Under the pieces are notes generated by a model. It saw only the letters and a list, made by a program, of their open reading frames with translations. It had not been told where the DNA came from and made no database searches. Made by a program: the position numbers and the translations under genes. A DNA stretch of 34,923 nt from Melioribacteraceae bacterium (GTDB taxonomy: Bacteria; Bacteroidota; Ignavibacteria; Ignavibacteriales; Melioribacteraceae). The stretch covers positions 1 to 34,923 of the forward strand of contig JALSTB010000157.1 in the NCBI GenBank assembly GCA_026983955.1, read 5' to 3'. Below, piece by piece: positions 1 to 34,923 of this stretch. Numbering within the stretch: position 1 is the stretch's first letter; the number at the start of each line of letters is the position of its first letter.

Positions 1-92
1 TAGCGTAGCCCAGTTGTAGAGCATCTGCCTTTTAAGCGGAGGGTCGGTGGTTCTGCCGCAGGCATCCCTTCGGGAGAGCCCACCCGCGCTCA
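1..92 (+). tRNA. tRNA-Lys(UUU)-like gene, 5' truncated, T-loop interrupted by 22 nt
   Basis: The anticodon arm is intact: stem TCTGC (27-31) pairs with GCGGA (39-43) around the loop CTTTTAA, giving anticodon TTT. The T stem GGTGG (46-50) pairs with CCACC (80-84), but its loop reads TTC (51-53), then 22 extra bases (54-75), then GAGC (76-79). The 3' acceptor strand is 85-91 with discriminator A92; CCA is not encoded. Further oddities are a D-loop with one G instead of GG, a C:A mismatch in the D stem, and 5' acceptor bases at window positions 1-2 that do not pair with 88-89. The first two bases of the gene lie outside the window. It may be a tRNA pseudogene, or a tRNA carrying an inserted element. 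Lys identity is clear; function is doubtful. Confidence 0.6.
54..75 (+). repeat. 22-nt double-hairpin insert in the tRNA T-loop
   Basis: The insert consists of two adjacent mini-palindromes: TGCC-GCA-GGCA (54-64) and TCCC-TTC-GGGA (65-75). Removing exactly these bases restores a canonical T-loop, TTCGAGC. It looks like a short palindromic mobile or dispersed repeat. I see no second copy in this window, so the repeat status is inference. Confidence 0.45.
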
Positions 93-96
93 CACG

Positions 97-121
97 AACC
101 CGGCAAAAGCCGGGTTTTTTG
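97..121 (+). terminator. Intrinsic terminator after the tRNA
   Basis: The stem AACCCGGC (97-104) pairs perfectly with GCCGGGTT (109-116) around an AAAA loop and runs directly into a T tract (115-120). The T tract is only on the plus strand, so it serves the tRNA and not the converging glycosidase gene. Confidence 0.85.
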
Positions 122-141
122 TTTATTTTGTGAAAAGCTTT

Positions 142-3100
142 TTAGTAGTAAATTTTTACATTTACGGGCGGAACGTTTTTAATTATAATTTCTTCCCCGG
201 TAAATGAAGTGACGGTTTCCTCATTCGCCAGTACACTTTTTATGGGTGTTTTAAAAATATTTTTGATTATTATTCCTCCTTCGGGCATCTTTTGCAAACC
301 GTCTAGTTGAATGGAAATACAATTCCCGTTTTTATTTTTCGAAATTCTGTAAGTCAATTTACCGTAATAAGTCGGCAATTGTTCAACGCTCATGGGTTTT
401 TCAATCCAACTTGAATCAATACCCGGAGCCAAAACCAATGACTTGGTGTTTTCATCCTCGTAACAGAGTAGACTGCGGAATGAATTGATAAAACCGGAGC
501 CAACCCAAGTATGTGGCATATCTCCAATAAACTTCGGTTCCCGGTAATTTTTCCAAACTATTTCAGCCCACTCGTTCCATTCGCGGGGTCTGCGGTATTT
601 CATAAAAAAGCTTAGTAAATCTAATGCCCGTTCTTTCTCACCCAAAATATTGAATGCGGCAACAATTCTAAGTTCGTAAGGCGTAAAGTTTTGCCATTCA
701 TTTGTTGAGCTAATTCTGTTTTTAAAAAAGTTGTAATATTTGTCGAATGTATTACGAAGTAAATTGTATGGTAAATTATTTTGTTCAAAACAAGGAAAGA
801 TTGATATTGCAGTTGATGTAGGATCAAAATCTCCCAGCTCAACACTTCCCGGGATAAAATCGATATTATGATATTTTGTTACAATACGAATGGATGAAAC
901 AAGATTTTTTCTGAAATTATTTTCCAGCAAACTGTATTCATTAAACAAAGAGTCCTTTCCAAGCGCCGATGCAATTTCCTTCGCACGTTTCAAACCTAAC
1001 AGAACAAAAAAATCATCCCAATAAGAATGTACCGGATGTGCGGAGTATCCTTCGTGACTAATGGATTCCGGTACAAGTCCGTATAACGCTTTTATCGAAT
1101 CGTTTCCATTTGCATAAAAAGAACTTGTCCTTTTCGATATAAGTTTCTTAATATAATTAACGGATTGAATTATGTAAGGCAGATTTGATTTTAAGAAGGT
1201 AGTATCACCGGTAAATTTAAAATGTTGGGAAATTAAATAAATAAATTCACCGTTACTATCATTTTCATCTACGGGATCGGGACCTCTCGAATCAACCACG
1301 CAAGGTACTTTCCCGTTGGGAAATAAATATTGTCTGTACCATTTTATAAATTCTTTCACTTCATCGTTGAAACCGAATTCCAACAGTGCAGTTGAGGTTA
1401 AAGCTCCGTCTCTGATCCAAGATCTTTCGTATGTACGGGAACCGGGTTGAATTTTTGGACCGTCTTTGTTTATTAAAATATACGCCAAATTGGATTTTAA
1501 TACATCCACAAATTTTTGAGCTTTTCCCGGTAGTTTTATTATTACTCTGTTGAGTTTTTTCTTCCAATACTCAATTGTTTTCTGTCCCAGGAAATTGACT
1601 TGTTCAAAAGTCTTCCGGCCGTAGGGAATTGAAACGGTTATTGTTTGTTTTTCTTTTGCCTTCAGGGTTAGGTCGTACGTTGCAACCACATAAGAAAGAT
1701 TATTGTCCTTATCCGGATTTGTTTGTATTTCGCCGGTTGGATCCATATTGAAAAAATCATAAATACCATGAGTTTCAAAATTCATTACGTTTATTATTTC
1801 CGGAGATTTTGATAAATAAATCATATTGTTATTAATTTGAATAGTATTATTATTAATATTAATATGTTTAATTGGTACAAAGCCTCCCGTAAAATTAAGC
1901 GATTGCCATGGCGGGATTACTTGAAAAGGCATGAATGCCAGATAGAGTTTGAGATTTTTGGTGCCGTCCGAAGTATTTGATATTTGATAGTCAATTGAAA
2001 GAACGGAAGTATTTTTTTCTTTATACGAAAGAGGTGAAAATTTAGTATTAAAATTGTTGAAATTCCAAGTAACGGAAGGAAGAGGCATGTAATTTCCGGC
2101 AAGGGAAGTATTTTTGTTTGCATTGTTCCATGAATAAACAATTCCTTTATATTTAACGAAAGGAACTATTGAAAAATTTTGTTTGTCGATTTCCAACATG
2201 CCGTCTTCATTGAATAAAGCTTCCTTTTCATCCGAGTCAGTACCGCAAACCGTCCAATAACTTTGCTGACCGTATAAATAACGCGGGAAATATCCTTCCG
2301 GATAGTGGTTTGCGACTTTTTGAAAAAAATAGTTTGGATTTTCGGAAAATTTGTAATTTTGAAATTCAACGTCTGCTATACCGGCAACGGTTTTATTATA
2401 AACCGATATTCTGTAAAATCTTGCCGTAGGGTTGGGAAGTTGAATGAAATTTATTGTTCTGGTATTTCCATTGATGATTTTAATTTTTTCCCAGGTTAAA
2501 TTGTCATTGGAAGTTGATATTGCAAAATTCGAAGGGTGCAAGCCTTGAGCCCATTTAATAATCAGTCCCCCCAATTCTCTTTTATAACCGAAATCGAATG
2601 TAAGAAAATGTGATGAATTAAGTGTGTCGTCCGATAACCATTTGGATCCGGGATTGTTATCCAGCACAAGTTCCGGTCTGTATCCGTCTTGAAATGAAGA
2701 AGCGAAAACTTTGATTGGCGGAGGATTCAAAGGGGGTGAGGGCAGTTTACGAAACAGTAAAGAATCTAAAAACAATTTCCCTTTACCACCGGTTGCGGAT
2801 GATACGGTGAATTCTATTTTGTAGATATGATGCAGTGACTTATCTTGCGTTGGTCCCCATGCAAAAGAAATATCCCTTTTTTTGATAGTGATTTTTTTCC
2901 AATGTTCAGGGAAATCGTAATTTCGTTTGATATTCCACCAAACGTTTTGTCCCGTCGAATCCAGCAATTTAAATTCAAGATTATTCTTTTGCATTTTTGA
3001 TTTTAAATAGAAAGAAAATTCGAAATTTTCTGGCAGTTCGAGGAAAATTTCTTTTTGCACTCCGCAATAACCCGTACCGTGCGTAAAGTCAAAATTTAAT

Positions 3101-3273
3101 TCAAGGGCTTTATCGGACTTGCCTTGTGAAGAATTAATTCTTGTTTTAACACCATCTGATTTGACAATTTTCCAACCATTTAAATTGTTGAAATCATCCA
3201 AAATAACTTGTTGTCCGTTAATATTGAGTAAAAAAAGGAATAAAAAAAAAGTTGTAAACTGGAATTTGATCAT
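142..3273 (-). CDS. Secreted multidomain six-hairpin glycosidase with CBM-like and F5/8 type C domains
   Basis: This is a 1043-residue protein counted from the ATG at 3273. A GTG four codons upstream is also open, but the ATG sits directly before the hydrophobic signal peptide (about 1-20). In order: a beta-sandwich resembling CBM11/CIA30-type modules (about 23-180), an F5/8 type C (discoidin) domain (about 190-310), a beta-rich linker domain (about 320-570) and an (alpha/alpha)6-barrel-like region (about 590-960). The barrel carries WIRDGA (619-624) and DENDSNGEF; Asp622 and Glu676 are candidate active-site acids. This layout, with a beta-sandwich before the barrel, resembles GH15/GH63/GH94-type clans, but I cannot assign a GH family. 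There is no T9SS tail, so it probably acts in the periplasm or on the surface by another route. It is divergent from the LacI gene, with an operator-like palindrome 19 bp upstream of its start, so it probably belongs to the same regulon. Confidence 0.8.
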   Translation of the reverse strand: MIKFQFTTFFLFLFLLNINGQQVILDDFNNLNGWKIVKSDGVKTRINSSQGKSDKALELNFDFTHGTGYCGVQKEIFLELPENFEFSFYLKSKMQKNNLEFKLLDSTGQNVWWNIKRNYDFPEHWKKITIKKRDISFAWGPTQDKSLHHIYKIEFTVSSATGGKGKLFLDSLLFRKLPSPPLNPPPIKVFASSFQDGYRPELVLDNNPGSKWLSDDTLNSSHFLTFDFGYKRELGGLIIKWAQGLHPSNFAISTSNDNLTWEKIKIINGNTRTINFIQLPNPTARFYRISVYNKTVAGIADVEFQNYKFSENPNYFFQKVANHYPEGYFPRYLYGQQSYWTVCGTDSDEKEALFNEDGMLEIDKQNFSIVPFVKYKGIVYSWNNANKNTSLAGNYMPLPSVTWNFNNFNTKFSPLSYKEKNTSVLSIDYQISNTSDGTKNLKLYLAFMPFQVIPPWQSLNFTGGFVPIKHININNNTIQINNNMIYLSKSPEIINVMNFETHGIYDFFNMDPTGEIQTNPDKDNNLSYVVATYDLTLKAKEKQTITVSIPYGRKTFEQVNFLGQKTIEYWKKKLNRVIIKLPGKAQKFVDVLKSNLAYILINKDGPKIQPGSRTYERSWIRDGALTSTALLEFGFNDEVKEFIKWYRQYLFPNGKVPCVVDSRGPDPVDENDSNGEFIYLISQHFKFTGDTTFLKSNLPYIIQSVNYIKKLISKRTSSFYANGNDSIKALYGLVPESISHEGYSAHPVHSYWDDFFVLLGLKRAKEIASALGKDSLFNEYSLLENNFRKNLVSSIRIVTKYHNIDFIPGSVELGDFDPTSTAISIFPCFEQNNLPYNLLRNTFDKYYNFFKNRISSTNEWQNFTPYELRIVAAFNILGEKERALDLLSFFMKYRRPREWNEWAEIVWKNYREPKFIGDMPHTWVGSGFINSFRSLLCYEDENTKSLVLAPGIDSSWIEKPMSVEQLPTYYGKLTYRISKNKNGNCISIQLDGLQKMPEGGIIIKNIFKTPIKSVLANEETVTSFTGEEIIIKNVPPVNVKIYY

Positions 3274-3291
3274 TGTAAAATGCACTTGATT

Positions 3292-3307
3292 ATGTAATCA
3301 TTTACAT
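3292..3307. promoter_or_regulatory. LacI-type operator for the divergent glycosidase gene
   Basis: ATGTAATCATTTACAT has the half sites ATGTAA and TTACAT at the same spacing as the other two sites in the window. Two tandem copies of TTTACATAAA (3301-3320) add a further half site next to it. It lies just upstream of the minus-strand glycosidase start, where repressor binding would block transcription. Confidence 0.65.
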
Positions 3308-3418
3308 AAATTTACATAAAATTCCGGAAACAGGGATGAAAAAACATAATATATAAAATAATTTTTCTGCAGTATTTATAAGGGTTTGCAAAGGTGATAA
3401 AAAAAATATGCATTTAAC

Positions 3419-3449
3419 TTGATATGTTTTGGCAATATTGTTATTTTCA
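3419..3449 (+). promoter_or_regulatory. Putative Bacteroidota-type promoter of the LacI gene
   Basis: TTG (3419-3421), a 20-base spacer and TATTTTCA (3442-3449) resemble the TTG-N19-21-TAnnTTTG promoter of this phylum with one or two mismatches. The same TTG-N20-TATTTT arrangement occurs before the second operator-controlled gene (16897-16927), which strengthens both calls. Confidence 0.5.
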
Positions 3450-3460
3450 TAAAGGGAAAA

Positions 3461-3476
3461 ATGTAAGCGTTTACAT
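3461..3476. promoter_or_regulatory. LacI-type operator upstream of the regulator gene
   Basis: ATGTAAGCGTTTACAT is a near-perfect palindrome with the central CG typical of LacI-family operators. It lies 12 bases after the predicted -7 element and 17 bases before the regulator ATG, so the regulator probably represses itself and the downstream triple-CBM9 gene. Confidence 0.8.
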
Positions 3477-3493
3477 AAAAATGGAGTGTTTTA

Positions 3494-4492
3494 ATGTCTA
3501 TCACCATTAAAGAAATTGCCGAAAAAGCCAATGTTTCTATTGCAACGGTTTCCAGAGCGTTGAACAACAGTCCAAAAGTAAAAGAAGCAACTAAAGAATT
3601 AATAATGAATCTTGCTCAAGAGATGAATTATTCCCCAAATTTTGTTGCCCGAACTCTTGTTAAGAAAAAGACAAATGTAATAGGACTGATTTTGCCGGAG
3701 GTTGCCGGTGAATTTTTCCCCGAAATAATAAGAGGTGTTGATGAGATTTCGTATTTGAATAAATATCATTTGTTTGTTGCAAGCTCGCATAGTGAAAGAA
3801 ACACCGTTGATTCAATTTTAGGTTTTATGTCTAAAAGTATGGTCGACGGCGTTATTCTTATGTTGCCATCTATATCGGAACAAATCCGAGATTTAATTAA
3901 ACGGATTAAAATACCAATAGTTCTTATAAACGGATATAACAACATCGAACAAGTCAGTTCGGTAGGAATCGATAATTTTCAAGGGGCTTATTCAATTACA
4001 AATTTTCTTATCAAGAATAAGGGTTACAACGAAATTGCCTTTATAAAAGGTCCGGAAACAAATGCAGACGCTCGATTAAGGTTAAAAGGTTATAAAGCTG
4101 CACTTAAAGATAACAACATAAAAATAAATGATGAATGGATTGTTGAAGGTAATTTTACTATTAAAAGCGGAGAACTTGCCGCCAGCCGGTTATTGAGTCT
4201 TATCAAAAAACCCTCTGCAATTTTTGCTGCCAACGATATGATGGCCGCCGGTTGTTACAGGGTTGTGGATGCAATGGGACTAAAGATTCCGGACGATGTT
4301 GCAGTCGTTGGTTTCGATCATATCCCGTTGTCCGAATTTTTATCACCCAAGCTTACAACCGTTCATGTTCCCGCCGATGAAATCGGTAGAAAAGCCGCAC
4401 AGCTTTTATTGGAAATAATGGGTAGTGAAAATAATATTAAACCAAAACATATTAAAATTTCTACGGGATTGATTATCGGAAAATCGTGTTAA
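3494..4492 (+). CDS. LacI-family transcriptional regulator
   Basis: The 332-residue protein has the standard LacI/GalR length and layout. An N-terminal helix-turn-helix and hinge helix cover about 2-55, with VSIATVSRALN in the recognition region. A periplasmic-binding-protein-like effector domain runs from about 60 to 330, with the conserved FAANDMMAAG and VAVVGFDH stretches. A GGAG about eight bases before the ATG acts as ribosome binding site. It sits between the divergent glycosidase and the triple-CBM9 gene, 24 bases upstream of the latter and probably cotranscribed. Its likely targets are the three TGTAA-N-TTACA palindromes of this window. The effector is presumably a sugar released from the locus substrate; this is inference. 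Confidence 0.93.
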   Translation: MSITIKEIAEKANVSIATVSRALNNSPKVKEATKELIMNLAQEMNYSPNFVARTLVKKKTNVIGLILPEVAGEFFPEIIRGVDEISYLNKYHLFVASSHSERNTVDSILGFMSKSMVDGVILMLPSISEQIRDLIKRIKIPIVLINGYNNIEQVSSVGIDNFQGAYSITNFLIKNKGYNEIAFIKGPETNADARLRLKGYKAALKDNNIKINDEWIVEGNFTIKSGELAASRLLSLIKKPSAIFAANDMMAAGCYRVVDAMGLKIPDDVAVVGFDHIPLSEFLSPKLTTVHVPADEIGRKAAQLLLEIMGSENNIKPKHIKISTGLIIGKSC

Positions 4493-4516
4493 TTTTTATA
4501 ATATCAAGGAGGCAAC

Positions 4517-6907
4517 ATGAAATTAAAAAAAATTGGAAATGTTTTAATGATTTTCCTATTGCTGTTTTTTTTCTTGAAATTGACCGGGGTAACTGCACAA
4601 GAGGTTGACCCCTCAACGATCAAAGTATCCGAAGCTACAGGTATAATTACCGTTGACGGTGATTTGAGTGAGCCTGACTGGTCTGATGAAAATCCGTATC
4701 TTTTGTTTAGAATCGGAGGAGAGCCCGCAGGTAACGCAAACACACCCAGTGATTTTGTGGTAGTGAAGCCGGAATACACGGATACGTCCGCTTGTAAAGT
4801 GAAATTTTTGCGGGACGGAATGAATCTTTTTATTTCCCTCGATTCCGACGACAAACAGGTTTGCCGTTTTGGTGACAGTTGGGAAGGTGACGGTCTTTTT
4901 ATGAAAATTAAAGATGCAGACGGTAATTTTGTGGAATATAAACTCTATTTTAATCTGCCGGGTGCAGATCCCGATATCAACTATGAAGGAACTGCAGGCT
5001 CCGAAGGAGCCGGAGTTAAAAGACCGGGAACGATAGTAAATGATTCGACTAATGTGGATTCTGGTTATACCGCCGAATTGAGAATCGATCTGAACGATCT
5101 GGGATATTCCGATGTTCCGAACAGTGTGGACGTTTTAATTAATATTTTCGATCCCGATAACTTCAACGACGGCGATGCTGCTTGGGACGTTCACGGAAAT
5201 TTTGCAAAACAATGGTGGGGAAGCGAATGGGGACCCGAAACCCGTACTTTGATTTTGAAAGACCCCAATTCGGATCCCGATTCTTTAATGGTATATAAAA
5301 CTGATGGTATTGTAGTCGATGGAGTGTTGGACGAACCGATTTGGAATGCGGATACTCCAACTTTAATGTTCAAAATCGGAGGAACCGGAGAAAAGAATAT
5401 TTATACTCCAACCGGTTACACGGTTGTTAAACCTGAATATACGGATACCTCAACATGCTATGTTAAATTTGCACACGATGGAGAAAACTTGTTCATAGCA
5501 TTAAATTCCGATGACAAACAAGTATGCCGTTTCGGAGACAGCTGGGAAGGCGACGGTTTATTCATGAAAATTACCGATGCTTCCGGTACCGATGTGGAAT
5601 ACAAACTGTATTATAATTTGTCCGGCACCGATCCGGATATCCATTATGAAGGACCCGACCATTCCGAAGGAGCCGGAGTTAAAGGTGACGCAACGGTAGT
5701 AAATGATTCAACCAATACCGACAACGGGTACACAGCGGAATTGAGAATAAACCTTGCGGCACTTGGTTTTGACCATCCTTCTTCAGTTAAAGTTTTAATA
5801 AATATTTTCGATCCGGATAACTACAACGACGGAGACGGTGCCTGGGGCGTTCACGGTAATTATGCAAAACAATGGTGGGGAAGTGAATGGGGACCGGAGA
5901 AAAGAACTTTGGTCCTTAATGATGCCGTTATCGATCCGCCCTCAATTACGGTATTTTCCGCTTCACAACCTATTAACATCGACGGCGTATTGGATGAATC
6001 CGACTGGACGGAAGATGTGCCCAGATTAAAATTTGAAATTGGTGGAAACGTGAGCGGCAACGATTTGGGCCCAACAGGATATGCAATTGTTAAACCATCA
6101 TACACCGATACTTCTACATGCTTTGTTCGCTTCTTGCATGATGATACAAATCTCTATATATCATTAAATTCTAACGATCAGCAGGTATGCCGTTTCGGAG
6201 ACAGCTGGGAAGGTGACGGTCTCTTTATGAAAATTAAAGATGCAAACGGTACCGACGTCGAATATAAACTCTATTACAATCTTTCGGGATTCGACCCCGA
6301 TATTCATTATGAAGGTCCCGCCGGATCCGAAGGTGCCGGAATGAAAGGACCCGGTACAGTGGTAAACGACTCAACCAATGTGGATGGCGGTTATACGGCC
6401 GAACTGAAAATTAATATGGCTGATTTAGGTTATACCACAATCCCCGACACTTTACATGTTTTAATTAATGTTTTCGATCCCGATAATTACAACGACGGAG
6501 ACGGTGCTTGGGGCGTTCACGGTAATTATGCAAAGCAATGGTGGGGAAGCGAATGGGGACCCGATATGAGAAACCTCGTCATTACCGACCAACTTGTTGG
6601 AATAAAAGAACAAGGTCAAACATTACCGGAGACTTTTTCAGTTGAACAGAATTATCCCAATCCTTTCAATCCCTCTACAACCATAAAGTTTAGCTTGCCG
6701 GTAAGTGCAAACGTAACTCTTACAGTTTATAATGTTCTTGGTGCAAGAGTGATGGAATTTGAACCTAAGAAATTTAGTGCGGGCGCTCATTCGATAAATG
6801 TTAATGCTTCCTCGCTTGCATCCGGAATATATTTCTATAAGATCGATGCAAAAGGGGATAATGGCAAGCACTACATTGGCAGTAAAAAAATGGTTTTATT
6901 GAAATAG
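4517..6907 (+). CDS. T9SS-secreted triple CBM9-like carbohydrate-binding protein
   Basis: The 796-residue protein starts after a strong AAGGAGG at 4507-4513. It has a signal peptide (about 1-28), three tandem CBM9-like domains (about 36-249, 257-469, 476-690) and a T9SS type A sorting domain (about 703-796) opening with NYPNPFNPST and ending KKMVLLK. Each domain begins with the family's hallmark (VDGDLSEPDW, VDGVLDEPIW, IDGVLDESDW) and shares GDSWEGDG and WWGSEWGP. Each also keeps two cysteines about 23 residues apart that could form a disulfide. The repeat period is 221 residues. No catalytic domain is visible. I infer a highly expressed surface glycan-binding protein, filling the role that SusE/SusF-like proteins have elsewhere. 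Regulation comes from the operator upstream of the LacI gene. Confidence 0.88.
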   Translation: MKLKKIGNVLMIFLLLFFFLKLTGVTAQEVDPSTIKVSEATGIITVDGDLSEPDWSDENPYLLFRIGGEPAGNANTPSDFVVVKPEYTDTSACKVKFLRDGMNLFISLDSDDKQVCRFGDSWEGDGLFMKIKDADGNFVEYKLYFNLPGADPDINYEGTAGSEGAGVKRPGTIVNDSTNVDSGYTAELRIDLNDLGYSDVPNSVDVLINIFDPDNFNDGDAAWDVHGNFAKQWWGSEWGPETRTLILKDPNSDPDSLMVYKTDGIVVDGVLDEPIWNADTPTLMFKIGGTGEKNIYTPTGYTVVKPEYTDTSTCYVKFAHDGENLFIALNSDDKQVCRFGDSWEGDGLFMKITDASGTDVEYKLYYNLSGTDPDIHYEGPDHSEGAGVKGDATVVNDSTNTDNGYTAELRINLAALGFDHPSSVKVLINIFDPDNYNDGDGAWGVHGNYAKQWWGSEWGPEKRTLVLNDAVIDPPSITVFSASQPINIDGVLDESDWTEDVPRLKFEIGGNVSGNDLGPTGYAIVKPSYTDTSTCFVRFLHDDTNLYISLNSNDQQVCRFGDSWEGDGLFMKIKDANGTDVEYKLYYNLSGFDPDIHYEGPAGSEGAGMKGPGTVVNDSTNVDGGYTAELKINMADLGYTTIPDTLHVLINVFDPDNYNDGDGAWGVHGNYAKQWWGSEWGPDMRNLVITDQLVGIKEQGQTLPETFSVEQNYPNPFNPSTTIKFSLPVSANVTLTVYNVLGARVMEFEPKKFSAGAHSINVNASSLASGIYFYKIDAKGDNGKHYIGSKKMVLLK
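4622..6586 (+). repeat. Three tandem CBM9-coding repeats of about 660 bp
   Basis: Units at about 4622-5263, 5285-5923 and 5942-6586 are similar at DNA level. Long blocks are shared, such as the segments around 5207, 5867 and 6531 encoding AKQWWGSEWGP, and those around 4868, 5530 and 6190 encoding GDSWEGDGLFMK. Units two and three look closest to each other. Confidence 0.85.
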
Positions 6908-6927
6908 GATTGGAAATGAAATTAATT

Positions 6928-6958
6928 AAAACGGGAAAAATATTTTCCCGTTTTTTTT
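6928..6958 (+). terminator. Intrinsic terminator inside the locus, after the triple-CBM9 gene
   Basis: AAAACGGGAAAA (6928-6939) pairs with TTTTCCCGTTTT (6943-6954) around a three-base loop, followed by a T run. I see no clear promoter or operator between here and the GH94 start at 7000, so partial read-through may feed the next operon. Confidence 0.8.
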
Positions 6959-6999
6959 ATTTAATTTGTATTAATCAACTTTAACTGGCATAAAAAATT

Positions 7000-9405
7000 A
7001 TGAGTAAATTTTCCACTAAGTACGGTCACTTTACCGGTGATGGTAAAGAGTATGTAATAACAAATCCTCGAACGCCACGTCCGTGGATAAATGTGATTTC
7101 AAACGGAACATACGGTTTAACAATTTCCCAGAGCGGAAGCGGTTTCAGCTGGCAAACACATTCCGAATTTAACCGGATTACCAGATGGCATCAGGATCTA
7201 ATTAAAGACAATTGGGGAAAGTATTTGTTTATACGAGACAATAAAACAGGTGAATTATGGAATCCGACGTGGAAACCTTTGAAAACTGAATTGGACAAAT
7301 ACGAGTGTCGTCATGGTTTGGGTTATACCACTTTTATTTCGGAATATAAAAATGTTATTGTCAAACTCACGTTTTTTGTGCCGCTTAATGATAATCTTGA
7401 AATTTGGAATATTGAAATTATAAATTCAAATAATAATGAAATAGACATTTCTCTAATTACTTACTTCGAGTGGGTACTGGGTTCCTCCAACGATTTTCAC
7501 AGGGAATTTCACAAACAATTTTTAGAGACGGAGTATGATCCGGAATTAAATACCTTGTTTGCAAAAAAAAGAATATGGGATATTCCCTTGGGAGATAGGG
7601 GGCATTGGAATATAGATTATAATTACACAGGTTTTTTCAGTTGTAGTGAAAAAGTGGAGTCATTCGAAGGGGATAAGGAAAACTTTACCGGAATATATAA
7701 TAATTTAACGGAAGCCCAAGCTCTATTCTCCGAAAGTTTGAGTAATACATGCGGAAAATTTTATGACTCCATTGCTTCTTTGAAAATAGATTTGACAATT
7801 AAACCTAACAAAAATAAACATGTTGCTTTTTATTTGGGACTTGTGGAATCAAAGAAAAATTTGAAATCAATTTTGGGAAAATACGGAAATTCAACCGCCA
7901 TTACTGATGCTCTGGAAAAAGTAAAAAATTATTGGACTGATTTGTTGGCGCCAATGCACATAGAAACACCCGACGAAGCAATGAATTTTGGGGTTAATTA
8001 TTGGTTCAGGTACCAAGCTATTTCGGGAAGATTGTGGGGAAGAACTGCCTTCTATCAACAAAGCGGAGCAATTGGTTTTAGAGACCAACTGCAAGACAGT
8101 TTGGTTTTTCTGCCTATAAAACCGGAACTGACTAAGAAACAAATTTTGCTTCATGCCGGGCACCAAATGAAAGATGGTACAGTCTTGCATTGGTGGCATC
8201 CGATAACAGACCAAGGATTAAAAACAGAAATGACTGATGATTTGCTTTGGCTTGTGTTTGTAGTGCTTGAATATATCAAAGAAACAGCAGATTATGCCAT
8301 TCTGGAAGAAACAGTTCCGTTTTACGATGATAACAATTATAATGCAACAATATTGGAACATTGTCTGAAAGCAATTGATAAAGTTGCATCAAGAAAGAGT
8401 GAACGGGGATTGTTATTGATAGGTGCAGGAGATTGGAACGACGGCTTAAGCGCTGTCGGTCTTGAAATGAAAGGTGAATCGGTTTGGCTAACGGAATTTT
8501 TTTATTATATAGTGCAAAGTTTCATACCGGTTTTACAAATTTCCGGACACGATGATCTAATTGAAAAATATGAAAAGGAAATTGATAATCTAAAAACGGC
8601 ATTTGAAAAACATGCATGGGATGGAAACTGGTTTTGGCGCGCTTCTAAGGATTCGGGTGAATTAATCGGAAGTGCAACTTCGCAAGAAGGAAAAATATTT
8701 CTTAATCCTCAAACATGGTCTGTGATTAGCGGAATAATTCCGGGTGAAAAAATAATTCAAGCCATGGATGCAGTAGAACAATACTTATTAAAAAAGAACG
8801 GACCATTACTTCTCTATCCTGCTTACAAGAAACCCGACAAGTTTATAGGTTATATTTCAAGATATGCTCCGGGCAGAAGGGAAAACGGTGGAGTTTACTC
8901 GCATGCCGCTACTTGGGCGATATGGGCTTTCAGTCTAATAGACAGAACCGACTTAGCCCTCGAGGTTTATAGCAGACTCAATCCGGTATTATCCGGTATG
9001 GAACCGGATAAATATGTTGCGGAACCTTATGTTATGCCTGGTAATATAGATGGACCGGATTCTCCGTTTTACGGAATGGCCGGTTGGACGTGGTACACCG
9101 GCTCCGCTTCTTGGTTCCAAAAAGTGATTGTGGATTGGATTTTGGGAATCAGGGCAACCCACGACGGATTGTTAATCGACCCGAAAGTACCTGCCGGTTG
9201 GAAATATTTTAAAGTTAAACGTTTGTTCAGAGGAACGGTTTATGAAATTGAATTTGTTAATACTGAAGGAACAGGTACCGGAATAAAGGAAATTTATGTT
9301 GACGGAACTTTAACTCGAAGTAATCTTATTCGAAAATCCGGTCAAAATATTTCAAAAGTAAAAGTAGTTTTGGGCGAACCTTCATATTCCACTGAAATAA
9401 AATGA
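7000..9405 (+). CDS. GH94-family glycoside phosphorylase
   Basis: The 801-residue protein has no signal peptide, so it acts in the cytoplasm. Its N-terminal beta-sandwich (about 10-290) begins with the GH94-like WINVISNGTYGLTISQSGSG stretch. The (alpha/alpha)6 catalytic barrel (about 320-730) carries GFRDQLQDS, GTVLHWWHP and GDWNDG; the catalytic acid is one of the Asp residues of that motif (478 or 481). The family cleaves beta-glucosidic bonds with phosphate, giving a sugar-1-phosphate. The length matches cellobiose, chitobiose or cellobionate phosphorylases. It is clearly shorter than the known 1,2-beta-oligoglucan phosphorylases (about 1100 residues), so the substrate is open. The stop overlaps the GH2 start (ATGA), suggesting translational coupling. 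Confidence 0.92.
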   Translation: MSKFSTKYGHFTGDGKEYVITNPRTPRPWINVISNGTYGLTISQSGSGFSWQTHSEFNRITRWHQDLIKDNWGKYLFIRDNKTGELWNPTWKPLKTELDKYECRHGLGYTTFISEYKNVIVKLTFFVPLNDNLEIWNIEIINSNNNEIDISLITYFEWVLGSSNDFHREFHKQFLETEYDPELNTLFAKKRIWDIPLGDRGHWNIDYNYTGFFSCSEKVESFEGDKENFTGIYNNLTEAQALFSESLSNTCGKFYDSIASLKIDLTIKPNKNKHVAFYLGLVESKKNLKSILGKYGNSTAITDALEKVKNYWTDLLAPMHIETPDEAMNFGVNYWFRYQAISGRLWGRTAFYQQSGAIGFRDQLQDSLVFLPIKPELTKKQILLHAGHQMKDGTVLHWWHPITDQGLKTEMTDDLLWLVFVVLEYIKETADYAILEETVPFYDDNNYNATILEHCLKAIDKVASRKSERGLLLIGAGDWNDGLSAVGLEMKGESVWLTEFFYYIVQSFIPVLQISGHDDLIEKYEKEIDNLKTAFEKHAWDGNWFWRASKDSGELIGSATSQEGKIFLNPQTWSVISGIIPGEKIIQAMDAVEQYLLKKNGPLLLYPAYKKPDKFIGYISRYAPGRRENGGVYSHAATWAIWAFSLIDRTDLALEVYSRLNPVLSGMEPDKYVAEPYVMPGNIDGPDSPFYGMAGWTWYTGSASWFQKVIVDWILGIRATHDGLLIDPKVPAGWKYFKVKRLFRGTVYEIEFVNTEGTGTGIKEIYVDGTLTRSNLIRKSGQNISKVKVVLGEPSYSTEIK

Positions 9406-11483
9406 TTAGCTTAAACGGGTTGTGGAATTATATTTTGGATCAAGATTCTAAATATTCTTACCAGAATATTGCTCATCGAGTTTCGAAGCGAAATTTCGAC
9501 GGAAAAATGAAAATACCTGATAATTGGCAAACCGGTGGATTACATAACTATAGTGGTACTGTTTGGTTTATTAGATATTTTAATATAAAAAAAAATAAAT
9601 CTAAACATTTCATATTGCGTTTTTATGGTGTTGATTATTTTTGTGAAGTGTGGATTAATAACCGTTATGTTGGCAAGCATGAAGGATACTTTCAAAATTT
9701 TGAATTCGAAATAACCCGTGAAATTAAAAGTAAAAATCTGTTGGTAGTTAAAGTAACCTCACCTAAAGAGCCGGTTGGCACTGTGTGGCCAAACAAAAAG
9801 AAATTGATAAAAGGCATATTTAATCATCACGATTGCCGTCCGGGTGGTTGGGATTTAAACAAAGGGCAAGATTTAAATACCGGTGGAATCTGGAACAACG
9901 TTGAATTGTTAAACTCTTCCAAATTGGTAATAAAAAATGCTAAAATCACAACCTTATTGAACAAAGATTTTTCCGAAGCTTCAGTAGATATAGAGTTGAA
10001 ATTTAGTTATGATTTACAGACCAAAAGAAAAAATGTGTTTGTAGGTTTTGAGATTGTTGCACCAGGTAAAAATAAAATTGTGCACTATGTTGAATTTTTA
10101 TTGCATCCCCGGAAAATTAAACAGAAATTCACGATAAGTTTATCCAGCCCGGTATTGTGGTATCCGTATGATTTGGGAAAACCTGCTCTGTATAAACTAA
10201 AAGTTGTTTCCGATGTTATCGAAGTGGCGGAATATACATTTGGTATTAGACAAATAGATTTTGATAAGAGTCAAAACTTTTATATCAATGGCAAAAAATT
10301 ATTCTTAAGAGGAACCAATTTAATTCCAACACTATTTTTAGGTGAACTCAACAGATTACGGATAAAGAAAATTATTAAATTATTAAAGGATTCAAATATC
10401 AATATTGTAAGAATACACGCTCATGTTAACAGAAGGGAATTATATGAAGAATTCGATAAACATGGCTTGCTTGTTTGGCAAGATTTCAGTTTGCAATGGA
10501 CTTATGATGAATCGGAACGGTTTACAAGAAATGCGGTCAGGCAAATAACGGAAATGGTTGAACAGTTATATAATCATCCGTCAATTGTATTTTGGTGCTG
10601 CCATAATGAGCCGGGTGAGCAAATGAACACACTCGATATAAAATTGTATCGAAGAGTCAAAAGAATTGATAAAAGCAGAATTATCAGAATCGCTTCAAAT
10701 TATGAAGAACATGCCTACGATGGATGGTATTGGGGAAAGCCTGAAAATTTTATAGCTGCGCCCATGGGACCTTTGGTAACAGAATTTGGTGCGCAGGCTA
10801 TACCTGCTCTTGATTCACTTAAAAAATTTATACCGGAAGATAAAATATTTCCTCCTGATCTGAATGTGTGGGAGTATCATAATTTTCAACCGGATCAAAC
10901 ATTTAACATTGCAAAAGTTAAAACTGGTAAAAGTATTCAACAGTTTATAGAAAATTCACAACAATACCAATATCGTTTGCTTGAAAAAGCTGTTCATTAT
11001 TACCGCAGGCGGAAAAACAGAGATATTACAGGACTTTTTCAATTTATGTTTATAGATAGTTGGCCTTCAATTACCTGGTCTGTTGTGGATTATTATTTGA
11101 AAAAGAAAAAGGGGTATTACGCGTTACAAAAATCTTTTAAACCGTTGTTGCTTTCAACAGAGTTGCTGCAAGATCAATATTTCCCGGGCTCTAAGTTGAA
11201 TTTGGATATTTGGGTTATTAATGACTTGTACCGGGAATATGAGAAATTAAAGATTGTTATATTGCTTGGGAACGTTGAAGTTTATAATAAAAACAATATA
11301 AATATAAAAGAAAACGGGATTTTACGAATTCATAATGCGGAGATTGAAGCGTTTATCCCCAATAACATGATTGGGCAATATATACTTGAGATAAAATTGC
11401 TCAAAAGAAAAAAGGTAGTGGATTCGAATAACTTTGCAATCAAAATTGTACCTGAAAAATTTGTGGAAATAATTGATGAATAA
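9402..11483 (+). CDS. Cytoplasmic GH2-family glycoside hydrolase
   Basis: The 693-residue protein starts at the ATG in the ATGA overlap with the GH94 stop and has no signal peptide. It shows the GH2 order: N-terminal jelly-roll domain beginning SLNGLW (about 1-170), immunoglobulin-like domain (about 175-280), and TIM barrel (about 290-590). The acid/base is Glu403 in CHNEPGE and the nucleophile is Glu461 in TEFGAQ; both are present, so it should be active. A short C-terminal beta domain follows (about 600-693). GH2 includes beta-galactosidases, glucuronidases and mannosidases, and the sequence does not settle the specificity. Placed between a phosphorylase and a glucanase, it probably trims imported oligosaccharides. 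The gene overlaps the next start by a few bases. Confidence 0.9.
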   Translation: MISLNGLWNYILDQDSKYSYQNIAHRVSKRNFDGKMKIPDNWQTGGLHNYSGTVWFIRYFNIKKNKSKHFILRFYGVDYFCEVWINNRYVGKHEGYFQNFEFEITREIKSKNLLVVKVTSPKEPVGTVWPNKKKLIKGIFNHHDCRPGGWDLNKGQDLNTGGIWNNVELLNSSKLVIKNAKITTLLNKDFSEASVDIELKFSYDLQTKRKNVFVGFEIVAPGKNKIVHYVEFLLHPRKIKQKFTISLSSPVLWYPYDLGKPALYKLKVVSDVIEVAEYTFGIRQIDFDKSQNFYINGKKLFLRGTNLIPTLFLGELNRLRIKKIIKLLKDSNINIVRIHAHVNRRELYEEFDKHGLLVWQDFSLQWTYDESERFTRNAVRQITEMVEQLYNHPSIVFWCCHNEPGEQMNTLDIKLYRRVKRIDKSRIIRIASNYEEHAYDGWYWGKPENFIAAPMGPLVTEFGAQAIPALDSLKKFIPEDKIFPPDLNVWEYHNFQPDQTFNIAKVKTGKSIQQFIENSQQYQYRLLEKAVHYYRRRKNRDITGLFQFMFIDSWPSITWSVVDYYLKKKKGYYALQKSFKPLLLSTELLQDQYFPGSKLNLDIWVINDLYREYEKLKIVILLGNVEVYNKNNINIKENGILRIHNAEIEAFIPNNMIGQYILEIKLLKRKKVVDSNNFAIKIVPEKFVEIIDE

Positions 11484-13908
11484 GATAGCTTTAATTTTAA
11501 TTTTAAGTTATACGTTTAGTTCATTGTTGCCGGCACAAAGTTATATTTTTTTCGATGACAGTCAACAATCGGATTATTATGACCCGAGTTGGGGTTTTTT
11601 CAATAATCCTAGTTACTTGCAATTAATTAACCAGAATAAATTTCCTGTAAGTACAAAACACGTATTTTCTGGACTGAACAGTCTAAAAATGAGTTGGATC
11701 TCCCGTCCGGCGGGAGATTGGGCAATCGCTGTTGCTTCCGAAGGATGGATTTCACATGACCTGGCTCAAGTTGATAGTATTGTTTTTATGGCATATTCCG
11801 AAGACAATATTGATGCAGCGGATTACCCTAAAATTTTTGTCGAAGATGTTAACAATGTTAAAACTCCCGCTGTAAATCTGTCCGATTACAATGGCAACTT
11901 GCTTTCCGGTGTTTGGCGGAAATTTGTTGTTCCGCTTGATGTATTCAAGTCGAACCCGGGCAGTGCAGATCTTACCCGTATAAAAACCATCTTTTTCGGT
12001 CAAAATAATACTGATGAAATGAATCACATTCTTTATTTGGATAATATAAAAATGATAAATGCTTCCTCGGTTGATCTTAACCCACCGGAAACACCGGAAA
12101 ATTTTTCCGCTACCGCGTTTGATATGCACGTTGAACTTTCGTGGGATAAAAATACAGAGCCCGATTTGAATCAATATTATATTTATAAAATTGACGGAGG
12201 GCAGCAAAATATAATTGGAACCGTTACAAAAGATATGAATTACTATTCTCACTATTTGGGTTCATATAATTTAACAATAACATACAAAATATCTGCCGTC
12301 GATAGTAGTGGAAATGAATCCCCGTTAAGCGAACCTGTTACTGCAACAACACACAAAATGAACGATGCCGATTTGCTGACAATGGTTGAACGTTCCACTT
12401 TCAGATATTTTTGGGATTATGCACATCCGGAATCGGGCTTAATAAGGGAAGGTTATTTATCCCATCCCGGAAACATTACAACAACCGGTGGCACGGGGTT
12501 TGGTCTTATGGCTATCTTGGTTGGAATTGAGCGGGGTTTTATTTCCAGGCAAGAAGGTATCGACCGTTACATAAAAGTATTACAATTTTTAATTAATAAA
12601 ACTCAAAGATATCATGGAGCATTTTCTCATTGGATTGACGGTAAAACGGGAGAAACCATTCCGTTCTCTTCAAAAGACGATGGCGGCGATTTGGTTGAAA
12701 CGGCTTATTTAATGCAAGCACTTCTTACCGCTAGAAATTATTTTGATTCAACATCACCCGGCGAAACACAAATCAGAAGTATGATTAATCAACTTTGGGA
12801 AGGGGTTGAATGGGATTGGTACATGCGGTCTCCTTCAAGCAATTATCTATACTGGCATTGGTCTCCAAATTATAATTGGGATATGAATGTTAGAATTGTC
12901 GGTTGGAACGAAGCGCTGATTACATATATTTTAGCGATTGCTTCACCCACGCACCACGTGCCACTTAAGTTATATGAATCCGGATGGGCAGGTAATTCAA
13001 GTTATACAAACGGAAAAACATTTTACGGTTACCCGTTATTTGTTGGACAGGATTACGGCGGTCCCTTATTTTTTGCACATTATTCCTTTTTAGGTTTTGA
13101 TCCACGGGATAAAAAAGATAAATATGCCAATTATTTCATCAATAACAAGAACCATACTTTGATTAACAGGGCGTATTGTATAGATAACCCCAAAGGCTTT
13201 GCGGGATACAACGACTCCACGTGGGGATTGACTGCCGGATTGGATCCTGGAGGATATTCTGTTCATGCACCATGGAGTAGTGATAATGGTACTATTTCAC
13301 CAACGGCAGCCGTTTCCTCAATTGTTTACACGCCACTTGAATCAATGGCTGTTATTAGAAATTTATATAGAAATTACGGCGAACATTTATGGGGAGTATT
13401 CGGATTTAAAGATGCTTTTAATCCCTCGCAAAATTGGTATTCGGATAGTTATCTGGCAATTGATCAAGGTCCTGTTCTGATTATGATTGAAAATTACCGC
13501 AGTCAATTGCTATGGAATAATTTTATGGCCAATCCTGAAATTTCCGCTGCTCTTGATAGCATCGGTTTTGTGCCGGATGTAACTTCTATTAAAGATACAA
13601 TCAAAAATGATTTCCGGTTGAAATTAACGAATTATCCCAACCCGTTTGGCAATACTTCTAACGTATATAATCCAACTACAGTAATTCAATACAATATTGC
13701 TTCCGGTAATACGGAGAGGATACAACACACTGTGTTGAAAATATATGACGTGTTGGGGCGGGAAGTTTCCACATTGGTAAATGAATTCAAGCAGCCGGGT
13801 AAATACAGTGTGATATTTGACGGAAGAAATCTTAGTAGCGGAGTTTATTTTATTAAACTGCGAGTAGCTGAAAAAGAATTAATAAAGAAAATTGTTTACT
13901 TAAGATGA
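11476..13908 (+). CDS. T9SS-secreted GH144-type (PF10091) glucanase with FN3 domain
   Basis: The 810-residue protein starts at the ATG at 11476; the frame also opens one codon earlier at a TTG. Domains are a signal peptide (about 1-21), a CBM-like beta-sandwich (about 22-195, containing SRPAGDW), a fibronectin type III domain (about 203-293), a glucoamylase-like (alpha/alpha)6 barrel of the GH144 type (about 297-700) and a T9SS sorting domain (about 715-810). The barrel shows RYFWDYAHPESGL, VGWNEAL, TISPTAAVSSIVYTP and YLAIDQGP. Characterised GH144 members are endo-beta-1,2-glucanases, plus an exo-type sophorose-releasing enzyme, but the Pfam family is broader. I infer surface cleavage of the polymer. 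The sorting domain has an unusual insertion between NYPNPF and NPTTVI. The stop overlaps the next ATG. Confidence 0.85.
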   Translation: MNKIALILILSYTFSSLLPAQSYIFFDDSQQSDYYDPSWGFFNNPSYLQLINQNKFPVSTKHVFSGLNSLKMSWISRPAGDWAIAVASEGWISHDLAQVDSIVFMAYSEDNIDAADYPKIFVEDVNNVKTPAVNLSDYNGNLLSGVWRKFVVPLDVFKSNPGSADLTRIKTIFFGQNNTDEMNHILYLDNIKMINASSVDLNPPETPENFSATAFDMHVELSWDKNTEPDLNQYYIYKIDGGQQNIIGTVTKDMNYYSHYLGSYNLTITYKISAVDSSGNESPLSEPVTATTHKMNDADLLTMVERSTFRYFWDYAHPESGLIREGYLSHPGNITTTGGTGFGLMAILVGIERGFISRQEGIDRYIKVLQFLINKTQRYHGAFSHWIDGKTGETIPFSSKDDGGDLVETAYLMQALLTARNYFDSTSPGETQIRSMINQLWEGVEWDWYMRSPSSNYLYWHWSPNYNWDMNVRIVGWNEALITYILAIASPTHHVPLKLYESGWAGNSSYTNGKTFYGYPLFVGQDYGGPLFFAHYSFLGFDPRDKKDKYANYFINNKNHTLINRAYCIDNPKGFAGYNDSTWGLTAGLDPGGYSVHAPWSSDNGTISPTAAVSSIVYTPLESMAVIRNLYRNYGEHLWGVFGFKDAFNPSQNWYSDSYLAIDQGPVLIMIENYRSQLLWNNFMANPEISAALDSIGFVPDVTSIKDTIKNDFRLKLTNYPNPFGNTSNVYNPTTVIQYNIASGNTERIQHTVLKIYDVLGREVSTLVNEFKQPGKYSVIFDGRNLSSGVYFIKLRVAEKELIKKIVYLR

Positions 13909-15188
13909 AATTGCAGTGGTTCAAATATATAATTTTATTAGCTGTAATATTTCTTCTAAATTCATGTAATCATAATGAAACCGGTTTTAGGGTTGTCAGG
14001 TTTTGGGGACTTGGCGTTGAAGGTGAAGCTGTTGCTCAATTAATCCGGGAGTTCGAAACTGAAAACCCCGGTATCATTGTTAAAGTGCAAATGATTCCAT
14101 GGACAGCCGCCCAAGAAAAACTAATCTCTGCTTACGCAAGTGAAAATTTGCCCGATGTATTTCAACTGGGAAATACTTGGATTCCGCAATTCCAAGAGCT
14201 GGATGCAATAGCAACTTTGGATACTTTTATAAATACCTCCGGAAATATAGATTCAAGTAAATTTTTCAAAGGTATTTGGGATACAAATATAATTAATGGT
14301 AAAGTTTATGGAATTCCTTGGTACATAGATACCCGTGTTTTGTTTTATAGAACGGATGATCTATATAATGCAGGTTATTCCAGACCGCCGGTTAATTGGT
14401 CGGAACTACTGGATGTTTCACTTAAAATTAAAAAGAATAAACTTAAAAAAGATTTGTATCCTATATTTTTGCCATTCAACGATTGGTCGGTTATTGTAAT
14501 TTTTGCATTGCAAGCCGGAGCCAAGTTGCTTGTTAAAAATAATTCTTATGCAAATTTTTCTTCGGGGGAATTTAAAAAAGCGGTCGAATTTTTGATGCAA
14601 TTTTATGATAAGAATTTAGCGCCCAAAGGTTCTATGGAATTTAACAATATTTACCAGGCAATGGCAGAAGGATATATCTCAATGTTCATTTCCGGTCCGT
14701 GGAATATTAAAGAAATGAAAAAGTGGATGAAAGATGAGCTTGAAAACGAATGGATGACGGCTCCGTTACCGTCTCCGGATTCGAACGGAATCGGAATTTC
14801 ACTCGCCGGTGGGGCAAGTTTGGTTATGAATAAAATGTCAAATGACAAAGCGGCTGCTTGGAAATTAATCGAGTTTTTGTCGCGCCCAGCAACACAAATG
14901 AAATTTTACCAAATCGTAGACGATTTGCCTGCACGGCGTGAGGTATGGAATTATCCTGAAATTAAAAAAGACAAATATATGAAAGCATTTTTTACCCAGT
15001 TAAATCATGTTCAACCTCTTCCTAAAGTAACCGAATGGGAGCAAATTGCGTATTCGAAAATTCAACAATACATGGAATACATCGTTTATAAAAAAATGAG
15101 TATTGATGAAGCACTTAAAAAACTTGATGATGATGTAAATTCCATTTTGGAGAAAAGAAGATGGATGATTAAAAACAATTTACTATGA
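13905..15188 (+). CDS. ABC sugar transporter solute-binding lipoprotein
   Basis: The 427-residue protein has a lipoprotein signal with lipobox LLNSC (Cys21). The mature part fits family 1 extracellular solute-binding proteins: an early VVRFWGLG strand, the PWTAAQEKLISAYAS segment, LPDVFQLGNTW, and the conserved SGPWNIKEM plus LAGGASLVMNK near the binding cleft. Length is typical for sugar-binding proteins of the MalE/UgpB type. It starts in an ATGA overlap with the glucanase gene and is followed with overlap by the two permeases, so the three form one importer operon. The matching ATPase lies 11 kb further on. It probably captures the oligosaccharides released by the two GH144-type enzymes; this is inferred from position only. 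Confidence 0.92.
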   Translation: MKLQWFKYIILLAVIFLLNSCNHNETGFRVVRFWGLGVEGEAVAQLIREFETENPGIIVKVQMIPWTAAQEKLISAYASENLPDVFQLGNTWIPQFQELDAIATLDTFINTSGNIDSSKFFKGIWDTNIINGKVYGIPWYIDTRVLFYRTDDLYNAGYSRPPVNWSELLDVSLKIKKNKLKKDLYPIFLPFNDWSVIVIFALQAGAKLLVKNNSYANFSSGEFKKAVEFLMQFYDKNLAPKGSMEFNNIYQAMAEGYISMFISGPWNIKEMKKWMKDELENEWMTAPLPSPDSNGIGISLAGGASLVMNKMSNDKAAAWKLIEFLSRPATQMKFYQIVDDLPARREVWNYPEIKKDKYMKAFFTQLNHVQPLPKVTEWEQIAYSKIQQYMEYIVYKKMSIDEALKKLDDDVNSILEKRRWMIKNNLL

Positions 15189-16063
15189 ATGCTAAAAATC
15201 TAAAATATTATGCTTTTATGTTTCTTGCACCGGCTCTTATTTCAATTTTTGTATTCTTCTTCTTGCCGGTAATCGCATCGTTTTTGATAAGTTTTACGGA
15301 TTTCGATATTTACTCGTTAAATCATCCTGAAAGAATAAGGTTTACCGGGTTTCAGAACTATTCCAAATTACTGAACGATCCGCTGTTTTGGAAAGCCTTG
15401 GGAAATACATTCCTGTATGTAATCGTTGCAAGTCCGTTATCCATTTTAATTTCGTTAATAGCCGCCATATCGTTAAATTCCAAATTAGTTAAATTCAAAT
15501 CAGTGTTCAGACTCACCTTTTTTATGCCGGTAGTAACAACTTTGGTTGCCGTTGCAATCGTTTGGCGTTTTATCTACCACCCGAGATTCGGAATACTGAA
15601 TTATGCCCTCGGATTAGCGGGTATCGAACCGCTCGATTGGCTTGGAGATCCGCACTATGCACTTCCTGCAATTATAATTATGACAGTTTGGAAAAATTTT
15701 GGGTATAACATGATCATTTTTATTGCCGGTTTGCAAAACATACCGGACTATCTTTACGAAGCAGCAATATTGGACGGGGCAAATAAATTCCAACAGCTCA
15801 GAAATATTACCATACCTATGCTGGCTCCCACAACGTTGTTTATTAGTATAATAACAATGATAGGCTTCTTCCAAATATTTGCCGAACCGTATGTAATGAC
15901 TCAAGGGGGTCCGCTCAATAGCACACTAAGCATTGTTCTTTACATGTATCGTGAAGGATTCAGATGGTGGAACATGGGATATTCTGCAGCAATAGCTTTC
16001 GTACTGTTTTTTATAATTTTTGTATTTACACTTATACAATTTAAGATTAAAAGAGTAACATGA
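15185..16063 (+). CDS. ABC sugar transporter permease, MalF/UgpA type
   Basis: The 292-residue protein shows six hydrophobic segments and belongs to the binding-protein-dependent inner-membrane permeases. The first membrane segment contains MFLAPALISIFVFFFLPVI, and the family's ATPase-contact loop is seen as EAAILDGANKFQQLRNITIPML in the C-terminal half. The TQGGP motif near residue 240 is typical of sugar permeases of the MalF side. It overlaps the binding-protein stop and the next permease start (ATGA), which indicates coordinated synthesis of the importer subunits. Confidence 0.93.
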   Translation: MNAKNLKYYAFMFLAPALISIFVFFFLPVIASFLISFTDFDIYSLNHPERIRFTGFQNYSKLLNDPLFWKALGNTFLYVIVASPLSILISLIAAISLNSKLVKFKSVFRLTFFMPVVTTLVAVAIVWRFIYHPRFGILNYALGLAGIEPLDWLGDPHYALPAIIIMTVWKNFGYNMIIFIAGLQNIPDYLYEAAILDGANKFQQLRNITIPMLAPTTLFISIITMIGFFQIFAEPYVMTQGGPLNSTLSIVLYMYREGFRWWNMGYSAAIAFVLFFIIFVFTLIQFKIKRVT

Positions 16064-16881
16064 CGACAGGGATAAAAAAAATAATTTTAACCGCTATATT
16101 GCTGATTGCCGGAATCTTAACAATTACCCCCTTTATTTGGATGGTTTCGGCTTCTTTTATGTACGACGGGCATGCGAGTGTTTATCCACCGAGATTTTTC
16201 CCGGATGTTTTTACCTTAGTTCAATATGAAAAATTATTCTCTCATCTCAACATATTACGTAATTTTTTTAACAGTTTATTTCTTTCTTGTGTCATAACAA
16301 TAATCTCTTTATTTCTGAATTCAATGGCTGGTTATGCTTTTGCAAAATTCCGCTTTTCTAAAAAAGATAAAATATTTAAATTTTTACTAAGCTCAATGAT
16401 TATCCCCGCTCAAGTTACAATGTTGCCGTTATTTTTGCTATTAAAACAGCTTCATTTATTAAATACATATTTTGCAATTATAATTCCGGGACTTGCAAAC
16501 ATCTTTGGAATTTTTCTGACAAGGCAATATATATATTCAATCCCCGATAGTTTGATTGAAGCCGCGAGGATTGAAGGGGCAAGTGAATTTCTTATTTACA
16601 GAAAAATAATCTTGCCGTTGTCAGCACCAATATTAACCACTTTGGCAATTTTCACATTTTTAGGAGTGTGGAATGATTTTCTTTGGCCGCTTATTTCATT
16701 AACGGATAGTTCAATGTACACTTTGCCTGTTGCATTAGCTAACTTAATGGGCGAACATACAAAAGATCCGGAGCTAATGATGGCCGGCTCGGTTGTTACG
16801 GTTATTCCGGTAATAATTGTTTTTTTGGCTTTGCAGAAGTATTATATCAAAGGTATAATGATGAGTGGTATAAAAGGTTGA
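16060..16881 (+). CDS. ABC sugar transporter permease, MalG/UgpE type
   Basis: The 273-residue protein is the second inner-membrane permease of the importer. It has six hydrophobic segments, the N-terminal TPFIWMVSASF stretch typical of the MalG side, the loop EAARIEGASEFLIYRKIILPL contacting the ATPase, and the WNDFLWPL segment conserved in sugar permeases. Its start overlaps the stop of the first permease. The gene ends about 100 bases before the next operator and promoter, so transcription of the importer probably ends or weakens here, although I see no clear terminator. Confidence 0.93.
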   Translation: MTTGIKKIILTAILLIAGILTITPFIWMVSASFMYDGHASVYPPRFFPDVFTLVQYEKLFSHLNILRNFFNSLFLSCVITIISLFLNSMAGYAFAKFRFSKKDKIFKFLLSSMIIPAQVTMLPLFLLLKQLHLLNTYFAIIIPGLANIFGIFLTRQYIYSIPDSLIEAARIEGASEFLIYRKIILPLSAPILTTLAIFTFLGVWNDFLWPLISLTDSSMYTLPVALANLMGEHTKDPELMMAGSVVTVIPVIIVFLALQKYYIKGIMMSGIKG

Positions 16882-16896
16882 ACATGAAGTTTTCGC

Positions 16897-16927
16897 TTGA
16901 AAATTTAATTGGCTTTGCGTATTTTTG
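16897..16927 (+). promoter_or_regulatory. Bacteroidota-type promoter before the second CBM9 gene
   Basis: TTG (16897-16899), a 20-base spacer and TATTTTTG (16920-16927) match the TTG-N19-21-TAnnTTTG consensus. Transcription would start around 16934, at the left edge of the operator. Confidence 0.7.
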
Positions 16928-16933
16928 TAAAAA

Positions 16934-16949
16934 ATGTAAACGTTTACAC
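16934..16949. promoter_or_regulatory. LacI-type operator over the start site of the second CBM9 gene
   Basis: The core TGTAAACGTTTACA (16935-16948) is a perfect palindrome and differs by one or two bases per half from the sites at 3292 and 3461. It begins six bases after the -7 element, a position where repressor binding would block transcription directly. Confidence 0.82.
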
Positions 16950-17003
16950 AATTTTGCAAAAATCTTTTTATTAACATTTATTTAAAAATTGGAGGTGCCC
17001 CCG

Positions 17004-18917
17004 ATGAGAAAGTTTTTACATTTATTTTTTGCTCTTCTTCTAATTTCCAGCATGTCATTTGCTCAATATGCTAAACGGCAAGATGCAATTTGGGCAAGAA
17101 TGACTAATGAATCAATGAATCTTGATGGTCTGCTGAATGAAAGTTCTTGGGCAATGGCAGAGTCTTTGCATATTGTTTACGGACAAAGTGCCGGCTTGCC
17201 TTCGAGCGGATGGACACAAGACCCCACGGGTGGACCTGGCGCAGTTACCGACCCGACTGATGCAATAGTGAAATTTTTGGTTACACCGGATAATTATCTT
17301 TACGTAGGTTTCGTTGTTGCCGATTCAAGCGTGGGAGGTAAAAACGATTGGGCCAATTGGGATGGTATCTTAATGTCTATTAAATCCAGAACTACCGAAG
17401 GATATCTTGTTAATTACGAGCCAACCACTCCCTTTGAATATTTTTACTCGTTTTGGTATGACAATGATTCATTCGGTCCGGGTGATCCGCCGGTTTTCCG
17501 GGGTATATATGGTTCCAATGATGTTTTCCCGGGCGACAGTGTTGCATTCAATGCAAAAATGTTTGTTAACGGAACTACCAACGACAGCCTTCCTGATAAC
17601 GGTTATTCCGTGGAGATGATGATTAATCTCGATTCCGTTGGTGTTGATGTGAATAATCCGGACGGGGACATTATCGAACTGAATTTTTCAATTTGGGATA
17701 AGGACGTTTTTCAAGGAAGACCGTTGGATTCTTATACAACCCGCACCTGGTGGCAAAGTCCTTGGAATTCAAACGCTTTCAACGTCGGAAGGGTTTACGT
17801 TAATCCCTCGGTTACAGTAAACAGCGGAAGTGTTCCTGAGATTCAACCCGATGTGATAATCCCGAATGCAGCTAATCATCCGGCACCAAATATCGACGGA
17901 ATACTCGACGAAGAAGTGTGGACGGGAGCCTATACTTTTCAGATGGCATGGGATCTTGGCAACGTTCGCCAAACTTATCCTGGAGTAGGTAAATTCAGAA
18001 GTGGTAGATTCCAACCTGAACGCGATTTGGATGGTGATGGTACCGTTGATCCAAAGGCTCAAGTGTTGGATCCCGTTACAGCTACTATAAAAGCATTCTT
18101 TAAGGATAATTTCCTTTATCTGGCTGCCGATGTCGATGATAAATTGGTTCAAGCTTCTAACGATTATGATTTCTATGACGGTGTTATTTTCAGATTGGGT
18201 GACAGGGGACAACTCAACGGTGATAATTATACTCTGTTTCAACATTTATCGGTTATGGTGAGCGACAATCCCGATACACCGTTTGTAGCATTGGATTATT
18301 TACCGAATATGTTGGATTCGAGCAATACCCAAGTGGCTTTGCATCTCAAGGGTGCAACAACGGTTAATAATTCCGCCGATGTTGACGAAGGTTATACAAT
18401 AGAAATGAAAGTCGATTTGTCTTATTTGGGATATCCTAACGACTTGGGCGACAACCTCCTTTTCTGGGGTGTCTTGTTGTTCGATGGCGATTCGTTCGAT
18501 GATCCTTTGCAAAATTACGGAACGCGTACTTGGTGGTTCGGTGAAAATTACAACTGGGCAACTGCCTGGTCGGTTATGGATCCTAATTATGTTCTTGTCA
18601 ATATCGATGATTTTAAAGGAAAGAAAATTCCCAATCATTTAAAGCTGTTGGGGAATTACCCGAATCCGTTCAATCCTTCCACAAAAATTAAGTTTGCAAC
18701 ACCCGTCAGAGGAAACGTTAAAATAAACGTTTACAACATGCTGGCGCAAAAAGTAATCACTTACGGTTTCGGTAATCTTAATGCAGGAATTCATGAGCGG
18801 AATTTCGATGCGAGTCAACTTTCATCGGGGGTATATTTTTACACTATACAATTGGAAAACGGACTAGACGGAAAAGTAATTTCAAGTAAAATCGGGAAAA
18901 TGGTACTTATAAAATAA
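17004..18917 (+). CDS. T9SS-secreted protein with two CBM9-like domains
   Basis: The 637-residue protein is best started at the ATG at 17004, which follows GGAGG (16991-16995) at eight bases and opens a clean signal peptide (about 1-21); a TTG five codons upstream is less likely. Two CBM9-like domains follow (about 25-275 and 295-540), with hallmarks LDGLLNESSW and IDGILDEEVW. A T9SS sorting domain (about 545-637) opens with NYPNPFNPSTKI and ends GKMVLIK. No catalytic domain is seen. The domains are clearly more diverged than the three of the 4517 protein. It is the gene most directly controlled by the LacI operator and is followed by a strong terminator. I infer a second surface glycan-binding protein. 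Confidence 0.86.
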   Translation: MRKFLHLFFALLLISSMSFAQYAKRQDAIWARMTNESMNLDGLLNESSWAMAESLHIVYGQSAGLPSSGWTQDPTGGPGAVTDPTDAIVKFLVTPDNYLYVGFVVADSSVGGKNDWANWDGILMSIKSRTTEGYLVNYEPTTPFEYFYSFWYDNDSFGPGDPPVFRGIYGSNDVFPGDSVAFNAKMFVNGTTNDSLPDNGYSVEMMINLDSVGVDVNNPDGDIIELNFSIWDKDVFQGRPLDSYTTRTWWQSPWNSNAFNVGRVYVNPSVTVNSGSVPEIQPDVIIPNAANHPAPNIDGILDEEVWTGAYTFQMAWDLGNVRQTYPGVGKFRSGRFQPERDLDGDGTVDPKAQVLDPVTATIKAFFKDNFLYLAADVDDKLVQASNDYDFYDGVIFRLGDRGQLNGDNYTLFQHLSVMVSDNPDTPFVALDYLPNMLDSSNTQVALHLKGATTVNNSADVDEGYTIEMKVDLSYLGYPNDLGDNLLFWGVLLFDGDSFDDPLQNYGTRTWWFGENYNWATAWSVMDPNYVLVNIDDFKGKKIPNHLKLLGNYPNPFNPSTKIKFATPVRGNVKINVYNMLAQKVITYGFGNLNAGIHERNFDASQLSSGVYFYTIQLENGLDGKVISSKIGKMVLIK

Positions 18918-18919
18918 CA

Positions 18920-18953
18920 GTTAGACCGGTTAATTTAACCGGTCTAACTTTTT
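18920..18953 (+). terminator. Intrinsic terminator between the second CBM9 gene and the TonB receptor
   Basis: GTTAGACCGGTTAA (18920-18933) is perfectly complementary to TTAACCGGTCTAAC (18935-18948), giving a long hairpin with a T run after it. The receptor starts at 18972, leaving only about 20 bases for a promoter, so read-through or a promoter inside the hairpin region must feed it. Confidence 0.85.
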
Positions 18954-18971
18954 AAATAAAACGGAATTTGA

Positions 18972-21593
18972 ATGACTAAACCAGTATTCACACTCCTGTT
19001 TCTGCTTTTGAGTATGGAAGTTATCGCCCAAACAAGCGGTAAAATTGCCGGGCGTGTAGTTGACGAAAGCGGAAAACCGCTTATTGGAGCGAATGTTCTG
19101 ATTGAAGGAACCAACAGAGGAGCGGCTACGGATGAAGAAGGATATTATTCGATAATTAATGTTCGCGCGGGAACCTACACTTTGCAATTCGGATTTGTGG
19201 GCTATCAACGAAAAACCGTTAAGAATGTTAAGGTTTATGCCGACCGGACTACAAAAGTGGATGTGCAACTTAAACCCAAAGCAGTTCAATCGGAAGAAGT
19301 GATTGTAGAAGCCCAAAAGCCTTTGGTTGAAGTAAATCTTACCAGCTCGGTTGCAACAATAACAGACGAGGATATTGATAAACTTCCGGTTCAAAACCTT
19401 ACTGAAATAGTTAACCTGCAAGCCGGTGTAGTCGACGGACATTTTAGAGGGGGGCGTTTGGGTGAAGTACAATATCAAGTTGACGGTGTCACGGTTAATA
19501 ATCCGTATGATAATTCTTCCACATTAAAACTGGATAGGTCTGTTCTTCAAGAAGTGCAAGTTATCAGCGGTACATTCGATGCTAAATACGGGCAAGCTAT
19601 GTCCGGTGTTGTAAATGCCGTTCTAAAATCCGGTTCCGATAAATTTGAAATCAGAGGTGAATTATACGGCGGCGATTTTTATACTTCCGATTCGAAACGT
19701 TATCCGCACAATAACTCTTTTAATCCGGTAACAATACAAAATTATCAGTTGACGTTAAGCGGACCGTTGCCAATTAATTCCACAACATTTTTGGTAAACG
19801 GCAGAAGATATTTAAATTACGGATATTTATTTGGTGTAAGAAGATTTTTGCCAACGGACAAATCGGATTTTGAAAAAAAAATCTATAATCCAACCGGCGA
19901 CAATAAACTTGTTCCAATGCAAATAAATAAAGAATGGAGCGGACAAGCCAAAATAACGAACCGGTCAATTCATAATGTTCAACTTAGTTATCAGGCGATA
20001 TTTAATAGGCTTGAAACTTCACGCTATGATCATGCTTTTAGATTGAATCCGGAAGGGATTACAACCCAGAAAACTTTATCTTTAACACATGGTTTCGATT
20101 TTATTCATACCATTTCGGACAAGATGTTTTACAAAATAAGTGCCCGCCAAAATTATTTCGACTACAGTGATTATAAATATAAAGATCTGTTCGATAAACG
20201 TTACACCTTGGCCGGTCAACCGAAAGGAGACCCCAATTATGAAGATGGAGCTATTATTCAAGGTGTAAGTTTGGGCAGATTCATTCAAAAAACCAATTCG
20301 GGAATCGTTAAAGCCCAATTTACTTGGCAAGTTGACAGAATAAATTTTGTAGAAAGCGGCACGGAATTCGAATATTCCCAAATTTCCTTTGGCAGTCCTG
20401 GCTTTTTGGACTTTGTAACGGAAAACGGTATTCAAAAATTAAAGCCCAGACTGGGAAGTAAACCAGGTGATCCGAAAGTTGAAACATATTTTCCGCACAG
20501 ACTTGCCGCATATTTGCAAGATCGAATTGAATGGGGTGATATTGTGGTGCGGGCGGGAGTCCGGTTCCAGCTTTTCGATGCAAATGCAAAAGTTCCAAGT
20601 GATTATCAAAATCCAGCTAATGCAATAAGCAATGCACCGAAATCCAAGCTGGTGAGAACCACCGTAAAAACTTCAATTGCACCACGCTTGGGGTTCAGTT
20701 TTCCTCTTACCGATCATTCTTCAATTTATTTTTCATACGGTCACTTTTATCAAATGCCAAACTTGAATTCATTATATAACAACTCTAATTATTTAATACT
20801 AAAAGATTTGCAAGCGGGCGGAATAAGTTACGGTGTGATGGGTAATCCCGATTCAAAGCCACAAAAAACAATTCAGTATGAAGTTGGATTGAAGCAAGCT
20901 GTTTCCACCTTCTTTGGTGTCGAAATTACATTTTTTTACAAAGATATAAGAGATTTACTAGGAACGGAGTTCGTTTCAACTTACACTGCTGCAGAGTATG
21001 CCCGGTTAACAAATGTCGATTTCGGTAGCGCGTACGGACTAACAATTGCACTAGACCAAAGAAGGATAGGTTCGTTCAGCAGTTCCATCGATTATACGTT
21101 ACAATTTGCGAATGGAAATTCCAGCGATCCCAATGAAACGGCAAACAGAGCTGCGGCAGGTAAAGATCCGAGGCCGAGGGACATTCCTTTTAATTGGGAT
21201 CAGCGGCATACTTTAAACGCTACATTAATCTACTCCGAGCCGGGAAATTATTCATTAAGCACAATAATCAAATTCGGAAGCGGGCAACCATACACACCTG
21301 CAATCGGAACAGGCTTCAACGCGGATTTGGAAACAAATTCCGGAAGAAAAAAAAGTTTTATTTTAATGGATTTAAGAGCAGAAAAATCATTTAAAATTAA
21401 TAATATAAAACTTAACTTATTCCTTAGAGTATTTAATTTGTTGAACACCAGTTTTGTAAACGGGTTTGTATTTTCCACCACGGGAAGTCCGGATTATTCA
21501 CAATTTCCCGTGTTAGACAGGGTTCAATTGGCAAATCCGGCAAGGTTTTATCCACCCAGAAGAATAGAATTTGGAGTCACATTTAATTTATGA
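18972..21593 (+). CDS. TonB-dependent outer-membrane receptor (carboxypeptidase-like N-domain type)
   Basis: The 873-residue protein has a signal peptide (about 1-19), a carboxypeptidase-regulatory-like domain (about 22-110, starting KIAGRVVDESGKPLIGANV), a plug domain (about 115-225, with VDGVTVNNPYD and YGQAMSGVVNAVLKSGS) and a beta-barrel ending in GVTFNL with the terminal aromatic/hydrophobic pattern of outer-membrane barrels. It belongs to the SusC-like side of the TonB receptor family by its N-domain but is shorter than typical SusC (about 1000 residues), and no SusD gene follows. Its stop overlaps the start of the next gene (ATGA), suggesting that the two products work together. I infer import of oligosaccharides through the outer membrane. 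Confidence 0.92.
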   Translation: MTKPVFTLLFLLLSMEVIAQTSGKIAGRVVDESGKPLIGANVLIEGTNRGAATDEEGYYSIINVRAGTYTLQFGFVGYQRKTVKNVKVYADRTTKVDVQLKPKAVQSEEVIVEAQKPLVEVNLTSSVATITDEDIDKLPVQNLTEIVNLQAGVVDGHFRGGRLGEVQYQVDGVTVNNPYDNSSTLKLDRSVLQEVQVISGTFDAKYGQAMSGVVNAVLKSGSDKFEIRGELYGGDFYTSDSKRYPHNNSFNPVTIQNYQLTLSGPLPINSTTFLVNGRRYLNYGYLFGVRRFLPTDKSDFEKKIYNPTGDNKLVPMQINKEWSGQAKITNRSIHNVQLSYQAIFNRLETSRYDHAFRLNPEGITTQKTLSLTHGFDFIHTISDKMFYKISARQNYFDYSDYKYKDLFDKRYTLAGQPKGDPNYEDGAIIQGVSLGRFIQKTNSGIVKAQFTWQVDRINFVESGTEFEYSQISFGSPGFLDFVTENGIQKLKPRLGSKPGDPKVETYFPHRLAAYLQDRIEWGDIVVRAGVRFQLFDANAKVPSDYQNPANAISNAPKSKLVRTTVKTSIAPRLGFSFPLTDHSSIYFSYGHFYQMPNLNSLYNNSNYLILKDLQAGGISYGVMGNPDSKPQKTIQYEVGLKQAVSTFFGVEITFFYKDIRDLLGTEFVSTYTAAEYARLTNVDFGSAYGLTIALDQRRIGSFSSSIDYTLQFANGNSSDPNETANRAAAGKDPRPRDIPFNWDQRHTLNATLIYSEPGNYSLSTIIKFGSGQPYTPAIGTGFNADLETNSGRKKSFILMDLRAEKSFKINNIKLNLFLRVFNLLNTSFVNGFVFSTTGSPDYSQFPVLDRVQLANPARFYPPRRIEFGVTFNL

Positions 21594-24500
21594 GAAAAGT
21601 AAAAATTGTTCTAATTATAATTTTAATAGTTTTGTTTTATATTAACAGCAAAGCTCAAGAATACCTGCCGGTGGTACCGGATTCGTTAAGAGGAGCAATT
21701 GATCAAGAAAGGGAAGGGCAACACGATGCAAACAACATAAGAACCAAATTTTTCAATTTTGGAATGGTGGGTGATTATCCGCGGGATCCTATCAATGTTG
21801 ATGTTACTGTGTTTCATTCCATGGAATGGCCGAAAGGTTCGGGTGAAAACTATAGTGATGGTCATACCCCTTTTGTTCTTGCCAAAGTCAAACAAAACAA
21901 CGGGACTGATGCCTATATTATGGAAACCGGATACCGCGAAAGACAAGCCAGAAGCCCTTTCCATCCCGAGAGAGTAATGAGATTTGAACCCCGGCCGGGA
22001 TATTTCCAACCCGATCCGGCAATAAATAAAGGCAGATCCGTTGCAATAAGCAATGACCCGCGTACTTGGCCCGGGCAATGGATTGATAAATTGAACGATC
22101 CGGATGATCCTGGATGGAGCGGTTTCTGGAACGGCTACTTCGGGAAAGCACCCGGGGCTGACCAAGAAAGCTTTGTCGTTTATGATGATAACTTTTACGA
22201 TGCTTGGAATTTTTATCCGGATGACAGAGACCACACACGGCACGGACTCGGATTGAAAATAGAACAAAGAGGTTTCCAGTGGGCTAACCCTCAAGCTGGT
22301 AATGTGATCTTCTGGCATTACGATATAACAAACGAAGGAACTACAACTTACGATAATAATATAATTTTCGGCTTGTATATGGATTCCGGTGTAGGCGGTT
22401 CCGGAATAGGTGTTGACGGAATTCCAGAATCGGATGACGATAATGCTTTTTTTGATAAATCAATCGGACTTAATATTGTTTATACTTGGGATAAGTTCGG
22501 TCACGGCATGAGAGGTCCTACCGGATATTTGGGCTATTCGTATATGGAAACCCCGGGCAATCCGTTCAATGGTATCGACGATGATATGAACGGCGTTACT
22601 GATGAAAAACGGGACGGCGGTCCGGGAATCAAAATTGAAGGTGTGGACAACATTTTGGCTTATGTACGTCAACATTACGATATTGATAAGTTTGAGGAAT
22701 TTTTTCAAGGTTCAATAGAAAACCGCCCGGCAGTTCAATCCGGTGTCTGGTGGACGGGCGACGAAGATATGGATTGGGTGGCGGAATTTCATGATACCGG
22801 GGCAGACGGTGTTTTTGCTACAAAAGATAATCCACCCGATGAAGGTGAAAAAGACGGTATTCCTACTTTAGGAGAACCTAATTTTGATAAAACCGATATC
22901 GATGAATCCGATCAAATAGGTTTAACCGGTTTTAAAATGAATAGAATTAAAGCCGGTGCAGGCTCACCCTCCACCGAGGTTGATAACATTGTGTTTTTTA
23001 TGGATGAAAATAAATGGCCTCAAAGATTATTCGATATGTTTACCTCGGATGACCCTTTCGATGCGCCGTTGGTTTTGAATTACAATATAGGATTTTTGTT
23101 TGCTTCCGGTCCTTTTATTTTACAACCGGCCAAAAAAGAAAGATTCAGTCTGGCGCAAGGTTTCGGAGCAAACTTAAGGGAATTGGAAAACACAGCCCGC
23201 GTTGTTACTCAAATTTATAAGGCGAATTATCAATTTGCCGTACCTCCGCCATTACCCACTGTTCATGCAACGGCGGGTGATGGCTATGTGATTTTAACCT
23301 GGGATGATTTGGCTGAAAGGGCTTTCGATCCTATTACTCTTAAAAATGATTTTGAAGGTTATAAAATTTACCGCAGTACCGATCCTTCTTTTCTTGACCC
23401 GAAAATAATTTATACGGCAACAGGTTCCCACACGTTTGGGAACGGAAAACCATTGGCTCAATTCGATTTGGTCGACGGTATTTACGGATTCTCCAATACA
23501 ACAGTTGAAGGAATAAGCTATTTTTTGGGGAACGAAACCGGGATAAAACATACTTTTACGGATTCCACTGTTACAAACGGACAACTTTATTATTACGCCG
23601 TTACCGCTTATGATACGGGTTCCGATTCATTGAAAATTTTTCCATCCGAAAACTCTATTTCAGTCAGTCAAACATTAAGGGGCGGAATAATTTTACCGGG
23701 AAATGTGGTGCAAGTGCGTCCCAATCCTCCGGTTACCGGTTTCCAACAGGCAAAAGCAATAAATGTTCAACACGTAAAAGGGAATGGTGTTGGCAATATA
23801 AAATTGGAAGTAAAGAATTCCGATATAGTTCCGGATGGACATAATTTTAGAATAACATTTGTAACTTCTGACGACAGTGTAAGAGCTGAAAAATATAAAT
23901 TGATTGATGAAACTTCGGGTGATACTTTAATTGAATTCGGAACGGATTTAGACGGTCTGGGCGTTGGACCCGTTGGAGAAGGGATTCTACCAGTTATTTC
24001 AACTCCTCACGAAGTAACTATTGATTCGAATAAAACGGGATTTACTGAAAATTCACAAACCAATATTAAACTGAGTGTAAGATATGTAAACTCTCAAAAT
24101 ACTTTGCCCCCCAATTTAAAAAGACCCGGATACCCCGAAAATATTGAAATCCGGTTCAGTAATTCAATTGTCGATACTTCTTTACCTTATAGTATATTTC
24201 CTGCAGTTCCTGTAAAGTTTAAAGTTTATGCAATAACAAGTAACGGCGATATGGAGATGAAATTCCGTTTTCAAGACAGGGATGGCGATAACACCTTGAG
24301 CGATCCGAAAGATGTTTTGGAAATTGTAACTTATGCACGAACCGGGCCCAATAAGCCGAAAGTAACATGGAGTATTAAAATCGATACCACAGGACAGTCG
24401 CAGTCGGGAGATATTTTGTTACCAGGTGAGGGGGATGTATTCCTTTTAGCGGTTAATAAACCTTTCGGAGAGGAAGATGAATTTGTATTTTCCACAATTG

Positions 24501-24850
24501 GTCAACGTGTCGATAACAATTTATCAGCGAATAGCGATAAGCACCCTTATGTTGTGCCCAATCCATATGTTGGTGCAGCTAGTTTTGAACCGCAACGCTT
24601 TGCTGTTTCCGGCAGGGGTGAAAGGAGAATGGAATTCAGAAATATACCTGTGAATGCAACTATAAGGATTTATACCGTCAATGGGGAACTTGTAAAAACT
24701 TTGCAGCACGAAGGAAACATTACAGAAGGATATGTTGCATGGAATTTAAGAACAAAAGATAACCTGGAAGTTGCGCCTGGTCTCTATATTTTTCATGTTG
24801 AAGCTCCGGGAAATAAACCTTTTGTCGGAAAGTTCGCAATTATAAAATAA
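21590..24850 (+). CDS. Large T9SS-exported protein coupled to the TonB receptor
   Basis: The 1086-residue protein has a signal peptide (about 1-22) and a long region without a domain I can name (about 23-545), rich in Asp, Gly and Trp. Within it are acidic stretches such as DGIPESDDDN and GIDDDMNGVTDE that resemble calcium-binding loops. A fibronectin type III-like segment (about 550-710) and further beta-sandwich regions follow, then a T9SS-like tail (about 990-1086) with VVPNPYVGA, IRIYTVNGELVKTL and GLYIFHVEAPG. Similar receptor-coupled proteins are common in Ignavibacteria, but I know of no assigned function. The four-base overlap with the TonB receptor and the following PorV-like gene suggest a surface partner of the receptor, perhaps replacing SusD. 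This role is inference. Confidence 0.75.
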   Translation: MRKVKIVLIIILIVLFYINSKAQEYLPVVPDSLRGAIDQEREGQHDANNIRTKFFNFGMVGDYPRDPINVDVTVFHSMEWPKGSGENYSDGHTPFVLAKVKQNNGTDAYIMETGYRERQARSPFHPERVMRFEPRPGYFQPDPAINKGRSVAISNDPRTWPGQWIDKLNDPDDPGWSGFWNGYFGKAPGADQESFVVYDDNFYDAWNFYPDDRDHTRHGLGLKIEQRGFQWANPQAGNVIFWHYDITNEGTTTYDNNIIFGLYMDSGVGGSGIGVDGIPESDDDNAFFDKSIGLNIVYTWDKFGHGMRGPTGYLGYSYMETPGNPFNGIDDDMNGVTDEKRDGGPGIKIEGVDNILAYVRQHYDIDKFEEFFQGSIENRPAVQSGVWWTGDEDMDWVAEFHDTGADGVFATKDNPPDEGEKDGIPTLGEPNFDKTDIDESDQIGLTGFKMNRIKAGAGSPSTEVDNIVFFMDENKWPQRLFDMFTSDDPFDAPLVLNYNIGFLFASGPFILQPAKKERFSLAQGFGANLRELENTARVVTQIYKANYQFAVPPPLPTVHATAGDGYVILTWDDLAERAFDPITLKNDFEGYKIYRSTDPSFLDPKIIYTATGSHTFGNGKPLAQFDLVDGIYGFSNTTVEGISYFLGNETGIKHTFTDSTVTNGQLYYYAVTAYDTGSDSLKIFPSENSISVSQTLRGGIILPGNVVQVRPNPPVTGFQQAKAINVQHVKGNGVGNIKLEVKNSDIVPDGHNFRITFVTSDDSVRAEKYKLIDETSGDTLIEFGTDLDGLGVGPVGEGILPVISTPHEVTIDSNKTGFTENSQTNIKLSVRYVNSQNTLPPNLKRPGYPENIEIRFSNSIVDTSLPYSIFPAVPVKFKVYAITSNGDMEMKFRFQDRDGDNTLSDPKDVLEIVTYARTGPNKPKVTWSIKIDTTGQSQSGDILLPGEGDVFLLAVNKPFGEEDEFVFSTIGQRVDNNLSANSDKHPYVVPNPYVGAASFEPQRFAVSGRGERRMEFRNIPVNATIRIYTVNGELVKTLQHEGNITEGYVAWNLRTKDNLEVAPGLYIFHVEAPGNKPFVGKFAIIK

Positions 24851-24862
24851 TGAAATACTATT

Positions 24863-25876
24863 ATGAAAACTATTATTCGATATTGTCTTTTACTTCTTTT
24901 ACTCCTTTTTACGTCAATATATTCACAAAGCAAGGTTGCCACCACAATCGGACAAGTATTAAAAATTACTCCAAGTGCAAGGGCAAACGGAATAGGAAAC
25001 GCCAGCACTTCATTAACGGGAGAACCTTCTGCTGCGTTTTATAATCCGGCAATTTTAGGAAAAGTTAAAGATTTTAATATTCAATTAACTCATAATGAAT
25101 GGTTGGCGGACATTAATTATAATTATGTTATTGCTACATACTCAATTGAATCTTTAGGTACTTTTGCATTCCAGGTTATTTCATTAAATTCGGGTGAAAT
25201 TGATGTGAGAACCGTTGAACAACCATTGGGAACAGGTGAGCGATATTCGGTAAACAATATTGCATTGGGAATCGGGTACGGTGTGAATTTAACCGACAGA
25301 GTGTCTGTGGGATTTCAACTAAACTATTTGCAGGAAACCATCTGGCATAGCAGTCTTGCCACGTACGGAGTGAATTTCGGAGTTTTGTACCGGTTGGCAG
25401 ACAACAGTTTAACATTGGGCGCCAGTATTTCCAATTTTGGACCGAGAGCAAAGTATTCGGGAAGGGATTTATTTATCGATCACGATTTCGACCCCGCCAA
25501 ACATGGCGATAATGACGCAATTCCTTCCGAAATAAGAACCGACGAATTTCCGTTACCAACTTTATTCAGAGTCGGTTTATCATATCCGCTGCAAGTTTCG
25601 GAAAAAAATAAATTGATATTTTCTGCCGACGCAATCCATCCCAATGATAACAATGAAAGCATTAACATTGGGTTCGAATGGAACTATGATAATTTACTGA
25701 TGTTAAGAGGAGGTTACAGGGATTTGTTTTTACAAGATTCGGAAGGCGGACTTGTTTTTGGCGCCGGAATTAATATAAATTTCCTTAGTGATTATCTGTT
25801 AAGTATCGATTATGCTTGGGCGGATTACGGCCGGTTAAAGCAGGTTAACAGATTTACTCTGGGACTTAAATTCTGA
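24863..25876 (+). CDS. PorV/PorQ-family outer-membrane beta-barrel protein
   Basis: The 337-residue protein has a signal peptide (about 1-21) and then the family's typical start, with SARANGIGNASTSLTGEPSAAFYNPA, followed by alternating beta strands that form a FadL-like barrel and a terminal Phe (GLKF). In T9SS bacteria PorV shuttles cargo proteins to the attachment complex, and PorQ-type relatives have related roles. Many Ignavibacteria carry several such paralogues next to T9SS cargo genes. Here it follows the large T9SS protein by 12 bases, so it may be dedicated to that protein or to the other cargos of the locus. It could instead be a general T9SS component placed here. Confidence 0.85.
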   Translation: MKTIIRYCLLLLLLLFTSIYSQSKVATTIGQVLKITPSARANGIGNASTSLTGEPSAAFYNPAILGKVKDFNIQLTHNEWLADINYNYVIATYSIESLGTFAFQVISLNSGEIDVRTVEQPLGTGERYSVNNIALGIGYGVNLTDRVSVGFQLNYLQETIWHSSLATYGVNFGVLYRLADNSLTLGASISNFGPRAKYSGRDLFIDHDFDPAKHGDNDAIPSEIRTDEFPLPTLFRVGLSYPLQVSEKNKLIFSADAIHPNDNNESINIGFEWNYDNLLMLRGGYRDLFLQDSEGGLVFGAGININFLSDYLLSIDYAWADYGRLKQVNRFTLGLKF

Positions 25877-25904
25877 ATTACGACTATACATAAAATTTAT
25901 AATA

Positions 25905-27299
25905 ATGAAATTAATAATATCGAATATTTTACTAATAATATTATTTGTTGCCTGCGCCGATCAAAGCTCGATAAAAGTTAGTAATGTAAAGTTATCTTCA
26001 GGAAAAATTCCGGTTGAACAAAAGAAATTATTGGATTCATTACAATATAAATCTTTCCTCTACTTCATAAAAGAATGTGATATTAACAAAGGCTTGGTAA
26101 AAGACAGATCTACCCCGGAATCCCCTGCATCAATTGCGGCTATGGGTTTTGCTATTCCGGTTTGGGCGGTAGGTGTTGAGAACGGGTGGATTACAAGAAA
26201 AGAAGCTGCCGGAAGAACCATGAATATGCTTATGTTTTTAAAAAATGCCGAGCAGAGTACAAACAAGGATGCAACCGGTTATAAAGGGTTTTATTATCAC
26301 TTTTTGGATTTTAATACGGGGAAAAGAACCTGGCAAAGCGAACTTTCAACTATCGATACTGCATGGCTTTTGGCCGGAATCAGATTTGCATATAACTATT
26401 TTTCGGGTGATAATGTAATTGAAGTTCAAATACGCCGTTTAGCGGAATTGTTAACTGAGAGAGTGGATTGGAATTGGGTCACATCCGGCTATCATAATGA
26501 ATTCGAAGGTTCAATTTCGCTCGGGTGGAAACCGGAAAGTGGGTTCGATAAAATCGGATGGGTAGGCTACAACGAAGCGCTATTCCTCTATATTATTGCC
26601 GCCGGATCCGATTATGGTAATGCCAGAAACGCATACTCTAAATGGTTAAGTACATATAATTGGAAGGAACCATTTACAGGCTTGGCGCATGTTGTTTTCC
26701 CTCCGTTATTCGGACATCAGTACTCCCACATTTTTATCGACTTTAAAAATCTTCAAGATGAATACATGAAAAAAAAAGGCATAGATTATTTTGAAAATTC
26801 AAAGCGTGCGGTTTTCACACAATGGAAATATGCAGTCTTAAATCCTCTCGGCTGGAAAGGATATGATTCGTTAACTTGGGGTTTAACCGCATGCGACGGA
26901 CCCGGTCCGGCTTTTAATTTTAACGGTAAAAATTTTTATTGGTATACCGCAAGAGGAACTAGCGGACCCGGTTTGATAATGAACGACGACGGTACGATTG
27001 CACCCACTGCTGCGGTTTCGTCAATCGTTTTTGCTCCGGATCTTGTGATTAAAACTATTTTTAATCTTTATTCAAAATACGGGGAAAAAGGATTATGGGG
27101 TAAATACGGTTTTGTGGATTCTTTTAACCCGACACTTAATTGGTATGATTCCGATTATCTGGCAATTGATCAAGCTCCTATGATTTTAATGATTCAAAAT
27201 TATAAAAACGGATTTGTGTGGAAATATGTAATGCAAGATTCATATATCCGCAAAGGATTAAATATATTGGGATTTGAAAGAGCAAAGGAAAATAACTGA
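25905..27299 (+). CDS. GH144-type (PF10091) glucanase lipoprotein
   Basis: The 464-residue protein has a lipoprotein signal (lipobox FVAC, Cys17) and then essentially only the glucoamylase-like (alpha/alpha)6 barrel (about 45-460). It shares with the 11476 enzyme VGYNEAL, TIAPTAAVSSIVFAP, YDSLTWGLTA and YLAIDQAP, so both belong to one family, but it lacks the CBM-like, FN3 and sorting domains. The size matches single-domain GH144 enzymes. As a lipoprotein it is placed in the periplasm or on the outer-membrane surface, probably shortening oligosaccharides taken in by the TonB receptor. One enzyme may be endo-acting and the other exo-acting; the sequence alone does not tell which. The stop is directly followed by the ATPase start. 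Confidence 0.87.
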   Translation: MKLIISNILLIILFVACADQSSIKVSNVKLSSGKIPVEQKKLLDSLQYKSFLYFIKECDINKGLVKDRSTPESPASIAAMGFAIPVWAVGVENGWITRKEAAGRTMNMLMFLKNAEQSTNKDATGYKGFYYHFLDFNTGKRTWQSELSTIDTAWLLAGIRFAYNYFSGDNVIEVQIRRLAELLTERVDWNWVTSGYHNEFEGSISLGWKPESGFDKIGWVGYNEALFLYIIAAGSDYGNARNAYSKWLSTYNWKEPFTGLAHVVFPPLFGHQYSHIFIDFKNLQDEYMKKKGIDYFENSKRAVFTQWKYAVLNPLGWKGYDSLTWGLTACDGPGPAFNFNGKNFYWYTARGTSGPGLIMNDDGTIAPTAAVSSIVFAPDLVIKTIFNLYSKYGEKGLWGKYGFVDSFNPTLNWYDSDYLAIDQAPMILMIQNYKNGFVWKYVMQDSYIRKGLNILGFERAKENN

Positions 27300-28388
27300 A
27301 TGTCTACATTGGAACTGAAAAATATTTCAAAAATTTATATTGATGATATAAAAGTAGTAAATAATGTAAATATCCAAGCCGGTGAAGGTGAATTTGTTGT
27401 TTTTGTAGGACCTTCCGGATGCGGTAAAACCACAATATTGAGAATGATAGCCGGCTTGGAAAATATAACGGAAGGAGAATTGTATATTGATGGAAAACTA
27501 ATGAACGATATTCCTCCGAAAGACAGGGATATTGCAATGGTATTCCAAAATTATGCACTTTACCCGCATATGAGTGTTTACGAAAATATGTCTTTCGGAT
27601 TAAAATTAAGAAAAGTGGATAAACAAATTATTCGCGAAAAAGTTATGAATGCCGCAAAAATACTGGGCTTAACAGAATATTTGAATAGGAAACCGAAAGA
27701 ACTTTCCGGAGGTCAGAGGCAGCGGGTTGCTCTTGGCAGGGCAATTGTGAGGGAACCGAAAATTTTTCTTTTCGATGAACCACTAAGTAATCTTGATGCA
27801 AAATTACGTAATCAAATGAGAACCGAGCTTGCCAATTTGCATAATAAATTAAATGCTACGATGATTTATGTTACTCATGATCAAATTGAAGCGATGACGT
27901 TGGGGGATAAAATAATCGTTTTGAACAACGGCGAAGTGCAACAATCGGGAACTCCTGCAGATTTGTATTTAAGACCTTCAAACAAATTTGTTGCTGAATT
28001 TATCGGAAGTCCGCAAATGAATTTTTTGGATGGAACTACGGAAGTGAACGAAGGATTGAGTTTCATTGATTCTGCCAAAAGTATACGAATCAATCTGGAT
28101 GAAAATACATTTGAAAATCCGGATAAATATATTAATAAAAAAGTCATTTTAGGTTTTCGTCCGGAAGCAATAGAATTAAACACAAACGGCGCAAGCTATC
28201 CGGCGGTAGTTAAATTGGTTGAATTTTTAGGCAGTGAGACAATTGTGCATCTGGATACCGGTAACCAAACATTGGTTGCCAAAGTAAACAGGGTAACGCA
28301 ATTAAAACCGGGGGATAAAATCAAATTCAACATTGATAACGGAAAGCTCCATTTTTTCGATGCGGATACTTTTTTCCGGATAAATTAG
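27300..28388 (+). CDS. ABC sugar importer ATPase, MalK/UgpC/MsmX type
   Basis: The 362-residue protein has the standard length of sugar-importer ATPases. Walker A is GPSGCGKTT (about 37-45), followed by the Q-loop (VFQNYALYPHMSV), signature LSGGQRQRVALGRA, Walker B with IFLFDEPLSNLDAK and the H-loop in YVTHDQIEAMTLGD. The C-terminal OB-fold (TOBE) domain (about 240-362) contains ILGFRPEAIEL. It starts directly after the stop of the GH144 lipoprotein and closes the locus. With the binding protein and permeases at 13905-16881 it would make a complete importer, although ATPases of this type often serve several transporters. The next gene is convergent, only 10 bases away. Confidence 0.95.
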   Translation: MSTLELKNISKIYIDDIKVVNNVNIQAGEGEFVVFVGPSGCGKTTILRMIAGLENITEGELYIDGKLMNDIPPKDRDIAMVFQNYALYPHMSVYENMSFGLKLRKVDKQIIREKVMNAAKILGLTEYLNRKPKELSGGQRQRVALGRAIVREPKIFLFDEPLSNLDAKLRNQMRTELANLHNKLNATMIYVTHDQIEAMTLGDKIIVLNNGEVQQSGTPADLYLRPSNKFVAEFIGSPQMNFLDGTTEVNEGLSFIDSAKSIRINLDENTFENPDKYINKKVILGFRPEAIELNTNGASYPAVVKLVEFLGSETIVHLDTGNQTLVAKVNRVTQLKPGDKIKFNIDNGKLHFFDADTFFRIN

Positions 28389-28398
28389 TTAAAATAAT

Positions 28399-29958
28399 TC
28401 AAGGAAGATAATTTAAGGCAACACGATTGAATTTTTCCATCTGCTCTTCTTCCCATTTATTATTTTTGTTTAACTCTTTAGCCATCAGATGTGCCACAAC
28501 CGGAGCCGCTTCCATACTTGCTTTCGCATCCAAGAACAAAGCCCTGCGGCGGCGTGCCAGAAAATCTTCCACTGTCCGTGCCATTTCGTTTCTTACCGCC
28601 CAAATTACTTCACCTTTGTGAATGGGTAAAGACGGATGAAGAAGATCATATAAATTGTTTGCGTTACATATAATTTGAACGTCATCGGCATCGGAACCGT
28701 AAATTTCAAAACCGGATAATGCATTGTTTTCTGTAGTGTAACCGTGAATATGCAAGTTTTCGGTAACTGATTTTTTATTTTCCAAACCGGCTAATTCAAT
28801 TGTAGTATTTACCGTATCTTCCGCCATTTTCCTGAATGTTGTCCACTTACCTCCGGCAATGGTGATTAAACCGCTCCGCGAAATGTTAATTGTATGTTCG
28901 CGTGAAATGGCGGCTGTATTTTTTTCATCGCCGGACTTAACAAGCGGTCGCAATCCGGCAAACACGCTGCGGATATCGTCTTTCGACGGATCATTTGTTA
29001 AATAACGTGCAATATGTTTAAGCAAAAATTCAATTTCTTCTTCTGAAGCCTTAGGTTCAAGTTCGGGTTTGTCTACCGGAATATCGGTTGTTCCGACGAT
29101 TACCTTATCGTGCCAGGGAATTGCAAAAAGTACCCGTCCGTCATCGGTATTGGGCACCATTATGGCGGTATCACCGGGGAGGAATGATTTATCCAAAACA
29201 ATATGAGTGCCTCTGCTCGGTTCTATCAATTCCGGTTCACCAAAATTTTCAAGCTTTCTGATGTTATCCGAGAAAATGCCGGTAGCGTTAACAACAGCTT
29301 TGGCTTTGATTTCATATTGTATTCCCGTTTCAATATCTTCGGCAATTATTCCTTCTATTAAATCTTGGGATTTTATAAATTCCATCATCTTGAAATAATT
29401 TAAAACCGCGGCGCCGTGCTCAACGGCGGTTTGCAGAATGTTTATTAATAATCTCGAATCATCGAATTGACCGTCGTAATAAATGATTCCACCTCTTAAA
29501 TTTTCAGTTTCAATAGTTGGAATTAAAGACATTGTTCCGGCGACGTCCAATAAACGCGATTCACCGAAACCGTATTTCCCGGCCATCATATCGTACAATT
29601 TTAGTCCAATGCCGTAAAATGTACCTTCCCACCAATCATAGCGGGGAACAACAAATTTCAGATTGCCGACGAGATGAGGAGCGTTTTTATACAGAATGCC
29701 TCTTTCTTTCAAAGCTTCCATAACCAGCGAAAAATTTCCTTGCTGCAAATAACGTACGCCGCCGTGAATTAATTTAGTGCTTCTGCTGGAAGTCCCTTTT
29801 CCGAAATCGTTTTGTTCCACCAGTAAAGTTTTGAATCCTCTCGAAGCGGCGTCCAAAGCAACTCCGGCACCGGTTGCCCCGCCACCGATTACAACAATAT
29901 CCCAAAGGGTATTGGTGTTTGAAACAGCGTTAATCATTTCATCCCGGTTAAATTTCAT
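28399..29958 (-). CDS. glpD: Glycerol-3-phosphate dehydrogenase (FAD-dependent)
   Basis: The 519-residue protein has an N-terminal FAD-binding Rossmann motif GGGATGAG (25-32), the GTSSRSTKLIHGGVRYL stretch that is nearly diagnostic for GlpD, GRVLFAIPWHDKVIVGTTD in the middle, and a GlpD C-terminal helical domain (about 390-519). It oxidises sn-glycerol 3-phosphate to dihydroxyacetone phosphate at the cytoplasmic membrane and passes electrons to quinone. Its start overlaps the stop of the serine hydrolase gene (ATGA), and a glycerophosphodiesterase lies further upstream in the same operon, which would supply glycerol 3-phosphate. No glycerol kinase or facilitator is present here, consistent with feeding from lipid head groups and not from free glycerol. 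Confidence 0.95.
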   Translation of the reverse strand: MKFNRDEMINAVSNTNTLWDIVVIGGGATGAGVALDAASRGFKTLLVEQNDFGKGTSSRSTKLIHGGVRYLQQGNFSLVMEALKERGILYKNAPHLVGNLKFVVPRYDWWEGTFYGIGLKLYDMMAGKYGFGESRLLDVAGTMSLIPTIETENLRGGIIYYDGQFDDSRLLINILQTAVEHGAAVLNYFKMMEFIKSQDLIEGIIAEDIETGIQYEIKAKAVVNATGIFSDNIRKLENFGEPELIEPSRGTHIVLDKSFLPGDTAIMVPNTDDGRVLFAIPWHDKVIVGTTDIPVDKPELEPKASEEEIEFLLKHIARYLTNDPSKDDIRSVFAGLRPLVKSGDEKNTAAISREHTINISRSGLITIAGGKWTTFRKMAEDTVNTTIELAGLENKKSVTENLHIHGYTTENNALSGFEIYGSDADDVQIICNANNLYDLLHPSLPIHKGEVIWAVRNEMARTVEDFLARRRRALFLDAKASMEAAPVVAHLMAKELNKNNKWEEEQMEKFNRVALNYLP

Positions 29959-30911
29959 TTCTTTCCAAAGATAGTTTTGAACTTATCTAATTTGCTTTCA
30001 AACCATTTTCTTAACTTGCTTCTTTCAGGTTCGGTGAATTTTTTGATTACAAATGCCAATTCAGGGGTTCTTAAATATCCGAAAGATTTATGGGGATTTT
30101 TTTCACCGTTCATTTCATAATTGTTTTCCACAAGCATGCCCTTCGGTCCGATGCCTGAATCGTTGGGCGAAAAAATTTTATCCAACTCGAAATTGACCGC
30201 AAGTTTATCGTCCGGATCTGCAAAGTTGTACCATGCTTTTTCAATAACGTCCGGTGTTTTTAACGATTTGACACTGTCGTGTTTCATTTTGTCGTTTATA
30301 AACGGTACGCCAAGCGGTGAACCAATTGTGATTAGTGTATCGATGTTGATTCGTCCGGACAATTCATTCAATACATCGTAAGCGATTATTGAGCCCATCG
30401 AATGTGCAATTAACATTATTTTCTTGTTTTTGTTCATTAACAAGATTGATTTTAGCCGTTCTTTAATAATTTCTTTAACCGGCAATTCAATGCCGTCTTC
30501 AGAAATAGTTTTATCATTTAGGTAAATATCGAGTTCGGCGAAAAAGTTTTTTATTACCCAATCGGTCACGGAAGGAAAGTTTTCATGCAATTTTTTATTA
30601 AATATTAAATTGTTAAACTTACCGGATATTTTATGAAGCACGGAATCATTGTGAGCGTTATTATTGGCTGCTGTAGCAGGCAAGTATTTTTCCTTGATAA
30701 AATAATCGGAATCATCGTCGGTTTCATCGGGGTCTAACGGATTGTCGTTTAACACGTCCGCCCAATAAACCAGTTCGAAGTTAAAATCCGTTTGCGCGTT
30801 GATTGCCGTTAAACCTTCGGTAATTGCCAACCGCCACCAGTTCCCCAAAAGCATTGCAGGCGGTTTGTTGCCGAGTCCGTGAATTCCTATTATGATTCTT
30901 TCCCTTGCCAT
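29955..30911 (-). CDS. Alpha/beta-fold serine hydrolase, function unknown
   Basis: The 318-residue protein has no signal peptide. The oxyanion region HGLGNKPP starts at His11, and the nucleophile elbow is AHSMGS with Ser171. Candidates for the other triad residues are an Asp in FADPDD (about 231-235) and His274 in NPHKSFGYL. This pattern fits lipase/esterase-like alpha/beta hydrolases, but I cannot place it in a characterised family. It sits between a glycerophosphodiesterase (two bases upstream) and glpD (overlapping), so a cytoplasmic lysophospholipase or acylglycerol esterase feeding glycerophosphodiesters into the pathway is an attractive guess. That role is inference from context. Confidence 0.8.
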   Translation of the reverse strand: MARERIIIGIHGLGNKPPAMLLGNWWRLAITEGLTAINAQTDFNFELVYWADVLNDNPLDPDETDDDSDYFIKEKYLPATAANNNAHNDSVLHKISGKFNNLIFNKKLHENFPSVTDWVIKNFFAELDIYLNDKTISEDGIELPVKEIIKERLKSILLMNKNKKIMLIAHSMGSIIAYDVLNELSGRINIDTLITIGSPLGVPFINDKMKHDSVKSLKTPDVIEKAWYNFADPDDKLAVNFELDKIFSPNDSGIGPKGMLVENNYEMNGEKNPHKSFGYLRTPELAFVIKKFTEPERSKLRKWFESKLDKFKTIFGKK

Positions 30912-30913
30912 TA

Positions 30914-31657
30914 TTATTTAATTTGTCCGGATAACCAATGTGCCCTGTCCGAAGTTATTCCGTCAATATTCCAGTTCATTAACTGTCTTGCACGCTCCGG
31001 ATTGTTAACCGTCCAACAGTAAATTTTCAAACCGGCTTCGTGAATTTTATCGATAACCGATTTGGAAGAAATCATTTTTTCGTCAAAATCCACACCATTT
31101 AAATTGGAAGATTTACAATATTTAATTATTGTATTTAAGTTTTTTTTGAATACAGGAATTTTATCATCAACAATCCAGTACATTTCAAAATGCGGTAATA
31201 ATTTTTTTAGTTGGTCCAGTAATTGCCGGTTGAAAGAAATAAATTTCACGTAAACCGGGTTAACATCTTTTTTTTCACAAAACGATTTTAATATTCCGGC
31301 AGTGTTTTCACCGCTTTTAATTTCAACAAATAATAGTTTACCTTCAGGCATATTTTCGATTATGTTTTTCAGCAGTGGGATTTCTTCGCCCGCATATTTG
31401 TTCTTTTTATGTTTTCCCACATCCAGTTTTTTAAGGAATGAATAGTTCTTTTCTTTTACATTGAAATTTTCACCGCTGGTTCTGAATGTGTTTTTATCGT
31501 GGATAACTATTATTTTATTGTCTTTCGAAAGCCGGATATCGATTTCCACGGCATCGTCGTTTCTTTCCCATGCAAGATTTACCGAAGCCATTGTATTTTC
31601 CGGGGCATCGTAAGATTCGCCACGGTGGGCAATTATTATAAAATCTTTGCTGTTCAT
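30914..31657 (-). CDS. Glycerophosphodiester phosphodiesterase (cytoplasmic, UgpQ-like)
   Basis: The 247-residue protein is a compact GDPD TIM barrel: HRGE at 11-14, PENT around 19-22, the metal-binding pair Glu38 and Asp40 in VEIDIRLSKD, His53 in VIHDK, and Glu in FVEIKSG. The C terminus has the CWTVNNPERARQLMNWNIDGITSD stretch of the family in slightly shortened form. No signal peptide is seen, so it resembles cytoplasmic UgpQ and not periplasmic GlpQ. It cleaves glycerophosphodiesters to glycerol 3-phosphate and an alcohol. It is the first gene of the three-gene operon ending in glpD. Confidence 0.92.
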   Translation of the reverse strand: MNSKDFIIIAHRGESYDAPENTMASVNLAWERNDDAVEIDIRLSKDNKIIVIHDKNTFRTSGENFNVKEKNYSFLKKLDVGKHKKNKYAGEEIPLLKNIIENMPEGKLLFVEIKSGENTAGILKSFCEKKDVNPVYVKFISFNRQLLDQLKKLLPHFEMYWIVDDKIPVFKKNLNTIIKYCKSSNLNGVDFDEKMISSKSVIDKIHEAGLKIYCWTVNNPERARQLMNWNIDGITSDRAHWLSGQIK

Positions 31658-31748
31658 TTTCGGTTAGTGTGACCGGATAATAATTTTCGAATAATTAAAA
31701 TCATCCATAAAATTAACAAAAAAGAACATCAAAGTGGGCGGGAAAAAA

Positions 31749-32051
31749 TTAACCGGCTGAATTTACTTCGGCATTGGCGGCTTGTTGTTGCGGGTTGTTT
31801 GTTTGATGTTGTCTTTTGGGTGATATATTTCTGACCAAAAATATCAGTGCGGAAATTCTGTTTTCCAAAATCTTGTTTCTCTTGCGCAAGTATGTAATTT
31901 TATTTTTAAGTTCCATCGATTCTTTTAAAAACCGCGAAACATCGGATGAATGGTTGAGCAAAGTTGCATTATGGTTTTTATCAATAATATAACCCCGCAA
32001 AATAAATCCGGCAACGAATGCAATTATTATTGTGAAAATAAATATTATCAT
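31749..32051 (-). CDS. Small single-pass membrane protein with coiled coil, unknown function
   Basis: The 100-residue protein has one N-terminal membrane segment (about 1-20, IFIFTIIIAFVAGFILRG) followed by a charged helical stretch (about 40-72) with heptad-like leucines and isoleucines (SMELKNKITYLRKRNKILENRI) that suggests a coiled coil. The tail (about 80-100) is Gln/Asn/Ala-rich and low in complexity. I do not recognise a family. It lies alone between the GDPD operon and the metallo-hydrolase, separated from the latter by a terminator. It could be a small scaffold or cell-envelope protein, but no function can be assigned. Confidence 0.6.
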   Translation of the reverse strand: MIIFIFTIIIAFVAGFILRGYIIDKNHNATLLNHSSDVSRFLKESMELKNKITYLRKRNKILENRISALIFLVRNISPKRQHQTNNPQQQAANAEVNSAG

Positions 32052-32107
32052 TCCGTTTCCATGTTAATCAATAATTAATATCAAAAACTTGTAATAATAT
32101 TTCAAGG

Positions 32108-32134
32108 CAAAAAATAAACCCTGGATGGTTTATT
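32108..32134 (-). terminator. Intrinsic terminator after the metallo-hydrolase gene
   Basis: On the minus strand AATAAACC (32134-32127) pairs with GGTTTATT (32120-32113), with a six-base loop, and runs into a TTTTTT tract. The stem overlaps the stop codon of the metallo-hydrolase. Confidence 0.7.
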
Positions 32135-33032
32135 CGTTCAGTTCTATTAAAGCCGCTTTAATATTTGCTTTTAGTGCACCGTCCCAAAGAGCTTTCATGT
32201 TTTCAAAACCGGGGATGGTTTCCAGATTTAAAATCTCTTTATCAGGTTTACCTTCCGCCTTCAGTTTCTTAACCGTTGTTAGCAATGCTTCCAGATAGTT
32301 ACGCATGTATTTCAAATCGTTTTTTGAACCGTAAACTTTTCCGGGGGAATATGAATGACCGAAAATAAAGAGCGTATCATTGTCAAAGTGATTGATTGCG
32401 TCATCCAGGAATGTTATCCAGCCGCGTAAGGATGCTTCATCGTCTTTGTTAACCCAAGGATAAACACGGTTAAACACCAAATCTCCCATGTGTACAACGT
32501 TGGAATTGATGAAATGAAAAACTGCATCGCCGCCCGTGTGAGCGGGAACGAGATGGTATGCAAAAAGATTTTCTTTTCCAATTGAAACCGACCATTCTTT
32601 TTCAAATGTTTTATTTGCATAAACTTTGTTTTTGTCCAAATCCGTTCCGACGTTTCTAGTCTTTTGCAAACGTACGCAAGCGGTTGTTGCAACAATCGAT
32701 TTCGCAAATTTACCGAGGTATGAATTTCCCGCAGTGTGATCACGGTGATGATGAGTATTAAATAAGATATCGATTTTGCGCGATGTTAATTTTTTCATCT
32801 CATTCCAAAATACTTCAGCAGTACCGGGAAATTGCGCATCAATTGTAATTACGGCGTCGTTGTTTACTAACCAGCCTATTGTTCCACCACGATTAACATA
32901 AATTCCCGTACCGTTGCGTAATTTCTTAAAAGTGTAATCCTTTGAATCTAAAAAAGCGAAAAGTGTATTGCCTTGCAGCATTAATCCAGCGCCAATAAGC
33001 GCAGTTGATTTTAAAAATTCTTTTCTGTTCAT
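32130..33032 (-). CDS. Exported metallo-beta-lactamase-fold hydrolase
   Basis: The 300-residue protein has an N-terminal export signal (about 1-28, NRKEFLKSTALIGAGLML). This resembles a Tat signal but has Arg-Lys in place of Arg-Arg, so Sec export is also possible. The MBL-fold metal ligands are all present: HHHRDH with His94, His96, Asp98 and His99, His165 in PAHTGGD, Asp184 in MGD, and His226 in FGHS. The fold is that of subclass B or related binuclear zinc hydrolases. The substrate is unknown; similar proteins include quinoprotein-associated and lactamase-like hydrolases. An AGAGG stretch lies at suitable distance before the ATG. Confidence 0.85.
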   Translation of the reverse strand: MNRKEFLKSTALIGAGLMLQGNTLFAFLDSKDYTFKKLRNGTGIYVNRGGTIGWLVNNDAVITIDAQFPGTAEVFWNEMKKLTSRKIDILFNTHHHRDHTAGNSYLGKFAKSIVATTACVRLQKTRNVGTDLDKNKVYANKTFEKEWSVSIGKENLFAYHLVPAHTGGDAVFHFINSNVVHMGDLVFNRVYPWVNKDDEASLRGWITFLDDAINHFDNDTLFIFGHSYSPGKVYGSKNDLKYMRNYLEALLTTVKKLKAEGKPDKEILNLETIPGFENMKALWDGALKANIKAALIELNE

Positions 33033-33192
33033 GTTGACCTCTCAATCCGTTAAGGTCTAAGTTACGGATTTATTTATTAATAATCGATACAATATCTTTT
33101 TATTCATGTTTTTTATAACCGAAACAAGATAAGTTGTCATCTTAATCAAGAATTTTTTATTTTATTAAGAAACCAAAAACGGGAGAGGGAAG

Positions 33193-33396
33193 ATGGAAAA
33201 TAGTGATGTTAATAAATTAACAAAAATCACATTATTAAAAAACGGTCCTTTAATGGTCGAAGGCAATTTCGAGATTGTTGACGCTGAAGGCAATAAGGTG
33301 GAGTCGAAACAGAGAGCGGCATTGTGCCGGTGCGGTGCATCGAACAACAAACCTTTTTGCGACGGTTCACATAATAAAATAGGATTTGAAGGTTAA
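33193..33396 (+). CDS. CDGSH-type [2Fe-2S] iron-sulfur protein
   Basis: The 67-residue protein carries one complete CDGSH motif: Cys45, Cys47 and Cys56 plus His60 in CRCGASNNKPFCDGSH. This three-cysteine, one-histidine set binds a [2Fe-2S] cluster. Bacterial members are small soluble proteins thought to act in redox or iron-sulfur handling. A purine-rich GAGAGGGAAG precedes the ATG. TTG (33134-33136) and TATTTTAT (33158-33165) at 21 bases spacing form a weak promoter candidate. It is the only plus-strand gene in this part and is convergent with the thioredoxin-like gene, four bases away. Confidence 0.9.
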   Translation: MENSDVNKLTKITLLKNGPLMVEGNFEIVDAEGNKVESKQRAALCRCGASNNKPFCDGSHNKIGFEG

Positions 33397-33400
33397 AGTT

Positions 33401-34009
33401 TTAATAAACCAGTTTGCCGATTATATCGGTAAATTCCTTTTCCAATTCTTTGCCTTTATTGCGGGCGTACCAAAGGTGGAGTTTTTCGTTAAATTCCTCT
33501 TTGGTGTATCCTTGTGCCTTTAGATTGGTAACCAGTTCCTGGGCTTTTGCGGGGCGCGGACCCCAGCGGAACAGTTCGCACCGGTTTTCATCGAAGGCAA
33601 CTATCCGGGGAATGCTAAGCGGATTATCTTTACCGAAGTAATCTTTCAACGCTTGTATGTTATCATCGCGTAAAATTATTTTTACATCCAAATTGGGATT
33701 TAACGAAGTGTATTTCATCAAGTAAGGTAAGTTTTGTGCTGAATCGCCACACCAGTCCTCAGTAAAAATCAGCCAAGTTTGTTTGCCTTCTATTTTCTTG
33801 AAAAGTTCTAATAATTCTTTGTCCGGTTTGTAGGTTTTTGCAATGCGTAAACTTCTTACAATATTAATTTTTTTAAATTCTAAAAATTTTTTGCCGGTTT
33901 CGTCCAATTCCGCTCCGTCCAATTCTTCAATACTTTGTTTGGAGTATTCTAGAAAATCGTTGTATTCGTAAATTCCGGTAAGGTTATGTTTTCCCAATGT
34001 GTATTTCAA
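33401..34009 (-). CDS. Thioredoxin-like protein with a WCGDS motif
   Basis: The 202-residue protein has a helical N-terminal part (about 1-70) and a thioredoxin fold (about 75-180) with EDWCGDSAQNLP. Only the first active-site cysteine (Cys87) is kept; the second position is Ser90. This monothiol CGDS form is common in a Bacteroidota-type thioredoxin-like family and suggests a role other than standard disulfide reduction. There is no signal peptide. The start is a TTG at 34009, because an in-frame stop lies four codons upstream and no early ATG exists; an AAGGG sits at good distance before it. Confidence 0.85.
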   Translation of the reverse strand: MKYTLGKHNLTGIYEYNDFLEYSKQSIEELDGAELDETGKKFLEFKKINIVRSLRIAKTYKPDKELLELFKKIEGKQTWLIFTEDWCGDSAQNLPYLMKYTSLNPNLDVKIILRDDNIQALKDYFGKDNPLSIPRIVAFDENRCELFRWGPRPAKAQELVTNLKAQGYTKEEFNEKLHLWYARNKGKELEKEFTDIIGKLVY

Positions 34010-34133
34010 TTTATTCCCTTATAATTTTTTGAAACTTGGACAGGAAACTTACTAAAAAAAATATTTTAAGAACGTAAAATGTTTGACACTGCAAGTGAAA
34101 AAATATAAGTAGTTATGCGGGCGGAAATAAAAC

Positions 34134-34154
34134 GTCCCCGCTAAAAACGGGGAC
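34134..34154 (-). terminator. Intrinsic terminator after slyD
   Basis: GTCCCCG (34134-34140) pairs with CGGGGAC (34148-34154) around a seven-base loop. Read on the minus strand, the stem is followed by GTTTTATTT, placing it correctly downstream of the slyD stop. Confidence 0.75.
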
Positions 34155-34179
34155 AAATTAATAAAGAATGCTGAACAAA

Positions 34180-34662
34180 TTAGTGGTGGTGACCACCGGC
34201 ACCGTGAACGTGACCGTGAGCCAATTCTTCTTCCGTTGCATCTCTTACGCTGTCGACGGAAACTTCGAATGTAAGCGATTCGCCTGCGAGCGGATGATTG
34301 GCATCTATAGTGATGTTATCGCCTTCAACTTTTGTAACAACAATTATCTGCGGATGATCGCCCATTTGTGCTTGAAATTGCATGCCGGGTTTTATTTCTT
34401 CCACATCAACAAATGCTTCGCGGGGAATGACTTGAATCAGAGCTTCGTTTCTTTCGCCGTATGCTTCCTCGGGTGGAATGGTTACGGTAAATTTGTCTCC
34501 GGTGTCTTTCCCTTCCAAGGCTTTTTCGAGTCCGGGAATAATATTGCCAGCGCCTTGCAAGTATGCTAATGGTTCGCGGCCTTCGGAACTGTCTAAAACT
34601 TCGCCTTCCGAATTGGTTAGTTTGTAGTGGATTTGTACCACTTTATTGCTTGTTATAGGCAT
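34180..34662 (-). CDS. slyD: FKBP-type peptidyl-prolyl isomerase, SlyD-like
   Basis: The 160-residue protein has the SlyD layout: a split FKBP domain (about 1-70 and 125-145) with YLQGAGNIIPGLEKAL, and an inserted chaperone (IF) domain (about 72-122). The tail is histidine-rich (HGHVHGAGGHHH, 149-160) and likely binds Ni or Zn ions. It catalyses proline isomerisation and assists folding; in other bacteria SlyD also supplies nickel for hydrogenase maturation. AAGGAGG lies eight bases before the ATG. It is followed by its own terminator, so it is probably monocistronic. Confidence 0.95.
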   Translation of the reverse strand: MPITSNKVVQIHYKLTNSEGEVLDSSEGREPLAYLQGAGNIIPGLEKALEGKDTGDKFTVTIPPEEAYGERNEALIQVIPREAFVDVEEIKPGMQFQAQMGDHPQIIVVTKVEGDNITIDANHPLAGESLTFEVSVDSVRDATEEELAHGHVHGAGGHHH

Positions 34663-34923
34663 TTATGCCTCCTTTTTGTGTTTAATGTTTTTGCAAATTT
34701 TCGCTCGATGTCATTTTATTGAAACCTGAGTACAACGCTGAAATACGGGGGATTTGCAGAAATTCAATGTTTGTGTGGTAAAAATGACAATTGCGATTTA
34801 ATACAATATTAAATATATGAAAAAGATTTGTAGATTATCAATGAATACGATTGAAGTTTTTAAGAAATTTAATTTTTAATGGAACCGGTTGGGATATAAA
34901 ACTGTTTTCCACGGGTTATGATG
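34663..34923. other. Right-edge intergenic region without a supported gene
   Basis: This AT-rich stretch contains the slyD ribosome binding site and presumably its promoter at the left. I find no convincing promoter, RNA gene, repeat or reading frame in the rest. A 20-codon open frame at 34817-34879 has no supporting evidence. Confidence 0.5.

Follow-up and report, generated by a model that had tools for sequence, protein, structure and literature searches.

The stretch of DNA analysed here (hereafter the window: 34,923 nucleotides, contig JALSTB010000157.1 of the Melioribacteraceae bacterium assembly GCA_026983955.1) begins, at positions 1-92, with a copy of tRNA-Lys(UUU) whose T-loop is split exactly between C56 and G57 by two small palindromes, TGCCGCAGGCA-TCCCTTCGGGA. 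The question arises as to what such a copy represents: a tRNA gene killed by a palindromic element or a tRNA that tolerates or processes its insert, as a first-pass annotation had proposed, or one member of a family of repeats. The features of the locus are the following.

1..92, + strand: decayed tRNA-Lys(UUU) copy, truncated at its 5' end by the start of the contig (about 2 first bases missing); acceptor 5' strand lost, D-loop GG changed to TG, anticodon TTT kept.
46..92, + strand: plugged T-arm module, made of T-stem 5' strand, TTC, two-hairpin plug, T-stem 3' strand and acceptor 3' strand.
54..64, + strand: plug hairpin 1, TGCC-GCA-GGCA, read from the sequence; family known in relatives.
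65..75, + strand: plug hairpin 2, TCCC-TTC-GGGA, read from the sequence; family known in relatives.
76..92, + strand: tRNA 3' tail, from position 57 to the discriminator, with 0 mismatches relative to the intact tRNA-Lys on contig C83 of the same genome.
97..120, + strand: GC-rich hairpin and T-run, terminator-like, read directly from the sequence.

The insert, or plug (positions 54-75, TGCCGCAGGCATCCCTTCGGGA, 22 nt), lies between GGTTC (49-53) and GAGCC (76-80), and consists of two perfect 11-nt hairpins, in both of which a 4-bp stem closes a 3-nt loop. Its junction is unique, in that no alternative shift is possible, it comes without target-site duplication, and the chance expectation of the pattern within the window is 0.00; the discrete insertion and its two mini-palindromes, both described at first reading, therefore stand. 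Taken in isolation, the 47-nt plugged arm folds slightly better than its shuffles (z -2.0), and it can alternatively form a single long hairpin, because the two plug loops are partly complementary. The module scores 61.9 bits with a covariance model of the plugged T-arm (R1), and its architecture is common to 45 aligned copies, the covariation counts of which are no independent evidence, the copies having been chosen for pairing. Neither ARAGORN nor Rfam calls a tRNA at positions 1-92, and the Rfam scan of the window gave no match over threshold. We draw attention to the fact that such plugged copies are silently missed by tRNA finders.

A 96% identical locus, with the same insert and a complete 5' end, is found on contig C83 (C83:371-462), and a search of the genome for another tRNA-Lys(UUU) yielded an intact copy on the same contig, 294 bp upstream of the plugged one. 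In the C83 plugged copy, the acceptor 5' strand reads TTTAGCG in place of the GGGCGCG of the working gene, and therefore pairs poorly, which bears out the acceptor mismatch suspected from the truncated window copy. The D-loop had been thought to lack one G; it carries in fact a substitution (AGTGGTAG to AGTTGTAG), in the window allele only. The terminator-like hairpin at 97..120 was duplicated along with the tRNA tail, and is also present behind the intact tRNA-Lys. Since the same insert stands on C83 downstream of an intact tRNA-Lys, both an assembly error and the killing of a sole gene are excluded: the initial proposal was right as to the palindromic element and wrong as to the loss of a needed gene, the carrier being a decayed duplicate with an intact copy upstream. 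The ends of C83 and C157 overlap over about 460 bp, and the two versions may correspond to one site in two strains, or to two units of an array. What can be stated safely is that the window copy is a dead tRNA-Lys duplicate carrying a plug.

Other tRNA species of the same genome are concerned as well. The covariance model gave nine matches, of which five are plugged sites, on five contigs, the remaining four being opposite-strand echoes. The copies of tRNA-Lys, tRNA-Ser(UGA), tRNA-Ser(GCU) and tRNA-Arg(ACG) all have two-hairpin plugs of 22 nt, which differ in sequence. C173 carries an intact tRNA-Ser(UGA) and, behind it, a decayed copy plugged in both the anticodon loop (between positions 35 and 36: TGCGCAGCATCCCGTTGGGA) and the T-loop (TGCCGCAGGCATCCCTACGGGA); on C19, the T-loop of a tRNA-Ser(GCU) copy holds TCCCGTAGGGA-CTCGTTCCGAG, and a further hairpin is found in its anticodon arm; on C171, near the contig end, a tRNA-Arg(ACG) tail (C171:31838-31884) is plugged by CTCCGCAGGAG-TCCCTTCGGGA. 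This last plug has apparently been flipped between congeners, genome G001 having TCCCAAAGGGACTCCTATGGAG, to be compared with TCCCGAAGGGACTCCTGCGGAG, the reverse complement of the plug in the window's genome. The tRNA loci read from this assembly included no intact tRNA-Arg(ACG), probably owing to an assembly gap. Extra tails were looked for around 33 tRNA genes, of which only tRNA-Lys(UUU) and tRNA-Ser(UGA) had any, plugged in both cases; the sites of tRNA-Ser(GCU) and tRNA-Arg(ACG) were found later, by the covariance model.

The single, isolated insertion event pictured at first reading does not fit the relatives either: plugs of varied sequence recur at the same T-loop position, in many tRNA species and many genomes. 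Searched over 84,980 species, a T-loop-specific pattern retrieved 37 stretches; they belong to Ignavibacteria, Balneolaceae, Cyclobacteriaceae and further assemblies that carry the label Bacteroidetes or Chlorobiota. Model R1 matched 49 of 395 genomes of the phylum, about one in eight, a count that rests on a model trained on these very plugs and would miss others. A structural search rule gave 56 distinct matches in the loci examined, versus 3 when the sequence was reversed or complemented. For 23 of 42 loci with a T-loop insert, an intact gene of that tRNA is found upstream in the same orientation, at a distance of 36-454 bp; many of the remaining loci start near a contig edge. The 5' half of the tRNA is missing from most plugged copies. 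Plugs are mostly 22 nt long, lengths of 44 and 63-65 nt also being found, and several plugs deviate in length (18, 19 and 23 nt) or in type (single hairpins), so that the two-hairpin plug is the commonest form and not the sole one. In the tRNA neighbourhoods of five relatives, we counted by eye about 50 extra tRNA 3' ends (four of the five genomes having been picked for carrying plugs); about 40 were plugged in the T-loop, 5 had a hairpin replacing the anticodon arm, about 2 were plain, and the others were broken.

Many plugged tails stand in tandem arrays, which reach 15 units. Behind tRNA-Thr(UGU), G093 has a dozen or so 112-bp units, each made of plugged arm, tail and terminator; 5 units follow tRNA-Pro(GGG) in G244, and 3 units of 306 bp, each with a GIY-YIG-like reading frame, follow tRNA-Ser(UGA) in G091. 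On the minus strand of contig C6 of G025 (L233), 15 units of 63 bp stand behind tRNA-Arg(CCU), each consisting of a tRNA tail with a single-hairpin plug; the spacing of this array is CRISPR-like, yet its spacers are mutually similar. Over 14 arrays, E. coli tyrT included, variable columns represent 36 of 697 in the module versus 162 of 1347 in the spacers (p = 2e-7 when pooled, array columns not being independent and GC content being unmatched), and the module is the less variable part in 12 of 13 informative arrays. Changes inside the plug are 11 in loops, 5 in stems with pairing preserved and 3 that break a pair. As judged from sequence comparison, the lower variability of the module argues for constraint, while GC content or local gene conversion could produce it instead of selection.

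Taking these loci together, we lean, with modest conviction, towards the view that plugged tRNA-tail repeats form a recurrent class, that the window feature is one such unit, and that the class is probably kept for some role; a role is suggested because the plugged module of the arrays changes less than the spacers. Comparison of the copies shows the tandem duplication, behind the intact gene, of a stretch that runs from the 3' part of a tRNA gene into the flank downstream, in many cases including the terminator. A double-hairpin element (2 x 11 nt) would then have entered the T-loop between positions 56 and 57, a position that can be read directly in the copies and at which the conserved TTC^RA matches the ^GA preference of this element outside tRNAs. 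From what the structure of tRNA implies, a copy deprived of its T-loop should no longer dock with the D-loop nor serve as a tRNA, and would become a silent tail. Such units can multiply into arrays, with the observed difference between module and spacers, and the module would probably be retained, most likely in the manner of tyrT/RtT, as a stable hairpin that the tRNA transcription unit yields as a by-product.

The first-pass annotation knew of no precedent for this position; the tyrT repeats of E. coli provide one. These 178-bp repeats (RtT, RF00391, rttR) likewise follow a tRNA gene in tandem, every unit closing with a tRNA 3' end, and the repeats behind tyrT/tyrV of K-12 (L262) read AAGGTTCGA...hairpins...TAATCCTT, that is, tRNA-Tyr tails with a hairpin-filled T-loop. 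As far as the E. coli layout can be read from sequence, the units described here are built in the same way, with a tRNA 3' end at the end of the unit and hairpins for a T-loop. The K-12 plug hairpins include TGCCGCAGGCA (or TGCCACAGGCA) followed by CCCGAAGGG, both similar to the present plug, and the first of these is the window's own 11-mer, a likeness that may be due either to shared descent or to chance. The tyrT repeats differ, however, by a plug of about 75 nt (22 here), by the 178-bp unit, by a 10-bp helix formed with an upstream partner strand, and by belonging to another phylum. The RF00391 covariance model gave 4 matches in E. coli K-12 (133-138 bits) and none at E <= 1 in the sources from the window's phylum, and therefore the present loci, though alike in build, are not RtT members. 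Conversely, R1 matched only intact tRNA-Tyr T-arms in E. coli, because the tyrT plug is too long for it. In one E. coli strain examined, SK1144, the two tRNA-Tyr genes stand 33 bp apart, with no RtT match. RtT RNA reportedly arises by release from the transcript of the tRNA (PMC4986893, citing Bosl and Kersten 1991) and acts on the stringent response (PMC4986893); RtT-like sequences have also been assigned to BIMEs (PMC2965389). In the literature searched, with thin coverage of subscription journals and original papers, we found none on plugged tRNA tails outside tyrT.

A wider proposal, which we put forward tentatively and with the expectation that it may well fail, is that plugged tails form a functional class, phylum-wide and including E. 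coli tyrT, selected either for an RNA by-product or because they act as blocked integrase sites and so protect tRNA genes; the tyrT repeats of E. coli would then hold the same T-loop-plugged module, so far unrecognised as such. If the module is under selection, this would explain the look of the E. coli tyrT repeats, and the old question of the purpose of tRNA-tail repeats would become testable by comparison of many genomes.

Four further scenarios are considered for the plugged tails themselves. According to the first, which we hold to be rather unlikely, the plugged tails reflect pure survivorship: a REP-like mobile double hairpin would hit ^GA sites, be purged from working tRNAs and be tolerated in duplicates, without any role, and the heterology brought by the plug may in addition protect the duplicate against deletion. 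The 22-nt plug family is indeed dispersed at unrelated sites in this genome and in relatives, also outside tRNAs (the reversed-pattern control gave 0 in 146 genomes), so that the palindromic-element reading survives the search for further copies of the insert. GA directly follows the commonest plug in 11 of 20 unselected non-tRNA copies, counted by eye, against a background of 6.5%; a larger figure, 31 of 45, includes tRNA-arm copies failing the pairing filter and is unusable. Where a tRNA has A57, AA comes after the plug, and GA is therefore the target and not a part of the element. The conserved T-loop motif TTC^RA fits this preference, and the insertion of a palindromic element at C^RA is supported, whether or not survivorship holds. 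On either side of non-tRNA copies, palindromy is at the level of random sites (4.2 vs 4.0), and we rejected a general insertion into hairpin loops. Viral contigs gave no exact match to the insert, and plasmids only a short, chance-like one.

REP and BIME sequences, small palindromic repeats and the double-hairpin elements of fungal mitochondria are likewise short, dispersed palindromes with two hairpins. Unlike REP/BIME, the present plugs often occupy one position of tRNA tails, and the Y1/RAYT transposase domain (PF01797) is absent from the window's genome, the same search being positive in 5 of 14 control genomes. The palindromic elements of Rickettsia, which are found in RNA and protein genes, are much longer than the plug described here; they are not known to be tied to tRNA tails or to a single loop position.

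The Cyclobacteriaceae genome G519 also speaks for survivorship. Its tRNA-Thr(CGU) (G519:C1:655109-655185, L344/L082) is full-length, well paired and plugged in the T-loop, and no intact tRNA-Thr(CGU) was found among the 36 tRNA matches detected; the genome has a tRNA-Thr(UGU), able to read the same codon. This looks like a direct insertion into a dispensable tRNA, and duplication does not always come first. However, survivorship without a role predicts that plain tails should be common near tRNAs, and they are rare; nor does it account for the two-hairpin form staying while the plug sequence varies, or for array modules being less variable than spacers. If the module is not selected, what is left is a small palindrome with a sharp landing site in one of biology's most conserved motifs.

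The second scenario, which appears distinctly doubtful, is that the tails are relics or decoys of integrase attachment sites, the module spanning the stretch that integrases directed at tRNA genes recognise (T-stem, T-loop and tRNA 3' end) with the plug in the crossover region, so that it would be bound and not recombined. The T-loop and the anticodon loop, both of them plugged here, are known crossover places (PMC3146451, PMC2647930, citing Williams 2002), and the ssrA islands of Dehalococcoides have multiple tRNA-type 3' ends downstream of the gene, with the boundary in the T-loop (PMC3146451). The direct repeats formed by tRNA or tmRNA 3' ends around islands are, in contrast, about 20 bp long, unplugged, and flank islands, whereas here they are plugged and 60-400 bp apart. 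Integrase genes or fragments adjoin tRNA tails in G037 and G005 only; near the plugged sites of the window's own genome there is no integrase, nor an integrase-bearing mobile element between the tRNA and its 3' copy, and units of 63-120 bp fall well below the size of integrated elements.

Returning to the first-pass suggestion of a working tRNA, from which the insert would be spliced out or in the T-loop of which it would be tolerated, we consider it very improbable and find it unsupported at this locus. A tRNA intron is a removable insert in a functional sole gene; the window copy is without its acceptor 5' strand, an intact sister gene exists, and most plugged copies miss the 5' tRNA half. 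The question is kept alive by G519, the only detected tRNA-Thr(CGU) of which is plugged as described, but this tRNA is replaceable by the tRNA-Thr(UGU) of the same genome. Finally, an assembly artefact, suggested by a copy that sits at base 1 of its contig, has a negligible chance of being the explanation, with the 96% identical insert-bearing copy lying inside C83 and the design recurring in independent assemblies.

Some of these neighbourhoods have further peculiarities. In G037 (L066/L105), plugged tails have as neighbours a tail without interruption, a DUF3987 gene and a fragment that resembles the C-terminus of a tyrosine recombinase, the fragment having no match in Pfam. Copies of tRNA-Pro, tRNA-Thr and tRNA-Val (L212 and L214 in G005, L244 in G016) combine a plain T-loop with a perfect hairpin replacing the anticodon arm, downstream of an intact gene. 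Lastly, three separate lineages have small GIY-YIG nuclease-like reading frames between their tRNA-Ser copies, with one frame in each repeat unit (C173 of the window's genome, L007 194-435 and 614-880; L104; and contig C1 of G091, L309); these frames may represent a mobile cassette.

What the first reader, a model, noticed from the sequence alone, without database searches (positions are those of the whole stretch)
18972..25876. TonB receptor, large T9SS protein and PorV-like protein as a possible substitute for SusCD
No SusD is present. The receptor is translationally coupled (ATGA) to a 1086-residue T9SS protein with no named domain in its first half, and a PorV-like gene follows. The trio could be a receptor with a covalently anchored or T9SS-delivered lid or capture protein and its own export shuttle. 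This would differ mechanistically from the lipoprotein SusD lid.
Basis: inference. Interest (0 to 1): 0.75.

Follow-up and report, generated by a model that had tools for sequence, protein, structure and literature searches.

The report
SusD-free glycan uptake trio
Next to an outer-membrane sugar receptor, this bacterium encodes a large exported surface protein of an undescribed family and a small PorV-like barrel; the three genes stay together across many phyla and are swapped between glycan-degradation loci, so they probably do the job that the SusC-SusD pair does in gut Bacteroides, with different parts.

Summary
The trio is real and strikingly conserved. The large protein family (no Pfam/NCBIfam model, no PDB homologue) occurs in 55 of 58 related genomes. 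In 60 sampled loci, 59 have exactly receptor - large protein - PorV-like in order on one strand; the other has the same three genes reordered. A named-genome scan finds the same order in 63 of 78 loci (most exceptions are contig edges or ORF-calling) across Calditrichota, Eisenbacteria, Krumholzibacteriota, Neomarinimicrobiota and others. The window genome carries eight trios and one true SusCD pair. In a phylum sample, genomes rich in SusD lack the family. Trio subfamilies track substrate enzymes: the window's orthologues go with GH144 (beta-1,2-glucan; 44/54 versus 4/84 other trios), others with GH16+GH3, GH53, GH13 or ABC sugar importers. AlphaFold (pLDDT 90) shows the 'domain-less' first half is a beta-supersandwich, the non-catalytic domain of GH15/GH94 enzymes, followed by beta-sandwiches and a T9SS C-terminal domain. 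Co-divergence links this domain to the receptor's extracellular loops and plug, and the PorV-like barrel to the receptor's membrane strands. Best reading: a TonB receptor with a T9SS-delivered glycan-capture protein; works like SusCD but is not a member. Complex formation, lid motion and anchoring are untested.

The parts
18972..21593 (+). TonB-dependent receptor: signal peptide, N-terminal extension (CarbopepD_reg_2, nt 19044-19307), plug (nt 19335-19610), canonical 22-stranded barrel (nt 19647-21590); not SusC by TIGR04056
   Evidence: TIGR04056 90 bits vs cut-off 368; AF2 pLDDT 89.4; BtuB Z 37, Cir, FhuA-like barrel
21590..24850 (+). Large T9SS-exported partner (1086 aa), signal peptide without lipobox; undescribed family
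   Evidence: no Pfam; no PDB homologue; AF2 pLDDT 89.9
21686..23236 (+). Residues 33-549 of the large protein: beta-supersandwich domain (fold of the non-catalytic N-terminal domains of GH15/GH94/GH116 enzymes), with conserved Asp-rich (calcium-loop-like) motifs near residues 330-340 and 402-441
   Evidence: 9ju0 Z 20.6, 261 aa, 3.0 A; 1ug9 Z 19.0; 6gh3 Z 18.2; 5h3z Z 15.5; invariant columns
23237..24514 (+). Residues 550-975 of the large protein: Fn3-like and further beta-sandwich domains
   Evidence: Foldseek to fibronectin type III chains, low TM; exact borders are inference
24542..24847 (+). Residues 985-1086 of the large protein: T9SS C-terminal sorting domain of a distinct class (VVPNPYVGAASFE...GRGERR...)
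   Evidence: (PorZ CTD 5m11 Z 10.3, 90 aa, 26% id), (class separates from the ordinary PNPFNPTT-type CTDs)
24863..25876 (+). PorV/PorQ-family outer-membrane barrel
   Evidence: NF033709 199.6 bits, cut-off 90; F. johnsoniae PorV 6h3i E 4e-4
16989..18917 (+). T9SS protein with CBM9-like region; directly upstream of the receptor in 12/12 close orthologous loci; probable accessory surface binder
   Evidence: 50/54 vs 1/84; partial co-divergence with the large protein 0.51
25905..27299 (+). PF10091 (GH144-type) lipoprotein directly after the PorV-like gene; substrate-marker enzyme of the module
   Evidence: PF10091; 12/12 orthologous loci
3494..16881 (+). Rest of the glycan locus: LacI regulator, CBM9/T9SS protein, GH94, GH2, GH144-type T9SS enzyme, ABC importer binding protein and two permeases (MalK-type ATPase at 27300-28388)

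Best explanation
The trio is a modular outer-membrane glycan-uptake unit that takes the place of SusCD in these bacteria. The TonB receptor imports oligosaccharides (here very probably beta-1,2-gluco-oligosaccharides made by the GH144 enzymes, then taken up by the ABC importer). The large protein is exported through the T9SS by its C-terminal domain and sits on the outside of the receptor, its N-terminal beta-supersandwich capturing glycan and delivering it to, or capping, the receptor mouth. The PorV-like barrel is a dedicated carrier and/or membrane anchor: it binds the large protein's CTD as PorV does and docks beside the receptor barrel, holding the cap in place without a lipid anchor. Shown: conservation of the trio, linkage to glycan enzymes, predicted folds, T9SS CTD, complementarity to SusD. 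Inferred: physical complex, glycan binding, lid/capture role, PorV-like protein as anchor. Sub-confidences: glycan-uptake module replacing SusCD 0.85; large protein is a receptor-contacting capture/lid protein 0.6; PorV-like protein is its cognate carrier/anchor 0.5.
For: Order kept in 59/60 loci of 57 genomes and 63/78 named loci in many FCB phyla, with 7 further loci cut by contig ends. Eight trios in the window's genome, whose receptors form one clade apart from its other TonB receptors (98/97 support); the shorter 690-790 aa middle proteins of some trios are homologues of the large one (hhalign 100%, E 2e-50). Substrate swapping: window orthologues with GH144 in 44/54 loci vs 4/84 for other trios (p 1e-21); other subfamilies with GH16+GH3, GH53, GH13/GH99 or directly with binding protein-permease-permease. 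A published I. album beta-1,2-glucan cluster has the same enzyme types and was assigned an unnamed TonB transporter (PMC8861115). SusD is rare where the trio is common: 15/56 relatives with 1-3 SusD vs 55/58 with the large protein; in 118 phylum genomes all 18 with >=10 SusD lack it, and in the window's class 19/29 have it vs 4/29 with SusD. Supersandwich fold Z up to 20.6 with no (alpha/alpha)6 catalytic barrel behind it. Co-divergence over 113 trios: supersandwich with receptor extracellular loops (partial 0.33, half-sample range 0.23-0.42) and plug (0.32) but not membrane strands (0.07); PorV-like with membrane strands (0.29). CTD class distinct: 133/147 such CTDs precede a PorV-like gene vs 3/206 ordinary CTDs. 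T9SS core present: SprA and PorU-PorV.
Against: No complex model or experiment. Co-divergence of large protein and PorV-like protein, given the receptor, is nil overall (-0.04; -0.07 with controls), only 0.12 for the CTD (range touches 0), so a cognate carrier role is not shown. Shared substrate selection or shared composition of barrel proteins could produce the co-divergence without contact. In F. johnsoniae all type A CTDs use the single PorV (PMC12618676). Conserved order may reflect operon inheritance. The fold match says nothing on binding: no ligand site was identified. The sample for the CTD contingency was fetched with the large family, so it is partly circular.
Confidence: 0.6

Rival explanations
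1. The PorV-like barrel is a structural subunit of the receptor complex rather than a T9SS carrier, in the way that the FadL-like BamG sits at the rear of BamA and forms the pillar that holds the extracellular BamH; the general PorV (beside PorU in this genome) exports the large protein.
For: Receptor and PorV-like protein co-diverge beyond everything else (partial 0.65 given large protein; 0.66 with controls; membrane strands 0.29). PorV-like protein also matches the BamG model weakly. BamG precedent PMC12611786. A receptor-PorV-like pair without a large protein exists at C152.
Against: The CTD of the large protein is of a class tied to PorV-like neighbours; barrels share composition, which can inflate the receptor/PorV-like correlation.
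Confidence: 0.3
2. The large protein is an accessory surface glycan-binding protein (a functional SusE/SusF), co-expressed but not part of a closed receptor complex.
For: Co-divergence of large protein with the neighbouring CBM9 T9SS protein (partial 0.51); glycan-enzyme-type fold.
Against: It is one-to-one with the receptor in essentially every locus and conserved across substrates, unlike accessory binders; co-divergence with receptor loops and plug.
Confidence: 0.25
3. The supersandwich is catalytic (a new polysaccharide lyase, hydrolase or epimerase on the surface).
For: Some mutarotase-like supersandwich proteins and PL26 relatives appear in the match list (3k25 Z 12.8, 5xq3 Z 12.9); several invariant acidic residues.
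Against: The best matches are to the non-catalytic N-terminal domains of GH15/GH94; the conserved acids cluster in Asp-rich, calcium-loop-like motifs and are invariant across subfamilies with different substrates.
Confidence: 0.08
4. Ordinary operon neighbours: a TonB receptor next to unrelated T9SS cargo with a general PorV paralogue, no joint function.
For: Only indirect evidence of interaction exists.
Against: Order kept across about ten phyla and in eight paralogous copies of one genome.
Confidence: 0.04

Closest known systems
SusCD glycan importers (Bacteroidota PULs)
   Same: NTE-bearing TonB receptor one-to-one with a surface protein; locus with glycoside hydrolases, regulator and further uptake; many paralogous copies per genome each tied to a substrate.
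   Different: Receptor far below the SusC model cut-off (90 vs 368 bits) and closest in fold to BtuB-type barrels; partner is no lipoprotein, has a supersandwich instead of the helical SusD fold, and carries a T9SS sorting domain; a third gene, PorV-like, is always present.
BtuB-BtuG vitamin B12 receptors (PMC10404256)
   Same: Shows that a TonB receptor can be capped by a non-SusD fold (beta-propeller) with a pedal-bin mechanism.
   Different: BtuG is a lipoprotein, ligand is B12, no PorV-like partner.
Type B T9SS cargo with cognate PorP/SprF (PMC12618676, PMC9143113)
   Same: T9SS surface protein genetically paired with its own outer-membrane carrier that also anchors it.
   Different: Here the CTD is a type A-like variant and the neighbour belongs to the PorV family; F. 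johnsoniae type A cargo share one PorV.
BamG-BamH of the Bacteroidota BAM complex (PMC12611786)
   Same: FadL-like barrel beside a larger barrel, carrying an extracellular protein with a carbohydrate-binding fold.
   Different: BamH is a lipoprotein; function is OMP assembly, not uptake.
Ignavibacterium album beta-1,2-glucan cluster (PMC8861115)
   Same: GH144 pair, GH94, sophoro-oligosaccharide ABC importer; authors suggested an unnamed TonB transporter.
   Different: The passages read here say nothing of the large protein or a PorV-like gene; its gene order was not compared here.

Membership tests
SusC (TIGR04056) | score above the curated cut-off | tested here: not met
   90.1 bits vs 368.25; the genome's true SusC scores 557.8
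SusC (TIGR04056) | N-terminal extension (CarbopepD_reg_2) before the plug | tested here: met
   PF13715 83.1 bits, residues 25-112
SusD | PF07980/PF14322 sequence family | tested here: not met
   no Pfam hit in the large protein
SusD | lipoprotein signal peptide (lipobox Cys) | tested here: not met
   N-terminus MRKVKIVLIIILIVLFYINSKAQEY has no Cys (sequence)
SusD | helical (TPR-based) fold | tested here: not met
   AF2 model almost all beta, supersandwich plus beta-sandwiches
SusD | forms the lid of its receptor | not testable with these tools
   no complex prediction offered; indirect support
TonB-dependent receptor | plug plus 22-stranded barrel | tested here: met
T9SS type A cargo | signal peptide and C-terminal sorting domain | tested here: met
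   PorZ CTD structural match Z 10.3 over 90 aa; sequence match to the C-terminal end of NF052228; no hit to PF18962/TIGR04183 itself, so a divergent class
T9SS type A cargo | host has the T9SS (SprA/Sov, PorU, PorV) | tested here: met
T9SS type A cargo | PorU cleavage and LPS attachment | not testable with these tools
   needs experiment
PorV/PorQ family | NF033709 above cut-off | tested here: met
   199.6 bits vs 90
PorV (orthologue, NF033710) | equivalog cut-off 250 bits | tested here: not met
   68.7 bits
PorV/PorQ family | binds a CTD and carries cargo from SprA | not testable with these tools
   co-divergence with the CTD weak, 0.12
Supersandwich-domain glycoside hydrolases (GH15/GH94) | catalytic (alpha/alpha)6 barrel after the supersandwich | tested here: not met
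   residues 550-1086 are beta-sandwich domains and a CTD in the model

The most novel reading that the evidence does not exclude
A third class of capped TonB importer, besides SusCD and BtuBG: the cap is a supersandwich protein delivered by the T9SS and held by a dedicated PorV-family barrel, used across much of the FCB superphylum as its main glycan importer, with SusCD predominating mainly in Bacteroidia.
Probability: 0.45. Interest if true: 0.9.

Novelty: new variant of a known kind. Interest (0 to 1): 0.75.

Why it matters
Published work notes that susCD genes are scarcely detected in the carbohydrate gene clusters of Ignavibacteriales and absent from those of Kapabacteria (PMC10576277), leaving open how these and many uncultured FCB phyla bring glycans across the outer membrane. 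The trio gives a testable answer, a marker for finding such loci and their substrates in genomes where SusCD-based PUL callers see nothing, and a case where the T9SS would build a nutrient importer rather than only release enzymes or adhesins. The large protein family has no Pfam or NCBIfam model although hundreds of copies were found.

Tried and rejected
Chance neighbours: rejected. Sequence search of the large protein against PDB: nothing significant. Whole-protein co-divergence as proof of a large protein/PorV-like pairing: gave none, reported as such. Foldseek E-value ranking of the large protein was dominated by multi-domain Ig/Fn3 chains with TM about 0.1 or less and was used only for the Fn3-like hint; VIA alignment gave the clear result. 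SusC entries are absent from the 50 best VIA rows of the receptor, which is inconclusive. Considered and left out: reading receptor and large protein as one chain for a fold (frames do not permit it and only pLDDT would be returned). A simple promoter scan found no more sites than shuffles. Literature searches for PorV with TonB receptors in Ignavibacteria, SusD absence in Gemmatimonadota, and PorV/TonB gene clusters gave nothing on this trio; only CC-licensed PMC papers were searched. The first ORF-overlap rule in high-GC loci hid real genes under antisense ORFs; corrected.
Full report
OBSERVATION. The receptor (18972-21593) has an N-terminal CarbopepD_reg_2 domain, plug and TonB barrel. Its stop overlaps the start of the 1086-residue large protein as ATGA, and a PorV/PorQ-family gene follows after 12 bases. 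The large protein has no Pfam family and no PDB homologue by profile search. The large protein starts with an ordinary signal peptide without a cysteine.

SURROUNDINGS. The locus is one long + strand gene run from a LacI regulator (3494) to a MalK-type ATPase (28388): CBM9/T9SS protein, GH94, GH2, a PF10091 enzyme with T9SS tail, an ABC importer (binding protein, two permeases), a CBM9-like T9SS protein, the trio, a PF10091 lipoprotein, MalK. PF10091 corresponds to GH144 endo-beta-1,2-glucanases (own knowledge; a cluster with two GH144, GH94 and a sophoro-oligosaccharide ABC importer is published from Ignavibacterium album, PMC8861115, where an unnamed TonB-dependent transporter was suggested).

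CONSERVATION. In the same genome the large protein has paralogues in the same setting: eight receptor - large - PorV-like trios on contigs C157, C18, C176, C99 (three), C72 and C6, plus a receptor - PorV-like duo on C152. The shorter (690-790 aa) middle proteins are homologous over their length to the long ones (hhalign probability 100, E 2e-50). The receptors of these loci are one clade against the genome's other TonB receptors (support 98/97; 0 of 500 label shuffles as clustered). Across 58 related genomes 55 have the large family. Of 60 regions taken one or more per genome, 59 have receptor - large - PorV-like in strict order; the last has receptor - PorV-like - large.

SUBSTRATE LINK. The window's orthologues (54 loci) have a GH144-type gene in 44 cases, against 4 of 84 other trio loci (Fisher p 1e-21); in all 12 closest orthologues in relatives the CBM9-like protein is directly before and GH144 directly after the trio. 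Other trio subfamilies sit beside GH16 (L122) and GH3 (L114), GH53 galactanase (L149) or GH13 and GH99-like enzymes (L152), or a binding protein and two permeases. So the trio behaves as an exchangeable uptake module of glycan loci.

RELATION TO SusCD. The window genome lacks PF14322 but has one true SusCD pair (contig C79; SusC 557.8 bits, SusD 47.8 bits). The trio receptor itself is far below the SusC cut-off (90 vs 368). SusD (PF07980) occurs in 15 of 56 relatives in 1-3 copies. In an even sample of 118 phylum genomes the large family is in 48 and PF14322 in 57; both in 22; every one of the 18 genomes with ten or more PF14322 matches lacks the large family, and in the window's class 19 of 29 have it against 4 of 29 with PF14322 (counted by hand from the tables). 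This agrees with a report that susCD is scarcely detected in carbohydrate gene clusters of Ignavibacteriales (PMC10576277).

STRUCTURE. AlphaFold2 on the large protein with 65 homologues gives mean pLDDT 89.9. Residues 33-549 match the beta-supersandwich that precedes the catalytic barrel in GH15 and GH94 enzymes: dextran dextrinase 9ju0 Z 20.6 (261 residues, 3.0 A), glucodextranase 1ug9 Z 19.0, bacterial glucoamylase 1lf6 Z 18.6, laminaribiose phosphorylase 6gh3 Z 18.2, 1,2-beta-oligoglucan phosphorylase 5h3z Z 15.5. No catalytic barrel follows; the rest is beta-sandwich (Fn3-like first) and a CTD like that of PorZ (5m11 Z 10.3, 90 residues, 26% identity). The receptor model (pLDDT 89.4) is a canonical 22-stranded barrel nearest BtuB, Cir and FhuA-type receptors.

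T9SS LINK. The genome has SprA and PorU directly followed by its best-scoring PorV-family gene. CTDs of the large family form their own class (VVPNPY..AA.WE..GRGERRI.F..LP..CTIRIYT) unlike the ordinary YPNPFNPTT type of neighbouring cargo: 133 of 147 have a PorV-like gene next, against 3 of 206 ordinary ones, one of which is PorU-PorV itself (loci were fetched with the large family, so partly circular). In the T9SS the cargo CTD binds PorV's extracellular loops and leaves SprA with PorV (PMC10994853), and type B cargo use and stay bound to cognate PorP/SprF barrels (PMC12618676, PMC9143113). A dedicated PorV-like carrier for a type A-like CTD would extend this; it is inference here.

WHO TOUCHES WHOM. 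Over 113 distinct trios, pairwise distances correlate 0.94 (receptor-large), 0.92 (receptor-PorV-like), 0.86 (large-PorV-like); given the third, 0.74, 0.65 and -0.04. By region: supersandwich with receptor extracellular loops 0.33 (half-sample 0.23-0.42) and plug 0.32, but membrane strands 0.07; PorV-like with membrane strands 0.29; CTD with PorV-like 0.12 (-0.01 to 0.24). Within the window's subfamily with neighbours as controls: receptor-PorV-like 0.66, large-CBM9 protein 0.51, receptor-large 0.24, large-PorV-like -0.07. This is what a cap over the receptor and a barrel beside it would give, but shared substrate selection and shared composition of membrane proteins could give it too; it does not single out the large protein as the PorV-like protein's partner. 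The BamA-BamG-BamH arrangement (PMC12611786) is a precedent for a FadL-like side barrel carrying an extracellular protein, and BtuB-BtuG (PMC10404256) for a non-SusD cap on a TonB receptor.

VERDICT. The best explanation is a SusCD-like glycan-uptake unit with a T9SS-delivered supersandwich capture/lid protein and a PorV-family carrier or anchor. It works like SusCD (and BtuBG) but is not a member: SusD sequence family, lipobox and fold are all not met. Complex formation, glycan binding and anchoring remain to be tested.

Noticed in passing
window 142-3285 (-): 1047-aa protein with an F5/8 type C domain and a weak oligosaccharide-amylase match; relatives occur in 20 of 54 beta-1,2-glucan trio loci and 0 of 84 other trio loci: a candidate unnamed beta-1,2-glucan enzyme.
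   Followed up: partly
window 18919-18949: Perfect 14-bp inverted repeat AGTTAGACCGGTTAA-T-TTAACCGGTCTAACT-like stem followed by T-rich sequence between the CBM9-like gene and the receptor; a terminator or attenuator inside the gene run. A similar one lies at 6928-6954.
   Followed up: no
L056 (G000 contig C152) 2871-6783: Receptor - PorV-like pair without a large protein in between, followed by a 362-aa protein with a lipoprotein-like start.
   Followed up: no
L249 (G000 contig C79) 1985-6201: The genome's single true SusC-SusD pair.
   Followed up: yes
window 21590-24850, large protein residues about 328-340 and 402-446: Asp-rich, calcium-loop-like motifs (DGIDNDxDGxxDE; GEGDGxPTxGEPNFDxTDxDESDQIGLT) strongly conserved across all subfamilies.
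   Followed up: no
L134 and L135: A trio subfamily followed by a GlpD-type FAD oxidoreductase instead of glycan enzymes: possibly a non-glycan or glycerol-containing substrate.
   Followed up: no
L120, L123-L126, L128-L133, L147: A trio subfamily directly followed by a ~510-aa gene of unknown function (weak SurA_N match in L123) and a binding protein-permease-permease importer.
   Followed up: partly
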